From NCBI GenBank assembly GCA_002163135.1, contig MAAN01000011.1, positions 124,001 through 188,000 on the forward strand: a stretch of DNA of 64,000 nt, in the 5' to 3' direction. The stretch is from Alphaproteobacteria bacterium 46_93_T64 (GTDB taxonomy: Bacteria; Pseudomonadota; Alphaproteobacteria; Sneathiellales; Sneathiellaceae). Of the stretch, positions 1 to 64,000 are shown one piece after another. The first letter of the stretch is position 1; each line of letters starts with the position of its first letter. The translations under genes and the position numbers were made by a program. The notes beneath the pieces were generated by a model. That model did not search any database. It worked only from the letters and a program-made list of their open reading frames with translations, and was not told where the DNA came from.

Positions 1-30
1 AGTTGCGGCTAAAATAAATGTGCGTTTCAT
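1..30 (-). CDS. Divergent gene, only its first ten codons present
   Basis: Read on the minus strand, an ATG at 30 begins MKRTFILAAT and runs off the window edge. The Lys-Arg followed by hydrophobic residues looks like the start of a signal peptide. A GGGAG ribosome-binding site lies just upstream on the same strand. The gene is divergent from nikR and shares its upstream region with a NikR-type operator. An exported nickel-uptake component, such as a binding protein or outer-membrane receptor, is therefore a reasonable inference. Ten residues are too few to identify it. Confidence 0.5.
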   Translation of the reverse strand, partial: MKRTFILAAT

Positions 31-63
31 TTGATGCTCCCGGTAGGAAAACGAATTATTAGT

Positions 64-94
64 GAGTATGATGAATTTTTTATTTATCATACTC
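64..94. promoter_or_regulatory. Probable NikR operator
   Basis: A perfect 9-bp inverted repeat, GAGTATGAT (64-72) and ATCATACTC (86-94), contains GTATGA-N15-TCATAC. The known Escherichia coli NikR site is GTATGA-N16-TCATAC, so the half-sites match exactly and the spacing differs by one base. It lies between the divergent truncated gene and the GTG start of nikR, where it could control both. The match is seen in the sequence; binding by this NikR is inferred. Confidence 0.75.
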
Positions 95-127
95 AAGTTT
101 TTTGCAAGTGCAACACCGGAGGAAGCT

Positions 128-529
128 GTGGAGAGAATAACCATAACCATCGAAGATGATTTGTTAGAGGAATTTGACAAATATATCTCATTGAAGGGGT
201 ATTCCAACCGGTCTGAGGGGATCCGTGATGCGCTGAGACACATGCTGTCCCATGAAACAGGGACCAATACTGATCTCGAAAAATGTGTTGGGTGCGTGTC
301 ATATGTCTACAATCACAAAGAACGACTTTTGTCATCTAAGTTGATAGAGGCACAGCATCACCATCACGAAATACCAGCAGCAACCTTACATCTTCATATT
401 GATGCGGAGAACTGCCTGGAGGCAACCATTCTGTCAGGAACGGGAAAACAGGTTCATGATATGGCGAATGATATTATTTCCCAAACCGGTGTCCGATATG
501 GAAAATTGCACGTTATACCGGTAAAATAA
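128..529 (+). CDS. nikR: Nickel-responsive transcriptional regulator NikR
   Basis: NikR represses nickel-uptake genes when nickel is bound. The protein has an N-terminal ribbon-helix-helix domain (about residues 1-45, starting VERITITIEDDLLEEFD) and a C-terminal ACT-like nickel-binding domain. The metal ligands are visible: a His run in EAQHHHHE, two His in LHLHID, and the Cys in ENCLE, equivalent to His76, His87, His89 and Cys95 of E. coli NikR. The GTG at 128 is chosen because GGAGGA sits just upstream and it gives 133 residues, the usual length. A longer frame from 62 would place coding sequence over the operator. It is likely autoregulated through the palindrome at 64-94. Confidence 0.93.
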   Translation: MERITITIEDDLLEEFDKYISLKGYSNRSEGIRDALRHMLSHETGTNTDLEKCVGCVSYVYNHKERLLSSKLIEAQHHHHEIPAATLHLHIDAENCLEATILSGTGKQVHDMANDIISQTGVRYGKLHVIPVK

Positions 530-556
530 AACAGTAGGTGTGGCGATTTAGAAAAT

Positions 557-589
557 AAAAAGGCCGCGTTTTAAATGCGCGGCCTTTTT
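557..589. terminator. Bidirectional intrinsic terminator between nikR and rpoH
   Basis: A perfect 12-bp stem, AAAAAGGCCGCG (557-568) with CGCGGCCTTTTT (578-589), encloses a 9-nt loop. The A-tract and T-tract are part of the stem, so it can terminate transcription both ways. It lies between the convergent 3' ends of nikR and rpoH. Confidence 0.9.
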
Positions 590-595
590 GTGTTC

Positions 596-1474
596 TTAAT
601 TTACGCGATCTTCAAATGCTTTTGCACGTACGGCTTTTTGAAGTTTTTCAAACGCTCTTACTTCAATCTGGCGAACACGCTCCCGGCTAATATTGTATTG
701 TTTACTTAGGTCTTCCAAAGTTAGTGGATCTTCACGAAGCCGACGTTCGGTGATGATATGTTTCTCGCGATCATTCAAGCAATCCATAGCACCTTCAAGC
801 ATAGCTTTACGGTGTGTGAGCTCTTCGTTCTCGGCATAGATAGTCTCCTGACTTGGGCTTTCATCCACAAGCCAGTCCATCCACTCGCCTTCGGTATCTG
901 CTCTCATTGGAGAGTTAAGGCTATGATCCGGGGCTGTAAGCCGACGGTTCATGTTTATAACTTCAGTCTCAGAGACACCCAGTTTCGTTGAAATGGTTTC
1001 AACATGTTCTGGTGTTAAATCACCTTCTTCAATGGCTTCAATCTGGCCTTTAATTTTACGTAAATTGAAGAACAGTTTTTTCTGTGCAGCGGTTGTTCCC
1101 ATTTTAACAAGGGACCAAGTGCGCAGAATGTATTCTTGTATAGCGGCACGGATCCACCACATTGCGTAGGTTGACAAGCGGAACCCTTTTTCAGGCTCAA
1201 AACGCTTCACGGCTTGCATCATGCCAACATTACCTTCGGCAATCAATTCACCAACAGGTAAACCATAGCCGCGATATCCCATCGCTATCTTTGCAACGAG
1301 ACGTAGATGGCTGGTTACCATTTTGTGAGCAGCTTCAGAATCTTCACGATCCTTCCAAGCCTTAGCCAACATATATTCTTCGTTTGGTTCCAACATTGGG
1401 AATTTACGAATTTCTTGAAGATAGCGAGTTAATCCGCCTTCTGGGGAAATAACCGGTACACCTGTTTGGCTCAT
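596..1474 (-). CDS. rpoH: RNA polymerase heat-shock sigma factor RpoH (sigma-32)
   Basis: This 292-residue sigma-70 family protein has the short N-terminus of group 3 heat-shock sigmas. Region 2 contains GNVGMMQAVKRFEPEKGFRL and the -10-binding STYAMWWIRAAIQEYI. The RpoH box is present as QKKLFFNLRK (near residue 130) and marks it as sigma-32 rather than a stationary-phase sigma. A region 4 helix-turn-helix (LTLEDLSKQYNISRERVRQIE) is near the C-terminus. It directs RNA polymerase to heat-shock promoters. It lies 125 bp downstream of rluD on the same strand, with GGAG before its ATG. Alphaproteobacteria often carry several rpoH copies, so another may exist outside the window. Confidence 0.95.
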   Translation of the reverse strand: MSQTGVPVISPEGGLTRYLQEIRKFPMLEPNEEYMLAKAWKDREDSEAAHKMVTSHLRLVAKIAMGYRGYGLPVGELIAEGNVGMMQAVKRFEPEKGFRLSTYAMWWIRAAIQEYILRTWSLVKMGTTAAQKKLFFNLRKIKGQIEAIEEGDLTPEHVETISTKLGVSETEVINMNRRLTAPDHSLNSPMRADTEGEWMDWLVDESPSQETIYAENEELTHRKAMLEGAMDCLNDREKHIITERRLREDPLTLEDLSKQYNISRERVRQIEVRAFEKLQKAVRAKAFEDRVN

Positions 1475-1599
1475 ATTGCTTTACCCTCTCCATTGATATC
1501 AGCAGATTTCCTTTACCCTCTTCGTGAAGCCGGGTTAATTAGAAATCCCTGTCTGACAAAATCTAGGAATTAAGTTTGGCAATTTGATGACGCCGCACT

Positions 1600-2568
1600 T
1601 TATCCCCGAAACGCTGTCAGCAATTTCTTTATGTCATTTGGGAATTCTACCTCAAACTTCAAGGGTTTGTGTGTGATGGGATGCACAAAACCAAGTGTTT
1701 GCGCGTGTAGAGCCTGACGCGAGAATTCTCTGATCACATTTTGTCGAGATTCTGGAAGGGATTTCGTTCTGCTGAGTTTAGGGCGCGTATAAACCGGATC
1801 GCCAACCAACGGGTGACCGATATGGCCCATATGGACCCTTATCTGATGAGTTCGACCTGTTTCCAGTTTGCAGCGAACGAGGCAAGCGATGTCCGCGAAA
1901 CTTTCTTCAAGTTCATAATGGGTTACAGCAGTTTTACCGCCGGTTACCACGCTCATTCGTTTTCTGTTATGCGGGTCACGTCCCAAATTTGCTTCAATCC
2001 TGCCAGAAGTCGGATATACACGTCCCCATACTATAGCTTTATAGGTCCGTTCAATATCGTGGGCTTCGAACAAGGCAGCAAGACCCTGATGTGCTTGATC
2101 CGATTTGGCAACCACCATCAGGCCACTGGTTTCTTTGTCGATGCGGTGAACAATACCTGGACGTTTAACGCCACCAATCCCTGAAAGGCTATCCCCACAA
2201 TGAAATAACAGCGCGTTTACGAGAGTGCCACTCCAATTACCAGCAGCAGGATGAACAACCATATTCGCAGGCTTATTGACCACAACTAGATGTTCGTCTT
2301 CGAAAACGATGTCGAGTGGGATATCCTGGGGTATCGGATCAGGATCTACCGCAGCAGGAATTGTTATCTGATAAATCTCACCAAGACGCACCTTTTTCGA
2401 GGGATCCGTAAATACTTTTCCATCTTTCAGTGTGTGTCCTTCTTTAACAAGTGGCTTAATCCGGTTGCGAGAAAAGTCTCCTAAACGATCTGCCAGAAAG
2501 CGATCCAGGCGCTCGCCTACGTCACTTTCTAAAACTTCAACTTGATGTGTACCTTCAGGTGATGGCAT
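1600..2568 (-). CDS. rluD: RluD-family 23S rRNA pseudouridine synthase
   Basis: The 322-residue protein isomerises specific uridines of large-subunit rRNA to pseudouridine. It has an N-terminal S4 RNA-binding domain (about residues 15-75, VGERLDRFLADRLGDFSRNR) and an RluA/RluD catalytic domain. The catalytic aspartate is in HRIDKETSGLMVVAKS (Asp near residue 144), with the late motif TGRTHQIRVHMGHIGHPLVGD also present. Its start overlaps the 5' region of the divergent DUF6476-type gene. rpoH follows 125 bp downstream. Family membership is firm; assignment to RluD (positions 1911/1915/1917 in E. coli) rather than RluC is by overall form and S4 domain only. Confidence 0.9.
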   Translation of the reverse strand: MPSPEGTHQVEVLESDVGERLDRFLADRLGDFSRNRIKPLVKEGHTLKDGKVFTDPSKKVRLGEIYQITIPAAVDPDPIPQDIPLDIVFEDEHLVVVNKPANMVVHPAAGNWSGTLVNALLFHCGDSLSGIGGVKRPGIVHRIDKETSGLMVVAKSDQAHQGLAALFEAHDIERTYKAIVWGRVYPTSGRIEANLGRDPHNRKRMSVVTGGKTAVTHYELEESFADIACLVRCKLETGRTHQIRVHMGHIGHPLVGDPVYTRPKLSRTKSLPESRQNVIREFSRQALHAQTLGFVHPITHKPLKFEVEFPNDIKKLLTAFRG

Positions 2569-2606
2569 ATGATTCAGACCGGATAAATAAATGGATAAAT
2601 GCTCTT

Positions 2607-2960
2607 ATGACAGAAGAAGACGTTCCTAACACCACTTTTTTGAAATGGGTGGTTTCAATATTGGGAATTTTGATCGTTGGCGTGGCCGTAATTCTCATTG
2701 TGACAATATACAAGAGAACAGCCAATACGTCAGAAAATACAGAAATCTCACAACAGTCTGAAGTCAGTGTGCCGACCGTATCAGATAGCTACGGGACAGT
2801 TGAAATTCCTCCTCAATCAGGAATGAAGGTTCTGGATATCAAACAGAGTGAAGGCAATCTGTTGATCATATACGGAGACCTGGAAGGGGCACCTAGAAAA
2901 ATTATCGTGATTGACCCCAATTCGGGTGCAACAGTTGGTCAGATAGTTCTTAAAAACTAG
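2607..2960 (+). CDS. DUF6476-type single-span membrane protein
   Basis: This small protein of unknown function has an N-terminal MTEEDVPNTTFLKW, one hydrophobic span (about residues 12-35, VVSILGILIVGVAVILIVTI) and a C-terminal soluble part ending in a beta-rich segment (GNLLIIYGDLEGAPRKIIVID). This layout resembles the DUF6476 family found beside rluD in many alphaproteobacteria. The start at 2607 gives the typical N-terminus. The frame is open back to 2547, and an ATG at 2562 is an alternative; neither has a convincing ribosome-binding site. Its stop is followed at once by the ATG of the JAMM protease, so the two are probably cotranscribed. Confidence 0.75.
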   Translation: MTEEDVPNTTFLKWVVSILGILIVGVAVILIVTIYKRTANTSENTEISQQSEVSVPTVSDSYGTVEIPPQSGMKVLDIKQSEGNLLIIYGDLEGAPRKIIVIDPNSGATVGQIVLKN

Positions 2961-3392
2961 ATGTCGATAATTCTTTCATCTAATCAGCTGGAGGAACTTC
3001 GGGAGCACACTGTTATGTGCTTTCCAGAAGAGGCCTGTGCGTTACTGGTTGGGACGAGGGATGTTGACAAAGACCACAAAGTTAGTCGGGTAGTCTTTGC
3101 TGATAATATTGCAGACAATAAAAACAAATTTTTTGAGGTGGACCCGTCTTCGCGAATTTCACTTGAGCGAGAACTCAGAAATAACAAAGATGAAATTATC
3201 GGTGTTTTCCACTCTCATCCAGATGGGAAGGCAATGCCGTCCGCCTCAGATGAGCGAATGATTGTTGAAAAACATTTTATTTGGGTAATTGCTGCGATTG
3301 ATCAGCTGCAAAATTTTGAAATTGGGGCTTTTGAAGCTCAGCAAGCATGGGGTTTTCGATCTATTCCTCTGATTGTGACTAAAGGGAATTAG
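2961..3392 (+). CDS. JAMM/MPN-domain metallopeptidase (M67 family)
   Basis: The 143-residue protein is a single MPN domain with a complete JAMM zinc signature: His84 and His86 in HSHPDG, then Ser94 and Asp97 in PSASD, matching HxHP-x6-SxxD. Bacterial members cleave C-terminal extensions from ubiquitin-like or sulfur-carrier proteins such as CysO/ThiS relatives. The substrate here is unknown, as no ubiquitin-like carrier gene is adjacent. The ATG follows the stop of the upstream gene directly, and threonine aldolase begins 7 bp downstream, so the three probably form one operon. Confidence 0.88.
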   Translation: MSIILSSNQLEELREHTVMCFPEEACALLVGTRDVDKDHKVSRVVFADNIADNKNKFFEVDPSSRISLERELRNNKDEIIGVFHSHPDGKAMPSASDERMIVEKHFIWVIAAIDQLQNFEIGAFEAQQAWGFRSIPLIVTKGN

Positions 3393-3399
3393 AGTAGAA

Positions 3400-4458
3400 A
3401 TGCAAAGCCAAAAGAAAATTAATTTCGCCAGTGATAATGCGGCCCCGGTTTGCCCTGAACTTATGTCAGTCTTGCAAAGTGAAAACGATGGCCCGGCACT
3501 TGGATATGGTAATGACGAAACAACTACTCGGATGGAACATAATTTTCAGGATCTATTCGGATGTGATTTGCGGGCTTTTCCAGTTGCCACAGGAACCGCA
3601 GCAAATGTTTTGGGTTTGAGTGTAATGACACCGCCCTATGGCTCGATTTATTGCCACCGCCTTGCACATATTGATGGCGATGAATGCGGCGCACCTGAGT
3701 TTTATACGCATGGTGCAAAGCTGGTTTTGTTGGATGGCGATGATGGAAAATTACACCCTGCACAATTGCAGTCGGCGTTAAAGCGTTCCAACGCTGGGAA
3801 CGTTCATCACGTACAGCCCGCCGTGATCAGCATTACGCAAGCCAATGAATGCGGTACCATTTATACGCCGGACGAGGTCTCAGCCATTAGTGATGTTGCT
3901 AAAAAACACGATTTAGGTTTGCATATGGACGGAGCTCGGTTTGCGAATGCGATTGCAACACTTGGCTGCAACCCAGCAGAAGTGACGTGTAACGCTGGCG
4001 TTGATGTCTTGTCATTCGGAGCTACGAAAAACGGAGCAATGTCCGTAGAGGCCGTGATTTTCTTTGACCCTGAAAAAGGAAAAGAGTTTGAGTTTCGCCG
4101 TAAGCGTGGGGCCCACCTTTTCTCAAAATTACGGTTTTTGTCTGCCCAGCTAGAGAGATATCTTGAAGAGGATTTATGGCTGAAAATGGCAAGTCATGCA
4201 AACAAGATGGCTTCACGATTGGAGACGGGGCTTAGAGGTATAGAGGGCTGCAATCCAGTCTATCCTGTGCAAGCAAATATTATTTTTACTCGTTTGTCAG
4301 AGACAACGATTGATGATTTGGAAAATGCAGGTTTTCTATTCTATGTGATGGGGCCAAAAGACGAAGGTGACGTTCGGCTTGTTACTTCTTGGAATACGAC
4401 TGAGGATGAAGTTGATCAATTCTTACAGATTGTTGCAAAGAACGGTTTGAGCGCATAA
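3400..4458 (+). CDS. ltaE: Low-specificity L-threonine aldolase
   Basis: A PLP enzyme of the beta-eliminating lyase/threonine aldolase family, 352 residues. It cleaves L-threonine or allo-threonine to glycine and acetaldehyde. Motifs seen: substrate/PLP region GYGNDETTTRME near the N-terminus, VATGTAANVL, HMDGARFANA with the PLP-binding Asp, and the Schiff-base lysine in SFGATKNGA (Lys210). Length and motif order are normal. It is third in a short operon after the JAMM protease. Confidence 0.92.
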   Translation: MQSQKKINFASDNAAPVCPELMSVLQSENDGPALGYGNDETTTRMEHNFQDLFGCDLRAFPVATGTAANVLGLSVMTPPYGSIYCHRLAHIDGDECGAPEFYTHGAKLVLLDGDDGKLHPAQLQSALKRSNAGNVHHVQPAVISITQANECGTIYTPDEVSAISDVAKKHDLGLHMDGARFANAIATLGCNPAEVTCNAGVDVLSFGATKNGAMSVEAVIFFDPEKGKEFEFRRKRGAHLFSKLRFLSAQLERYLEEDLWLKMASHANKMASRLETGLRGIEGCNPVYPVQANIIFTRLSETTIDDLENAGFLFYVMGPKDEGDVRLVTSWNTTEDEVDQFLQIVAKNGLSA

Positions 4459-4515
4459 GTTCAGTTAAGCTTTTACCCAGAGTGTATTTGAACTCGAAAT
4501 TGGTGGATAAATCTA

Positions 4516-5706
4516 TTGGAAAATAGCGTCGAAAAATTCTGGAAAATTGTCCAAGAAGTGTGGACACAAGGATTTTGGGGTGTCGATCTAAATTCAATAA
4601 TCCCGGCGATTGGAGTTTTGTTTCTGGCGCTTCTTTTGCGTGGGGTGTTTACGCGATTTGTAATGAAGAGGCTTGCCGCTTATGCGCAGAAAACAAAGAA
4701 TGAACTCGATGATCAAGTGATTGCGGCACTTGACGGCCCAATCCGCTTTGTTCCCATTGTTGTGGGTGTTTATGCCGCCATGGAAATAAGCGGAATGTCA
4801 GGTGAAGGTGGCTTAAACGGGATCGCAGAAAACCTCACCCGGACACTCGTCGTATACAATATATTTTGGGGATTGTTCTGCCTGATAACTCCGCTGACGT
4901 TCCTATTTGGAAAGCTTGAGGAAATATTCTCGCAAGAGATGGTCTCCTTTATCGTCAAAGTTCTAAAAGGGATTATCATCGGTTTGGGATTGGCCACAAT
5001 ATTGGAGTTGTGGGGAATTCAAGTTGGACCAATCATTGCAGGTTTTGGACTAGTCGGCGTTGCCGTCGCCCTCGGCGCACAGGACCTTTTCAAAAATCTT
5101 ATCAGTGGCTTTTTGATCCTTGCAGAGAAGCGGTTTCGTGTTGGCGACTGGGTTTTAGTTTCAGACATAGTGGAAGGCACGGTTGAGAAAATCGGTTTCC
5201 GTTCCACAATGATCCGGCGATTTGACAAGGCCCCAACTATTGTTCCAAATGCTGTTTTTGCCGATAAGGCTGTTACTAATTTTTCCGAAATGACCCATCG
5301 TCGCATCTATTGGAAAATAGGGGTTGAATATTCAACGTCGGTGGCTCAGTTGCAGGAAATTACGAACCGTATTCAGGAGTATTTGTTGGGTAATGCTGAC
5401 TTTGCACAACCTGACGAAGCGACTTTGTTTGTGGTGACTGACAGCTTCAATGATAGCAGTATAGATATCATGATTTATTGCTTCACCCGAACAACCAATT
5501 GGGGGGAGTGGTTGAATATTAAGCAGGATTTTGCTTTCGCGATTAAACATATTGTGGAAAGCGCCGGTAGTGGATTTGCCTTCCCATCAATGTCAATATA
5601 TGGCGGCGCTGGCGCTGACCAACCGGAGCCCTACATCCCACCTGAAGGGATCAGCAAAGCGCAATCACAACCTGTCCATAATGAACTTGGAAGTGAAGGC
5701 GAGTAA
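4516..5706 (+). CDS. MscS-family mechanosensitive channel
   Basis: The 396-residue inner-membrane channel has about four N-terminal hydrophobic segments (first at residues 15-35) followed by the conserved MscS pore helix and beta domain: AGFGLVGVAVALGAQDLFKN, GFLILAEKRFRVGDWV, then VEGTVEKIGFRST and the VPNAVFADKAVTNFS segment. It releases small solutes on hypo-osmotic shock. The proposed start is TTG at 4516, preceded by GGTGGA. It ends 10 bp from the convergent tusA-like gene. Confidence 0.9.
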   Translation: MENSVEKFWKIVQEVWTQGFWGVDLNSIIPAIGVLFLALLLRGVFTRFVMKRLAAYAQKTKNELDDQVIAALDGPIRFVPIVVGVYAAMEISGMSGEGGLNGIAENLTRTLVVYNIFWGLFCLITPLTFLFGKLEEIFSQEMVSFIVKVLKGIIIGLGLATILELWGIQVGPIIAGFGLVGVAVALGAQDLFKNLISGFLILAEKRFRVGDWVLVSDIVEGTVEKIGFRSTMIRRFDKAPTIVPNAVFADKAVTNFSEMTHRRIYWKIGVEYSTSVAQLQEITNRIQEYLLGNADFAQPDEATLFVVTDSFNDSSIDIMIYCFTRTTNWGEWLNIKQDFAFAIKHIVESAGSGFAFPSMSIYGGAGADQPEPYIPPEGISKAQSQPVHNELGSEGE

Positions 5707-5716
5707 ATTGTCTTGC

Positions 5717-5944
5717 TTAGGGTTTCACGCTGATGACATATGTAAATATGCCCTCTTCTTCAGTTTTGGATATGAGCGAATGTCCTGATACATGGCAGAA
5801 ATGCCCAAAATCAATGTAGGACGCAGGATCAGTTGCAATAACAACAAGAGTGTCTCCGCCGCGCAATTCCTTAATAGCTTTTTTAGCTTTGAGGACGGGA
5901 AGTGGGCAGTTTAGGCCGGATGTATCAAGGGTGTGGGTATTCAT
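5717..5944 (-). CDS. TusA/SirA-family sulfur carrier protein
   Basis: A 75-residue single-domain protein with the family signature LDTSGLNCPLPVLKAKK, where Cys13 in CPxP carries a persulfide. TusA-like proteins relay sulfur for tRNA thiolation, molybdenum cofactor synthesis or sulfur oxidation. The C-terminal half (GGDTLVVIATDPASYIDFGHFC) is also typical. It is convergent with the MscS gene. No sulfur-relay partner (TusBCD/E) is nearby, so the pathway cannot be fixed. Confidence 0.92.
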   Translation of the reverse strand: MNTHTLDTSGLNCPLPVLKAKKAIKELRGGDTLVVIATDPASYIDFGHFCHVSGHSLISKTEEEGIFTYVISVKP

Positions 5945-6013
5945 AAATATGCCATTAAACGAATTACAAGTGTCATACTATAGCTTGTAAATTGGTGCAG
6001 GCAAGGAGCTGTC

Positions 6014-6406
6014 TTAATGTTGGAGTGTATTATGAAAGCGGTCCAAAAGTACCTCTAGATCTTCTTCCATAAGGACAGTATGGCCACTGGTATTTATCAG
6101 TCGGAAATTTTGTTGAAGATCCCGAAAGACAAAGTGAGTTTGGTCAGGCTCGCGGCAGAAAAGAACGGCACCAAGACGTTTGTTGCCACGAGAGGACATC
6201 ACGTTACGTTTTAGTAATGGTGGAAATTGATCGAGAATAGAATAACCACACCAAAAGTGAAGATTGTGATATTTGTCAAATGTCTGTTGGATAAGGGCAA
6301 TGTGAAACTCGTCCAGTGGACGCGTTAAAACTAGATTTGTTGCACTAGAAATTGCTTCGCCAAATTCTTGTGCATATAAGTCAACGACTGATCCCATCCT
6401 GTTCAC
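6014..6406 (-). CDS. Unrecognised 130-residue protein
   Basis: I do not recognise this protein. It starts MNRMGSVVDLYAQEF, has no signal peptide or membrane span, and is rich in His and aromatic residues in the middle (KYHNLHFWCGYSILDQF). The C-terminus is acidic (LMEEDLEVLLDRFHN). A stretch reading LGAVLFCREPDQTHFVFRDLQ suggests beta structure. It stands alone between tusA and a divergent GGDEF-EAL-like gene, with 285 bp of AT-rich sequence upstream. Coding potential is judged from an uninterrupted frame with no competing ORF. Confidence 0.6.
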   Translation of the reverse strand: MNRMGSVVDLYAQEFGEAISSATNLVLTRPLDEFHIALIQQTFDKYHNLHFWCGYSILDQFPPLLKRNVMSSRGNKRLGAVLFCREPDQTHFVFRDLQQNFRLINTSGHTVLMEEDLEVLLDRFHNTLQH

Positions 6407-6691
6407 CTACATCTATGTGTTGCGTGAAACCGCTTGAATACGTTGCTTTTATCTATTCAAATTGGTTACAGAATCAAGCTATGTAAGAAGTATCTCATAA
6501 GGCTGTTAACAGGATCTTTATAAACGCATCAAATTTTTTAGAATGTTTCATAGTTAAATCCAGCGAGCGCTATATGGTCTCTAAAAATTAACTATTTTTA
6601 TACGAGATACTGCGAATGTAAAACTTCCGATCTATATGAGAATATTCAGAAAAACGGCAACTGTGCGGAATGGGTTAAAGTGATCTGGTAG

Positions 6692-7951
6692 ATGAACAAC
6701 AAACAGAAAAACAAATTCGCAGAATTGAAACCAGATCAAGGTGTCGTACAACACCATGAAATCGGTGAACTCACGCATTTTTTGTCCGCATTTGGTCAAA
6801 ATAAAGAACAAGCGGTTAAATCATTAATGGCGAGCAGCTTACAAATTGTAGGGCTCGAAGAACTCAAAGCTAAATACAATAAACATTGGAAAGCCATTGA
6901 AAAACGTGTGGAATTTGCGGTAGAGGCATTCTTTACCAAAAAGCTATCAAAGCTGGACATGTTTCTTCGATTGGATGAAGGGCATTTTGTCCTCATCTTT
7001 GCAAACACCTCTAAAGAGGAAGGCATGATACGTGCGAACAAGTTGGCGCAGGAACTGTTCCAGCTACTGTTCGGAGAAATGCCAGAGGCGGATTTAATCA
7101 ATGTTACGGCAATGTTTATTGATGTTGATTTGATGGGAGTTATAGATCATTGCCAAAATCTTGAAGAACTGGTCGAATATTTACAAGGCGCAAGTGATCC
7201 GGTTACTCCGGAAGTTGAGCTGGAGTTTAAAGAAAAGGAAGAACCTTCCCTTTTAGTCAGTTATAGGCCCATGATAAATAACGTAAAAAAAATCATGTCC
7301 ATGATTGAGGTACTACCCTGTAGGCAAGATGATACGGGCCGTAAAATGCTTGAGGCTAATGACGCAGTCTTAAATGGCACAGCAGATATGAGGGCTGAAC
7401 TCGATTTTAAGATTTTGAAAGAAACCGAATTTGCATTGAAGCAACTCGGTGGTCTGCGGAAAAAACCAATTTTGATGGTTCCTGTAGATTTTGAAACCAT
7501 GGCGCATGCATATCGACGTTTGAAATATGCGAGCTTTCTAAAGGCTCTTCCAGTCTACAGTCAGCATCACATTGTGATTGCAGTAAGCAATGTTAAATCA
7601 GGACTATTGAACAGCCGTTTAAGGCAGATCTTAACGACCATAAACCCCCTAGTGCTCGGTTTTGTCTTCGTAGTAGAAGATGGATGGGACGATTTCGACA
7701 TTATTTCGGACTTGCCAGTATTTGGTATAGCCTTCAAAGGAAATGAAGAACAGGATTTGTTATGGATCGAGCCATTGGTGTCAAAATCCCAGGCTGCTGG
7801 TGTACGCACTTACTGGTTAGACCTTGAAAATGATGCTCTTGCTCGTCGGGCCTTTCTAATCGACGTCGATTACGTTAGTGGCCCCATAATAGGGGCCGTA
7901 CAGTCTGAGCCAATTATGCCATTCTCCCTAAAATCTGCGCTTAAAAAATAA
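6692..7951 (+). CDS. Degenerate GGDEF-EAL-like protein
   Basis: This 419-residue soluble protein has no clear family label, but its two halves look like eroded cyclic-di-GMP enzymes. Residues near 90-105 read DMFLRLDEGHFVLIF, in the place and pattern of the GGDEF strand-turn, with the active GG(D/E)EF lost. Residues 190-211 read SYRPMINNVKKIMSMIEVL, matching the start of EAL domains (YQPIV...EAL), with EVL at 206-208 instead of EAL. The C-terminus DVDYVSGPIIGAVQSEP resembles the closing strand of an EAL domain. Catalytic acids are not recognisable, so a binding or scaffolding role is more likely than enzymatic activity. This assignment is inference. Confidence 0.6.
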   Translation: MNNKQKNKFAELKPDQGVVQHHEIGELTHFLSAFGQNKEQAVKSLMASSLQIVGLEELKAKYNKHWKAIEKRVEFAVEAFFTKKLSKLDMFLRLDEGHFVLIFANTSKEEGMIRANKLAQELFQLLFGEMPEADLINVTAMFIDVDLMGVIDHCQNLEELVEYLQGASDPVTPEVELEFKEKEEPSLLVSYRPMINNVKKIMSMIEVLPCRQDDTGRKMLEANDAVLNGTADMRAELDFKILKETEFALKQLGGLRKKPILMVPVDFETMAHAYRRLKYASFLKALPVYSQHHIVIAVSNVKSGLLNSRLRQILTTINPLVLGFVFVVEDGWDDFDIISDLPVFGIAFKGNEEQDLLWIEPLVSKSQAAGVRTYWLDLENDALARRAFLIDVDYVSGPIIGAVQSEPIMPFSLKSALKK

Positions 7952-7955
7952 TGGT

Positions 7956-9218
7956 TTACGTTTTTTCAAGTACTGAAAATAGCTCTACATGGGATGACCA
8001 ACGGAATTGGTCAATCGGTGTGACTTCTTTCAATTCATATCCGTTGTCAATGAGCAATTTTACATCTCTTGCATAACTAACCGGGTTACAAGAAATGAAA
8101 ACCACATGTTGAACATTGCAACTAGCGATTTCTTCAACTTGTGCTGTGGCACCTGCTCGCGGGGGATCTATTATGATGGCATCAAATTTATTCAGCTCAT
8201 CTGGTATCAGCGGATTTCGAAATAAATCACGTGTTTCCGTGGTAATCGGTAACATGTATTTGTTTGCCGCGTTTTGAAGCGCAAAAATTAGCTCTTCATC
8301 TCCCTCGATTGCTCGTACTGCTTTTGCCTGGTGGGCTGCCGGCAGAGAAAAACTGCCGCAACCGGAAAACAGATCCAAAATTTTGGCTCCTGAAGGGAGA
8401 GCTTCAAGGGCGAGACGTATGAGTGCTTCCTGACCCTCTAGGGTTGCTTGTAAAAAACCGCCGGGGGGGATGAGTCCTTGTTTGGATCCAATGGCAATTT
8501 CCGCTGGGCGTATTGCCGAAACTTGCTCAAGTAATTTTTCTTCTTCATCATACCAACAAATCCGGCAAAGTTTGTTTGTTTGAGCAAAGTTTGCGAGGAT
8601 TTCTCTGGCTTCAAGATCTATAGAAAAGCTTGCTGTAATAAGTAAATCCAAGCCGTTTGTGGTGTCTGTAATTGTCAGTCTTGCCTTGCTGTTACGCGGC
8701 ATGACAGTGGGCAGCATCGCGCGAAGTGGTTTAACGAGCGCAAGAATTTGTTGTTTGATCAAGGGGCATTCACCAACATCGAATATCTGTTTCGACCGGC
8801 GAAGGTGATAGCCGATCATGACGCCCTTCTTTCGCTTGGCGGCAACAAATTCGACCCGTCGTCGTGAATTTTCAGGGCTAGTGATCGTTGGATTGACGAG
8901 AGTATTCACAATGCCAGCTTTTTGGAGTGTGCTTTCTATACGTGCTTGCTTCCAATCCGCTAACTCTGCGTCGCCGATATGTTGCAAGCTGCATCCACCG
9001 CAGGTTCCGAAATGACGACATTTCGGTGTGCTTCTATTGCTCGATGGGGTTAGTATATTTACCAAAGTTGCTAAAAAACCGTTGCCTCGTTTTTCAGGGT
9101 TCTCGATCTGAACGTGATCGCCAGGCATAGTGAAGGGGACATAATATTGGTTGCCTTCGAGAAAGCCGATCCCGTCACCGCTCGCTCCCAATTCTGTAAT
9201 TTCAAGCTCAAGCATCAT
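7956..9218 (-). CDS. TrmA/RumA-family RNA (uracil-5-)-methyltransferase
   Basis: This 420-residue SAM-dependent enzyme methylates C5 of a uridine in rRNA or tRNA. It has an N-terminal TRAM-like domain, an iron-sulfur cysteine cluster (CRHFGTCGGCSLQH, about residues 66-79), the SAM-binding motif ILDLFSGCGSFSLPAA, IIDPPRAGA, and the catalytic cysteine in FISCNPVSYARD (Cys377). The iron-sulfur cluster and TRAM domain favour the RlmD/RumA side over TrmA. It overlaps tlyA by 11 bp and is last in the xseB-ispA-dxs-tlyA operon. Confidence 0.9.
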   Translation of the reverse strand: MMLELEITELGASGDGIGFLEGNQYYVPFTMPGDHVQIENPEKRGNGFLATLVNILTPSSNRSTPKCRHFGTCGGCSLQHIGDAELADWKQARIESTLQKAGIVNTLVNPTITSPENSRRRVEFVAAKRKKGVMIGYHLRRSKQIFDVGECPLIKQQILALVKPLRAMLPTVMPRNSKARLTITDTTNGLDLLITASFSIDLEAREILANFAQTNKLCRICWYDEEEKLLEQVSAIRPAEIAIGSKQGLIPPGGFLQATLEGQEALIRLALEALPSGAKILDLFSGCGSFSLPAAHQAKAVRAIEGDEELIFALQNAANKYMLPITTETRDLFRNPLIPDELNKFDAIIIDPPRAGATAQVEEIASCNVQHVVFISCNPVSYARDVKLLIDNGYELKEVTPIDQFRWSSHVELFSVLEKT

Positions 9219-9948
9219 AAATAGCCCCTAATAAGAATTCGCGATTTCCGTCGGCCCCTGTAATAGGGCTCTCGATTGTACCTAGACATTTCCAGCCGGG
9301 AAGTGAGTTTATCCACTGCTCCATATCTAGGCGTACAGCTTCGGCAAGCGATGGATCTTTAACGATGCCGCCTTTACCAAGATTTTGTTTGCCCACTTCA
9401 AATTGTGGTTTAATGAGCGCTGTAAGAGATGCCCCGGTTTTGCAAAGAGACAAAGGCGCTGGAAGTGCTTTCTTCAACGAAATGAAGCTTACGTCACTGA
9501 CCACCATATCTAACGGGTCCTCGATTACCTGAACGTTGAGAGATTTTGCGTTGACCCCCTCCAGATTAATCAATCTTGGATCCGTAAGTAGGCTCCTGTG
9601 AAGTTGCCCGTGTCCTACATCAACCGCATAAATTTTTGCAATATCCCGACTTAATAATACCTCTGAAAACCCGCCAGTTGAGGCTCCGATATCAGCTGCA
9701 ACAAGGCCTCTGGGGTCAAATCTGAAATGATCAAGGGCCGCGAGCAATTTGTACGCGCCACGCCCCACCCATTCGCGGTCTCGCGCCTCTACTACGATTT
9801 GAGCTTCAGCACTGACTTTCTGACTGGTTTTCTTTGCGGGTTCGTCGTTCACTTGCACGCGGTTCTCTTTTATCAAACGTTGTGCTTTTGCCCGACTATC
9901 CGCAAACCCGCGGGCAACAAGTTCCAAATCCAGTCTTTCAGTAGACAT
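9208..9948 (-). CDS. tlyA: TlyA-family rRNA 2'-O-methyltransferase
   Basis: The 246-residue protein joins an N-terminal S4 domain (about residues 1-60, RLDLELVARGFADSRAKAQR) to an FtsJ-like methyltransferase domain with the SAM motif VAADIGASTGGFSEVLL and the downstream VVSDVSFISLKKAL. TlyA methylates 2'-hydroxyls of cytidines in 16S and 23S rRNA; older annotation calls it hemolysin A. It starts 11 bp after dxs and overlaps the next gene, matching the common alphaproteobacterial order. Confidence 0.92.
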   Translation of the reverse strand: MSTERLDLELVARGFADSRAKAQRLIKENRVQVNDEPAKKTSQKVSAEAQIVVEARDREWVGRGAYKLLAALDHFRFDPRGLVAADIGASTGGFSEVLLSRDIAKIYAVDVGHGQLHRSLLTDPRLINLEGVNAKSLNVQVIEDPLDMVVSDVSFISLKKALPAPLSLCKTGASLTALIKPQFEVGKQNLGKGGIVKDPSLAEAVRLDMEQWINSLPGWKCLGTIESPITGADGNREFLLGAIYDA

Positions 9949-9959
9949 GCGAAACCTAT

Positions 9960-11885
9960 CTAGATTGCAGAAATAGTGGTTGTTTCTTCAGATTTTATAT
10001 TCAGTGCACTTTGGACAGCGTCAACAATTTGCTCTGCATTGAGGCCAGCGAGATCATACATATTTTCGATCTTGTCCTGATCAATATAGGTGTCGGCCAT
10101 ACAAAGAGGGCGAACCTTTAATCCGTTTTCCAGCAAAGCGTTCATTGCGAGGAAGTGCAATACGTGGCTTCCAAATCCGCCGACAGAACCCTCTTCGATG
10201 GTGATGAGGACTTCATGCTCTGTCGCCAAAGTGCGAATTAGATCTTCATCAAGAGGTTTGCAGAAACGTGCATCTGCAACAGTTGTTGAAAGTCCCAACC
10301 CGTCCAGTTTTTCGGCTGCCTTTGTTGCTTCGCCCAAACGTGTACCAAAGGACAATATAGCAACCTTGCTGCCTTGTTTGACTATACGACCTTTGCCAAT
10401 TTCAAGAGGTTTGCCGGTTTCAGGTAGATCAACTCCCACACCTTCACCTCGTGGATATCTGAATGAAATCGGACCTGCGTCATATGCCGCAGCCGTTGCA
10501 ACCATATGTACCAGTTCTGCTTCATCTGCTGCCGCCATCACAACCATATTGGGAAGTGTCGCAAGGAAAGTCGTATCGAATGAGCCCGCATGTGTCGCAC
10601 CATCAGCGCCAACAAGGCCAGCTCTATCTATTGCAAATCGAACAGGTAAATTTTGAAGGGCAACATCATGCACGACCTGATCGTATGCGCGTTGCAAAAA
10701 CGTAGAATAAATTGCAACAAACGGTTTAAGCCCCTCTGTGGCCATACCGGCCGCAAACGTAACTGCATGCTGTTCAGCAATGCCTACGTCGAAACAACGC
10801 CCTTTAAATTCTTTGGCAAATTGATCAAGACCTGTGCCATCAGGCATTGCTGCTGTCACGGCTACAATTTTATCGTCTTTAGCAGCCTCTGCAATTAAGC
10901 TGTTTGCAAAAACCTTAGTATAGGACGGTGCATTAGGGATGGCTTTAGCTTGCGCTCCGGTTACCACATCAAATTTTGAGACGCCGTGGTATTTATCTGC
11001 AGCGGCTTCAGCGGGTGCGTAGCCTTTACCTTTTTGGGTAACGCAGTGAATAAGAATTGGTCCGTTTTCTGCGTCCCGTGCATTTTTCAGAACAGGAATA
11101 AGATGTTCCAGATTATGGCCATCAATAGGGCCGACATAATAGAAACCCAGTTCTTCAAATAACGTGCCGCCCGTAACCATACCGCGAGCGAATTCTTCAG
11201 CTCTTTTTGCTGTGCGTTCCAACGGGTCAGGTAATTTCGACGCCAACTGTTTCATCAGTTCGCGTATATTACGGTATGAGGGACCGGACAATAGCCGAGA
11301 TAAATAGGCGCTCATTGCCCCAACTGGTGGGGCGATCGACATGTCATTGTCATTAAGGATGACGATTTGACGGCTGTCCCTTGCACCGGCATTGTTCATG
11401 GCTTCATAGGCCATTCCCGCGCTCATTGACCCATCACCAATCACTGAAATTACGTTGTTTGAGCGACCCTGAAGATCGCGTCCAACGGCCATACCAAGTC
11501 CAGCTGAGATGGACGTGGAAGAATGTGCCGCGCCAAACGGGTCATATTCACTTTCAGTGCGTTTAGTAAATCCGGAAAGTCCGTCTGGTTGCCGCAATGT
11601 ACGAATGCGGTCACGGCGTCCCGTTAGGATTTTATGGGGATAACATTGATGCCCCACATCCCAGATAAGTCTGTCTTCTGGTGTGTTGAAAACGTGATGG
11701 ATTGCGACTGTAAGTTCTACGACACCAAGTCCGGCGCCCAAATGGCCGCCAGTGACGGAAACAGCGCTAATGGTTTCACGGCGTAATTCATCAGCAACCT
11801 GAATGAGTTGCTGAACCGAAAACTGGCGCATATCCTTTGGTTCAGTTACTTGATCCAATAAGGGAGTGTTGGAGGTTTCTGTCAC
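9960..11885 (-). CDS. dxs: 1-deoxy-D-xylulose-5-phosphate synthase
   Basis: This 641-residue enzyme condenses pyruvate and glyceraldehyde-3-phosphate in the first step of the MEP isoprenoid pathway. The thiamine-diphosphate motif is complete ([18 protein letters not shown] through ILNDNDMSI), preceded by [15 protein letters not shown]. The transketolase-like domain carries [17 protein letters not shown] with the catalytic Glu, and [16 protein letters not shown]. Length and motif order are normal. It begins 14 bp after ispA, linking precursor formation with prenyl chain building. Confidence 0.97.
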
Positions 11886-11899
11886 AATAAGGCTCGCCG

Positions 11900-12802
11900 T
11901 TACTTTTTTCTTTGTACTGTAAATGTCGCAGCATCGCGCAATAAATCAGCATTGTTTCTAAATATTGAAAGGTGATTAGAGGCTTGGCCAGCAAGCATGT
12001 TGGCATGGATTTTAGCCTTTTCCAATCCTAACAAGGAGACAAACGTTGCTTTTCCAGCATCGACATCTTTTCTTGTAGCTTTACCCATTTCAGTGCTCTC
12101 ACCTTCCACATCCAATATGTCGTCGGTGATCTGAAAAGCGAGTCCCAAATCATGGGCATATGCACGAAGCGATGTGATCTGGGCTGGAGCAGCGTGTCCT
12201 AAAATAGCGCCAGCCTCACAGGCAAAGGCTATCAACGCTCCGGTTTTTAGTTGCTGTAGTCGCGTAATTACGGGAACTGAAATTTCTGAAGCGTTAGCGT
12301 AGATGTCCATCGTTTGTCCGCCAACCATTCCGTGGCCGCCGGCAGCTTGCGCAAGTTTTCGAACAAGTTCGGCGCGCACACTGCCTGAAGGGTGTGTTTT
12401 TGGGTCAGCCAAGATCTCGAAAGCCAAAGTTTGCAAGGCATCGCCAGCAAGTACAGCTAAGGTTTCGTCGAATTTCTTGTGAACAGTTGGGACGCCGCGC
12501 CGTAGATCATCATCATCCATGCAGGGAAGATCATCATGTACAAGAGAATATGTGTGCATGATCTCAAGAGCACAAGCTACGGGCACGGAGTATTCACGCG
12601 CAACATCAAACAAGTCAGCGCATTGAATAACTAGGAATGCCCGCAAGCGTTTTCCGCCTGACAAAACAGCATAGCGCATAGCATCATGTAATTGCCATTC
12701 CGGGTTAGTGCTTTCCGGTAGAAGAGCATCTAACTCACGATCCATTAACTGAGCTGTTTGGCGCAGCGCTGCAGAAAATTTGTCTTCCATAAAATTACTC
12801 AA
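11900..12802 (-). CDS. ispA: Farnesyl/geranyl diphosphate synthase
   Basis: A short-chain polyprenyl synthase, 300 residues, that adds isopentenyl diphosphate to dimethylallyl and geranyl diphosphate. It has both aspartate-rich metal sites: the first in [19 protein letters not shown], the second in [23 protein letters not shown], which binds isopentenyl diphosphate, is near residue 50. Product length is not certain from sequence, but placement between xseB and dxs is typical for ispA. Confidence 0.93.
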
Positions 12803-12830
12803 GCTTGCATAAAGTCAGGGCAAAACTGGA

Positions 12831-13082
12831 TCATTCCACATTCGCCGGTTGGGTTGAGATGGTCCCATTTTGGGCAACGATTTTATCCACTCGCTCTTGC
12901 GCCATGCGCAACTTGGTTTCGCAATGTTGTTTTAACTGAGAACCACGCGTGTAGATGTCAATGGATTGGTCCAGATCAACTCTACCAGAATCCAATTTTT
13001 CAACAATTTGTTCTAATTCCTGAAGCGCGGCTTCAAAGCTTAACTCAATGATATCCGCGGGAATTCCGTTCGACTCAGACAT
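12831..13082 (-). CDS. xseB: Exodeoxyribonuclease VII small subunit
   Basis: An 83-residue helical protein with the XseB signature SFEAALQELEQIVEKLDSG, then a second helix (SIDIYTRGSQLKQHCETKL). It binds the large subunit XseA to form a single-strand exonuclease; xseA is not in the window. It lies 28 bp upstream of ispA, the usual position in this operon. Confidence 0.94.
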   Translation of the reverse strand: MSESNGIPADIIELSFEAALQELEQIVEKLDSGRVDLDQSIDIYTRGSQLKQHCETKLRMAQERVDKIVAQNGTISTQPANVE

Positions 13083-13113
13083 AGCTTCTCCTTTGTGACC
13101 TTATACTCCGCCT

Positions 13114-14043
13114 TTATACTTCTAGCAACGCTTTCACGTGCACTGCCGCGCTTTGTGCAAGACCAACGAGATCATAGCCCCCTTCGAGCACTGAAATCAC
13201 GCGGCCATCACAACAGTTTGCCGCAATTTCTAGCAGTTTCTCTGATACCCAGACGTAATCGGCTTCGTCCAAATTTAAGCCAGCACGGGGATCCTGATGA
13301 TGACCATCGAATCCTGCGGAGATAATGAGAAGCTGAGGATCAAAATTTATAAGAGCAGGTAGGATATCTCGCTCAATCGCAGCTCGAAATTCGTTGCTAC
13401 CTGAGCCCTCAGGCAACGGTGAGTTTACAATATTGCCAACACCTGTTTCGTGTTTATGACCTGTCCCCGGATAGAAAGGCGCTTCCTGATGGGTAGAGCC
13501 GTAAAAAAGACTGGGATCGTTTTCAAAAATTGCCTGTGTGCCGTTTCCGTGGTGAACATCAAAATCTACAACGGCCACTCGCTCGATACCGTATGCTTTT
13601 TGTGCGTAAAGAGCAGCAATAGCAACATTGTTGAAGAGACAATATCCCATGGCTCTATCGGCCTCTGCATGGTGCCCTGGGGGCCGAATTGCGCAAAAAG
13701 AATTTGTCTTTGATTGTGTCATCACAAGATCAACTGCGTCGCGCACAGCACCGACACCGCGCAGAGCGGCGTCATAGCTTCCAGGAGACATAAATGTATC
13801 GGGATCTAGTTGGATAATTCCAGAGCTGGGCCGAGCGGCTTTGATAGAATTGATATAGTCAACGGTATGAGCAAGTTCTAAAAGGGATGTGTCTCCCATA
13901 GAGGCTTCGTGGTGAACAATGTTCTCGAATTCTTCTTCTTCCAGATATTGCCAAACCATTCGTAGACGGTCAGCTTTTTCCGGGTGTTCGTAACCGGTGT
14001 CATGAAAAAGACAGTCGCGATGTGTGAACAGATGTGTAACCAT
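13114..14043 (-). CDS. Histone deacetylase-family (AcuC/acetylpolyamine amidohydrolase-like) hydrolase
   Basis: A zinc-dependent deacetylase-fold protein, 309 residues from the ATG at 14043. Active-site motifs are intact: RPPGHHAEADRAMGYCLFNN with tandem His, the zinc ligands in DFDVHHGNGTQ, and SAGFDGHHQDP. Bacterial members deacetylate small acetylated amines or proteins; the substrate is unknown. The frame stays open to 14166, but family members begin near THLFTHRDCLFHDTGYEHPEKA, and AGGT precedes the ATG at 14043. The shorter start also leaves 113 bp for the divergent RND promoter. It is probably the first gene of the xseB-ispA-dxs operon. Confidence 0.88.
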   Translation of the reverse strand: MVTHLFTHRDCLFHDTGYEHPEKADRLRMVWQYLEEEEFENIVHHEASMGDTSLLELAHTVDYINSIKAARPSSGIIQLDPDTFMSPGSYDAALRGVGAVRDAVDLVMTQSKTNSFCAIRPPGHHAEADRAMGYCLFNNVAIAALYAQKAYGIERVAVVDFDVHHGNGTQAIFENDPSLFYGSTHQEAPFYPGTGHKHETGVGNIVNSPLPEGSGSNEFRAAIERDILPALINFDPQLLIISAGFDGHHQDPRAGLNLDEADYVWVSEKLLEIAANCCDGRVISVLEGGYDLVGLAQSAAVHVKALLEV

Positions 14044-14156
14044 GAAAGAAACCTGTTTCAAATTAAGGGCAAGTGTTATGGACTGTTTGTCAGATATTTC
14101 AAACCAGTTCAAATAGTGTCTTGAAATATTTCTAAAAAGTCGCGTAAAGGCTGAGA

Positions 14157-15275
14157 ATGAAAACAATAAATCAAATAATTATTCTTGTTCTGTTGGGTGC
14201 TCTTGGAGCATCGGGGTGGTATTATCGTGACCATATTCCTTTTTTAGCAAAAGAAGAAGCTACCTCAGTCAAAAAACACAAAGGATCTAGACCAGTTCCC
14301 GTGATCGGAACTGCATCCATTGTCAGAGATTTACCACGAATTGTGACGGCTGTCGGGACACTTGATGCAAATGAATCTGTCAATTTGACGTCGAAAATTA
14401 CAGCTAAGATACGAAAACTTACGTTTGGTGATGGAGATATCGTTACTAAAGGAACTCCGTTAGTGTTTCTGGATGCGACTGAAGCAAAAGCAGAGGTTGC
14501 AGAATCTGTCGCAGCTCTTGGAAACAGTCGGAAGCTATATGAACGGGCTGTTAAACTATACAAAAGCGGCAACGCCCCTAAAGCACGGGTAGATTTACTG
14601 CTCTCGGAAATGCAAGTTGAACAGGCAAAAGTCTCAGCTGATAAGGCAAGATTATCAGAATATGTAATTAAGGCGCCTTTTACTGGCGTCGTCGGATTTC
14701 GCGAAGTAAGTGCCGGTGCGTTGGTTCGCCCGGGTGACATGATCACCACACTGGATGATATTTCTAAACTGAAACTGGATTTCTATTTGCCGGAAATCCA
14801 TTTGGCGCATGTGAAGACGGGGCAGCAATTTTCTACACAAAGTGTCGCCTATAAGGGCAGGCAGTTTAAAGGCAAAGTCCTCTCTATTGGATCACGCGTA
14901 GATCCTGTCTCCCGTGTTGTTCGCGTGCGCGGAAACTTGTCCAATGAAGATCGTGCCCTAAAGCCAGGCATGTTTTTGTCTGTGATACTTGAAACAGGCA
15001 TAGAGAAAAATGCTTTATTGGTTCCAGAACATTCGATTACAGTGTCACCGGCCGGTCAGTTTGTTTTTTCAGTTAAAGATGGAACTGTTAAGCGGGTCGA
15101 GATTGAAGTCGGTCAACGAGTTCAAGGTTGGGTTCAGGTGTTGTCTGGGCTGGGTGTCGGGGATGTCGTTGTCACTGAAGGTTTGCAGAAAATCAGGGAT
15201 GGACGGAAAGTCACATTAAATCTTGAGAAACGAATTTCTGAAATGTTGCCCCTTATTGGTGAGGCAAATCAATGA
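14157..15275 (+). CDS. RND efflux periplasmic adaptor (membrane fusion protein)
   Basis: The 372-residue adaptor bridges an inner-membrane RND pump and an outer-membrane channel. It has an N-terminal membrane anchor (residues 4-24), the lipoyl/hairpin region starting VTAVGTLDANESVNLTSK, an alpha-hairpin (about 100-160), then APFTGVVGFREVSAGALV and the beta-barrel segment VSRVVRVRGNLSNEDRALKP. The pump gene overlaps it by 4 bp (ATGA), indicating translational coupling. No TolC-like gene is adjacent, so the outer-membrane channel must be encoded elsewhere. Confidence 0.93.
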   Translation: MKTINQIIILVLLGALGASGWYYRDHIPFLAKEEATSVKKHKGSRPVPVIGTASIVRDLPRIVTAVGTLDANESVNLTSKITAKIRKLTFGDGDIVTKGTPLVFLDATEAKAEVAESVAALGNSRKLYERAVKLYKSGNAPKARVDLLLSEMQVEQAKVSADKARLSEYVIKAPFTGVVGFREVSAGALVRPGDMITTLDDISKLKLDFYLPEIHLAHVKTGQQFSTQSVAYKGRQFKGKVLSIGSRVDPVSRVVRVRGNLSNEDRALKPGMFLSVILETGIEKNALLVPEHSITVSPAGQFVFSVKDGTVKRVEIEVGQRVQGWVQVLSGLGVGDVVVTEGLQKIRDGRKVTLNLEKRISEMLPLIGEANQ

Positions 15276-18200
15276 AGCTCTCTGATATCTCCATAAAGAG
15301 ACCAGTGCTAGCGATTGTGTTGTCTTTGGTCCTTGTTCTTTTTGGATTATTTTCCTACCAGTCGTTGAGCGTTCGTGAGTATCCAAACGTCGATAAACCA
15401 AATGTGTCTATCAGTACTTCTTATCGCGGTGCCTCAGCTGACATCATTGAAAGCCAAATTACGCAGATAATAGAAGATGCTGTGGCTGGAATTGGCGGGG
15501 TTGAGCGAATAAACTCTAGTAGTCGCGAAGAATCTTCTTCAATCAATGTACAGTTCAATTTGTCTCGGGATATTGAGTCTGCGACAAATGACGTGCGCGC
15601 TCGTGTATCACGAATACTCTCCCGGCTTCCCGATGAAGCGGACTCGCCACGCATTTCCAAAACAGAAAGTGATGCGCGACCGATCATGTGGCTCTCAATG
15701 TCCAGTGATCAAATGAGCCCACTGGAACTTACAGATTTTGCCGAACGTAACTTGATCGACCCGTTGTCGACCGTGAAAGGGGTTGCAAACGTAAGAATAG
15801 GCGGAGCACGTCGCTATGCTATGCGTATCTGGATCAATACAGAAGCTTTGGCGGCGCATAGTCTGACAGTGCAGGATCTAGAAAATGCTATACGCGCACA
15901 GAATGTCCAGCTTCCTTCCGGCCGGATAGAGTCTGTTGAAAAAGAATTTAATATTCGAACCAAATCTGATTTGAAAACAGCAGATGAATTCAGCCAGATT
16001 ATCCTTCGCAATACTGGTCAGGGATTGATCCGACTGGGTGATGTCGCGGAAGTTGAGGTTGGTGCGGCTAACGAGCGTACAGGGTTGCGGGTAAATGGGA
16101 ACGACTCCGTTGGTCTTGGTATTGTCCGCCAATCAGGTTCAAACGTTTTAGAGGTTGCCGACGGTGTGAAAGAAGTCGTCGATCGTTTGCAAAGCACGCT
16201 ACCGCCGAGCATCACTTTGAAAGTCTCCTACGATCAATCGATTTTCATTAGTCAGTCAATCAAGGAAGTGTTCTTTGCGCTGGGAATTGCCATGCTTCTT
16301 GTCGTGGCTGTCATTTTTCTTTTTCTTCGCTCTTTCAGGGCGACCCTTATTCCAGCAGTTGCAATTCCTGTGTCCATTATCGCAACGTTATCAATACTTG
16401 CCGTTCTGGGATACTCTGTCAACGTATTGACCTTATTGGCGCTAGTACTTTCTATTGGGCTGGTTGTTGATGATGCGATTGTTGTCCTGGAAAATATTCA
16501 CCGCCGAATTGAAATGGGAGAACCTCCGCTTCTCGCTGCTAGCCGTGGTGCCAAGCAGGTTGCCTTTGCGGTCATCGCAACGACAGTTGTGTTAATCGCA
16601 GTCTTTTTGCCAATCTCCTTCCTTGACGGGGTCACTGGAAGGTTGTTTCGCGAGTTCGGTGTTGCCGTTGCCGCTGCTGTTATGTTCTCAAGTTTTGTTG
16701 CGCTGACATTGACGCCAATGTTGTGCTCAAAGCTTCTAGTTGCGCAGGAAAAGGAAAGTTTGTTCTATCGTTCAACAGAAATCCTGTTTGACAAGCTCGA
16801 GGCGTTTTACAGATTTGGGCTGGTGTTCGCAGTTCGTTTTCCTGTCTTGATAGTTGCCTTAGCAATCGCAATTTCAGGCGTCGCATATCAACTTTATGAG
16901 CAGCTTCCTAAAGAGTTTGCTCCAACAGAAGATCGGGGTTTTTTCTTTATTCCGGTAAAAGCGGTTGAAGGGGCAAGTTTTCAATATACGGAAAGAAACG
17001 TCACCAAAATCGAAAAGATTATGAATCCTCTGCTGGAGAACGGAGAGGCCGAAAGTGTATTTGCGTTGGTGGGGAGCTTCTCACGCCCTGGACCAGTAAA
17101 CACTGCGTTTATGTTTTCCAGATTGGTGCCGTGGGAGCAGCGGGAAAGATCGCAACAAGAAATCGTCAGATCAATTTTTCCAGGTTTGTTATCGGTACCT
17201 GGAGTCCGCGCGTTTGCCATTAATCCCGCAAGTCTGGGGCAGCGTGGTTTTCAGGCACCTGTTCAGATAATTGTTGGCGGCCCTTCATACGATGTCATAG
17301 ACGGCTGGGTTGATAAAGTTATCGAGCGAGCAAGAGAAAATCCCAATTTGCTGAATGTGGATAAGGACTATTCAGAAAGCCAACCGCAAATCCGCGTAGA
17401 TATCGATCGAGATCGTGCGTCAAGCTTGGGTGTTTCCATCGAGACTGTTGGGCGAACCCTAGAAACCTTGATGGGAAGCCGCACCGTTACGCGTTATGAG
17501 CAAGGCGGCAAACAATATGACGTGATTATGCGGGCGCGAGCAGAAGACCGTGCCACACAAAATGATTTGAACAAAGTCTATGTGCGCTCTGAACGTTCCG
17601 AGAGATTTATTCCCTTGAGCAACTTTGTGTCATTGGAAGAAACTGCCGGTGCTGGTGTTTTAAAACGTTCAGACAGATTACGCGCTATTCGTATTACCGC
17701 GTCTCTAGGTGTTGACTATACTCTTGAGGATGCACTCGTATATCTGGAAAACCTTGTCTTGGAGGAAGCCGGCGATGAAGCACGAATTTCCTATGGAGGA
17801 CTAAGCCGGACATTTAAAGAGTCTAGTAGTGCAATGCTGTTTACATTTGCTACGGCGTTTCTTGTCGTTTTCTTGGCATTGGCAGCCCAGTTTGAAAGCT
17901 TTATTCATCCCGTGATAATTATGACCTCTGTTCCTCTCGCCATTACAGGTGCGCTTGGAGCCATGCTGTATCAAGGGTTGTCTCTTAATGTCTACAGCCA
18001 AATCGGCGTGATCATGCTAATTGGACTGACCGCAAAGAATGCGATTTTGATTGTTGAATTTGCAAACCAGCTTCGAGAAGAAGGGTTAGAGCTTAGAAAC
18101 GCAATTATTGAAGCATCGGTTATTCGTCTTCGCCCAATATTAATGACAACAATTTCAACTGCACTTGGTGCTGTTCCACTGGCTTTGGCGACCGGGGCCG

Positions 18201-18388
18201 GCGCTGAAAGCCGAGAAACCATTGGTGTCGTCATTATCGGGGGCGTTATGTTCTCGACTATTCTCTCACTCGGGGTTGTTCCTGTCTTCTACCTTTTACT
18301 TGCGCGCTTTAGTAAACCTGCTGGTGAAATTTCAGACATGTTACAGAGCTTGGAGAAGCGGCACGTTGATCAAGAGAAGTCGAAATAA
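15272..18388 (+). CDS. RND family efflux pump permease (AcrB-like)
   Basis: This 1038-residue inner-membrane proton-driven exporter has the HAE-1/AcrB layout: TM1 near residues 10-30, a large periplasmic domain, a six-helix bundle (about 335-545), a second periplasmic loop and a second bundle (about 855-1010). The proton-relay aspartates lie in the TM4 segment LVVDDAIVVLENIHRR, with the matching lysine region GLTAKNAILIVEFANQ in TM10. The substrate cannot be told from sequence. It is translationally coupled to the adaptor gene. Confidence 0.95.
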   Translation: MKLSDISIKRPVLAIVLSLVLVLFGLFSYQSLSVREYPNVDKPNVSISTSYRGASADIIESQITQIIEDAVAGIGGVERINSSSREESSSINVQFNLSRDIESATNDVRARVSRILSRLPDEADSPRISKTESDARPIMWLSMSSDQMSPLELTDFAERNLIDPLSTVKGVANVRIGGARRYAMRIWINTEALAAHSLTVQDLENAIRAQNVQLPSGRIESVEKEFNIRTKSDLKTADEFSQIILRNTGQGLIRLGDVAEVEVGAANERTGLRVNGNDSVGLGIVRQSGSNVLEVADGVKEVVDRLQSTLPPSITLKVSYDQSIFISQSIKEVFFALGIAMLLVVAVIFLFLRSFRATLIPAVAIPVSIIATLSILAVLGYSVNVLTLLALVLSIGLVVDDAIVVLENIHRRIEMGEPPLLAASRGAKQVAFAVIATTVVLIAVFLPISFLDGVTGRLFREFGVAVAAAVMFSSFVALTLTPMLCSKLLVAQEKESLFYRSTEILFDKLEAFYRFGLVFAVRFPVLIVALAIAISGVAYQLYEQLPKEFAPTEDRGFFFIPVKAVEGASFQYTERNVTKIEKIMNPLLENGEAESVFALVGSFSRPGPVNTAFMFSRLVPWEQRERSQQEIVRSIFPGLLSVPGVRAFAINPASLGQRGFQAPVQIIVGGPSYDVIDGWVDKVIERARENPNLLNVDKDYSESQPQIRVDIDRDRASSLGVSIETVGRTLETLMGSRTVTRYEQGGKQYDVIMRARAEDRATQNDLNKVYVRSERSERFIPLSNFVSLEETAGAGVLKRSDRLRAIRITASLGVDYTLEDALVYLENLVLEEAGDEARISYGGLSRTFKESSSAMLFTFATAFLVVFLALAAQFESFIHPVIIMTSVPLAITGALGAMLYQGLSLNVYSQIGVIMLIGLTAKNAILIVEFANQLREEGLELRNAIIEASVIRLRPILMTTISTALGAVPLALATGAGAESRETIGVVIIGGVMFSTILSLGVVPVFYLLLARFSKPAGEISDMLQSLEKRHVDQEKSK

Positions 18389-18642
18389 TTTCATATTTTA
18401 TATGAGAAAAATCGAGTAAACGACTGAATCTAACGGGATTCCTTAGAAATTTAACCAAATTTTAAGGAAATACGCTCTACTTTTCTTTTCAATGAATTAG
18501 TGCATAACTTTCAATCCTGTAGCGGATTTGGTGTGCCATAGCGGTAATTAGTTGTTTTGTCTGAACCCGTGAGTGTTTTTTTGGACTAAGAAAATCCAAG
18601 AACTCAGACGGATCTCTTGTAAAGATATTGAACGGAACAAGA

Positions 18643-20700
18643 ATGCGCGTTTTGCCGCAGAAAAATGATGCTTGTGTTTCATTGCTGCTTTTATCCGACG
18701 ACCCAAGCGTTGCGGAAGACGTTTGCAATGCAATAAGAGAGCCTGCATTTAAAATAGGCTCTGCATCTTTGTCTGAGATGAAATTCCTAGCAGGTTATGC
18801 CAGCCAAAATGATGTAATTTTAGCGCATGTTGATCAAATTAATTTTGATACCTTCATCCAGCATCTTAAATCTGACGGTTCGCATGGGATAGCATCAAAA
18901 ACCATCATTATAGATAATGCTGCCAGTCCGGAACGTGCAGTAAAGGCGATGAAAGCAGGAGCGATAGAGTATCTTGCTAATCGTACTGGCGATGCCGGAG
19001 ATTATATCGATCAGGTAGTGCAGTGTTGTCATGAAAACCTGCTTACAACACGTGGAGCACCGACATCTAAGAAAGATGGTGCTACAACTGAAACCCTTAT
19101 GGGGTTGTATAAAAAAATTCAAAAAACTGTAAACGCAGCAAAGGCATTGGCAAAGTGCGACACCCTAAATGATGTTTGCGAAACCCTCCTGGAAACAATT
19201 GGGCAGGCCCTGGGCGCAACTGGCGGAAGCCTATATTTGATGAAGGAAGGGTATCTCGAACTTGTTCATTCACTTGATCCTGGACACGCACAAGAGCAGT
19301 TAGCTCTACCTCTAGAAAAGGGAACAATTTTTGAGCAGGTTTTAGCCTCCGGTGAACCCACATTGTTTGCAAACGATGCTCGGTTTCGAAAGAGTAAGCT
19401 GAGTGGATGGGATGGATACGAAAGCGATAGTGTCCTTGTGTACCCACTATATGAAAGAAGTGGAAGCCTGATTGGGCTTTTCTCTCTACACGGAAAACAA
19501 AAGTCGTTTTTTACTCAACAGGATCAGGATTTGGCGTTAATTCTTGCTTCTTATTCTCATGAGACAATTCGCTCATTATTAGCACAGGAAAGATCACGCA
19601 AGGCATTCGATAGTTTACAATTGACCTTTGATAATATGAACGAGGGGATCCTTCTTTTGGATCAATTGGGGAATATTGCTCAATTTAACCAGAATGTTGC
19701 TACGATTATAGGCATTCCCAATGACTTTCTATCTGTAGATCAGAATATCAGCCATCTCTATGAGTATCTTTTTACCCGGGGAGATCTTTCCGATAAATTG
19801 GAAGGGAAATGCCCATGGTTTGATGTGACTGGTAACTATGAATATCTGCATTTTTGTTCGAACGGTACCATCGCCAATGTCCTAGGAAATGTCCTTCCAA
19901 CTGGCGGATATGTACTTACGTTTACCGACATCACAAAACAGAAAAATTGGGAAAGCGAACTATATCAGGCCAAAGAACAAGCAGAAGCGGCGAGTGCCAG
20001 TAAGACAAATTTTCTAGCAAATGTCAGTCATGAACTCCGGACACCGTTAAACGCAATTATCGGCTTTTCCGAAATGATGACCAAACAGATTTACGGCCCT
20101 ATAGAGAACGAAAAATACGCTGAATATGTGCAATATATATACGATAGCGGGGCACACTTACTGAGGCTGATTAATAATCTGTTGGATCTGTCAAAGGTTG
20201 AAGCTGGTAAGTTTGAGCTCCATATGGGGCCCGTGGAGCTCCCCGAACTTATGCACAACACAGGGACCTACTTGTCCCATCAAGCGCAAGAAGCTGGCGT
20301 CGACCTGGTTTTGAACGATGTTCACGAAGCAGGTTCCTTCTGGGGGGATGAAAATGCCTTGAGACAGATATTTCTGAACCTAATTTCAAATGCCATCAAG
20401 TTTACGCCGAAGGGCGGAAAAGTCGCTGTCTCAGTTGAATTTGATTTTGAGAATAAGGTAAAAATTACGATTGCTGACAATGGAATTGGGATGGAAGAAA
20501 AGTCGATTGATTTGGCTTTGCAACCCTTCGGCCAGATTGAAAACGCATTTAATCGGAAATACCCCGGTACTGGATTAGGATTACCTTTGGTCGCGTCTCT
20601 GAGTGAACTACACGGGGGACATTTGGAAATTGAAAGCGCTCTTGGGAAAGGGACAACTTGTAGTGTTCATTTGCCGTTAGCTCAGGCTCCGATGCATTAG
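18643..20700 (+). CDS. Sensor histidine kinase with degenerate receiver, GAF and PAS domains
   Basis: A 685-residue soluble kinase with no membrane span. Order: receiver-like domain (about residues 10-125), GAF domain (about 160-320), PAS-like domain (about 325-440), HisKA with phospho-acceptor His463 in NVSHELRTPLNAIIGFSEMM, and HATPase_c with NLISNAIKFTPKGG and GTGLGLPLV. In the receiver part, the acidic pair survives (LLLLSDDP), but the phospho-acceptor Asp position is His (DVILAHVDQ) and the conserved Lys is missing (GAIEYLANR). It is therefore probably a pseudo-receiver. ATG 18643 is favoured over an upstream TTG at 18628 because GGAA precedes it. No response regulator is nearby. Confidence 0.9.
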   Translation: MRVLPQKNDACVSLLLLSDDPSVAEDVCNAIREPAFKIGSASLSEMKFLAGYASQNDVILAHVDQINFDTFIQHLKSDGSHGIASKTIIIDNAASPERAVKAMKAGAIEYLANRTGDAGDYIDQVVQCCHENLLTTRGAPTSKKDGATTETLMGLYKKIQKTVNAAKALAKCDTLNDVCETLLETIGQALGATGGSLYLMKEGYLELVHSLDPGHAQEQLALPLEKGTIFEQVLASGEPTLFANDARFRKSKLSGWDGYESDSVLVYPLYERSGSLIGLFSLHGKQKSFFTQQDQDLALILASYSHETIRSLLAQERSRKAFDSLQLTFDNMNEGILLLDQLGNIAQFNQNVATIIGIPNDFLSVDQNISHLYEYLFTRGDLSDKLEGKCPWFDVTGNYEYLHFCSNGTIANVLGNVLPTGGYVLTFTDITKQKNWESELYQAKEQAEAASASKTNFLANVSHELRTPLNAIIGFSEMMTKQIYGPIENEKYAEYVQYIYDSGAHLLRLINNLLDLSKVEAGKFELHMGPVELPELMHNTGTYLSHQAQEAGVDLVLNDVHEAGSFWGDENALRQIFLNLISNAIKFTPKGGKVAVSVEFDFENKVKITIADNGIGMEEKSIDLALQPFGQIENAFNRKYPGTGLGLPLVASLSELHGGHLEIESALGKGTTCSVHLPLAQAPMH

Positions 20701-20713
20701 GTTGAGCCACTCC

Positions 20714-21046
20714 TTAGGAAGCATCTTCATTAGTAATTGCAACTGTCATGCAAAGATTTAAGAAAATATGTGAACTGACGTCATCAAATTGTACTGCAAG
20801 GAACCCTCGATCTTTTTTGCGAATGACCTTTCCGCTAAACTGCCCTGCATCGGGAACCTCAAAAATATCGATGTCACCTTCGATTAAATCTCCAATCTTG
20901 AAACCATTATTTTCAATGAGGATGCTGAAGCCGTCTGGTGACCAATCTTGCGCCAGGTAGGGCAGGTTATCAATCACAACAACGACGCGCTGAACGGAGT
21001 TGCGTTGAAACTTCCGGCGATTATCATGCCCCGAAGCATTGGTCAT
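20714..21046 (-). CDS. PilZ-domain protein (probable cyclic-di-GMP receptor)
   Basis: The 110-residue protein is a single PilZ domain. The N-terminal arginine motif RRKFQR (RxxxR) and the DWSPDGF segment (D/N-x-S-x-x-G) are the residues that clasp cyclic-di-GMP in characterised PilZ proteins, so binding is plausible. The C-terminal KVIRKKDRGFLAVQFDD is also typical. It converges on the sensor kinase gene with a 13-bp gap. The output partner is unknown. Confidence 0.85.
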   Translation of the reverse strand: MTNASGHDNRRKFQRNSVQRVVVVIDNLPYLAQDWSPDGFSILIENNGFKIGDLIEGDIDIFEVPDAGQFSGKVIRKKDRGFLAVQFDDVSSHIFLNLCMTVAITNEDAS

Positions 21047-21186
21047 TTTCGATCCTCTTCAATCAAGCATTTCCCAAAAGCAAGTTTAAAGGTAGTCTAG
21101 TGAGAATTGCTTTCGTTTGGATTAAGTCTGTTGGTATTCTTTACGATAGTTTTTAATTTTGAATTAACTTTATACGGGTGCTTACA

Positions 21187-21924
21187 ATGTCTAGCCTCAA
21201 AAAAAATCTCCTTCTAAGTGGTGCAAGCCGGGGTATAGGTCATGCAACCGTGAAGAGGTTTAGCGCAGCAGGTTGGCGCGTTCTAACTTTGTCTCGGCAG
21301 GCATTTTCCGAACACTGCCCATGGGAGGGCGGTGAAGAAAGTCACATTCAACTGGATATTTCTGACATTTCTACCTTAAACGAAGGTCTGGAAAAAATAA
21401 AAGAAAAATTGGATGGCGCAGGACTACACGCACTTGTTAATAACGCGGGAGTTTCGCCAAAAGGTCCAGACGGAGAGCGGTTTAATACGCTTAATTCCAG
21501 CTATGAAGAATGGCTGCACGTCTACAACGTAAATTTGTTTGCACCGCTGTTACTTGCACAAGGATTATTCTCCGAATTGGTGCGGGCAAAGGGTGCTATT
21601 GTAAACGTAACATCAATTGCGGGTAGCCGAGTACATCCTTTTGCGGGCTCTGCGTATGCAACGTCAAAAGCTGCGCTCGCTGCTATGACCCGTGAGATGG
21701 CTGCAGATTTTGGGCCTCATGGCGTGCGTGTAAACGCTATTGCACCGGGCGAAATTGATACATCAATTTTGTCTCCCGGCACAGAAGATCTCGTAAGTGA
21801 AATACCTTTACGCCGCTTGGGACGCCCAGAGGAAGTGGCATCAACAATTTACTTTTTGTGTGATGCCCCTTCTTCATATGTAACAGGTGCTGAAGTCCAC
21901 ATTAACGGTGGTCAGCACGTTTAG
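21187..21924 (+). CDS. SDR-family oxidoreductase
   Basis: A classical short-chain dehydrogenase, about 245 residues. The Rossmann glycine motif is LSGASRGIGHATVKRF, followed by NNAGVSPKGP, the catalytic Ser in NVTSIAGS and Tyr-x-x-x-Lys in SAYATSKAALAAM; YVTGAEVHINGGQHV closes the protein. The substrate is unknown. ATG 21187 is preferred over GTG 21178 because GGGTG lies 6 bp upstream. It ends 7 bp from the convergent aminotransferase. Confidence 0.9.
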   Translation: MSSLKKNLLLSGASRGIGHATVKRFSAAGWRVLTLSRQAFSEHCPWEGGEESHIQLDISDISTLNEGLEKIKEKLDGAGLHALVNNAGVSPKGPDGERFNTLNSSYEEWLHVYNVNLFAPLLLAQGLFSELVRAKGAIVNVTSIAGSRVHPFAGSAYATSKAALAAMTREMAADFGPHGVRVNAIAPGEIDTSILSPGTEDLVSEIPLRRLGRPEEVASTIYFLCDAPSSYVTGAEVHINGGQHV

Positions 21925-21931
21925 GTAGAGC

Positions 21932-23335
21932 TTAAGCTTCACGCCAATTGTTCTCGGCTGCCGTTTTTTCCAATCGGTCCAGGCCACGCGTGAAGCGATC
22001 AAACATGTCGTTGATCTCCGCTGCCGTAATAATGAGCGGAGGACAAAGGGCCAAATTATCACCTGCAACTGCGCGACTGATTAAGCCTTCTTGCTGCATG
22101 AAATCAACAGCTGTTGCACCTACCGCAAAAGTTGGTGAAAATGAACGCTTGGATTTTTTGTCGGCAACGAGTTCGACAGCACCAACCAGACCTACGACAC
22201 GAACTTCACCGACTAACGGATGATCTGCCAGCGCTTCAAATCGTTCTTTGAATAGTGGAGAGACAGCCTGTACATGATCGATGATGTTGCGCTCTTCCAT
22301 CAATTCCATCGTCCGTAGCGCAACAGCCGCAGGGACAGGGTGTCCAGAATAGGTATATCCATGTGCAAAGGAGCCATGTGTCTCGCTTTGTTTGACCATG
22401 CCCCTGAAAATTTCTTCGGAGACCATGACTGCAGCGATGGGCAGGTACGCGCTGGAAAGTGCTTTAGCACAACTTAAAATATCTGGCTTCATGCCAAAGG
22501 TTTCTGTTCCCCACATATTGCCTGTTCGGCCAAATCCGCAGATCACTTCGTCTGCAACAAGCAGTACATCATATTTTTTTAGTACCGCCTGAATTTTCTC
22601 GAAATAGCCTTTTGGGGGAATAATAACCCCGCCAGCGCCCATGACCGGTTCTGCGATAAAAGCAGCAACAGTTTCTGGACCTTCTTTCAGGATAAGTGCC
22701 TCTAATTCATCTGCCATCCGTGTTGCAAACTCGTCTTCGCTCTCTCCCTCTTTACCAAAGCGGTAATAGTGCGGGCAGCTTGTATGAGTAATGTTTTCAA
22801 TAGGAAGATCAAAATCATTATGAAGAGGTTTCAAGCCCGTAAGGCTGGCAGCCGCGACGGTAACACCGTGATATGCTTTGTCACGGCTTATGATTTTTTT
22901 CTTGTTCCGCCGCCCAAGAGCATTGTTGTAATACCAGATCATTTTGACAACAGTATCGTTGGCTTCCGATCCTGAATTTGCAAAGAATACTTTTGAAAAA
23001 TCAACTGGTGCCATTTCCAACAATTTTTCAGCAAGCAATATACCGGGTTCTGTCGATTTACTGGCGAAGGAATGATAGTAGGGCAGTTTGTGCATTTGCT
23101 TGACGGCGGCGTCGATCAATTCTTGCTCGCCAAAACCAAAAGACGTGCACCAAAGGCCCGCGAGGCCTTCAATATATTCTTTGCCCTCGTCATCATAAAC
23201 ATAGATACCTTTGCCAGTTTCAATGATGAGGGGGCCAGTTTTTTCATGAGTAGATAGATTTGTATAGGGATGGATCATGCTTTTGACGTCCCTGCTAGCG
23301 AGGGAGTTGCCTTGTGTAAGATCTGGGCTGCTCAT
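21932..23335 (-). CDS. Class III (omega) aminotransferase
   Basis: A 467-residue PLP enzyme of the omega-amino acid/putrescine:pyruvate type. Motifs: GLAGLWCTSFGFGEQELIDA near the N-terminus, FANSGSEANDTVVKM binding PLP phosphate, AYHGVTVAAASLTG, ADEVICGFGRTGNMWG with the PLP-ring Asp, and the Schiff-base lysine in ILSCAKALSSAYLP. It moves amino groups from omega-amino acids or diamines to pyruvate or a keto acid. Exact substrate is not determined, and neighbours do not help. Confidence 0.9.
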   Translation of the reverse strand: MSSPDLTQGNSLASRDVKSMIHPYTNLSTHEKTGPLIIETGKGIYVYDDEGKEYIEGLAGLWCTSFGFGEQELIDAAVKQMHKLPYYHSFASKSTEPGILLAEKLLEMAPVDFSKVFFANSGSEANDTVVKMIWYYNNALGRRNKKKIISRDKAYHGVTVAAASLTGLKPLHNDFDLPIENITHTSCPHYYRFGKEGESEDEFATRMADELEALILKEGPETVAAFIAEPVMGAGGVIIPPKGYFEKIQAVLKKYDVLLVADEVICGFGRTGNMWGTETFGMKPDILSCAKALSSAYLPIAAVMVSEEIFRGMVKQSETHGSFAHGYTYSGHPVPAAVALRTMELMEERNIIDHVQAVSPLFKERFEALADHPLVGEVRVVGLVGAVELVADKKSKRSFSPTFAVGATAVDFMQQEGLISRAVAGDNLALCPPLIITAAEINDMFDRFTRGLDRLEKTAAENNWREA

Positions 23336-23468
23336 CGGATATCCTTAACTGATGCATTTGTTATTGTTGGGCAAAGGCTACTCGGCAAAATAAATTTGGT
23401 CAATTGATCTTCGGTGTTGTGATATCGTTCTGTCAAATAGGGGTAAAATAAATCAAAGAGGGCGAAGA

Positions 23469-24386
23469 ATGTCGAACCTGAAAGTTACCGGTGCAGATGG
23501 GATTTCTGTACATGTTTATGAATGGCTACCTGACATAGAAGTAAAAGGCGTTGTTCAGATAGCACACGGAATGGCGGAGCACGGTGCACGGTACGAGCGT
23601 TTTGCAAAGTTCCTGAATACCGCAGGATATGCGGTCTACGCCAATGATCACAGGGGTCACGGAAAAACAATTCCCGATGGCGCCGTGCCGGGTCATATGG
23701 CTGACGTGGATGGTTGGTCGAAAGCTGTTGAAGATCTTTATCTGATAAATACTGAAATTTCCAAAAAACATTCTGGGAAAAAGATAACGCTTCTTGGTCA
23801 TTCAATGGGCTCTTTTATGACGCAGGACTATATGGCCAAATACGGCCATTCAATCCATTCTGCAGCCCTTTCTGCGACCAACGGTCCGCCGGGTACCTTG
23901 GGAAAAATTGCACAGTTGGCGTCACGCGTTGAAAAATTACGAAACGGTAACGAGGGGCATAGTAGTTTGCTCGCAAATATGTCGTTCAAAGCGTTCAACA
24001 AGGCATTTTCTCCTAATAGAACAGATTTTGATTGGTTGAGCCGGGACGAAGCTGAAGTCGATAAATATGTGGATGATCCGCTTTGTGGTTTTGACTGTAG
24101 TGTTGCCACGTGGATTGGGCTTATTGATGCTTTGACCAAGATCTCTGGCGATGCCGCTTTATCCCAAATGGATAAAGCGATGCCTGTCTTTGTTTTCTCT
24201 GGAACCGAAGATCCTGTGGGCGAGAAAACAAAAGGTGTTGATCGTCTGTTAAAAGCCTACTCAAAACACGGTTTTGAGCAGGTGTCGCATAAATACTATG
24301 AGGGGGCACGTCACGAAATTCTAAATGAGAATAATCGAGATGATGTCATGCAGGATTTTGCGCGCTGGCTTAAGAGCACCCAGTAA
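23469..24386 (+). CDS. Alpha/beta hydrolase, monoacylglycerol lipase-like
   Basis: A 305-residue serine hydrolase of the Hydrolase_4/monoacylglycerol lipase group. It shows the oxyanion segment QIAHGMAEHGARYERFA, YANDHRGHGKT, the nucleophile elbow LLGHSMGSFMT, a late acid in VFSGTEDPVG and the catalytic His in EGARHEILNE. It probably hydrolyses monoglycerides or lysophospholipids. No signal peptide. A good GAGGG ribosome-binding site precedes the ATG. Confidence 0.9.
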   Translation: MSNLKVTGADGISVHVYEWLPDIEVKGVVQIAHGMAEHGARYERFAKFLNTAGYAVYANDHRGHGKTIPDGAVPGHMADVDGWSKAVEDLYLINTEISKKHSGKKITLLGHSMGSFMTQDYMAKYGHSIHSAALSATNGPPGTLGKIAQLASRVEKLRNGNEGHSSLLANMSFKAFNKAFSPNRTDFDWLSRDEAEVDKYVDDPLCGFDCSVATWIGLIDALTKISGDAALSQMDKAMPVFVFSGTEDPVGEKTKGVDRLLKAYSKHGFEQVSHKYYEGARHEILNENNRDDVMQDFARWLKSTQ

Positions 24387-24410
24387 AGGTCAATCCACAG
24401 TAATAGTGAG

Positions 24411-25322
24411 TTATTCAGAGGGCGGGGATTGTGCGGTTTGCAATCTCCGGATCTCTTGCTCCTTTAACATTTTAGATGTCATTCGCGAGCCGTCTTCACT
24501 CCATCCAGGGGGGCCGAATGTAAACATAAATGCGCCCTTCAAACTTTTGGCTGTCAGAACGTCTTTTCCAAGCGCAACCCATTCATGAAAAGCGACAACT
24601 AATGGATTGAAGCTGGCAATTTGCTTAACGATACCGTACCGGCAAGGTTCAGCCGTGTCTTCTGGGATAAAAGAGCCGAACATACGATCCCAAATAATCA
24701 AGATACCCGCGTAATTTGCATCCAGATATCTCGGGTTGGTCGCATGGTGAACGCGATGGTGGGATGGGGTATTGAAAATATACTCAAATGGCCGCCACAT
24801 TTTATCAATCGCTTCAGTGTGGATCCAAAATTGGTAGACAAGGCTGATCCCTTTTTGAAAAACGATCAATGGTGTTGGGAGCCCAAGCAAGGATAAGGCG
24901 ATCCAAGGAAGCCATGTTCCAGCAAAACCCCCAGTCCAGGTTTGCCGGAGCGCGGTCGATAGATTGTAATATTGCGACGAGTGATGATTGATATGGGCTG
25001 CCCACCAAAGGCGGTGCTCATGGCTCAACCTATGGAACCAATAGTAACAAAGATCTTCCGCAAAGAAGATCAATATGAATGCGTACCACTGATACCCAAT
25101 TTCAAAAATACGATATTGGTAAACCCAGCTCGAAACGGATGCAACAATTCCAAAGTTCAGAAACCCTATGGCAAAATTGCCCAGTCCCATAAATAGGGAC
25201 GCCGCACTATCTCGTGCTTCGTAATTTGATTTCTTTGGCTTAAAGCGACCAAGAATAGTTTCTAGCAGAATGAGTAAGACAAAGGCTGGTATTGCGAAGG
25301 TTACTGGATCTGGAAGCGACAT
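24411..25322 (-). CDS. Sterol desaturase/fatty acid hydroxylase-family membrane protein
   Basis: A 303-residue integral membrane di-iron oxygenase. The His-box pattern is intact: FHRLSHEHRLWWAAHINHHSS combines HxxxH and HxxHH, with a later HHRVHHATNPRY. Hydrophobic segments lie near residues 5-20, 40-65 and 80-95. Such enzymes hydroxylate or desaturate lipid or sterol-like substrates; the actual substrate is unknown. It follows the 158-residue membrane protein gene by 4 bp, suggesting cotranscription. Confidence 0.9.
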   Translation of the reverse strand: MSLPDPVTFAIPAFVLLILLETILGRFKPKKSNYEARDSAASLFMGLGNFAIGFLNFGIVASVSSWVYQYRIFEIGYQWYAFILIFFAEDLCYYWFHRLSHEHRLWWAAHINHHSSQYYNLSTALRQTWTGGFAGTWLPWIALSLLGLPTPLIVFQKGISLVYQFWIHTEAIDKMWRPFEYIFNTPSHHRVHHATNPRYLDANYAGILIIWDRMFGSFIPEDTAEPCRYGIVKQIASFNPLVVAFHEWVALGKDVLTAKSLKGAFMFTFGPPGWSEDGSRMTSKMLKEQEIRRLQTAQSPPSE

Positions 25323-25326
25323 ATTA

Positions 25327-25803
25327 CTAGGCTTTGCTTAATTGGGATGAGGAAAGATCGTCTAAAATTGCTACCCAAGTTGAGACCTCATCTGCTGTAC
25401 AGCTTATTTTAATTGCTGGATGAGAGAAATCTTGCCGATGAATAGAGATCAAGTCCGATTGATCGGTAACAGGTTCAATATCTGAGGGATTTAATGTCTG
25501 AAGAACGACTTTGTCACCATGCCTGCGAACTAGCCGCAAGGGGTTTTCATTATTGGTGAGCATTAATGCAGCCGCATTATCGAGGCTGAGGAGCAATCGT
25601 TCGATTTTGTTCTCAGGCTCCTCAAAACTCAGTAGTTCGGAGCAATTCTCTTTGGAAATGATGACGTTCCGCGGTCCCGCAACCGCTCTGATAAATACGA
25701 TAACGATAAGAACAAATGATGCTGCTATCGGTAAAAGAATGTACGGCTCAATTTGCAATTTAGGGACACTCCACAAACCTGAATATAGTTCATTATTGGT
25801 CAT
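25327..25803 (-). CDS. Unrecognised single-span membrane protein
   Basis: I do not recognise this 158-residue protein. One hydrophobic segment at about residues 21-43 (ILLPIAASFVLIVIVFIRAV) is followed by a soluble domain with predicted beta strands and a final helix (ADEVSTWVAILDDLS). That arrangement loosely recalls small PH-like domains, which is only an impression. It sits immediately upstream of the sterol desaturase-like gene and may act with it. No clear ribosome-binding site is visible. Confidence 0.65.
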   Translation of the reverse strand: MTNNELYSGLWSVPKLQIEPYILLPIAASFVLIVIVFIRAVAGPRNVIISKENCSELLSFEEPENKIERLLLSLDNAAALMLTNNENPLRLVRRHGDKVVLQTLNPSDIEPVTDQSDLISIHRQDFSHPAIKISCTADEVSTWVAILDDLSSSQLSKA

Positions 25804-25977
25804 TTTTTTTGGAATGAATAGCTAAAAAGCATAACCTTATCGGAATTCTATAATTTACGTAACGGCATCAATATGTTGTGATTTTGTAAGATAATTACAG
25901 GAAATGCTCTTTACCTGTTTTGGATGTTTCCGTATCCTGCGAAAATCTTATAATAATAAAATATCAGGGAAAATGAC

Positions 25978-27606
25978 ATGCTTGGTCTCATTCAGGATCG
26001 CCCTCTCTTAATTTCCTCACAAATTGAGTATGCAGGATTGAACCATGGAGATGTTGAAATCGTCTCGCGTTCGATAGAAGGTCCAATCCACCGTACAAAT
26101 TATCGGAATGTAAATTTACGTGCTAAAAAACTGGCTCAAGCGTTGGGTCGTCTTGGCGTTGATTTTGGCGACCGCGTTGGTACATTGGCGTGGAATGGGT
26201 ACCGCCACCTTGAGATCTACTTTGGTGTCTCCGGTATGGGGTCCGTTTGTCATACAATCAACCCACGCCTTTTTCCGGAGCAAATCGTCTACATCGCTAA
26301 CCATGCTGAAGATAAAGTCATTTTCACCGACCTGACTTTTATTCCATTGCTTGAAGCCATTCAGGATCAGCTAACAGAAACGCAATGTTTCGTCATCATG
26401 ACAGACGAAGCACATATGCCTGAAACCAGTTTGAAGAATGTTCATTGCTACGAAACATTACTTGAAGCCGAAGACGGCGCATATGTCTGGCCAGACTTTG
26501 ATGAGAAAACAGCGTCGAGCTTGTGTTACACATCCGGCACAACAGGAAACCCGAAAGGGGTTCTGTACGCACATCGCTCAACGGTACTGCACAGCTACTG
26601 TGTTTGTGCCAATGACGGCTTGGGTGTTTGTAACAGCGACAGCATTCTTCCGGTCGTTCCAATGTTCCATGCCAACGCTTGGGGTATTCCATATGCGGCC
26701 GCGATGTCTGGCGCAAAAATGGTAATGCCGGGCGCCCAAATGGACGGTAAATCAGTTTATGAATTGATGGAGCAGGAAGGCGTGACTTTGTCCGCAGGTG
26801 TTCCGACAGTTTGGTTGATGCTTCTTGGTTATGTAAAAGAAAATGGACTGAAATTCTCGACCATGAGGCGGACAGTTATTGGGGGATCTGCCGCGCCAAG
26901 GTCAATGATTGAAACATTCATAAATGACTATGGCGTAAATGTTGTCCACGCATGGGGCATGACTGAAACCAGCCCGATTGGTACAACAGGCAACTTGCTG
27001 AAAAAGCACGAAGACTTGCCTGAAAGCGAGAAAATTGACATTCGGTTGAAACAAGGCCGGACAGTTTACGGTGTTGAATTGAAAATCGTCGATGACGAAG
27101 ATAATGAAATGCCACGTGATGGTGTTGCGTTCGGCCGTTTGTTGGTCCGCGGTCCTTGGATCACAAGCGGATACTTCAAATCTGAAGGCGGGGATGTGGT
27201 TGACGCTAACGGGTGGTTTGACACTGGTGATGTCGGGACATTGGATAAAGATGGTTACATGCAAATTACCGATCGCTCCAAAGATGTGATTAAATCTGGC
27301 GGCGAGTGGATTTCCTCAATTGATGTTGAAAATGAAGCCATCGGTTGTGCGGGGATTGTTGAGGCGGCAGTTATTGCTATTCCTCATCCAAAATGGGATG
27401 AACGTCCGCTAGTTATCGCCATAAAAGAAGAGGGCCATCCGGTAACCCGTGAGGATGTCCTGGCTCATCTTAAAAATACGCTCGCTAAATGGCAACTTCC
27501 AGACGATGTGGTGTTTGTTGATGAGCTACCGCACACCGCAACTGGTAAATTGCTTAAAACCAAATTACGTGAGCAATTTAAAGACTACAAATTGCCTTCT
27601 GCGTAA
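25978..27606 (+). CDS. Medium/long-chain fatty acid-CoA ligase
   Basis: A 542-residue AMP-forming acyl-CoA synthetase that adenylates a fatty acid and transfers it to CoA. Core motifs: [21 protein letters not shown] (ATP loop), [45 protein letters not shown] and the C-terminal catalytic lysine in [11 protein letters not shown]. The N-terminus ([20 protein letters not shown]) matches the AlkK-like medium-chain group. It stands alone, with a hairpin terminator downstream. Confidence 0.92.
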
Positions 27607-27619
27607 TTAGATCCTAAAA

Positions 27620-27667
27620 CCCACGACCTGAAAAAGCTAGTTGATGTTCTTTTTTCAGGTTGTGGTT
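27620..27667 (+). terminator. Hairpin terminator after the acyl-CoA ligase
   Basis: CCACGACCTGAAAAA (27621-27635) pairs with TTTTTCAGGTTGTGG (27651-27665) apart from one G-U pair, with a roughly 15-nt loop. The T-run lies inside the stem, as in A/T-flanked terminators, rather than after it. Confidence 0.6.
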
Positions 27668-27820
27668 CCTCTGTGCACACATTCGAGTGCAGTTCGATTG
27701 GCGTTTATCCGGTGTGTTAGGAATAGAAAATCAAATTTTTTTCTATTTTGAACGATCAATCTTGAAATTCGTTTCTAAAAAAGGTTGGATGTAATCCGAC
27801 ATTCAAATCAAGGTGAAAAA

Positions 27821-28831
27821 ATGACACTACAAAATAAACAATATCGTCTTGCCGCACGTCCAGTGGGTATCCCCAAAGACAGTGATTGGGAATTTGTAAC
27901 AAGCGATGCGCCCGCAGCGGGCGATGGAGAAGTTCTGGTTAAAGTTCATTTTGTATCGCTGGATCCAGCGATGCGCGGATGGATGAATGACGCGAAATCT
28001 TACATCGCACCAGTTGGGATAGGTGAAGTGATGCGCGCTGGTACTGTTGGTGAAGTGGTTGTTTCAAATAATCCAGCGTTTTCTGCTGGTGATTTCGTGA
28101 CAGGAATGCACGGCGTTCAACAATATGGCGTCTCAAACGGCAAAGATTTGGTGAAAGTTGACCCTAAGTTGGCGCCACTTGAAAGCTATCTTGGTGGCTT
28201 GGGTATGCCCGGCCTCACTGCATTTTTCGGCCTAACCGATGTCGGTGCCGTTAAAGAAGGTGATACTGTATTGGTGTCTGGCGCCGCTGGCGCTGTTGGC
28301 TCACTCGTTGGGCAGATCGCTAAAATCAAAGGTGCACGGGCTGTTGGTATCGCGGGCGGCGCTGATAAGTGCCGTTACGTAGTTGAAGAGCTCGGCTTTG
28401 ATGCTTGTGTTGATTACAAGTCAGACACGTTCCTTGAAGAAATGAAAAATTCCCTGAAAACGGGCGTAGACGTTTATTTTGATAACGTTGGCGGTGATAT
28501 TCTTGATATGGCGCTTGCACGCCTCAACCGCCATGCACGTGTTGTAATTTGTGGCGCTATCTCGCAATACAACAATACGACACCGGTTCAGGGACCCGCT
28601 AACTACCTGAACTTACTCGTCCAACATTCGCGCATGGAAGGCTTCGTTGTTTTCGATTACATGAAACAATATGGCCAAGGTATTCAGGAACTTGCAACTT
28701 GGTATGGTCAAGGAAATTTGAAATTCAAAGAGCATGTCGATACAGGTATCGAGAATTTCCCAAGCACTTTGTTGAAATTGTTCACGGGTGAGAATTTCGG
28801 AAAACTCGTCTTGAAAGTCGTCGAAGACTAA
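27821..28831 (+). CDS. MDR-superfamily NADP-dependent oxidoreductase (CurA/leukotriene B4 dehydrogenase-like)
   Basis: A zinc-free medium-chain reductase, 336 residues from the ATG at 27821. It shows YRLAARPVGIPKDSDWEF at the N-terminus, the GMPGLTAFFGLTDVG segment, the NADP-binding VSGAAGAVGSLVGQIAKIKG and DVYFDNVGGDILD. Relatives reduce alpha,beta-unsaturated ketones or aldehydes. The frame opens at 27785, but AAGGTG just upstream of 27821 and family length favour the later start. Confidence 0.92.
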   Translation: MTLQNKQYRLAARPVGIPKDSDWEFVTSDAPAAGDGEVLVKVHFVSLDPAMRGWMNDAKSYIAPVGIGEVMRAGTVGEVVVSNNPAFSAGDFVTGMHGVQQYGVSNGKDLVKVDPKLAPLESYLGGLGMPGLTAFFGLTDVGAVKEGDTVLVSGAAGAVGSLVGQIAKIKGARAVGIAGGADKCRYVVEELGFDACVDYKSDTFLEEMKNSLKTGVDVYFDNVGGDILDMALARLNRHARVVICGAISQYNNTTPVQGPANYLNLLVQHSRMEGFVVFDYMKQYGQGIQELATWYGQGNLKFKEHVDTGIENFPSTLLKLFTGENFGKLVLKVVED

Positions 28832-28848
28832 TCATTTCGTAAAAATAT

Positions 28849-28874
28849 ACCTGCGCCTTTCCAGAGGCGCAGGT
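28849..28874 (+). terminator. Possible terminator hairpin after the MDR reductase
   Basis: A perfect 10-bp stem, ACCTGCGCCT (28849-28858) with AGGCGCAGGT (28865-28874), and a 6-nt loop. There is no T-run on the plus strand after it, so termination may be weak or factor-dependent. Confidence 0.45.
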
Positions 28875-28907
28875 AATCTGACGCTCAATTGTAATGGGAT
28901 AATCTAT

Positions 28908-29480
28908 ATGCAAATGAGAGCCGCCGAGATATCAGACGCGAAAGAAATCGCTTATCTCGCAAATCTTGCCGCAGCTGGCATTCCATACTTCTGCTGGAAA
29001 CTCTCGAACCCGACACTTGATCCTTGGTCAATAGGCGTAGAAATTGTTCGGCGAGACGTGGGAGATTACAGTTACAAAAATTGTCTGTTACTAGTAGACG
29101 GCAATAATGTTGCCGCACTTCTAAATTCATTCCGACTGACAAAAGCTGATACCTTGGCAGATATAGAAGCTCTGCCGCCTGTTCTTCACCCATTGGTGCG
29201 TTTGGAAAATAGGACTGTTGGGAATTGGTACATCAACACTCTTGCGACTTCCGAAAAATTTCGAAAGCAGGGGTGTGCCGCCAAAATGTTGGGTCAGGCA
29301 GATGAGCTTGCGAAATTGGCCGGGGCAAAAAAGAACAGTCTTCTTGTTCGAAGTGGGAATGCAGGCGCGAGAAAATTGTATGAAAAATTCGGTTTTAATA
29401 GCGTCGCCGAGGAAAAAGCAGTTCCTTTTGAGGGGAGCCTAGTTGGTGAATATTGGATTCTTATGGAGAAGACCCTGTAA
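28908..29480 (+). CDS. GNAT-family N-acetyltransferase
   Basis: A 190-residue acetyltransferase that moves acetyl from acetyl-CoA to an amine. The acetyl-CoA pyrophosphate motif is NTLATSEKFRKQGCAAKML, followed by the C-terminal strands KKNSLLVRSGNAGARKLYEKFGF. The substrate is unknown. It starts MQMRAAEISDAKEIAYLANLA, typical of the fold. It is a single gene between two hairpins. Confidence 0.88.
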   Translation: MQMRAAEISDAKEIAYLANLAAAGIPYFCWKLSNPTLDPWSIGVEIVRRDVGDYSYKNCLLLVDGNNVAALLNSFRLTKADTLADIEALPPVLHPLVRLENRTVGNWYINTLATSEKFRKQGCAAKMLGQADELAKLAGAKKNSLLVRSGNAGARKLYEKFGFNSVAEEKAVPFEGSLVGEYWILMEKTL

Positions 29481-29574
29481 AATTCAATTTGGTTTAGGAT
29501 AAAGCCGCGCGTTTTGCCTGAAATAGATTGAAGATTTCCACAATTAGATATACATCTTCGCCAATGTTATTTTT

Positions 29575-29598
29575 CGCACGCGCACATAGTCGCGTGCG
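29575..29598. repeat. GC-rich palindrome upstream of prfC
   Basis: CGCACGCG (29575-29582) and CGCGTGCG (29591-29598) form a perfect 8-bp stem with an 8-nt loop, inside otherwise AT-rich sequence 52 bp before prfC. No T-run follows on either strand, so it is not a standard terminator. It may be a leader hairpin or a protein-binding site. Confidence 0.55.
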
Positions 29599-29649
29599 CC
29601 AATTATGAGAGACCTTCGTTGATTGCGCAAGGTTGGCTCGGGTTAGATC

Positions 29650-31239
29650 ATGAGTATACTTGAAGAACGAGTGTCCAATCGCAGGACATTTGCCATTATT
29701 GCCCATCCGGATGCGGGTAAGACGACACTTACTGAAAAATTGTTGTTATTCGGGGGTGCCATTCAGCTTGCAGGAGCCGTTAAAACTCGGGGTGAGCAGC
29801 GGCGGGCCCGTTCGGACTGGATGAAGGTAGAGCGTGAGCGTGGTATTTCCGTTGCGTCCTCTGTCATGACTTTTAATTATGACGGTAAAACCTTTAACCT
29901 TCTGGATACACCGGGCCATGAAGATTTTAGTGAAGATACCTATCGCACGCTAACGGCTGTGGATAGCGCCGTGATGGTATTGGATGGTGCTAAAGGCATC
30001 GAAGGTCAGACACGTAAATTGTTTGAAGTTTGCCGACTTCGCGATATGCCAATTGTGACCTTCATTAACAAATTTGACCGCGAAGCGTTGGATCCATTCG
30101 AACTGCTGGATGATATTGAGCAGACCCTTGCCCTTGACGTGGTTCCAGCTAGTTGGCCAATTGGCATGGGTCGGAGTTTTCTTGGCTGCTACGATTTGTT
30201 TAATGATCGTTTGGTTTTGGTTAGCAAGGATAAAAACAATCACCTTGATGATGGAATTGTCTGCAATGGTGTGGATGATCCAAAAATCGATGAATGTTTG
30301 CCTGAGGAATATGCGACCAAACTGCGTGAAGAAGTTGAGATGGTGCGAGAGCTATGTCCTGCCTTTGATCAGGAAGCGTTTTTGGATGGGACGTTAACAC
30401 CTGTGTATTTCGGAAGTGCCATTAACAATTTTGGTGTGGAAACATTGTTGAACGGCTTGACGCACATCGCTCCTTCTCCGCGTCCTGCACCTTCGTCGAA
30501 ACGCGATGTTGAACCAACAGAAAGTAAAGTTAGCGGCTTTATCTTTAAAATTCAGGCAAATATGGATCCCAAACATCGGGACAGAATTGCGTTTTTGCGT
30601 CTCGTGTCGGGTCATTTCAAACGTGGCGCTAAACTGAAGCATATCCGTTCTGGCAAAACGCTGGCGATCCATAATCCGGTTCTTTTCTTGGCGCAAGATA
30701 GAGAGTTGGCAGAAGAAGCGTGGCCCGGTGACATCATTGGTCTTCCCAATCATGGGAACCTGCGAATTGGTGATGCGCTTACAGAAGGCGAAGATATTCG
30801 TTTTACTGGAATCCCGAGTTTCGCGCCTGAGCTTTTGCAAAAAGTACGTCCAGTGGACCCAATGCGGGCTAAGCATCTCGGACGGGCATTGACCCAAATC
30901 GCCGAAGAAGGGGCCGCAAGAACTTTCAAAACTTGTATGGGATCCGAGTGGGTTGTGGGTGTCGTAGGGGCACTTCAATTCGAAGTGCTGGCGGACCGAA
31001 TTCGGACTGAATATAATATTCCAGTGAATTTTGAACCTACAGAACTTTATACGGCGCGCTGGGTTGAGCATGAAGATCATCTGGAGCTGAAGAAGTTTCT
31101 GGATGCAAATCAGGCTTCACTCGCGAATGATCATGATGATGCACCGGTTTTCCTAGCACGGAATGCCTGGCATTTGGAGCGTGCAGAAAAAGATTGGCCG
31201 AATATAAAATTCTGCCACACTAAAGAACAAATGACCTGA
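29650..31239 (+). CDS. prfC: Peptide chain release factor 3
   Basis: A translational GTPase, 529 residues, that recycles class I release factors after termination. The G motifs are clear: G1 AHPDAGKTTLTEKLL, the switch I/G2 region ERERGISVASSVMTF, G3 DTPGHEDFSEDTYR and G4 TFINKFDREALD. RF3-specific length and the domain 2/3 segments (GHFKRGAKLKHIRSGK, VVGVVGALQFEVLADR) separate it from EF-G. It is followed by yajQ after 10 bp, so the two are likely cotranscribed. Confidence 0.96.
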   Translation: MSILEERVSNRRTFAIIAHPDAGKTTLTEKLLLFGGAIQLAGAVKTRGEQRRARSDWMKVERERGISVASSVMTFNYDGKTFNLLDTPGHEDFSEDTYRTLTAVDSAVMVLDGAKGIEGQTRKLFEVCRLRDMPIVTFINKFDREALDPFELLDDIEQTLALDVVPASWPIGMGRSFLGCYDLFNDRLVLVSKDKNNHLDDGIVCNGVDDPKIDECLPEEYATKLREEVEMVRELCPAFDQEAFLDGTLTPVYFGSAINNFGVETLLNGLTHIAPSPRPAPSSKRDVEPTESKVSGFIFKIQANMDPKHRDRIAFLRLVSGHFKRGAKLKHIRSGKTLAIHNPVLFLAQDRELAEEAWPGDIIGLPNHGNLRIGDALTEGEDIRFTGIPSFAPELLQKVRPVDPMRAKHLGRALTQIAEEGAARTFKTCMGSEWVVGVVGALQFEVLADRIRTEYNIPVNFEPTELYTARWVEHEDHLELKKFLDANQASLANDHDDAPVFLARNAWHLERAEKDWPNIKFCHTKEQMT

Positions 31240-31249
31240 GGAGAATTAG

Positions 31250-31735
31250 ATGCCATCATTTGATATTGTTTCGAAAACAGATTTGAATGAAGTTGAAAAC
31301 GCGTTGAATAACGTACGCCGTGAAATTGAAACACGGTACGACTTTAAAGGAAGTAATTGCAGCATTGAGCGAAGCGAAAGTGTTCTTACAATTCTTGCCG
31401 ATGATGATCTGAAGTTGAAGCAAATGCATGAATTACTTCAAGGGCATATGACGCGGCGTAATGTAGACGCAGCTGTTCTTGAGTACAAAACAGTTGAGCA
31501 AGCTGCGGGCCAAAGTGTTCGTCAGCAAGTTGTTGTACGTGAAGGCCTTGATAAAGAGCTGGCTAAAAAGCTGGTGAAGTTGATCAAAGGTTCGAAAATC
31601 AAGGTGCAGGTGGCCATTCAAGGCGATGAACTTCGTGTAACTGGTAAGAAGCGCGATGAGCTACAGCAAGTTATTGCCTTTTGTAAAGAGCAAGACACAG
31701 ATATGCCTTTGCAATATATAAATTTTCGCGACTAG
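31250..31735 (+). CDS. yajQ: YajQ-family nucleotide-binding protein
   Basis: A 161-residue UPF0234/YajQ protein with the characteristic start MPSFDIVSKTDLNEVENA, ETRYDFKGSNCSIE and the C-terminal GKKRDELQQVIAFCKEQD. Members bind RNA or nucleotides, and one (from Xanthomonas) was reported to bind cyclic-di-GMP. A GAGGAG-like site precedes the ATG. It ends 8 bp before a terminator hairpin. Confidence 0.95.
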   Translation: MPSFDIVSKTDLNEVENALNNVRREIETRYDFKGSNCSIERSESVLTILADDDLKLKQMHELLQGHMTRRNVDAAVLEYKTVEQAAGQSVRQQVVVREGLDKELAKKLVKLIKGSKIKVQVAIQGDELRVTGKKRDELQQVIAFCKEQDTDMPLQYINFRD

Positions 31736-31742
31736 ATATGAT

Positions 31743-31785
31743 GCGTCAGGAAGCAATGCCTCCCTGACGCCAATTCGCTTTTTTT
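31743..31785 (+). terminator. Intrinsic terminator after yajQ
   Basis: GCGTCAGG (31743-31750) pairs with CCTGACGC (31763-31770) around a 12-nt loop, and a run of seven T ends at 31785. It separates yajQ from the convergent MBL-fold gene, whose stop codon lies in the T-run. Confidence 0.75.
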
Positions 31786-32680
31786 AAGCGAGTTCGTAAA
31801 TTGAAGTGACCTCGATACCGCCATCGGTTTTAACTTCACCTGTTTCTACAAGCATAATGATATGTGAATAGACTGATCGCGCTGCTGCGGGATGCAGATA
31901 TTCCGGGACATCCGTATACATCTGCTTGACCATGCTTGGAATATCCATTGCGCCGCTTTTCAGACAGTTCCGAATTTGATCCATACGACCATGTCGGTGG
32001 GTGATCAAGCCTCGAACAAAGGGGTGCGGGTCAGTTATGGCAGGACCATGAGTAGGCCAGTAAAGGGCATGATCGTAATCCAGAAGTTTTTCTAAACTGG
32101 CCATATACTGGACCATATCTCCATCTGGTGGCGATACGATGGAGGTGGACCAGCCCATTACATGATCGCCGGAGAATAACGTTTTCTCGTCAATAAGCTC
32201 AAAACATAGATGGTTAGACAGGTGGCCGGGGGTGTGAATGGCTTTTACAGTCCAATCTTTACCTTCGATTATTTCATTGTCAGAAATTTTAACATCTGGC
32301 GTGAAATCCATATCGCCGTCTTGTTCTGGCTTCATGCCGGGCTTGCCGCTGCCGTGAGGGCCAAAGCCATAGGTTTTGGCGCCAGTCTTTGCTTTCAGAA
32401 GCGCTGCGCCCGGAGAGTGGTCACTATGCGTATGAGTAACCAAAATATGTGTGATCGTCTCCCCTGCAGTTGCTCTTAATATGGCATCGATATGCTTTTC
32501 ATCATACGGGCCTGGGTCAATAACGGCGACTTCGCCGCGTCCAACTATATAAGTTCCTGTGCCGTGCAAGGTGAAGGCACTGGAATTTTCTGCAATCACT
32601 CGGCGGATTTTTGGGCTTAGCTCACTTGCTTTGCCATATTGGAATTCCAGCTCTTTTTTAAACGAGATTGGTGTGGCCAT
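31784..32680 (-). CDS. MBL-fold metallo-hydrolase (LACTB2-like)
   Basis: A 298-residue metallo-beta-lactamase-fold protein with the metal signature THTHSDHSPGA (HxHxDH), a third His in IHTPGHLSNHL, the bridging Asp in LFSGDHVMGW and a last His in PTHGP. A C-terminal winged-helix-like segment (residues ~225-285) resembles LACTB2/glyoxalase II relatives, which act on RNA or thioesters. The substrate is unknown. It converges on yajQ. Confidence 0.9.
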   Translation of the reverse strand: MATPISFKKELEFQYGKASELSPKIRRVIAENSSAFTLHGTGTYIVGRGEVAVIDPGPYDEKHIDAILRATAGETITHILVTHTHSDHSPGAALLKAKTGAKTYGFGPHGSGKPGMKPEQDGDMDFTPDVKISDNEIIEGKDWTVKAIHTPGHLSNHLCFELIDEKTLFSGDHVMGWSTSIVSPPDGDMVQYMASLEKLLDYDHALYWPTHGPAITDPHPFVRGLITHRHGRMDQIRNCLKSGAMDIPSMVKQMYTDVPEYLHPAAARSVYSHIIMLVETGEVKTDGGIEVTSIYELA

Positions 32681-33306
32681 TTTTCATTCCTGTAGGAGCA
32701 AACTTAAAAAACACTTAGTCAACATTGCCATCAAGGTCCTGATTTGAAGAATTTTTGGACGATCAATGGCATTAGAGAGATTCTACTACTAATCTCAAGG
32801 CTTTGCCAGAGTACGACTTTGCCTAAAAACTATGCAGAGCTGTTTGATCGATGAATGGGATGTTCGTGCGCAGGTAAAAATCTAATTTCCTCCAGCTTAA
32901 TACTCATAATGTAACAAACAGATGTAAAACGTTGCTTTGTAAATTAGTTTTGGCTTCTTATAGCAAAACATTAATAACAAAAATAGAAATATACAAATGA
33001 ATGAAAAATATTACTAAGTAAAATTTAATTATATTCAACACTAATTTTGACTAAATAAGTAATTTTTGTTATGTCAATAGTATAGTTATTGAATAATATT
33101 ATATATTTTGGGGTATTATTATTATTTATTAATAGTTTATGAAAATGCTGCAGTTGCGAAGGAAAATCAGCTTATATTTTCAAGATATACTGTTGACGCT
33201 AAAATAAAAGATTGCCTATAGTTTGATTAAGAGCCGCGCATGTCCGAAATTTGATGTGGCTTTTCAGAACAAATAAGAACCATCGGACAAACAGGGGGAG
33301 GCCGTT
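32681..33306. other. AT-rich intergenic region before the liv operon
   Basis: This 626-bp stretch has no credible ORF. The part at about 32900-33200 is markedly AT-rich, with runs such as AATAATATTATATATTTT and TATTATTATTATTTATTAA, unlike the surrounding coding DNA. It probably holds the liv operon promoter and its regulator sites. I could not pick a specific promoter with confidence. Confidence 0.6.
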
Positions 33307-34200
33307 CTGTTAGAATTTTTACAGTTGGTCATAGGCGGGGTGTCAATTGGGTGCATTTATGCACTTGTCGCGCTCGGTTTTGTATTGATCTATAAAGCAA
33401 CTGAAGTTGTTAACTTCGCCCAAGGTGAGCTTATGATGCTCGGGGCGTTTCTTGCATATACCTTTATTTCTATTTTGGGCTGGAATTACTGGCTGGGCGC
33501 AGCAGCAGCAATCGGCTGTATGTTTGTGATCGGTAGTCTTGTCGATCGCGTTTTGTTGCGACCGGTACTGGGGCAGCCGCAATTCGCGATTGTCATGGTG
33601 ACCATCGGATTTGGCTATATCGCACGAAGTGTCGCTGGAATGATGCCGGGCTGGGGTACCGAAACCTACGCTATTTCAACGCCATTCTCGAGTGAGGGAA
33701 TGCAGATATTACCGGAATCAATGGGATTTCTAGTGATATCTCAAACGGACTTATCTGTGATTATCGCAACGATTTTGTTCTGTGGCATTCTATACACATT
33801 TTTCACCTACACGAAACTTGGTGTCGCTATGCAGGCCGCATCCCAGAACCAGTTGGCTTCCTATTACATGGGAATTCCCGTTAAATCTGTGTTCTCGATG
33901 ATTTGGGGAATTAGTGCCGCTGTGGCAGCCGCCGCAGGTATTTTACTCGCGCCGACTACACTGATTGATACCAGCATGGGGTTTCTTGGTTTAAAGGCGT
34001 TTCCTGCAGCTGTTCTTGGTGGTTTTGGGTCAATTCCTGGTGCCGTTGTTGGTGGGATCATCATTGGAATAATCGAAACCTTGGCCGGTTTCTATTTGCC
34101 GCCCGGTTTTAAGAATGTAGCAGCTTATATTGTGCTGCTAATTGTTCTGGTCGTACGGCCTCAAGGCCTGTTTGGTGAGAAAACAGGGAAGAGGGTGTAA
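33307..34200 (+). CDS. livH: Branched-chain amino acid-type ABC transporter permease LivH
   Basis: An inner-membrane permease of the HAAT family, with about eight hydrophobic segments and the typical start (LEFLQLVIGGVSIGCIYALV) and VVNFAQGELMMLGAF. EAA-like and C-terminal segments (LGGFGSIPGAVVGGIIIGIIE) are present. The start is unusual. Family members begin at the equivalent of LEFLQL, the in-frame codon there is CTG at 33307, and GGGGGAGG sits 5 bp before it. The only other candidate, TTG at 33325, lacks a ribosome-binding site. First of a tight operon. Confidence 0.9.
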   Translation: MLEFLQLVIGGVSIGCIYALVALGFVLIYKATEVVNFAQGELMMLGAFLAYTFISILGWNYWLGAAAAIGCMFVIGSLVDRVLLRPVLGQPQFAIVMVTIGFGYIARSVAGMMPGWGTETYAISTPFSSEGMQILPESMGFLVISQTDLSVIIATILFCGILYTFFTYTKLGVAMQAASQNQLASYYMGIPVKSVFSMIWGISAAVAAAAGILLAPTTLIDTSMGFLGLKAFPAAVLGGFGSIPGAVVGGIIIGIIETLAGFYLPPGFKNVAAYIVLLIVLVVRPQGLFGEKTGKRV

Positions 34201-34202
34201 TT

Positions 34203-35312
34203 ATGCGTTTCTTATTTAAAACTGATTATGAGCAAGACATTCAGCTTGCCAAGCACTCAGGTTATATATGGTCATATGGTGCTTTGCTCTTGGCTGTCTT
34301 AATCGTCCCCTTCTTTTTGGAAGAATATTACGTCGGTCAGATGACGCAGCTTTACATTATGGCTATTGCCGGTGTCGGGTTGATGCTCCTTGCCGGCTAT
34401 ACCGGCTTGATTAGTCTGGGCCATGCCGCGTTCTTTGGTATCGGCGCGTATACTGAGGCAGTTCTAACCGGCAATGGGCTTGCACTTCCCTTTATGGACG
34501 AACCAATCGTCTTTTCGTTTTTCTTATCCTTTCCGTTAGCTGGCATTTTTGCGGCAATCGCAGGTATTGCGATTGGCATACCTGCGCTGCGGCTGGTAGG
34601 TATTTATCTTGCAATCGCAACGTTTGCATTTGCAATAATTATCGAAGAAATCTTGTCGCGTTGGGAAAGCGTCACAAACGGATATTCAGGGCTATTGGTT
34701 GAGTCAATTTATTTTGGCGATTTCGAGCTAACCGATGGAACGCCTTTTTATTATTTATGTTTAGGTGTCTTGATCGCAGTAATTCTTTTTTCACTGAACT
34801 TGCTCCGCTCTCCAACGGGTCGGGCGATGATGGCGGTACGAGACTCTGAAATCTCGGCGCAAAGCATGGGTGTTAATCTTGCGAAAACTAAGACCATCGC
34901 TTTTGCGTTAAGCGCTGGTATAACCGGGCTCGCGGGCGCCCTGTTTGCGCATAAACTCGGTTTCTTGTCACCAGAGAGCTTCACTGTTCTACAATCTCTT
35001 GAGTTGTTAGTTCTAGTAGTTGTTGGTGGATTGGGCTCAATGCATGGTGCTGTTTTTGGGGCGTTGTTTGTACTAGCGTTGCCGCAAGGACTTGCAATCC
35101 TTAAAGATTACCTGCCAACACAAATTGCAGAAGTGCCAGGTATAGAACCGTTGCTTTTCGGCCTTATTCTTGTGCTAATCATTATTTTTGAACCCTTGGG
35201 AATTTACGGTCGTTGGTTGAAAGTAAAACTCTATTTTCAAATGTTCCCACTTTACAAGAAGGCTACATTTAAGCGCCAGAAATCCTATATGAAGTCGGAG
35301 AGGTTGAGATGA
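34203..35312 (+). CDS. livM: Branched-chain amino acid-type ABC transporter permease LivM
   Basis: The second HAAT permease, 369 residues with about ten hydrophobic segments. Family motifs: AGYTGLISLGHAAFFGIGAY and the EAA-type loop AMMAVRDSEISAQSMGVNLAKTKTIAF, followed by LGSMHGAVFGALFV. It begins 2 bp after livH and overlaps livG by 4 bp. Confidence 0.93.
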   Translation: MRFLFKTDYEQDIQLAKHSGYIWSYGALLLAVLIVPFFLEEYYVGQMTQLYIMAIAGVGLMLLAGYTGLISLGHAAFFGIGAYTEAVLTGNGLALPFMDEPIVFSFFLSFPLAGIFAAIAGIAIGIPALRLVGIYLAIATFAFAIIIEEILSRWESVTNGYSGLLVESIYFGDFELTDGTPFYYLCLGVLIAVILFSLNLLRSPTGRAMMAVRDSEISAQSMGVNLAKTKTIAFALSAGITGLAGALFAHKLGFLSPESFTVLQSLELLVLVVVGGLGSMHGAVFGALFVLALPQGLAILKDYLPTQIAEVPGIEPLLFGLILVLIIIFEPLGIYGRWLKVKLYFQMFPLYKKATFKRQKSYMKSERLR

Positions 35313-36067
35313 ACCTGTTTACAGCAGAAAATCTGGCGATCAACTTTGGTGGTGTGAAGGCGGTTGACGGTGTCAATTTCGAGATTAAAAAAGGGGAATG
35401 TTTTACGATAATTGGGCCAAACGGCGCGGGTAAAACAACTATCTTTAATTTGATAAGCCGTATTTATGATGTGACTGATGGGCGGATGACCCTTGACGGT
35501 CAAGATATTACGAATACACCGCCACATGAAATTGCCGGTCTTGGAATTGCTCGAACATTTCAAAATATCGAGCTTTTTGAACATGCTTCCGTTCTACAGA
35601 ACTTGTTGGTTGGGCGTCATTGCCATACCAAAAGATCCCTATTTGGCGAGGGACTATTCTTGCCATCGGTCCGCAAGGCTGAACTCGAGCATCGCGAAAA
35701 AGTGGAAGAAATAATTGATTTTCTTGATCTGCAGCATTACCGGGAAAGCTTGATCATGAACCTTCCCTATGGGGTTCGAAAGGTTGTGGAACTGGGTCGT
35801 GCGCTGTGTACTGAGCCCAAACTTATTTTGCTGGATGAGCCTTCCTCAGGACTTAATGTTGAAGAAACTCAGGATATGGCTTTTTGGATTGACGATATCA
35901 AGACGGATCTTGGGATTACGGTTTTGATGGTTGAACATGACATGGGTCTAGTTTCGGAAGTTTCTGATCGAGTTCTGGTGTTGAATTACGGTCGGATGCT
36001 GGCACATGGCACACCCAGCGAAGTACAGAATGATCCTGAAGTGATCAAAGCGTATTTGGGAGGTTGA
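35309..36067 (+). CDS. livG: ABC transporter ATP-binding protein LivG
   Basis: A 252-residue ATPase. Walker A is IGPNGAGKTTIFNLI, Walker B LILLDEPSSGLN, and the switch His is in MVEHDMGLV. The ABC signature is the variant LPYGVRKVVELGRAL rather than LSGGQ, as is normal for LivG-type subunits. It powers import with LivF. It overlaps livM by 4 bp. Confidence 0.94.
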   Translation: MNLFTAENLAINFGGVKAVDGVNFEIKKGECFTIIGPNGAGKTTIFNLISRIYDVTDGRMTLDGQDITNTPPHEIAGLGIARTFQNIELFEHASVLQNLLVGRHCHTKRSLFGEGLFLPSVRKAELEHREKVEEIIDFLDLQHYRESLIMNLPYGVRKVVELGRALCTEPKLILLDEPSSGLNVEETQDMAFWIDDIKTDLGITVLMVEHDMGLVSEVSDRVLVLNYGRMLAHGTPSEVQNDPEVIKAYLGG

Positions 36068-36068
36068 G

Positions 36069-36842
36069 ATGAGTGAACCAATTTTAAAAGTTCGAAATAT
36101 CGAAACCTATTACGGGCCGATTATGGCCATTCGTGGTGTATCCCTTGATGTGGAAGAAGGGAAGATTGTCACTGTGCTTGGTGCAAACGGGGCAGGAAAA
36201 ACAACAATCCTTAAAACAATATGTGGGGTCATGGATCCGCAAAAAGGCAGCATTGTTTTCGATGGCGCGGAGATCCAGAAGAAGGACCCGGATAAGATCA
36301 TGCGTCGTGGTCTCAGTCATGTTCCTGAAGGGCGCGAGGTTTTCCCGTTTCTGAGTGTACGTGACAACCTGATGATGGGCGCATACACTAGAAATGACAG
36401 GGACGGGATCGCGCATGATCTGGAGTTGGTTCACACCTATTTTCCGATTTTGAAACAGCGTTCTGAACAGCCCGCAGGTCAACTTTCAGGCGGCGAGCAA
36501 CAAATGCTGTCTATTAGTCGGGCGTTAATGGCGCGGCCAAAGGTAATGCTCCTCGATGAGCCAAGCTTGGGGTTGAGCCCGATACTGGTGAAAGAGATTT
36601 TTGCTATTATTAAGCGCCTGAATGTGGAGCAAGGCATGACAATGTTACTTGTTGAGCAGAACGCAAATATTGCCCTTCATACTGCAGACTTTGGATATGT
36701 CTTGGAGGTCGGCCGTATTGTCATGGAAGACACCACTGAGAACCTTTTGAATAAAGACGATATCCGGGAATTTTATTTAGGGATGCAAGATCATGGCGTA
36801 CGCGGCAAACGCCGTTGGAAAAAACGGAAAACATGGCGATAA
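36069..36842 (+). CDS. livF: ABC transporter ATP-binding protein LivF
   Basis: A 257-residue ATPase with Walker A LGANGAGKTTILKTI, signature QLSGGEQQMLSISRAL, Walker B VMLLDEPSLGLSP and switch His in HTADFGYVLE. The basic C-terminal tail (GKRRWKKRKTWR) recurs in LivF proteins encoded next to acyl-CoA synthetases. It starts 1 bp after the livG stop. Confidence 0.94.
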   Translation: MSEPILKVRNIETYYGPIMAIRGVSLDVEEGKIVTVLGANGAGKTTILKTICGVMDPQKGSIVFDGAEIQKKDPDKIMRRGLSHVPEGREVFPFLSVRDNLMMGAYTRNDRDGIAHDLELVHTYFPILKQRSEQPAGQLSGGEQQMLSISRALMARPKVMLLDEPSLGLSPILVKEIFAIIKRLNVEQGMTMLLVEQNANIALHTADFGYVLEVGRIVMEDTTENLLNKDDIREFYLGMQDHGVRGKRRWKKRKTWR

Positions 36843-36866
36843 CCTGGACGGTAGGGAGATAATAAA

Positions 36867-38696
36867 ATGAATGCAATTACGTACCCACCAACCTTGATTG
36901 AGGGTGCTGATACCACGGCAAAACTCTTTTGGATGCGTGTTAAACAGTTTAACCAAAAGATTGCCATGCGGGAGAAAGACCTAGGGATCTGGCGCACGAT
37001 TTCCTGGACGGATTATGGAGACAGGGCACGGACAGTTGGCCTTGGACTTACAGCTCTTGGACTGAAGCGCGGAGAGACTGTCTCTATTTTGAGTGATAAC
37101 AATCCAGAATGGCTCTATTTCGATATGGGAGTGTTGGGTGTTGGAGGTGTTAGTAACGGTGTCTATACCACCGATAGTGCGAAGCAAGTTCAATATCTCT
37201 GCCTTGATTCCAAAACAAAATATTTGATTGTCGAAAATGAAGAACAGTTAGATAAAATTCTGGAGGTTCGGGATGAAGTGCCAGAGCTTCGAAAAATAAT
37301 TGTCTTGGATATGGACGGGCTTCGCGATTTCTCAGATGATATGGTCATTAGCATTGATGAATTGTATGAAATTGGTGAAAGCTATCACTCTGCTCACCCA
37401 GACTACTGGGAAGACGCGATCGCTAAATCCAAACCTAATGATCTCGCAATTTTGATTTATACATCTGGTACGACCGGCCCCCCGAAAGGGGCTATGATTT
37501 CCCATCGGAATCTGATGTTTCAGATCTCAAACCTGACGCCGATTGTTGGATTTGGACCTGAAGATGAGCAACTCTCATTCTTACCCTTGTGCCATATCGC
37601 GGAACGCTCATACAGTGTTTTCTTACCGCTTTTTTCAGGCTCTGTGGTGAACTTTGTGGAAGGATTGGATACTGTTCCTGAAAATATCCGAGAAGTATCT
37701 CCAACGATCTTTTTTGCTGTGCCGAGAATTTGGGAGAAATTTTATTCTGCCATAACGTTGCAGTTAAGTGATGCGACAGGTCTTCAGAAACTTGCTTATA
37801 AATTTGCGATTTCAGCCGGCTATGAATTGGCTGATTGTAAACTTGATGGGGGAACACCCTCTACTTTTCTGAAGGCGAAATTCTGGTTAGCAGATTTATT
37901 GGTTTTAAAAAACATCAAGCGTTTCCTAGGACTAGACAGGGCTCATTATCTGGGTTCAGGCGCCGCGCCAATATCACCGGATCTTATTAAGTGGTACTTG
38001 GCTCTTGGGTTGGAAATGTATGAAGTTTATGGTCAGACAGAGAATGTAGGCTTGGCCACAACCAATCTGGATGGACAGTTCAAACTCGGAACTGTTGGAC
38101 CCGCAACTCCTAATACGGAGGTCTCAATTTCTGATGCGGGTGAAATTTTGCTTAAAGGCCCGCATATTTTTATGGGTTATTTGAACCAACCCGAGAAAAC
38201 AGCTGAAACGGTTGTAGATGGATGGCTGCATACCGGAGATGTCGGTTATATTGATAATGAGGGATTTGTGAAAATCACTGACCGTATGAAAGACATAATC
38301 ATTACGGCTGGCGGGAAAAACATCACTCCTTCTGAGATCGAAAATCAAATCAAATTTAGCCCGTACGTTTCTGATGCTGTGGTTATCGGGGATAAACGGA
38401 AATTTCTGACATGTTTGATTATGATTGATCAGGAGAATGTCGAAAAATTTGCACAGGACCATAATGTTCCTTTTACCAATTTCCAAAGCCTTTGCCGCTC
38501 AAAAGAAGTGTTGGATTTAGTTTGGAGTGAGATTGAAAAGGTGAATAAGAATTTTGCGCAAGTGGAAACGATCAAGAAGTGTCGCTTGATAGAAGAAATA
38601 CTGACAGCTGAAGATGATGAGCTTACGCCAACTATGAAGTTGAAGCGTTCTTTTGTGAATAAAAAGTACGCAGACTTAATTAATACCATGTATTGA
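36867..38696 (+). CDS. Long-chain-type acyl-CoA synthetase inside the liv operon
   Basis: A 609-residue AMP-forming ligase of the FadD15/long-chain type. Motifs: IYTSGTTGPPKGAMIS, YEVYGQTENVGLATT, GWLHTGDVGYID, ITDRMKDIIITAGGKNITPSE and a C-terminal lysine in TPTMKLKRSFV. Placement between livF and the binding-protein gene suggests that it activates the acid brought in by the transporter, rather than handling amino acids. Which acid (fatty, aromatic or branched) is not evident. Confidence 0.92.
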   Translation: MNAITYPPTLIEGADTTAKLFWMRVKQFNQKIAMREKDLGIWRTISWTDYGDRARTVGLGLTALGLKRGETVSILSDNNPEWLYFDMGVLGVGGVSNGVYTTDSAKQVQYLCLDSKTKYLIVENEEQLDKILEVRDEVPELRKIIVLDMDGLRDFSDDMVISIDELYEIGESYHSAHPDYWEDAIAKSKPNDLAILIYTSGTTGPPKGAMISHRNLMFQISNLTPIVGFGPEDEQLSFLPLCHIAERSYSVFLPLFSGSVVNFVEGLDTVPENIREVSPTIFFAVPRIWEKFYSAITLQLSDATGLQKLAYKFAISAGYELADCKLDGGTPSTFLKAKFWLADLLVLKNIKRFLGLDRAHYLGSGAAPISPDLIKWYLALGLEMYEVYGQTENVGLATTNLDGQFKLGTVGPATPNTEVSISDAGEILLKGPHIFMGYLNQPEKTAETVVDGWLHTGDVGYIDNEGFVKITDRMKDIIITAGGKNITPSEIENQIKFSPYVSDAVVIGDKRKFLTCLIMIDQENVEKFAQDHNVPFTNFQSLCRSKEVLDLVWSEIEKVNKNFAQVETIKKCRLIEEILTAEDDELTPTMKLKRSFVNKKYADLINTMY

Positions 38697-38772
38697 TCGA
38701 GTGTTTGTCTGATTTTTACATGTTTGGGAGCAGGTAATTAGTAACAAGTAAATAACTTTTGGGAGGAAGATA

Positions 38773-39963
38773 ATGAATAGGAGAAACTTTGTCCGTTTTG
38801 GACTAACCGTTGCAGGTGGGTTAGTGGCTGCAACCACTCTAACCGGCGCATCTCAGGCCGCGCAGGGCATTACAGACGACAAAATCCTTCTTGGGTCACA
38901 TCAGCCTTTATCTGGGCCGGTCGCTCTTTGGGGGGTGCCTGTGACGAACGGCATGCGTATGGCTGTTGAAGAAATTAACGCCAAGGGCGGAATTAACGGG
39001 CGCAAGCTGGAGTTGATTGTTGAAGACACAGCTTATCAACAAAATAAAGCAGCTCAGGCCGGTGACAAACTGCTTAAGAAAGACAAAGTATTTGCACTGG
39101 TTGGACCTCTTGGAACGCCAACAAACATGGTGACAATGCCACGTGCGCTTAAAAAGGGTGTCCCTAATCTCTTCCCGCTTTCTGCGGCGAAAGAAATGTA
39201 TGAGCCTCATCACGCTCTTAAGTTTTCCAACTTAACGCCATATGATGACCAAATGCGGTCAGCCGTAAAATATTTTGTTGAAAACGAAGGTGTAAAGAAA
39301 ATCGGTGTTCTTTATCAAGATGATGATTTCGGAAAGAACGTGCTTTTGGGCTGTGAAGCTCAAGCCAAAGACATGGGATTGCCTCCTGTCGTGAAAACAA
39401 ACTTTAAACGCGGCTCTAAAGACTTCTCTTCTCAAATTGCGAAATTGAAATCTGCGGGCGTTGAGCTTGTTTGTCTGGGAACCATTATTGGTGAGACAAT
39501 CGGCAGCATGGCTACAGCTAAGAAAATTGGTTACAAAACAAAGTTTGTTGTGAGTTCGGCTGGCTATGTTCCAGAAAACATCACATTGGCTAAGGGTCTA
39601 ACAGAAGGCCTTTATGGCACAAGTCAAACACCAATTCCGTATTATGAAGATGTTGATGATTTTGTAAAAGGTTGGATGGATCGCTATAAAACACGATTCA
39701 ATAAAGATGCGGTGTTGCAATCGATTGCCGGCTACGAAGTTATTCGTCTATTTGCCGAAGGTGCAAGAAAAGCAGGTAAAGATTTGACGGCTGCTAAATT
39801 GGCGAAAGCGATTGAAGGCATAAAAAATCTTAAATCTCCGTTTGGTGGAGCTGCAGTTAGCTTTAGCGCTGAAGATCATCTGGGCCCAGATGCGCGTAAC
39901 AGCACATCTTTGTATAAAGTAATAGGACCTAAGTGGATAAAAGTAGGCGGTATCAGTTATTAA
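38773..39963 (+). CDS. Periplasmic substrate-binding protein of the liv-type transporter
   Basis: A 396-residue Peripla_BP_6 protein. Its N-terminus MNRRNFVRFGLTVAGG is a probable twin-arginine signal, with cleavage after an AxA-like site near GASQAAQG. The mature part starts ITDDKILLGSHQPLSGPVALWG and contains NAKGGINGRKLELIVEDTAY. It captures the substrate for LivHMGF. A strong GGGAGG site precedes the ATG, and a clear terminator follows. Confidence 0.93.
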   Translation: MNRRNFVRFGLTVAGGLVAATTLTGASQAAQGITDDKILLGSHQPLSGPVALWGVPVTNGMRMAVEEINAKGGINGRKLELIVEDTAYQQNKAAQAGDKLLKKDKVFALVGPLGTPTNMVTMPRALKKGVPNLFPLSAAKEMYEPHHALKFSNLTPYDDQMRSAVKYFVENEGVKKIGVLYQDDDFGKNVLLGCEAQAKDMGLPPVVKTNFKRGSKDFSSQIAKLKSAGVELVCLGTIIGETIGSMATAKKIGYKTKFVVSSAGYVPENITLAKGLTEGLYGTSQTPIPYYEDVDDFVKGWMDRYKTRFNKDAVLQSIAGYEVIRLFAEGARKAGKDLTAAKLAKAIEGIKNLKSPFGGAAVSFSAEDHLGPDARNSTSLYKVIGPKWIKVGGISY

Positions 39964-39981
39964 GGTATCAATACTCAAATG

Positions 39982-40010
39982 AAAAACCGGCTCAACTGAG
40001 CCGGTTTTTT
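39982..40010 (+). terminator. Intrinsic terminator closing the liv operon
   Basis: AAAAACCGGCTC (39982-39993) pairs with GAGCCGGTTTTT (39998-40009), with a 4-nt loop and a run of T. It follows the binding-protein stop by about 20 bp. Confidence 0.9.
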
Positions 40011-40128
40011 TTATTCTAATTCCCCAATTAGTAGATTTATGTGAACCAAATAGTAACCAATGAGATCTATATTACCTATAACATGCAACGATAATAATAA
40101 CGTTTTACGAGTGTGTTCCGGGGGAATT

Positions 40129-42420
40129 ATGTTTAGAACGATACTAGGGTTTTTGAAAAATAAGTTTGAGTCTAAGAAGAAGCAAAAAGATATAGCCGGC
40201 TCTAACTCTAAAATAAAAATAGGAATTCGGGCACGTCTTTACGCAGCATTTGGTGTTATTGCACTGATGACTTTGGCATCCGGTACTGTCGGTTGGGCTC
40301 TTTTCACTAGCCTTGGAAGTACCCTTGAAAACACGACAAAGTCTTCAATAAAATCTGTATCCTTCGCACAAACGTTATCCGAAAATGCGAAGTCAGTTGT
40401 AGCCGTGGCACCTAGCCTAATTAAGGCGTCTTCTCTTGAAGAAATTAAAGCTGAAAGTCAGATCGCACAACAGTATCTTATTACGCTGGATGACAGTGTT
40501 GTTGATTTGTACAATCTCGATGTAGATACCGGGGTAATTGAACAGATTCAAGAAGAGGTTTCCGATCTGGAAACGAACTTTCTTGATCTGAATAGTCAAA
40601 TGAAGAAGCGAGTTCAGCTGACGAAGAACTCTGAAGCAATTGCTGCACAGGTTGCCGATTACCATAAAAAAATTGGAGCTGTTTTACAACCATTTGTAGA
40701 CAAACAACAACAGATTGTAAGTGTGGAAGCGGCTGGTCTTGAAATCGAAACGGATCTTACCTCCATTCAAGAGGGAATAGTTCGATTAATTGACGAGGAA
40801 GTCAGTAATTTAAGTCGCGCTATGGGACTACAAAGTAATCTTAATATGAGTGCGGGTTTGTTGCATCGAATTGCAACTGAGACCGATCAGGAAAGACTTG
40901 AGAAACTGAAGGAGGATTTTTCTGTTTTTGGGACGCGAATGCGCATGTCATTAATGCTTCCTGATTTTGAAGGCAAGGAACAGCTAGTTAAAGATGTTTT
41001 GGCGATGCTGGAGCTTGCGACAGCCGAGCAAGGTCTGATCGTTCTGAGAGAACAATATATCAAGACCATGTCTAAAGCGGACACAACTATAGAAAATGTC
41101 AGTAACACTGCCGCTGACTTATCGAAGACTGTTGAAAAAATTGTGGAAGAGATTACTGCTGGAACGGACAAAACGATTAATGCAGCAGCGCATAATATTG
41201 AGGTAGGTAAGACCCAACTTGGTGTTATTTCAGTGGCCAGTGTTGTTATGGCTCTTCTGATTGCATGGTTATATGTTGGAAGAAATTTGATGCGCCGTCT
41301 AAATCTGTTGGTCAGTGACATGGGGTTCATTTCTGCCGGAAATCTGGAAACCGAAGTAACTGTAGCTGGGAATGACGAAATCACGAAAATGGGGAACGCC
41401 CTAATCGGTTTTAGAGACAATGCGAAGGACGCTGTAAAACTTCGAGAACAAGCTGAAATCGATAGACTCTCACGTGAAGAAGAGAGCGTTCGTGCTGAAA
41501 AAGAAACCTCTGAAGCTGAAAAACGAGCTCTTGAGGAACAAAAGCGGGTTGAACGCGAGGCCGATGAGCGGAAGAAAGCTGAAATGGCGCAGTTGGCAAA
41601 TGATTTTGAGGGAAGCGTTAAGCATTTGGTTGAGAGTTTCGCGGTCGCGACAACCCAAATGAATGTCAGTTCTGAAAGTATGTCAGAAGCTGCAAATGAG
41701 ACAAGTAGTCGCTCTAACGCTGTCTCAAACGCGTCAGATCTTGCAAGTAGCAGCGTGAATTCTGTGGCCTCAGCTACAGAAGAGTTGACATCCTCAATCA
41801 ATGAAATAAGTCGCCAAGTTGGACAAGCAGCAACAATTGCTAGTGAGGCTGTTCAAGAGGCAGAAAGAACCAATGATATGGTGACAAGTCTCAACGATGC
41901 TGCTGCAAAAATTGGTGATGTGGTAGGTTTGATTAACGATATAGCGGCGCAAACTAATTTGCTTGCACTTAATGCAACCATCGAAGCCGCTAGAGCCGGT
42001 GACGCTGGTAAAGGCTTTGCTGTCGTTGCGAGCGAAGTTAAAAATCTGGCAGCTCAAACAGCCCGTGCGACTGAAGAGATTTCTGAACAGATTAAAGCTG
42101 TGCAGGAAGAAACTAACAATGCTGTTGGCGCCATTGGCGGAATTTCCAGTACCATTGCTCAAATTAGCGAAATCGCGACGGGTATTGCCTCTGCCGTAGA
42201 AGAGCAAGGGGCGGCAACGGGTGAGATTAGTCGAAGCGTGCAGCAAGCGGCTCAAAGCACTCAAGAGGTCTCACAGAACATTGTTTCTGTTAATGAGGCC
42301 GCGATTTCGACTGGGAATTCAGCAACGGAAGTTCGTGAGGTTTCCAGCGGTTTGTCAAATGAAGTTGAAAATCTGGATCGGGAAGTTCAAAGCTTTTTGG
42401 AACGGGTTCGCGCAAGCTAG
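40129..42420 (+). CDS. Methyl-accepting chemotaxis protein
   Basis: A 763-residue chemoreceptor from the ATG at 40129, which has GGGGGA just upstream (the frame opens earlier at 40060). Order: a short basic N-terminus, TM1 near residues 35-55, a long helical sensor domain, TM2 near 365-385, HAMP ([21 protein letters not shown]), a Glu/Lys-rich coiled coil, and the signalling domain. Its hairpin tip reads [20 protein letters not shown], followed by [20 protein letters not shown]. The ligand is unknown. No Che genes are adjacent. Confidence 0.93.
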
Positions 42421-42467
42421 CTATTGGGCGAGAGGAGAGCCCGGCTAGCACTGGGCTTCTTCAGTTT

Positions 42468-42713
42468 TTAGGTGTTGTTATCTGATTTTCTCAAATAGGC
42501 AGCTATTCCGGAAACTGAAAACAGCAAAAGCGTATCTTCAGTGTCGATCATAGATCCTAATTTTTCTTCTATGTGCAGAATAAGGCGCATGTGATTAAGG
42601 CTATCCCATTTATCGATTGTTTCGATCGTGTCTTCTGCGGATATCTCTTCTGAAGCGTACCCCAAAATGCCAGATATATGCTCGATAGCTTGCGTAACAT
42701 AAAGATCTTCCAT
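42468..42713 (-). CDS. Free-standing acyl/peptidyl carrier protein
   Basis: An 81-residue carrier protein. The phosphopantetheine-attachment Ser is in DKWDSLNHMRLILHIEE (DSL motif at helix 2), and the four-helix pattern is complete to VSGIAAYLRK. It would carry an acyl or aminoacyl group as a thioester. The ATG at 42713 is chosen because AAGGTG lies upstream and it begins just after the stop of the GNAT gene. The frame is open to 42737. Last gene of the ATP-grasp/adenylation/GNAT/carrier cluster. Confidence 0.88.
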   Translation of the reverse strand: MEDLYVTQAIEHISGILGYASEEISAEDTIETIDKWDSLNHMRLILHIEEKLGSMIDTEDTLLLFSVSGIAAYLRKSDNNT

Positions 42714-42717
42714 TAAC

Positions 42718-43314
42718 TCACACCTTTTCTTGAGCATCGCTCAACGCTCTCTCAGCCCTTTTCTGCATAATCCAGTCTTCCTTAAAGAGTGCAAACTCCA
42801 CGACATCCTCAAGGTTGCCTTCGTGGTTCCGAATTTGCTGTTTTCGAATGCCCTCTTTTTGAAAGTGTTGCCTTGAGTAATTGAATAGAGCTGGAAGGTT
42901 TCTTGACCGAACATTACCGCAAATCTTATTCATTCTCAGAGCTGAAAATAGGAAAAGAACAATTCGCTCACGAACTTCAATGACGACGTTTGCTCCCCAA
43001 TATTCCTTATCCCCAATCATAATGCTTGTGTAAGCTAACTCATTTTTGGGCTCGAGATATATTCGGAAAATGCCAATAGGTTTATTGTTCAGTCGATCGT
43101 ATATCAACAATGCTATGCGGGTACTATTGTTGTAACGAGAGAAAAATTTGGATAATTGAGTATTATCCAAATCCATGGGATCGTTCATATATTTCATGGT
43201 TTCCCTATCAGAAAACCAACTGACCATTTCACCTGGTATGTGGCCTGGCACAATTGATCGCAGGACGTATTTTTCTGTTTCCAGTGTTAAAGGGGCTCCA
43301 AATTTCCATCTCAT
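42718..43314 (-). CDS. GNAT-family N-acetyltransferase (RimJ/RimL-like)
   Basis: A 198-residue acetyltransferase starting with YVLRSIVPGHIPGEMVSWFSD, then the strand-helix region NKPIGIFRIYLEPKNELAYTSIMIG and the acetyl-CoA segment YWGANVVIEVRERIVLFLFS, with NVRSRNLPALFNYSRQH. This form resembles acetyltransferases that act on amino sugars or amino acids. Its ATG overlaps the adenylation gene stop (ATGA), so it is translationally coupled. It may modify the product or the carrier-bound intermediate. Confidence 0.85.
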   Translation of the reverse strand: MRWKFGAPLTLETEKYVLRSIVPGHIPGEMVSWFSDRETMKYMNDPMDLDNTQLSKFFSRYNNSTRIALLIYDRLNNKPIGIFRIYLEPKNELAYTSIMIGDKEYWGANVVIEVRERIVLFLFSALRMNKICGNVRSRNLPALFNYSRQHFQKEGIRKQQIRNHEGNLEDVVEFALFKEDWIMQKRAERALSDAQEKV

Positions 43315-44735
43315 TTGAATTCACCAATCTCTAAGCATTTTTTACGGACATTATCTCGGTTTATCTTACCCCTGTCTGTTTTGGGAATTTCATCAAGAAT
43401 AAACCAGCTTTCCGGGATGGCTTCCCGGCGAATGAGCCCCTGCAACCAATTATGTAAAATCTCCAAATTAGGCTCCACTCCGTCTTTCAGGACACAAGCC
43501 ACGGCCACTCGTTCGCCGCTGATAGCATCGGGAAGGCCAAATACGCAGACTTCTTGAATATCCTCATGCCGTTCCAGTAAGAGATCAATTTCTTCAGGTA
43601 ATATTTTCATTCCGGCGCGATTAATTTCCGATTTTTGGCGCCCAGTTATGCGAATGTCTCCATCTTCTTCAATTGTTCCAATATCGCCGGTATGAAACCA
43701 TCCGTCTTTCAGCACGGCATCGGTCAGCTCCGGTTGTTTGAAGTAACCGTTCATGAGTGAAGGTGTTTGTACAAGGAGTTCACCAGAACCGGTCAGAGAT
43801 CTTTCTCCTGTTTCTGGATCTAGCACCATGGCAGATCCACCCCAAACCTCACCGATGCGCCCATCCGCCTTTCGGCCTTCAGCGAGAGAGGTCCCGCCGA
43901 TCCAGTTAGCGGTTTCAGTGATGCCATACATATTGAAAACTTGATCGGTACCACACCAATTTGCAATTGCTTCCCAGAGCTCAGTTGATAACGGTGCAGA
44001 GCCGACATGCACGCGCTTTAGGCTCCCGCTCACGGGTGGTTTTGATAGTCTTGTTGCCATTTTCCAAAAAGAAGGAACTGAACTTAAAAACCCGATTTCA
44101 TTGGCATCTATAATCTCTCCAAGCTTGGCAAGGCCCATTGGGGATTTGTCATCAAGCAAAATGACATCCCGGCCACTGAGAAGGGGCGTTAATAGGTTTC
44201 CGATCAACCCGTGTCCAAAATGAGTTGGAAGAGGGCATAGGGTTTTAATCGACTTCGGTAATTTCATGTACGCTTGGTTTAAAGTAAAGCGTGCAAGCAA
44301 GGATCTGAAGCTATGTTCAACACCTTTTGGGTTTCCGGTGGTTCCTGAGGTGAACAGATAAAGTGCAGGATGATCCAAGGACAGTGATTGCCCATTTTTC
44401 TTCGAGCGATTTTTATCTATGAACAAAGGAGCTTGTAAATGTTGCTCCAAAACAGCTACGGGCTCTACAAATTTAATCAGGGTTTGTTTTTCATGATCGG
44501 TTGCAGATGAATTTATGCAAGCGGCCGCAGCACCAGTACTCCATACTGCTAGTAAATCGGCAACGAAGCCAGCAGTACCACCGTGGCAAATAAGGATGCG
44601 ATCATTTGGACCAATATTACCGGTAAGCTGCGCTACTCGCGCATTGATCATCTCACGAAGCTGTGGGCCGTCGATCCAAGAGAGATCATTTGTTGTGGCC
44701 AGATTTCCTAGTATCGGGAATGTATTGAAGATCAT
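43311..44735 (-). CDS. AMP-forming adenylation enzyme (acyl/aminoacyl ligase)
   Basis: A 474-residue stand-alone adenylating enzyme. The core motifs are intact: [17 protein letters not shown] (A3), FNMYGITETANWIGG (A5), GWFHTGDIG (A7), ITGRQKSEINRAGMKI (A8) and the catalytic lysine in KTDRGKINRDNV (A10). With a carrier protein in the same cluster, it probably loads an acid onto that carrier rather than onto CoA. Its substrate cannot be read from sequence by eye. It is shorter than typical fatty acyl-CoA synthetases. Confidence 0.88.
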   Translation of the reverse strand: MIFNTFPILGNLATTNDLSWIDGPQLREMINARVAQLTGNIGPNDRILICHGGTAGFVADLLAVWSTGAAAACINSSATDHEKQTLIKFVEPVAVLEQHLQAPLFIDKNRSKKNGQSLSLDHPALYLFTSGTTGNPKGVEHSFRSLLARFTLNQAYMKLPKSIKTLCPLPTHFGHGLIGNLLTPLLSGRDVILLDDKSPMGLAKLGEIIDANEIGFLSSVPSFWKMATRLSKPPVSGSLKRVHVGSAPLSTELWEAIANWCGTDQVFNMYGITETANWIGGTSLAEGRKADGRIGEVWGGSAMVLDPETGERSLTGSGELLVQTPSLMNGYFKQPELTDAVLKDGWFHTGDIGTIEEDGDIRITGRQKSEINRAGMKILPEEIDLLLERHEDIQEVCVFGLPDAISGERVAVACVLKDGVEPNLEILHNWLQGLIRREAIPESWFILDEIPKTDRGKINRDNVRKKCLEIGEFK

Positions 44736-44802
44736 TTAGGGGCTCATAATTTATTATAGTCGTATTTGATCACATGTTAAATATTAGAATAAAGTAGCTT
44801 TG

Positions 44803-45981
44803 TTATTTTTGCTTGTCATATTTGTATATTAATTGGACCAGTGCAGTATGCAAAGCGGGATCATCCCATGATATATCTAAAGGGACGGATTTCAAATACG
44901 GACTGTTGCGGTCGCGCATTATTTCATCGGGGAATAATGCAATTACTTTTTCATTTTGCGTGTGTTGAACTATCTGTCTAGTCGTCTCATTGCCTTGTAA
45001 CTCGGCAAAAAATAGAGAGACCAAGTTATTTCCGAGCATCGATGAACACGGAACAGTATGGGTTGATCGCAAATTGACTTCGATGATGTTGGGGAGCTCT
45101 TGCTGTGATGTTTCAAAGGCATCAAGACCACCAAATCCACTAAATTGTAGTTTCTGAACTAGAGCTTTAAGCGGCTTTTCTAATTGTGGGCGATACAGAT
45201 TTTTGATCACTGAACTCGGACCGTTTGTAAAGAGAGTCTCGAGCGGTTTGACAACCGTGTACCCAAGCAATTGACCTTTCCATGCAGCGAAACTAATCGT
45301 TACTTCGCTTCCCTCTGCTAAAGATTGGATAATTGCTGGATTGTCTTCTGAAAGTGAATATCCGGAATTTCTAATTTTTTCAATTGTTTGTCGTACGTCC
45401 GTGCCCTCTGACACCATGTACACGCCAGTTCCGCCCGCTGCAAAATTTAGTTTGACGAAAAAAGGCCGAGGATAGGCGGCCATGCTACTTTCAAGATGTA
45501 TCAAATTGTGTGCTGTCACATATTCAGGCGTATTGAAGCCAGCGTCTTCTGCCATTTGAACAGAAACGTCTCGCCTATAAGCATTTGTATCCGGTGCCAA
45601 ACTGGTTTCGAGCAGATTAAGGAGACGTCGCCTTTCATCAGAAAGGGAGCTTTCCTCAGCACGTAAGATTTTACGAAAATGCAACAATCCACGCATTAGC
45701 GCTTCATCATTTGTTATGAGATAGTCAGGATCACAATGTTTGCAGGCAAATGTTAATCCATTGACCATATTTGCAAAAGATATGTCTTTGGGAGATTTTG
45801 GGTATCTGTATTTTTGTTTGAAACTTCCACCCTTTAGAAGCAACCGTTCTCTATAACCAAGTCCATAATTTTCAGTGCCAAGTTTTTTAAACTGAGCAGG
45901 TAATCGGCTCAAGCTGACATTGGTGTACATATCCGTGAAAAGTAGTTTGACCAAATCTATACCCGCCCCGCGGCCTCCCAA
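44803..45981 (-). CDS. ATP-grasp domain ligase, start uncertain
   Basis: A 392-residue ATP-grasp protein related to carboxylate-amine ligases. The ATP-grasp core is seen in RPFFVKLNFAAGGTGVYMVS, AIIQSLAEGSEVTISFAAW and IIEVNLRSTHTVPCSSMLG (metal-binding Glu/Asn). The pre-ATP-grasp strand seems to begin upstream of any good start: ISGALGGRGAGIDLVKLL resembles the usual ITGA...ALxLxRLL, but the frame is closed by a TGA at 46006-46008. The TTG at 45981 lies inside that motif, and there is no ATG until residue 18. A hairpin sits over this point. The 5' end is therefore truncated or uses a rare start. Confidence 0.75.
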   Translation of the reverse strand: MGGRGAGIDLVKLLFTDMYTNVSLSRLPAQFKKLGTENYGLGYRERLLLKGGSFKQKYRYPKSPKDISFANMVNGLTFACKHCDPDYLITNDEALMRGLLHFRKILRAEESSLSDERRRLLNLLETSLAPDTNAYRRDVSVQMAEDAGFNTPEYVTAHNLIHLESSMAAYPRPFFVKLNFAAGGTGVYMVSEGTDVRQTIEKIRNSGYSLSEDNPAIIQSLAEGSEVTISFAAWKGQLLGYTVVKPLETLFTNGPSSVIKNLYRPQLEKPLKALVQKLQFSGFGGLDAFETSQQELPNIIEVNLRSTHTVPCSSMLGNNLVSLFFAELQGNETTRQIVQHTQNEKVIALFPDEIMRDRNSPYLKSVPLDISWDDPALHTALVQLIYKYDKQK

Positions 45982-45985
45982 TGCG

Positions 45986-46003
45986 CCAGAGATCTGTCTC
46001 TGG
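45986..46003. repeat. Short hairpin at the 5' end of the ATP-grasp gene
   Basis: CCAGAGA (45986-45992) and TCTCTGG (45997-46003) form a 7-bp stem with a 4-nt loop, immediately upstream of the candidate TTG start. It could mask or mark translation initiation. Confidence 0.5.
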
Positions 46004-46083
46004 TCTCAATCTATTACTAGATGTATAATGCTTATTGCTAACGTGGTCTAAAAGAATGAAAATTTTGTCAATTTTGCTTCAGA

Positions 46084-48324
46084 TTATTTTGTCGTTGCTC
46101 GGAAAATACCATCCCAGTTTAGGGGCGGCGGTGTATCCCTAAAATTTTCCACGCGCATTCTATATAAGTCACTCAATGAGCCGAGGGCGGGGGATGTGGT
46201 TTTCAATTGTTGGGCGAGTTCTATGGCCAGATTCCAATTTTTATTTCGATAATTTAGGATTAGCTCGTTTACCAAATTTTTTGTTTGAATAAAGTCCTTA
46301 GTCCTCGCCAAATCGGTATCTCCGAGAAGTGCGTATATTTTTACGGCAGCCTTTCGGCCCTTTACGGCGATTAAATCCAATTCAATAAGTGCGTATTCGC
46401 TTATCCCGGTAGCTGTATCTTCTCCCACAATGATGTCAACACCATAGGTTTTAGTTTGGCCTTCAAGGCGGGAGGCGAGGTTTACTGGATCGCCGAGGAC
46501 AGAATAGTCAAATCGTTGTTCTGAGCCCAGATTTCCGACAATACAGGTTCCAGTATTTAGACCAATTCCGATTTTGAGCGCTCTAAAATGGCGATTATTT
46601 TCTTCGGCTTGCTTTTTTAGATCTTCATTGAGTTGGGACAACCGCCCCATCATACCAAGGGCACTATCCACCGCTTTTTGTTCATGATGTTCGGTCGGGA
46701 GGGGTGCATTCCAAAAAGCCATGATGGAATCTCCCATATATTTATCAATTGTCCCACTATGAATAAGGATTTCGTCTGTCATCGGGGTTAAAAAGCTGTT
46801 GATTAAGTGGGTTAAACCCCTCGGGTCATCGCGAAAAGTTTCAGATATTCCTGTGAAGTCCCGGACGTCGCAGAAAAGAAAGGTCATTTCTTTCTCTTCA
46901 CCGCCCAGAACAAGGCTTTCTGGTGATGCTGATAGGCGCTTTACTAGGTCAGGGGACAGATAATGAGAAAAAGCATTGCGAATACGAGTTCGTTCTTTTT
47001 CAGTTAGCAGGTAGTTGAAGAATACAAGAGTGATGTAGAGGAGTAGGGAAACGAACAATGTGTAACTTACATCAATGAGCAGCGAGTATTCACTAAACAA
47101 GTACAGGGAGGAACTGACTGCAATACTGGATATGAGAATTAACAAACCCATAGTGCTGCGTGCACCGACAAAGGGAACAAGTAGGATGAGGATCGCGCCT
47201 GTAAAAATAGTACCTGCCCATTCTAAAACGGCGAGATAGTTTGGCCTAAATAAGTAGCTTTGTGTAAGGATGTTTTCCACAAGCTGCATATGCATCTCAA
47301 CGCCTGGTAAGGAGGCTTGCAAAGGGGACGAGCGGAGATCTTTCAAACCTGTTGCTGATGTACCGACAAATAATATTTTTCCTTTTATTAGATTAGGGTC
47401 GACAGTTCCCGTGACAACATCTACCGCAGATAAGTATTGATCTGGATCGAACGGTGCATATTTGATCCAGATACGTCCATCCCGATCTGTTGGGACAAAT
47501 GATCCCGCTATCTTAAAACCAGTAATCCCTTTTTTTGTAGCTTGTGCAATAACATTGCGGCCTGTGGCTACACGAAGCATATCAAGACCAAGTGTTGGAA
47601 CAACTTTGCCTTTTACAACATTTGCAAGCGGTACTCTTCTGATAATACCATCAAAATCCTGGTCAAGACTGATCATGCCGCTCCCGGACGCGGCGTTGCC
47701 CAAAATCGGAATGTTTCCAATAAACCCTGGGAACGCTTTCAAAAAAGGGATCGGGTTTTCTCCAAGTGACGCAATTGTAGCTATATTCTGGATGCCGAAA
47801 TTATTGACATCCTCTCGTGAAGTGTTGACCGCAACACCAAGTACCACCCGGCTGTTCTTAAGCTGATTAGCAAATACCGTATCGAATGATGGGAGGGCTG
47901 ATAGTTCGTTTAGAGTGCGTTGCGACAAGGACGCGATGCTATCGCCCATTTTATTTGGGGATAATCGGTCTTCTTCCGCAAACACCATATCAAAGCCGAT
48001 AACAACAGCGCCCATGTTCGTGGCATTTTGTACAAGAGCGGCAAGGTAGTTTCGGGGCCACGGCCACTGACCTAATTGTAAAAGGCTCTTTTCATCGATG
48101 TCTAATATTGCGACCGGTCGCTGTTTTGGTGCTACTCTCGGTTGCCATTGTTGATAATTGTCGAATACACGATTTCGAAAATTTGAAAGAAAATCGGGAT
48201 CTGCTATCTGAATGTAAAGGGCAGGGAAAAATAGCGCCAGGGCACACAGACGGCCGATCCCCAGTAGTGCAGGAAATTTAAGTAGGTTGAAACCTTTGAT
48301 GAATTTACCAAAAAATATAGTCAT
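46084..48324 (-). CDS. CHASE2-domain adenylate/guanylate cyclase
   Basis: A 746-residue membrane cyclase. After a first hydrophobic helix (about residues 20-40), a large extracytoplasmic CHASE2 domain (about 60-345, with AILDIDEKSLLQLGQWPWPR and GFDMVFAEEDR) is followed by three membrane spans (about 360-445). The class III cyclase domain (about 470-650) follows. Metal-binding Asp residues lie in FLFCDVRDFTG and KYMGDSIMAFW, and the Lys in TIDKYMGD favours ATP over GTP. A signal sensed outside would raise cAMP. It is divergent from the FecR/RTX protein and lies upstream of the ATP-grasp cluster. Confidence 0.92.
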   Translation of the reverse strand: MTIFFGKFIKGFNLLKFPALLGIGRLCALALFFPALYIQIADPDFLSNFRNRVFDNYQQWQPRVAPKQRPVAILDIDEKSLLQLGQWPWPRNYLAALVQNATNMGAVVIGFDMVFAEEDRLSPNKMGDSIASLSQRTLNELSALPSFDTVFANQLKNSRVVLGVAVNTSREDVNNFGIQNIATIASLGENPIPFLKAFPGFIGNIPILGNAASGSGMISLDQDFDGIIRRVPLANVVKGKVVPTLGLDMLRVATGRNVIAQATKKGITGFKIAGSFVPTDRDGRIWIKYAPFDPDQYLSAVDVVTGTVDPNLIKGKILFVGTSATGLKDLRSSPLQASLPGVEMHMQLVENILTQSYLFRPNYLAVLEWAGTIFTGAILILLVPFVGARSTMGLLILISSIAVSSSLYLFSEYSLLIDVSYTLFVSLLLYITLVFFNYLLTEKERTRIRNAFSHYLSPDLVKRLSASPESLVLGGEEKEMTFLFCDVRDFTGISETFRDDPRGLTHLINSFLTPMTDEILIHSGTIDKYMGDSIMAFWNAPLPTEHHEQKAVDSALGMMGRLSQLNEDLKKQAEENNRHFRALKIGIGLNTGTCIVGNLGSEQRFDYSVLGDPVNLASRLEGQTKTYGVDIIVGEDTATGISEYALIELDLIAVKGRKAAVKIYALLGDTDLARTKDFIQTKNLVNELILNYRNKNWNLAIELAQQLKTTSPALGSLSDLYRMRVENFRDTPPPLNWDGIFRATTK

Positions 48325-48640
48325 AAATTGGGGTCGTAAGCGATTCCAAATAATCTCGTAAAAGGGTAATGTAGGGTTTGATTAAATTTAGGTGTTCTCC
48401 ATTGATAGGGGGAGTATGATTGATTTTTGGCTGTTTGTGTAACAAAATTGCACTTTTATGGCATTAATACTTTATAGACAATACTACTTTAAAGACTGTT
48501 TGTTAGGTGTTGATGTACCTTCTAGGATGGGCTAAAATTCCAGATCTTCGAAAATCGAATAATAATTAATTAAATTGGAAGAAATTGAGCGCAAATGCAC
48601 TAGTTTATTAGACTAGTGACAGATTGCGTGGAGGCGTAAA
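48325..48640. other. Divergent intergenic region between cyclase and RTX protein
   Basis: This 316-bp AT-rich gap has no credible ORF. It must hold the promoters of two divergent genes. Apart from the inverted repeat at 48598-48618 and an AATTAATTAAATT stretch near 48565, I see no named element. Confidence 0.6.
48598..48618. promoter_or_regulatory. Inverted repeat upstream of the RTX protein
   Basis: CACTAGT (48598-48604) and ACTAGTG (48612-48618) form a perfect 7-bp inverted repeat with a 7-nt centre, 22 bp before the ATG at 48641. The 21-bp size and symmetry fit a dimeric repressor site or a small leader hairpin. The bound factor is unknown. Confidence 0.5.
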
Positions 48641-51600
48641 ATGAATACTCCTACAGGGATGGGTCATGCAGATATTGAGGATGTCGGTAAGCTTGCGGAA
48701 TACTCTGCAGCTGGAAAATCTGCTGTTGAGCTAGGTACTGAATTAAAACCCCTTGTTGCAATTTTTGCGCGTGACGGTGTTGATCTAACTTTAAGTGATC
48801 AGAATGGTGATTTCATTGTCGTGAAAGACTATTTTGCATCATTTCCATCACCGGATCTTGTCACAAGCGGCGGTGCAAAACTGTCCTCTGAAGTTGTTAG
48901 CAAATTAGCTGGGCCAGGTCCACAGGCTCAAAATTCTTCCACTCAAACGGATGTAAGCCCCATAGGTGAAATCTCGGAACTCGACGGAGTTGTGAAGATT
49001 AATCATCTTGATGGAACCTCTGAAGACGCCGTTGAGGGATCATTGGTCTTTAAAGGTGATGTGCTTGAAACTGCAGAAGACGGAAATTTTTCTGTTACTT
49101 TTATCGATGACACCAAATTTTCAATGGGGCCGAGCGGTCGTGCCATACTGGATGATCTAGTCTATGATTCAGGTGATACCAGTGGGAACGGTATGGGTGT
49201 TTCCCTACTTCAAGGCGTGTTCAGTTTCGTTAGTGGAAAAATAGCAAAAGATAACCCGGAAAGCGTCGATATTAAGACGCCGGTTGGTACTATTGGTATC
49301 AGGGGGACTAGCTGGACCGGTAAAATTGCGCAGCTAGGAGAAGAGTCTCTTTTTACCTTGTTTACAGGTGCGATCATTGTTGCCAATGAAGCTGGGTCGC
49401 AACTGCTTACGGTGAGTAATCAATCCGTGATTGTTACGAGCTCAAAAATAGCGCCTGGAAAACCGTTTGTTTTGACGGAAGAACAGTTAATCGATGCGTA
49501 TGGTAAAGTCTTGTCGCTAATAAACCCGGAATGGCTGGAAGATGAAGAATTTGATCCAAGTAAAATAAATCCGGAAGCAGGCCCAAGTGGCGGCAGCGGT
49601 GGTGGAGGGGCCAGTTTTGTCGCTGTAGATCTGGGGAATATTGACGAAAACCTGGGACTAGCAGAAATACTTGGACTCTCTGATTTGTTGGATAAAACCG
49701 ATTTGACGGAAGAGGAATTGAGGGTACTTCTTGATCCTCTTTATACCACGACTGAACCAACTATTGACGTTCGTGTGGAAACTGTTGTTGATCCGGTTAC
49801 AAGTACTGTAAGTGCCTTTAGCATTGAAGTTGTTTTAGATGCTCCGTCAGACGTTCCGGTAACTATTTTTTATGAAATAGCCCCAGGAACAGCCTCTGGT
49901 CTAGATATGGGGCTACCCGGTGACGTCGACTTTATAGATGAAGGCGGCGGAATAATTACTGTACCTGCAGGTTCTATTTCGGGAAGTTTCGCGATAACGC
50001 TCGTAGACGACGATGTTATTGAAGATCCTGAGTTTTTCCTTATACGTCTAACCGATGCTGTGAACGCTGTAATTGATCCACTTGGTGGCATGGCGCTGAT
50101 AGTTATTGAAGATGACGACATCGGTGTTGTTTCTGTAAAGCCAGTAATTGAGGATGCTCCCTCAATTATGGCGTTTAGTGCAGCCCCTTTTGCACTTCTC
50201 ACCGAGCTTGATCCTCTCAATGAAACCCAAGTTGAAGAAACCGATGGAGCCGTGCAATTCAGACTGATTTTGGATAAAGCGGTTGCCCCAGGTGTCGAAA
50301 TCCGCGTCGATTATACTGTAACCGGTGATGCGGTTGATCGCACCGATTTTCCAGAAGGCGGGATTCTATCAGCTTTTTTCTTAGGGGGCGAGACGGGATT
50401 ACCCGCGGGATCTGAAATTATAATTGAAGTCAATATTCTAGATGATGATCAATATCAAGGAGAAGAAAGCTTCTCAATTAACTTGGTTGGCGGAACATTG
50501 AATGCGGTGCCTGATGAAATAGATGGCTCGTTACTCGTTACGATAGTTGATGATGAAACGCCAGTGGTCGCAGGTCAGTCAGCAACAACATTTGTTTCCG
50601 AGGCAGAGATTGAAGACACAGCAAATGATTTGTCTTTGGGGTTAAGCGGAGGCAGCGGTGTTCTTTCCAGTTTGCTCTTCTCACCCACCCAAACGGATTT
50701 TGATGACTTAGGACTTACCTCTAACGAGATTCCTGTGGAGCTGATTGGGCTTGGAACTGCAGTATTACAAGGGAAGGCTGCCGATCAGATAATTTTCACA
50801 GTAACCTTAAACGAAAACGGTTCTTACAATCTGAGTCTGAGTGGCCCACTGGATCATTTAGTTGGTGAAGGTGTGACAGATACTTCAGCACTTTTCCCGC
50901 TTGCGTTTGAGGCCGTTGACGCCAATGGATCATCGGTTTCAAGTCAGATCTATCTTGTAATCGGCGATGATACTCCACAGGCGAACTCTGAAAATGACAG
51001 CGCTATCGAAGGCGGCGTGGCAACCGGTAATTTACTGACGGGTGTTGAAGTCGCCGGGGATAACAATATCACTGATGGTGTAGCTGATGAGATGGGCGCT
51101 GATGGAGGAGGCATTGTAAGTGTCTGGCTTCAGTCAGAACCACCTGTTGAAACTATGTTTGGAGACAATGAGAGCATAACTGTTGCGGGGACACATGGCA
51201 CGCTCACTGTTCATAGCAATGGCGATTACAGTTATCTAGCAAACGGAGGCCTCAATAACAGCGCTGCCTTGAGTGATGTTTTTGGCTATCGAATTGTGGA
51301 TGGGGATGGGGATGAAAGTACAGCATCGCTCACAATAAATCTATTTGATGCGCTTACGCCTGTTATTGGCGAAATCGCACGTGTTTTTGTAGATGAAGAC
51401 GACTTGTTTGATGGCAGCGATGACACCAAGGAAAGTCTGGTTGCGGGCGCAGAAATTCCCATATCTTTTAGCGGTGATGCTCCTGGTGATGTAACGCTCA
51501 TTCTTGACGACTTACCGTCTATCCTATCTCGTGGTGATGCGGTGGAATATAGTCTCGAAATTCTGGAGGATGGTGTTACTCAACGGGTTAGCGCCATTGC

Positions 51601-53299
51601 AGTTCCTGAAGAAGGGGCGCCCAGAACGGTATTCATATTGGATTTTGCGCCAAACGGGAACGGCGAAAATTATTCTTATTCTGCAACCTTGATGGATGTG
51701 ATTGACCATGGGGATGCCGGGGAAGATGTCAAAGATTTTGTATTTGGAATTGTTTCTGAAGATCAAGACGGATCGACGTTTGACAGCAGCTTTACCTTCT
51801 CAGTTATAGATGATGTGCCTACGGCGTCGAACGATACAGTTGATATTGTAACGGTCCCTATCCCTAATTATAATCTGCTGTTCGTTATTGATAGTTCTGG
51901 ATCAATGGCTGCTCTCGTTGCACAAGAAGGCGGTGGTACAAAAAGCCGCATTGAAATTATGCGCGAAGCTGTATCCAAGGTACTTGCGGGCTATGACGAA
52001 ACAGGGGTGGGGCTTAATATCTCCTTTATCGATTTCGATTCCCAGTCACAATTAGTTTTCACTGGGACTTCTGTATCCGAGGCACAGGCCTTCATAAATG
52101 ACGAAGATAATTTTCAACCTTCTGGTCTAACGAATTACGCTGATGCTTTATCAGACACTGGAAATGGAGCCCAGGGGGTTCTATCCGGCCAGCTGGCTGA
52201 TCCGTCGTTAGATGGTTACTCAAATATCATCTATTTTATCTCTGATGGAGAGCCCTATCCAGCAGCAAATGGAGTTCCTTTAGGTGCTGGTATGGACAAC
52301 CCTTGGCAGTTGTTTGCTGATGGGAACGATATTGAGGTCGTCTCCATCGGTATCGGGGATAGTCTGAATATAGATGAGCTTAATCTGGTGGAAAATGCAG
52401 GTGAAACTGCAATGGTAGTTTCCGATGCAAATGATCTGGAGGCTGTTCTTGTTGGCACTATTCCAGAAACAAAAGAAGGGAATGTCGTGAGCAGCGGCAT
52501 TGTCGATAAATTAGGTGCTGATGGGGCCTCTATTACACTAATTTCTTTTGTGACGGGCAGCGCGAATTTAGCAGTACTTTATGCGTTCCAAGGGGCCGAT
52601 GTTATTTCCTTGGGCGAAGATCAGTTCTCTGTGGATTTTGCGATCTCTCAAGGGGGTGATGTACTTACCTTCGATCTTGAAAGCGGTAGCTCTTTTAGTA
52701 TTTCCAAAGATGGTGAGTATACTTTCGAGGCCGTAGCGGGCGTTTCTGCAGGAACAGAGCATGTCTTTAACTACACACTGACAGATGGTGATGGTGATAT
52801 TAGCACAGCCAATTTGACGTTCAGCTTTGTCTCTGAAGGAGATGAACTTGGGATCGTCATAGATAGTAGCTCAGAGGGCGGTGAGTTTCTCGGTGATGAT
52901 CTAAGCAATATTTTAATTGGTACCTCTGGAAACGATCTTATTATTGGCGGCGATGGTGCGGATACAATAACTGGTTCAGGTGGGGATGATACCCTTTCAG
53001 GCGGCGACGGCGCAGATCTGTTCGTCATTACAGAAGATGATGAGGGCACAATTACCATAACGGATTTCGATACCTCTGAAGATGTCATCGATTTGGATGA
53101 TTTATTTGATGCCCTGTCGATCGCGACAGAAGATCGTATCGAAGGCGATAGCTGGAGCCTTGATATTGTCAGCGGGATTGCGACATTGAATATAGCCGGA
53201 GCCAATTCACCAATCATATCGTTTAGCGACGTATTTAATCCCACTGCACAAGAGTTGGATGAAATTGCTGCACAAATTTCAGTTGGAGATGAGTCGTAG
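48641..53299 (+). CDS. Giant FecR/Calx-beta/vWA/RTX secreted surface protein
   Basis: A 1552-residue, strongly acidic protein with no N-terminal signal peptide. Order: a FecR domain (about 110-260, with TPVGTIGIRGTSWTG), a Gly/Ser linker (near 315), two Calx-beta repeats (about 373-493 and 531-637), a VCBS-like region with GTHGTLTVHSNGDYSYLANG (about 785-905), a von Willebrand A domain from LLFVIDSSGSMAALV (about 1077-1270) with an intact DxSxS MIDAS motif, and a second VCBS-like segment. RTX calcium repeats (about 1420-1465, NDLIIGGDGADTITGSGGDD) precede a C-terminal type I secretion region. Probably exported by a type I system and used in adhesion; no type I genes are in the window. A GGAGG site precedes the ATG. 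Confidence 0.9.
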   Translation: MNTPTGMGHADIEDVGKLAEYSAAGKSAVELGTELKPLVAIFARDGVDLTLSDQNGDFIVVKDYFASFPSPDLVTSGGAKLSSEVVSKLAGPGPQAQNSSTQTDVSPIGEISELDGVVKINHLDGTSEDAVEGSLVFKGDVLETAEDGNFSVTFIDDTKFSMGPSGRAILDDLVYDSGDTSGNGMGVSLLQGVFSFVSGKIAKDNPESVDIKTPVGTIGIRGTSWTGKIAQLGEESLFTLFTGAIIVANEAGSQLLTVSNQSVIVTSSKIAPGKPFVLTEEQLIDAYGKVLSLINPEWLEDEEFDPSKINPEAGPSGGSGGGGASFVAVDLGNIDENLGLAEILGLSDLLDKTDLTEEELRVLLDPLYTTTEPTIDVRVETVVDPVTSTVSAFSIEVVLDAPSDVPVTIFYEIAPGTASGLDMGLPGDVDFIDEGGGIITVPAGSISGSFAITLVDDDVIEDPEFFLIRLTDAVNAVIDPLGGMALIVIEDDDIGVVSVKPVIEDAPSIMAFSAAPFALLTELDPLNETQVEETDGAVQFRLILDKAVAPGVEIRVDYTVTGDAVDRTDFPEGGILSAFFLGGETGLPAGSEIIIEVNILDDDQYQGEESFSINLVGGTLNAVPDEIDGSLLVTIVDDETPVVAGQSATTFVSEAEIEDTANDLSLGLSGGSGVLSSLLFSPTQTDFDDLGLTSNEIPVELIGLGTAVLQGKAADQIIFTVTLNENGSYNLSLSGPLDHLVGEGVTDTSALFPLAFEAVDANGSSVSSQIYLVIGDDTPQANSENDSAIEGGVATGNLLTGVEVAGDNNITDGVADEMGADGGGIVSVWLQSEPPVETMFGDNESITVAGTHGTLTVHSNGDYSYLANGGLNNSAALSDVFGYRIVDGDGDESTASLTINLFDALTPVIGEIARVFVDEDDLFDGSDDTKESLVAGAEIPISFSGDAPGDVTLILDDLPSILSRGDAVEYSLEILEDGVTQRVSAIAVPEEGAPRTVFILDFAPNGNGENYSYSATLMDVIDHGDAGEDVKDFVFGIVSEDQDGSTFDSSFTFSVIDDVPTASNDTVDIVTVPIPNYNLLFVIDSSGSMAALVAQEGGGTKSRIEIMREAVSKVLAGYDETGVGLNISFIDFDSQSQLVFTGTSVSEAQAFINDEDNFQPSGLTNYADALSDTGNGAQGVLSGQLADPSLDGYSNIIYFISDGEPYPAANGVPLGAGMDNPWQLFADGNDIEVVSIGIGDSLNIDELNLVENAGETAMVVSDANDLEAVLVGTIPETKEGNVVSSGIVDKLGADGASITLISFVTGSANLAVLYAFQGADVISLGEDQFSVDFAISQGGDVLTFDLESGSSFSISKDGEYTFEAVAGVSAGTEHVFNYTLTDGDGDISTANLTFSFVSEGDELGIVIDSSSEGGEFLGDDLSNILIGTSGNDLIIGGDGADTITGSGGDDTLSGGDGADLFVITEDDEGTITITDFDTSEDVIDLDDLFDALSIATEDRIEGDSWSLDIVSGIATLNIAGANSPIISFSDVFNPTAQELDEIAAQISVGDES

Positions 53300-53314
53300 C
53301 CGTTGAGCCAACAA

Positions 53315-54217
53315 TTACTTCTTCGTTTGGCTTTGTGCTAGCAACCAATCTGTGATCCTTGAAACAGCCTCGGGGTTTCTTGAATACTTCGGGGTAAGTA
53401 CATAATATCCCTGATCCCCATCAAGCGCTAAATCAAGAGGCTGGCACAAGCGGCCTGATTTGATATCATCTTCTATCAGAACCGAACTGACCAGTGCGAC
53501 GCCTTGCCCTGCAATCGCTGCATCAATGGCGAGGGACGTTTGATTGAATTTTAGAGACTTATAGGCATTTATCGAGCTGCTGTTTGGGAATTGAGCTAGA
53601 AACAAAGGCCACAAACTATGCGCGTCATGTAACAGAACGTGATTTTTCAAATCCGATATGTTTTGAAGTGGAGCTGTTTTGCTTAATTGTTCTGGGCTAC
53701 ACACCACTTTGGATTTGATAGCGTATAATAATTCAGCCCGCATATTCGGATCAAACGGTGGCTTTCCTTGGCGGACAGAAAGATCTACGCCGTCATTTTG
53801 AAAATTTGATAATTCTTCTGAAGCACTTAGTTTTACCTCCAAATCCGGATGTTGTTCTGTAAATTTTGCCAACCGCGGCATGAACCATTTGGCAGCAAAA
53901 GAGGGAGTTAGGCTAATGCTTACCACTGTTTTTTCAGGCTGAAGTGTATTAGTGGCCTCCGAAATGAGGTTCATCGCACGGCGAATAGGCGAAATAAATG
54001 TGCGTCCTTGTTCTGTTAATGAGAGCCCTCTGGGTAATCTGTTAAACAGCCGTATTTGAAGATGCTCTTCCAGTCCTCTGATTTGTTGAGCGACAGCCCC
54101 GTGAGTTACACCAAGTTCGTCGGCCGCCAATCTGAAATTAAGATGGCGTTCAACGACCTCAAAAACTCGAAGTGCGTTTAACGGCGGTATTCCTCGGGCC
54201 GGGTTATTTTTATTCAT
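53315..54217 (-). CDS. LysR-family transcriptional regulator (GcvA-like)
   Basis: A 300-residue LTTR with the N-terminal helix-turn-helix (PLNALRVFEVVERHLNFRLA, then LGVTHGAVAQQIRGLEEHL and LFNRLPRGLSLTEQG) and a periplasmic-binding-like effector domain. The form (FRLAADELGVTHGAVAQQ) is close to GcvA-type regulators. It is divergent from the SDR at 54329, and a long inverted repeat lies between them, so it probably controls that gene and perhaps the catabolic genes beyond. Confidence 0.92.
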   Translation of the reverse strand: MNKNNPARGIPPLNALRVFEVVERHLNFRLAADELGVTHGAVAQQIRGLEEHLQIRLFNRLPRGLSLTEQGRTFISPIRRAMNLISEATNTLQPEKTVVSISLTPSFAAKWFMPRLAKFTEQHPDLEVKLSASEELSNFQNDGVDLSVRQGKPPFDPNMRAELLYAIKSKVVCSPEQLSKTAPLQNISDLKNHVLLHDAHSLWPLFLAQFPNSSSINAYKSLKFNQTSLAIDAAIAGQGVALVSSVLIEDDIKSGRLCQPLDLALDGDQGYYVLTPKYSRNPEAVSRITDWLLAQSQTKK

Positions 54218-54239
54218 GCTGTAGTTTTTCTATACTCTA

Positions 54240-54290
54240 TGAATTTGATTTCTGAATAGTCGATGAGGGATGTGTGTGTCAAATTCAGAA
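54240..54290. promoter_or_regulatory. Candidate LysR operator
   Basis: TGAATTTGA (54240-54248) and TCAAATTCA (54279-54287) are perfect 9-bp inverted arms. A second, overlapping pair, TTCTGAAT (54250-54257) and ATTCAGAA (54283-54290), is nested with them. They fill the gap between the divergent LysR and SDR starts, the usual place for an LTTR regulatory region. Binding is inferred from position. Confidence 0.6.
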
Positions 54291-54328
54291 TGAAAGATTT
54301 TGATAATATTTAATCCCGGGAACATATT

Positions 54329-55033
54329 ATGACAGATAAAAAAGTTGCGATTATCACTGCTGGCGGTAGCGGTATGGGGGCAGGTGCTGCAATTCAGTTG
54401 GCAGAAGATGGTTTTAATGTCGCGATCCTTTCTTCGTCCGGTAAAGGGGAAGAGCTTGGGAATAAACTTGGTGGGATTGGTGTTACTGGATCAAATCAGG
54501 AAAATGCGGATTTAGAAAAACTTGTTCAACAAACCATGGATAAGTGGGGCCGTGTTGATGTTTTGGTAAATAGCGCAGGACACGGACCAAGAGCAGAAAT
54601 TCTGGAACTCACTGACGACGATTGGCATCGCGGAATGGATGTCTATTTTATGAATGTCGTGCGCCCAACACGTTTGGTTACTCCAATTATGCGCGCGCAA
54701 AAATCAGGTGTGATCATCAATATTTCGACCTTTGCCGCATTTGAGCCTGATCCTGTTTTCCCTACATCTGGCGTTTTTAGAGCCGGTCTTGCAGCCTACA
54801 CAAAATTATTTTCGGACAAATATGCAGCAGAAAATGTGCGAATGAATAATGTCCTGCCCGGTTTTATCGACAGTCTGCCGGAAAAAGAAGAATTTCGGAG
54901 GCGTATTCCAATGGAACGTTATGGAAAAACTGAAGAGGTCTCAAAAGTCATTGCATTTTTGGCGTCTGATGGTGCGGGTTATATCACCGGTCAAAATATT
55001 CGAGTGGATGGCGGCATTACGCGTTCTGTCTAA
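54329..55033 (+). CDS. SDR-family protein with altered active site
   Basis: A 234-residue short-chain dehydrogenase fold. The nucleotide-binding motif ITAGGSGMGAGAAIQL, NSAGHGPRAE and YITGQNIRVDGG are present. Where classical SDRs have Tyr-x-x-x-Lys, the segment reads FPTSGVFRAGLAAYTK. By alignment, Tyr becomes Ser and Lys becomes Arg. Catalysis by the usual mechanism is therefore doubtful. It is divergent from the LysR gene and precedes the carboxylase cluster, so a role in the same catabolism is likely. Confidence 0.88.
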   Translation: MTDKKVAIITAGGSGMGAGAAIQLAEDGFNVAILSSSGKGEELGNKLGGIGVTGSNQENADLEKLVQQTMDKWGRVDVLVNSAGHGPRAEILELTDDDWHRGMDVYFMNVVRPTRLVTPIMRAQKSGVIINISTFAAFEPDPVFPTSGVFRAGLAAYTKLFSDKYAAENVRMNNVLPGFIDSLPEKEEFRRRIPMERYGKTEEVSKVIAFLASDGAGYITGQNIRVDGGITRSV

Positions 55034-55194
55034 TAGTTAGAAAATCCCGCCGAGGCAAATTGGGCAGAGTTTCAATTTGTCTCACTCCTATCCCTCTGAT
55101 GATTTCGCATTTTCTCTCGACAAATAGTAAGCATGCTCTCTAAACTAATTTCAGCAAAATAATAAAAAATAGAAATTGCGATGGAGGGGATCGG

Positions 55195-56817
55195 ATGACA
55201 GTCTTTTCTTCGAAGATAAACCCCAATTCTGAAACCTTTTCTGCCAACCGCGCAGATATGTTGAAGATGGTTGATCAACTGTATTCTTTAAAGGACCGAG
55301 CTCGCCAATTATCAGAACGCCGACGGCCGCGGTTTGAGGAACGAAGACAACTGACCCCGAGAGAGAGGCTCACCCGTATTCTTGATCCGGGCATGCCGTT
55401 TTTGGAATTGTATGGGTTGGCAAATTATCTTGTCGATACAGATGATCGGGATAAAAGCATTCCGGGGGCAAGCACTCTTGCGGGGATCGGTTTTATTAAC
55501 GGCGTTCGGTGTATGATTTATGCAAGCGACAGCGGAATTAATGCTGGCGCCATGACACAAAAATCGGGTGAAAAACTTCGCGCCTGTGAAGATATTGCCT
55601 TGGATAAAAAACTCCCTTTCGTACATCTAGTAGAAAGTGCGGGCGCAAACTTGATGAAGTATCAGGTTGAATCTTGGGCTTGGGGCGGCGGAGCTTTTTA
55701 CAGGCTCGCTAAGTTAAGTGCAGCAGGTATTCCCACATTTGTTGTTTTGCACGGCCCTTCCACAGCTGGCGGTGCGTATTTTCCGGGAATGAGTGATTAT
55801 GTTATTGCTGTGAAAGGTCGGGGAAGGGCGTCTCTTGGCGGCGCAGCTTTGGTTAAAGCCGCTACCGGTGAAATATCGGATGAAGAGGAACTTGCAGGTG
55901 CTGAAATGCATGCAAGTGTTTCCGGGGTCGTAGAGTATCTTGCCGAAGATGATGCACATGGCCTGCTGATTGCCCGTGATATCGTAAATCGGTTGGATTG
56001 GAATAAAAACTGCCCGAAAGCAGACATTAAAGCCTTTGACGAGCCTGTTTATGATCCTGATGAAATTGCTGGCGTAGTTCCAGTGGATTATCGAAAGCCC
56101 TACGATGTGCGTGAAGTTGCCGCTCGAATTGTGGATGGTTCTGATTTCGATGAATTTAAACCGCGCTACGGTTCGACGCTTGTTTGCTTGCAGGGCAGCA
56201 TTTTTGGCCATGCATGTGCCATTGTTGGCAATAACGGCCCCATTGATCCTAATGGCGCCGCAAAAGCCGCTCAATTCTTCCAACTTTGTGATCAGGCTGA
56301 CATTCCAATAATTTTCCTGAACAATATTACAGGATACATGGTGGGCAAAGATTACGAGCAGGCGGGAATGATCAAGCACGGCTCCAAAATGATCCAGGCG
56401 GTCTCCAATATCCGTGTTCCAAAAATAACTTTGTATGTTGGAGCCAGCTTTGGTGCCGGAAATTATGGCATGGCTGGATATGCTTATGAGCCCGATTTTC
56501 TGTTCGCGTGGCCAAATGCAGTTACTGGTGTTATGGGCGGTGAACAAGCAGCAAGCACGATGGATCAGGTGGCGAGAAACAGTGCAGAACGACGCGGTGA
56601 ACCTGTCGATGAAGAGGCGCTTGCGACGCAAAAACAACGCCTGATCGATCATTTTGATAGCCAGTCAGATGCTTTCTATACCTCTGGTCGGATGTTGGAT
56701 CAGGGCGTTATTGATCCAAGAGATAGCCGAAAAGTCATTGGGTTTGCGCTTGAAACATGTTGGGAGGCCAGAAATAGATCTGTGCAAGCAAATAGTTTCG
56801 GCGTTGGTCGTATGTAG
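55195..56817 (+). CDS. Acyl-CoA carboxylase carboxyltransferase (beta) subunit
   Basis: A 540-residue biotin-dependent carboxyltransferase of the methylcrotonyl/geranyl/propionyl-CoA type. N-terminal and C-terminal crotonase-like halves are complete. Motifs: SDSGINAGAMTQKSGEKLRA, HGPSTAGGAYFPGMSDY, FLNNITGYMVGKDYEQAG and GASFGAGNYGMAGYAYEPDF. It transfers CO2 from biotin to an acyl-CoA. With AtuA, hydratase and dehydrogenase genes downstream, a branched or terpenoid acyl-CoA is more likely than propionyl-CoA. First gene of a four-gene plus-strand run. Confidence 0.92.
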   Translation: MTVFSSKINPNSETFSANRADMLKMVDQLYSLKDRARQLSERRRPRFEERRQLTPRERLTRILDPGMPFLELYGLANYLVDTDDRDKSIPGASTLAGIGFINGVRCMIYASDSGINAGAMTQKSGEKLRACEDIALDKKLPFVHLVESAGANLMKYQVESWAWGGGAFYRLAKLSAAGIPTFVVLHGPSTAGGAYFPGMSDYVIAVKGRGRASLGGAALVKAATGEISDEEELAGAEMHASVSGVVEYLAEDDAHGLLIARDIVNRLDWNKNCPKADIKAFDEPVYDPDEIAGVVPVDYRKPYDVREVAARIVDGSDFDEFKPRYGSTLVCLQGSIFGHACAIVGNNGPIDPNGAAKAAQFFQLCDQADIPIIFLNNITGYMVGKDYEQAGMIKHGSKMIQAVSNIRVPKITLYVGASFGAGNYGMAGYAYEPDFLFAWPNAVTGVMGGEQAASTMDQVARNSAERRGEPVDEEALATQKQRLIDHFDSQSDAFYTSGRMLDQGVIDPRDSRKVIGFALETCWEARNRSVQANSFGVGRM

Positions 56818-56836
56818 GATCTAAGGAATAATAAAA

Positions 56837-58834
56837 ATGAGATCTTTCAAAAACATACTTGTTGCGAACCGCGGAGAAATCGCCGTTCGTATCATGAAGA
56901 CAGCACAATCTCTGGGCTATCGCGCAATTGCGGTATATTCAGAAGCTGATAAAAACGCACCTCACGTGCAAATGGCCGACGATACTGTTTGCATCGGTCC
57001 TGCGCCCGTGCAGCAATCCTATTTGAACATGGAAAAAATTCTTGCGGCAGCTAGAGAGAGTGGTGCCGACGCGATACATCCGGGTTATGGGTTTTTATCC
57101 GAAAACGCGGAATTTTCTGAGGCCTGTGCTGCTGCGGGAATGGTGTTCATCGGCCCAGACGCCAAATCAATCGAGTTGATGGGAAACAAAGCGGCGGCAA
57201 AGCGCAGAATGATTGCGGCCAATGTTCCGTGTGTTCCGGGTTATGAGGATGCAGATCAATCTGACGACACTTTTGTCCGGGCAGCGGCAGACATAGGCTT
57301 TCCAATTATGGTGAAAGCTGCAGCAGGCGGCGGCGGCCGCGGAATGCGTCTTGTAAACAACCCTAATGATCTGCTCGATGCACTACGTTCCGCCAAATCA
57401 GAAGCCCTGAATGCCTTCGGTTCTGATGAGATAATTCTTGAAAAAGCAGTGATGCGTCCCCGTCATGTGGAAGTTCAAATTTTTGCGGACACTTTGGGAA
57501 ATGTTATCCATTTGGCGGAACGGGATTGTTCTGTTCAACGCAGACATCAAAAGGTGGTCGAAGAAGCGCCTTGTCCTGTGATGACAGACGAGCTTCGTGC
57601 CCGCATGGGGGCGGCTGCGGTTGACGCCGCACGCAGCATTAATTATCGCGGCGCAGGAACCGTCGAGTTTCTGTTGGATGAAAGTGGTGAATTTTATTTC
57701 CTAGAAATGAATACCCGGCTTCAGGTGGAACATCCGGTAACCGAGATGATTACCGGATTGGATCTTGTGGCCCTACAAATTCAGGTGGCCGAAGGACAGT
57801 CTTTGGGGCTTCGTCAGGAAGATATTTCTCTTTCAGGGCATGCCATTGAAGTGCGCCTGTATACAGAAGACACGACAGAAAATTTTCTTCCCTGCACTGG
57901 CCATATTGATCTTTGGCGGGAAGGTAGTGGCGGAGGGGTCCGGTTTGATAGCGGCATTCAAAGTGGTCAAGATATTACGCCTTTTTATGATCCGATGATT
58001 GCAAAGGCCATCGCATGGGGAGAGACCAGAGAGATTGCCAGGCATAGGTTAATTGAAGCACTCAAAGATACCGTATTGTTTGGCGTATCAACCAACAAAA
58101 GATTTTTGATTGATGTGCTGGAGCGGGAGACCTTTGCTAAAGGGGACGCGACAACAGCGTTTATATCCGATGAATTTACATCGGAAGACTTGCTAGCAGT
58201 CTCACCAAATTTGGAACAAATGTCCATTGCGGCAACCCTTCAGTATGTGACGGAACGTGAACAAGCTTTTTCTAAAGCCGTAAGTGTGTCCGCCCACTTG
58301 ATGAATTGGTCTAGCGGCGGAGAATTAGTCACACGTTTTCTTTATAAATGGGAGGAAGAAGAATTTGACCTGACGGTAACTGCCAAAAGTGACAATAGTT
58401 ATCAGATACAAATGGATAGTGAATGCCTCGTGATTGAGCTAATCACAATGGATACCTTCTCGGCCCGCCTTCGTGTAAATGGCCGGTTGCGCAACGTGCA
58501 CTTCAGAACCTCAAAGGATGGGCAGATATATCTATCTGACGAGGGTCATACCTTCAATTTAACTAATCAATTAGCGCTCGCGGGTATTGTGGATGAAGAA
58601 TTGGGTGGCGGTAAAATTATAGCGCCAATGCACGGTACGCTTCTCGAGGTATTTGTCAGTGTTGGTGATAGGGTAAGAGCGGGCGACCGCCTTGCTGTTT
58701 TGGAAGCCATGAAAATGCAGCATGATATTATTGCGCAAAGAGATGGCACAGTGCTTGAAATCTGTATTCAACCTGGATCGCAAGCGGCGGCAAATGAAAT
58801 GATTATCGATCTTGAACTGGCAGAAGCCGAATAA
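56837..58834 (+). CDS. Acyl-CoA carboxylase biotin carboxylase/biotin carrier (alpha) subunit
   Basis: A 665-residue subunit. Biotin carboxylase domain (about 1-450): ILVANRGEIAVRIMKTAQSL, ATP-binding VKAAAGGGGRGMR, ERDCSVQRRHQKVVEEAP and FLEMNTRLQVEHPVTEMI. After a linker (about 450-585), the biotinyl domain ends with the biotinylated Lys in VLEAMKMQHDII. It carboxylates biotin and presents it to the beta subunit, 19 bp upstream. Methylcrotonyl, geranyl and other branched acyl-CoA carboxylases share this design; which one is not settled. Confidence 0.93.
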   Translation: MRSFKNILVANRGEIAVRIMKTAQSLGYRAIAVYSEADKNAPHVQMADDTVCIGPAPVQQSYLNMEKILAAARESGADAIHPGYGFLSENAEFSEACAAAGMVFIGPDAKSIELMGNKAAAKRRMIAANVPCVPGYEDADQSDDTFVRAAADIGFPIMVKAAAGGGGRGMRLVNNPNDLLDALRSAKSEALNAFGSDEIILEKAVMRPRHVEVQIFADTLGNVIHLAERDCSVQRRHQKVVEEAPCPVMTDELRARMGAAAVDAARSINYRGAGTVEFLLDESGEFYFLEMNTRLQVEHPVTEMITGLDLVALQIQVAEGQSLGLRQEDISLSGHAIEVRLYTEDTTENFLPCTGHIDLWREGSGGGVRFDSGIQSGQDITPFYDPMIAKAIAWGETREIARHRLIEALKDTVLFGVSTNKRFLIDVLERETFAKGDATTAFISDEFTSEDLLAVSPNLEQMSIAATLQYVTEREQAFSKAVSVSAHLMNWSSGGELVTRFLYKWEEEEFDLTVTAKSDNSYQIQMDSECLVIELITMDTFSARLRVNGRLRNVHFRTSKDGQIYLSDEGHTFNLTNQLALAGIVDEELGGGKIIAPMHGTLLEVFVSVGDRVRAGDRLAVLEAMKMQHDIIAQRDGTVLEICIQPGSQAAANEMIIDLELAEAE

Positions 58835-58849
58835 AAAGGAGTGATGCCA

Positions 58850-59656
58850 GTGTTGCAGCAAGCGTATGATTTTAAAGATGAATGTGATGCCTTATATGAA
58901 GTGCTTTTGCCGCTTGAAGAAAGCGATTACAATAAAGTAACTCAGTTTAAAGGCTGGACAATAAATGACGTCCTCGCGCATTTGCACTACTTCAATTATC
59001 TCGCGTTTCATTCTTTGGAGAACGAGGAGCGTTTCGTACACGAATACGGTGCGATGAGAAAATCAAGAGAAGCTGGCGAGACTATCCGCGAGGCCACAGA
59101 TCGATTAATAAATTATTCCAAAGGAAAAAAGCTACTCTCAGAGTGGCGAGAATTTTATCAAGATATGACGAAACCTTTTGCAAGTGCGGATCCCAAAAAG
59201 CGTGTGAAATGGGGTGGCCCTGACATGAGCGTGCGGTCAAGTATTTCAGCGCGTCTTATGGAGACCTGGTCTCATTCGCAGGCAGTTTATGATGTTTTGG
59301 GACTAAAACGAGCAAACACTGATCGGATTAAAAACGTCGCGGTGATGGGTGTAAACACGTTTGGCTGGACATTTATAAACCGAAAAGAAGATGTGCCCGC
59401 AGAAAGGCCATTTGTTCAATTGACAGCGCCATCAGGTAAAATCTGGGAATGGAATACATCGGATGTTGCTAGTCGGGTTGTCGGGAATGCAGAGGAATTC
59501 TGTCAGGTGGTAACGCAAACCCGGAGTATTGAGGATACATCTCTACGTGTTGAAGGCGCGGCCGCGACACTGTGGATGAAACATGCTCAATGTTTCGCCG
59601 GTGTGCCGCGGACGCCTCCTGCTAAAGGAGCGAGATTTATAGCCCCTGTATCGTAG
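58850..59656 (+). CDS. TIGR03084-family metal-dependent (DinB-like) protein
   Basis: A protein of about 268 residues with the N-terminal DinB/maleylpyruvate isomerase-like helical bundle (FKGWTINDVLAHLHYFNYLA, with metal-type His) and a C-terminal domain (RPFVQLTAPSGKIWEWNTSD, VTQTRSIEDTSLRVEG). It matches the TIGR03084 family, which occurs with acyl-CoA carboxylase and AtuA genes; its role is unknown. GTG 58850 is preferred over GTG/ATG at 58841-58846 because AAGGAG sits 8 bp before it. It converges on the acyl-CoA dehydrogenase. Confidence 0.88.
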   Translation: MLQQAYDFKDECDALYEVLLPLEESDYNKVTQFKGWTINDVLAHLHYFNYLAFHSLENEERFVHEYGAMRKSREAGETIREATDRLINYSKGKKLLSEWREFYQDMTKPFASADPKKRVKWGGPDMSVRSSISARLMETWSHSQAVYDVLGLKRANTDRIKNVAVMGVNTFGWTFINRKEDVPAERPFVQLTAPSGKIWEWNTSDVASRVVGNAEEFCQVVTQTRSIEDTSLRVEGAAATLWMKHAQCFAGVPRTPPAKGARFIAPVS

Positions 59657-60719
59657 CCGCTTCTTCTCGCAAACGATCCGGGGTTCCGAGGAATGCCCGG
59701 TTAAATCCGACACGTTTAAATCAGAAATGTAACCCTTGAAGGTCAGTGTATCCCATGCCGCCATGGACTTGGGTCGAAGTTTTGGCAACAAAGCGGCTTA
59801 CCTCATCCATATGGGATTTTGCAAGACAAGCAGAGAGAGCTACTTCCTCTTTAAGGTGATCAAACGCATAGGCGGCATACCAAACCAGCGCGCGGCAGGG
59901 CTGAATTTCCGCGGCCATTTCTGCGCACATGTGTTTCACCGCCTGGAAGGAGCCAATTACCCTGTCAAATTGCTTGCGCTCTCCTGCGTAGTTCACCGCT
60001 TGTTCAAGCATTGCTTCGCTGGCACCAAGAGATTCAGCTGCTAGAATAATACGTCCTGCACTAATCACCTGATCAATGAGTTCCCGTGTAGCACTTTCAA
60101 GCGGTTCTGCATTTACACTCTGCAATACCAAATGCTCGACAGCCCGCGTCCCATCAACGGCGGGGAAGGCTTCTCGTTTTAAGCCAGCGTCGCCGGCTTC
60201 AACAATATACAGATGACCTTCTTTATCGGCGATAATAAACGCTACGGCTCCCCCGCAATCGAGGGTAAAGGAAGCTTTACCAGATAATTTTTCGTCCTTA
60301 TATAAGAGTTCTTCATCGCCCCTTGTTCCGCCTGCGATTTCTGAAACGGCAACTCCAATGCGGGCGTTCCCGCTAGCAATTTGCGGGAGCCATTTTTTCT
60401 TTTGGCTCTCGCTCCCACATGACATAAGCAGAAGCGGTGCCATTATAGAAGTCGCAACAAAAGGGATCGGGGCCATGCTGCGTCCTAACTCTTCTGCAAC
60501 AATCGCTGCCTCAAATAAGCTAAGACCTGATCCTCCGTAACGTTCGGAGATAAGCAACCCATGCAGCCCCATCGCTGACATGTCAGACCAAAGGATTGGA
60601 TCAAAGGGTGCCTTGCTTTCAGTGGTTTTTCGAATGCTGTTGAGAGAGACTAATCCGCTAAACGATGTGCGAAAACTCTCTTTTATCAAATTTTGTTCTT
60701 CAGAAGTTGAGAAATCCAT
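59637..60719 (-). pseudogene. Acyl-CoA dehydrogenase with an in-frame TGA
   Basis: An acyl-CoA dehydrogenase of about 360 residues, interrupted at codon 333. The frame from 60719 reads normally to VHGGMGYTDLQGLHF, meets TGA at 59723-59721, then continues FKRVGFNRAFLGTPDRLREE and AATIQGL to a TAA at 59639-59637. Relatives have an aromatic residue here, and one base would turn TGG (Trp) into TGA. Without the tail the product is 332 residues and lacks its last helix. Possible causes are a true nonsense mutation, readthrough or a sequencing error. Its ATG shares one base with the stop of the upstream dehydrogenase gene. Confidence 0.85.
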
Positions 60720-61936
60720 TACAGAGCTCCTTTCACTGCTAGGGGTTCCCTTGGAAGGCCAAGTCCCCGTTCTGCGATGATATTTTTTTGAATTTGCGCG
60801 GTGCCTCCGCCAATAATCAAGCCCAGATCATACATGTAAAGTTGCTGCCAAATGCCGTCAGATTGCATGGATGGTACGCCATCATGCAGGACTCCCATCT
60901 CACCGAAAACATCGATCGCAAAGGCGTCAAGTTCGTGATTGAGTTCGCACCCCATGAGTTTGCAAATCATATGGCCAAGCCCCGGGCCAGCCCCTTTCGA
61001 AGCTTCACTGGCTAGACGCATTTCGTGTAGGCGCATAGATTGAACGCGCGCTTGTAAGCGAATGAAGCCATCACGGATTACCGGTTTCTTGATGAGCGGT
61101 ATACCGTCAATTTTTTCGTGAAGTAGCAGTGTTTTTATTCTGTTGAGACGATCGAGGGATCCATTGGCATTTGATAGCATGCCCCGTTCATGTTTCAGGG
61201 TGCTATTTGCTACTTTCCATCCATTTCCACGTCCCCCCACAACACTTGATTTAGGAACCCGGACATCTATAAAGAAGACTTCATTAAAAGAGGGATGCCC
61301 TGTCATAGTTTGCAGGGGCCGTATTTCTATTCCAGCCGTATTCATTGGAAAAATCAAATAACTGATGCCTTTGTATTTGGAGGACTCTGGCTCAGTTCGG
61401 ACTAGACAAAAAATCATGGGAGCAATGTGCGCTGAGGATGTCCAGATTTTTTGACCATTAATGATGAAATCGTCTCCATCTTCCACCGCACTGGTTTGCA
61501 GGCTGGCAAGATCTGATCCCGAATTTGGCTCGGAATACCCTTGGCACCAGATGATTTCCCCATTGATGGTAGGTTTAACCCATTTTTCCTTTTGATCATC
61601 GCTGCCATGTTCCAGCAATGTTGGAATGAACATGGAAATACCCTGACCGATCAAACCTTGCGGAATATCTTTTTTAAAGAATTCATCTGCAATGATCTGG
61701 TTTTTTAATATGTCTTGGTCTGCGCCACAGCCACCATACGCTTTAGGGACTGTTCTGCAGGCATATCCTTTTTCCACCAATAGCGCCTGCCAGTCCTTAA
61801 CTTCCTGACTATAAGGTTTGGGCGATAGCCTATAAGACATCGCTGTTTCTTTAGGTGCTAGGTGCCTGAACTCCTTCAGAAACGATCGAACTTCTTCACG
61901 GAAGGTTTTATGTTCTTCTTGGTCATTTAAATCCAT
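60719..61936 (-). CDS. Acyl-CoA dehydrogenase
   Basis: A 405-residue FAD enzyme that forms the alpha,beta-double bond in an acyl-CoA. Motifs: YGGCGADQDILKNQIIADEF, QGYSEPNSGSDLASLQT (substrate/FAD contact), KIWTSSAHIAPMIFCLVRTE, and GHPSFNEVFFIDVRVP. The C-terminal helical domain ends in GLIIGGGTAQIQKNIIAERGLGLPR, typical of the large two-component-like ACAD group encoded as adjacent pairs. It directly precedes the second, interrupted dehydrogenase, and the two may form a heteromer. Confidence 0.93.
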   Translation of the reverse strand: MDLNDQEEHKTFREEVRSFLKEFRHLAPKETAMSYRLSPKPYSQEVKDWQALLVEKGYACRTVPKAYGGCGADQDILKNQIIADEFFKKDIPQGLIGQGISMFIPTLLEHGSDDQKEKWVKPTINGEIIWCQGYSEPNSGSDLASLQTSAVEDGDDFIINGQKIWTSSAHIAPMIFCLVRTEPESSKYKGISYLIFPMNTAGIEIRPLQTMTGHPSFNEVFFIDVRVPKSSVVGGRGNGWKVANSTLKHERGMLSNANGSLDRLNRIKTLLLHEKIDGIPLIKKPVIRDGFIRLQARVQSMRLHEMRLASEASKGAGPGLGHMICKLMGCELNHELDAFAIDVFGEMGVLHDGVPSMQSDGIWQQLYMYDLGLIIGGGTAQIQKNIIAERGLGLPREPLAVKGAL

Positions 61937-62057
61937 GTCGTGCCTGTTCTTTTTATTTTGTTTTACGGGCGAAAACTTGGGGAATTTCTAATTTAACGTT
62001 CACAAATGATGACAAGAAAGGTACTCTTTTTCAAATAAATAAAAAGGAGAGACAAAA

Positions 62058-62876
62058 ATGTCCGAAATGCCAGTCTGCGAAACATTGCTATTGGAACGTA
62101 CTGAAGGTCGCCTTAATTTAAGCTTTAATCGGCCCGAAAGACGCAACGCTATAAATTCGGTTATGGGCGCTGAATTTGCCTCTGTCATCGAGTGGCTTAA
62201 AGAAACACCGGCAGTTCGGGTTGTAGTCTTGCGAGGTGTTGGCGGGCATTTTTGTGCCGGCGGCGATATCAAAGAGCGCAAAAATATGGCTGATGAGGAG
62301 CTTGACGGCTCTGAAGATCCCATTAAGGCACGTAACAAGAAAGCCGGATTAGCGTTTCAAGCATTCGAACATCTCCCCCAAACGACCATCTCAGTTGTAG
62401 AAGGCTCAGCATTCGGCGGCGGTATGGGGTATGCCTGTCTGACTGACATTACTATTTTGACGAAGGGCGCTCGCATGGGGATGCCCGAAACGACTTTGGG
62501 CGTGGCGCCAGCACAAATCGCGCCTTACGTGGTTAAGCGGATTGGCCTTACCCGCGCCCGACAGTTGGCGCTAACTGCAGAAAGATTTGATGGGCAAGCC
62601 GCTTATAATTATGGAATAGGCCAGTATCTTTGTGAAGATCATGAAGTCAATCAGGTGACGGAAGATGTTGTGGCCAAGGTCCTGAATTGTGGTCCACTCG
62701 CAAATGCTGCGACTAAAGAAATAATGCTCAAAGTCGGTAAGTTAAGTGATGAAGATCTGATCGCATTTTCTGCATCAAAATTCGCGACTCTAAATCGCGG
62801 AGATGAAGGCAAAGAAGGACAAACGGCTTTTGCTGAAAAACGCAAACCTTCATGGCAGGTGATCGGCGATGAGTAA
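62058..62876 (+). CDS. Enoyl-CoA hydratase/isomerase family protein
   Basis: A 272-residue crotonase-fold enzyme. The oxyanion segments are FNRPERRNAINS, GVGGHFCAGGDIKER and VVEGSAFGGGMGYACLTDITI; the catalytic acid region is MGMPETTLGVAPAQIAP. It hydrates an unsaturated CoA ester, here probably the product of the neighbouring dehydrogenases or carboxylase (AtuE/LiuC-like role). It overlaps the AtuA-family gene by 8 bp. AAGGAGAG precedes the ATG. Confidence 0.9.
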   Translation: MSEMPVCETLLLERTEGRLNLSFNRPERRNAINSVMGAEFASVIEWLKETPAVRVVVLRGVGGHFCAGGDIKERKNMADEELDGSEDPIKARNKKAGLAFQAFEHLPQTTISVVEGSAFGGGMGYACLTDITILTKGARMGMPETTLGVAPAQIAPYVVKRIGLTRARQLALTAERFDGQAAYNYGIGQYLCEDHEVNQVTEDVVAKVLNCGPLANAATKEIMLKVGKLSDEDLIAFSASKFATLNRGDEGKEGQTAFAEKRKPSWQVIGDE

Positions 62877-64000
62877 GAACCGCGAGACTAAAGTGATCCG
62901 TATTGGCGGGGCTTCCGGATATTGGGGCGATAGTCAGGACGCACCAAGACAGCTGGTGATGCACGGTGATGTGGACTATCTGGTTTTCGATTATTTGGCT
63001 GAAGTGACCATGTCAATTTTGGTTCGCGCCAAGGAAAAATCGCCTGATCTTGGATATGCCAGAGATTTTGTCGATTTGGTAATGAAGCCGCTAATTCACG
63101 ATATCAAATCCAAAGGCATACGAGTTGTTGTAAACGCAGGGGGCGTAAATGTTCCAGCTTGTGCCGCGGCTTTACAAAAAGTAGCGGACGAGGCTGGTGT
63201 CAGTTTGAAGATCGGAACGGTTGAGGGGGACAATCTTCTGGATCAATTGGACGAATTGCAAGAGAACGGCATCAATGAAATGTTCTCTGGCGCCCCATTG
63301 CCAGAAAAAGTTATTAGCGCAAATGCTTATCTGGGAGCCTTTCCAATTGCGGCTGCGCTGAATGCAGGCGCGGATGTTGTGATCACGGGCCGCTGTGTGG
63401 ATAGTGCTGTCACGCTTGGACCGCTTATTCACGAGTTTGGATGGCGTGAGGATGATTTTGATAAACTCGCATCTGGAACGTTGGCAGGCCATATCATCGA
63501 ATGTGGGGCGCAGGCAACCGGTGGTAATTTCACAGATTGGCGCGATACTGTGGATGGTTGGGACAATATGGGGTACCCAATCGCCGTTTGTCGGAATGAC
63601 GGTAATTTCGCTATCACTAAACCTGCAGATACGGGTGGTATTGTCTCACGGCTCTCTGTCGGGGAGCAAATTTTATACGAAATTGGCGATCCTGCAGCCT
63701 ACATCATGCCGGATGTGGTTTGCGATTTCACTGAGGTTCAATTGAAAGAAACTCAAGCAGACTGGCTTGAAGTCTCAGGCGTCAAAGGATTGCCTCCCAC
63801 ACCAACCTACAAGGTTTCTGCTACATATCGGGATGGCTACCGTGCTACAGCGTCGACAATTATTACGGGGTTTGAAGCAGTTGAGAAGGGACAAGCTTAT
63901 TCGGATGCCTTGATCAAGCGGACCCGGCGGTTGTTTGCTGAACGAAATTTTGGCGACTATCGCGGCGTTGCCACACATATTGTCGGCGCGGACACTCTGT
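62869..64000 (+). CDS. AtuA-family acyclic terpene utilisation protein (3' end outside window)
   Basis: The frame starts ATG 62869 (MSKNRETKVIRIGGASGYWG) and runs off the window after 377 codons. It has the DUF1446/AtuA features DYLVFDYLAEVTMSIL, VVVNAGGVNVPACAAAL, VVITGRCVDSAVTLGPLI, CGAQATGGNFTDW and SVGEQILYEIGDPAAYIMPD. AtuA-family genes occur in citronellol/geraniol degradation clusters of Pseudomonas and in many branched acyl-CoA clusters; their chemistry is not settled. It is translationally coupled to the enoyl-CoA hydratase. Confidence 0.92.
   Translation, partial: MSKNRETKVIRIGGASGYWGDSQDAPRQLVMHGDVDYLVFDYLAEVTMSILVRAKEKSPDLGYARDFVDLVMKPLIHDIKSKGIRVVVNAGGVNVPACAAALQKVADEAGVSLKIGTVEGDNLLDQLDELQENGINEMFSGAPLPEKVISANAYLGAFPIAAALNAGADVVITGRCVDSAVTLGPLIHEFGWREDDFDKLASGTLAGHIIECGAQATGGNFTDWRDTVDGWDNMGYPIAVCRNDGNFAITKPADTGGIVSRLSVGEQILYEIGDPAAYIMPDVVCDFTEVQLKETQADWLEVSGVKGLPPTPTYKVSATYRDGYRATASTIITGFEAVEKGQAYSDALIKRTRRLFAERNFGDYRGVATHIVGADTL

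Follow-up and report, generated by a model that had tools for sequence, protein, structure and literature searches.

What could four closely packed genes, for an ATP-grasp ligase, a stand-alone ANL adenylate-forming ligase, a GNAT N-acyltransferase and a free acyl carrier protein (ACP), make without the enzymes of an assembly line? The question is raised by the window, a 64,000-nucleotide stretch of contig MAAN01000011.1 from Alphaproteobacteria bacterium 46_93_T64. The answer we hold with moderate confidence is that the core of the set is a three-gene N-acylation module, and that the four genes together yield a small acylated amide with no need for NRPS or PKS enzymes.

Layout and distribution of the gene set

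All four open reading frames were recovered on the minus strand at 42468-45981 (Table 1), and Pfam and NCBIfam back the family identity of each protein, which bears out an earlier note describing four minus-strand genes of these families. That note also had the last three genes overlapping or nearly touching: GNAT and ANL do overlap by 4 bp, but ACP and GNAT probably do not, because the ACP start favoured by homologues is the ATG at 42713 (81 aa), 4 bp past the GNAT stop, and not the ORF start at 42737 (89 aa). A gap of 67 bp separates ANL from the ATP-grasp gene, for which a TTG start at 45954 (383 aa) is more likely than the TTG at 45981. At the other end, a stem-loop separates the cassette from a convergent chemoreceptor gene, a weak signal given that the pattern scan gave 5 terminator-like stem-loops for the region, where 3.2 would be expected. 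No condensation or ketosynthase domains were detected by Pfam in the cassette or its scanned direct neighbours; with no elongation genes beside it, the cassette is not a standard NRPS or PKS, in agreement with the earlier note. PP-binding stretches occur elsewhere in the genome, within a 1431-aa open frame (C11).

Table 1. Features of the cassette, in window coordinates.
Feature	Position	Strand	Size and remarks	Basis
ATP-grasp ligase	44803..45981	-	<=392 aa; first gene of putative operon	Pfam ATP-grasp_3
ANL adenylate-forming ligase, stand-alone	43311..44735	-	474 aa	Pfam AMP-binding + AMP-binding_C
GNAT N-acyltransferase	42718..43314	-	198 aa	Pfam Acetyltransf_3
Free acyl carrier protein	42468..42713	-	81 aa from likely ATG	Pfam PP-binding, NCBIfam ACP subfamily
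Terminator-like stem-loop	42437..42458	listed on + only		pattern scan

The four-gene set is a genuine conserved unit and not a chance arrangement, because its order is kept at one site in 8 of the 24 genomes of the window's genus and, as a triad of ANL, GNAT and ACP, elsewhere in the class. Conservation of order was the check that the earlier note had called for, and the homologues proved to be clustered in a kept order, not scattered. Outside the genus, the complete triad was found at 12 of 15 ANL-carrying loci and an ACP accompanies the ANL at 14; the order is ANL-GNAT-ACP, or ANL-ACP-GNAT in L064. The remaining arrangements are partial: an ANL-ACP pair that lacks an adjoining family GNAT (L071 and L073), ANL alone (L065) and a family GNAT with no ANL nearby (L042). 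ATP-grasp is absent from the triad at every locus read outside the genus, and no triad genes were found near distant ATP-grasp matches. It persists without the triad in one species (L036) and so may have a separate role. In L040 its frame is split, which is probably a sequencing error because the neighbouring 609-aa ligase and cyclase genes are also split there. The ANL is rare, being present in 16 genomes of a class-wide sample of 386; a phylum-wide scan gave matches at E 1e-90 in only 3 of 397 genomes, all of the same class, and tblastn gave no match at E 1e-50 among 72,556 plasmids.

Pairwise distances among the three triad proteins are strongly correlated in a sample that includes related genomes (Mantel r = 0.95 for ANL/GNAT, 0.86 for ANL/ACP and 0.88 for GNAT/ACP, each p = 0.0002). 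Within the genus, ATP-grasp divergence follows that of the ANL (r = 0.91). The core unit is the three genes ANL, GNAT and ACP, and the ATP-grasp is a fast-evolving addition at the level of the genus.

Predicted functions of the four proteins

The ANL scores above cut-off for AMP-binding (PF00501, 164 bits) and AMP-binding_C (PF13193, 42.9 bits), and the catalytic A10 lysine, Lys457, is invariant in an alignment of 21 family members, so that the domains and residue expected of the ANL superfamily are all present. Comparison of adenylation pockets, also suggested earlier, revealed a near-uniform code: the ten acyl-pocket positions read HGGSVVMNWK in the window and HGGS[VLI][VI]MNWK across the family. 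Conservation at these positions averages 0.90 versus 0.61 overall and is equalled by 0.015% of random sets, a figure inflated by the location of pocket residues in or near conserved core motifs. Five other ANLs at these loci, the whole of the paralogue control set, have unrelated pocket codes, while the family member in L093 matches exactly. Because the pocket is near-uniform although family members are only 39-75% identical to the window's ANL, they probably share one acid substrate. That acid is unlikely to be an alpha-amino acid. Amino acid adenylation enzymes of the NRPS type bind the alpha-amino group through an Asp at position 235; by our own position mapping, every ANL member has His at the equivalent position, which argues against such a substrate and against membership of that enzyme class.

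The carrier scores slightly under the Pfam cut-off for PP-binding (20.4 against 20.8 bits). It is nevertheless very probably a genuine carrier with a predicted phosphopantetheine attachment site, because W44-D45-S46 is invariant across 17 homologues; the window's motif, WDSL, supplies the serine in the expected DSL/DSI setting.

The GNAT matches Acetyltransf_3 in Pfam (39.6 bits, cut-off 25.4), Acetyltransf_8 below threshold and, weakly, PseH in NCBIfam. Its AlphaFold2 model (pLDDT 94) is of the RimJ/RimL/SpeG/PseH fold type, with Foldseek matches to RimJ/SpeG-type enzymes at E about 1e-13 and PseH structures among the hits. Tyr146, invariant in the family, is the probable catalytic residue, so both the GNAT fold and a catalytic Tyr are in place. 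Acetyl-CoA-dependent GNATs carry a pyrophosphate loop of the form Q/R-x-x-G-x-G/A. In the window this loop is degenerate (YWGANVV), and in 21 of 21 family GNATs Trp replaces R/Q and Val replaces the final G/A (Pro in L044/L045); the acetyl-CoA-dependent motif is therefore missing throughout, while two PseH-like GNATs aligned alongside have an Arg-Gly loop. This suggests an ACP-bound acyl donor, although a degenerate loop by itself is no proof of ACP use. Since the GNAT also usually travels with the ANL/ACP pair, it more likely moves a carrier-bound acyl group, and the earlier expectation that the cluster would "acetylate something" now appears unlikely.

The ATP-grasp protein matches ATP-grasp_3 (27.0 bits, cut-off 23.2), and its AlphaFold2 model (pLDDT 89) resembles PurK, PurD, biotin carboxylase and L-amino acid ligases in the PDB. 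Judged by alignment of nine homologues, its catalytic residues are intact: K177, E301, N303 and R305 (E-x-N-x-R) are invariant, giving the ATP-binding Lys and metal-binding E-x-N of ATP-grasp carboxylate-amine ligases.

A candidate acyl-transfer scheme and its rivals

From gene order, conservation, co-divergence, catalytic residues, the ANL pocket and the degenerate GNAT loop, we infer the following scheme. The ANL would adenylate one specific small carboxylic acid, not an alpha-amino acid (acid + ATP -> acyl-AMP), and load the acyl group onto the free carrier's phosphopantetheine arm (acyl-AMP -> acyl-ACP); the GNAT would then move it from the carrier onto a primary amine to give an amide. 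In the window's genus, the ATP-grasp may spend ATP on a further bond, most likely that of an amide, either building the amine acceptor or extending the product, which would be a small molecule. As the earlier note said, the parts are suited to activating an acid, loading it on a carrier and forming an amide.

An alternative acceptor is a sugar nucleotide: the triad, with its PseH-like GNAT, would give an unusual N-acyl group to a nonulosonic acid or to some other amino sugar found in surface glycans or on flagellin. We regard this as unlikely in the window. It is favoured by L069, where the triad lies among pseudaminic acid genes whose PseB, PseC, PseG and PseI products all score above cut-off; since PseG there has a GNAT domain of its own, the GNAT of the triad is additional. 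L071 and L073 also place ANL and ACP in polysaccharide clusters that encode PseB-like and PseC-like enzymes. Aeromonas flagellin glycosylation islands likewise contain an ACP and an AMP-dependent synthetase, and their group II resembles L069 by family type in its pseudaminic acid context (PMC7874193); those islands, however, also hold a 3-oxoacyl-ACP reductase, luxC and luxE, and the window has no Pse genes. The PseH likeness of the window's GNAT counts in favor, but a PseH search was uninformative, with all 24 genus genomes giving sub-threshold GNAT matches. Yet no sugar genes directly adjoin the cassette or most other triad loci, and PseI is above cut-off in none of the 24 genus genomes, its two weak matches both falling in triad-less ones. 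The surface glycan once proposed thus fits the relative in L069, but a nonulosonic (pseudaminic) acid role in the window's genus is not supported.

It is also conceivable, though quite improbable, that acyl-CoA is what the ANL produces, that the GNAT draws on acyl- or acetyl-CoA, and that the ACP belongs to some other process. The insertion of FAALs lies between A5 and A7. Compared with oxalate-CoA ligase, the ANL has none, its A5-to-A7 spacing being 79-82 residues; given that location, this argues against a FAAL, a class marked by an insertion specific to its N-terminal domain (PMC8460268), and the ANL could therefore be a CoA ligase. Its nearest solved relatives are indeed the oxalate-CoA ligases 5ie0 (266 bits) and 6qjz (251 bits), with which, in our own reading of the alignment, it shares His and Gly at the 235/236 equivalents. 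A lyase of the ICL/PEP-mutase family in L071 and L073, whose L073 copy has petal death protein as its closest match of solved structure, likewise made oxalate a candidate. Oxalate itself is nonetheless unsupported as the acid, as the pocket has Asn/Trp instead of His/Leu at 330/331 and Val instead of Ser at 301. Against a CoA route stand the degenerate GNAT loop and the ACP, which co-diverges with ANL and GNAT and adjoins the ANL at nearly all loci outside the genus.

In butirosin biosynthesis, the ATP-grasp enzyme BtrJ itself loads the ACP BtrI. Here too an ATP-grasp and a free ACP share one cluster and putative operon, and the ATP-grasp might by analogy load an amino acid on the ACP, with the ANL supplying the acid to be joined. 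The likeness to BtrJ comes from a published clade grouping: CPSase is the strongest NCBIfam match, and carbamoyl-phosphate-synthase-like and BtrJ-like ATP-grasps form one clade (PMC4431377). We consider this very improbable, given the separate ANL and the triads that lack an ATP-grasp outside the genus, where the ACP must have another loader.

Least probable of all is that the window's triad acylates a ribosomally made peptide: in L044/L045 and L093 it does sit beside lasso-type B2 protease (above cut-off in L044), PqqD-like, HPr-kinase-like and NTP_transf_5 genes, together with short ORFs in which a leader-like YxxP motif was recognised by eye, but this context is limited to two lineages, no precursor-like ORF was recognised near the window's cassette and the B2 leader peptidase is absent from all 24 genus genomes, leaving a lasso-type RiPP role there unsupported.

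Relation to described systems

The mycobactin acylation module consists of MbtM (acyl-AMP ligase), MbtL (ACP) and MbtK (GNAT), with MbtM a fatty acyl-AMP ligase serving a siderophore NRPS. The window's triad is like it in combining an adenylating ligase with a free ACP and an N-acylating GNAT, here with a sub-threshold Acetyltransf_8 match. It differs from that module in having an ANL with no FAAL insertion and a GNAT that fold search places in the RimJ/SpeG/PseH type, and no adjoining siderophore genes were recognised. Operons built around MetRS paralogues were predicted to encode an acyl-CoA ligase, an ACP and a GNAT, some also with ATP-grasp ligases, and in that earlier genomic prediction the acyl ligase and ACP provide the acyl donor for the GNAT (PMC2922099). 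The likeness is by family type, and the methionyl-tRNA synthetase paralogue, cupin and lysine N6-monooxygenase on which those operons centre were not seen at the window. In agreement with the earlier note, no characterised pathway with exactly this set was found in the literature searched.

More tentatively, one acyl group, set by the near-invariant ANL pocket and carried on a dedicated ACP, may be attached by sister GNATs to sugars in nonulosonic acid clusters, to ribosomal peptides in lasso-like clusters and here to a small molecule; the triad would then be a tailoring module that moves between pathways across alphaproteobacteria, its single donor serving many acceptors. If true, a compact three-gene cassette attaches the same group to molecules of very different kinds and needs no assembly line to do so. 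With a near-uniform ANL pocket, the acid found for one enzyme would transfer to every relative, including those in pseudaminic acid and lasso-like peptide clusters.

The cassette and its closest counterparts

The four genes form a cassette that is real and conserved, and that is, probably in outline, a hitherto undescribed variant of the acyl ligase/carrier protein/N-acyltransferase kind; the specific acid, amine and product lie outside that outline. The stand-alone adenylate-forming ligase (ANL) would adenylate an acid, the acyl group would be loaded on the free carrier protein (ACP) and the N-acyltransferase (GNAT) would form an amide. The earlier note had placed all four reading frames exactly, and its identities are backed by Pfam and NCBIfam; the ACP alone scored 20.4 bits against Pfam PP-binding, slightly under the cut-off of 20.8, and its W-D-S motif does not vary in 17 homologues. 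The G+C content of the cassette (~43–46%) is the same as that of the window. That the note's reader recognised no described pathway with just these genes agrees with our literature searches, which were mostly without subscription papers and likewise gave no characterised pathway with this gene combination, itself weak evidence of absence. We take the mycobactin MbtK/L/M module to be the closest worked example of the ligase/ACP/GNAT logic; the insertion test does not place the window ANL among the FAALs. An acyl ligase and ACP feeding a GNAT have been predicted before (PMC2922099).

Cassette genes and flanking features in the window
Feature	Position	Strand	Basis and remarks
Chemoreceptor-like gene	40060-42420	+	Read from sequence; convergent with and flanking the cassette
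ACP	42468-42737	-	Pfam, NCBIfam; homologues put start at ATG 42713
GNAT	42718-43314	-	Pfam, NCBIfam
ANL	43311-44735	-	Pfam, NCBIfam
ATP-grasp	44803-45981	-	Pfam, NCBIfam; homologues put start near TTG 45954
CHASE2-cyclase gene	46084-48324	-	Flanks the cassette on the other side
Gene for 1552-aa protein	48641-53299		Adjoins the cyclase gene

The 1552-aa protein has, by eye, FecR-like, repeat, von Willebrand-like and RTX-like features, and in some congeners its gene likewise adjoins the cyclase gene.

Distribution and inheritance

Matches to the family GNAT occur in 8 of 24 genomes of the window's genus (G000, G004, G005, G006, G007, G009, G012 and G015), several genus genomes being incomplete and absences therefore partly uncertain. 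All eight keep the identical four-gene order, for which the earlier note had proposed a search, beside the same chemoreceptor gene. The ATP-grasp frame is split in G009, probably through sequencing errors; G023 has the ATP-grasp gene and an ANL cut short where the contig ends, and G011 has the ATP-grasp gene (L036, 8769-9992) directly adjoining the chemoreceptor gene without the ANL–GNAT–ACP triad. In the seven cassette-free congeners in which the site was read (L097-L103) the chemoreceptor is also absent there, a transporter block being followed by other genes, so the two share a common distribution, a statement on occurrence and not on function.

ANL orthologues were found in 16 of 386 evenly drawn class genomes (E <= 1e-75) and, across the phylum sample, in 3 of 397 (E <= 1e-90), all three within the class. 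Fifteen loci were read outside the genus (L041, L043, L044, L045, L064-L073 and L093), including two Rhizobiaceae contigs from a related-locus search. The triad is together at 12 of these (in the order ANL, ACP, GNAT in L064), L071 and L073 have ANL and ACP with no family GNAT adjoining, L065 has ANL by itself, and none of the 15 has the ATP-grasp gene. Pairwise distances of ANL, GNAT and ACP correlate over the 15 loci (r = 0.95, 0.86 and 0.88; each p = 0.0002), which shows co-inheritance and not many independent events, because related genomes contribute to the correlation. Genome G025, whose locus L041 holds a full triad, has at L042 (7895-9601) a further family GNAT, which lies near no ANL.

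The acid and its transfer

Family ANLs are 39–75% identical to the window protein. At ten acyl-pocket positions of adenylation enzymes, which we mapped from the established GrsA positions, their code is H-G-G-S-[VLI]-[VI]-M-N-W-K. Six of the ten do not vary, one has a conservation of 0.95, and variation is seen at 299 (0.67), 301 (0.57) and 322 (0.81). Mean pocket conservation is 0.90 versus 0.61 over all columns, a value reached by 0.015% of random sets. This near-uniformity, the unrelated codes of five other ANLs from the same loci and the exact match of the L093 ANL, which lay outside the original alignment, together point to one acid shared by the family. Asp235 is lacking, which speaks against an alpha-amino acid. 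Among solved sequences the closest are oxalate-CoA ligases, which suggests that the acid is small and polar; their pocket differs at positions we expect to matter. An ICL/PEP-mutase-family lyase, fused to an ACP domain in L071 (9737-10885) and adjacent in L073 (8928-9999), could supply the acid, as a lead only. The carrier–lyase pair adjoins the ANL within a polysaccharide cluster, and the L073 lyase has a KKCGH motif.

The GNAT model is of high confidence (pLDDT 94) and matches structures of RimJ/RimL, SpeG and PseH. In CoA-using GNATs the loop Q/R-x-x-G-x-G/A binds the CoA pyrophosphate. The first loop residue is Trp in 21 of 21 family members and the last is Val, except Pro in L044 and L045; two PseH-like GNATs in the same alignment (L071 and L073) have an Arg-Gly loop. 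The altered loop and usual linkage to an ACP favour, short of proof, an ACP-bound acyl donor.

Acceptors and the ATP-grasp enzyme

The triad lies in a pseudaminic acid cluster (L069), beside lasso-type genes (L044, L045 and L093) or, elsewhere, mostly alone. The L069 cluster, whose PseG already carries a fused GNAT domain, probably makes an unusual nonulosonic acid; it (721-14494) also holds a class III aminotransferase-like fusion, a formyltransferase and a PIG-L/BshB-like deacetylase. In L044 (7360-13096), L045 and L093 (5813-11169) the triad adjoins lasso-type B2 protease, PqqD-like, HPr-kinase-like and NTP_transf_5 genes, and the reading frames looked at include none recognisable as an Asn-synthetase-like cyclase; these sets are possibly a lasso-like peptide class acylated in place of being cyclised. 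Short YxxP reading frames occur in all three. In the 24 genomes of the window's genus the searches gave no PseI above cut-off and no lasso B2 protein, which makes a different acceptor probable there. Mean identity across loci is 37% for GNATs versus 53% for ANLs. This fits a single donor with varied acceptors, with the reservation that faster divergence is common in short proteins.

At moderate TM-scores, the ATP-grasp model (pLDDT 89) matches PurK, PurD, biotin carboxylases and L-amino acid ligases, so the predicted fold indicates the chemistry (an acyl phosphate, then nucleophile attack) and not the substrate. Its catalytic residues are invariant, its mean identity within the genus is 38% versus 66% for ANL, and its distances track those of ANL (r = 0.91). 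The reading that fits best is a second, diversifying ligase, which would build the acceptor or extend the product.
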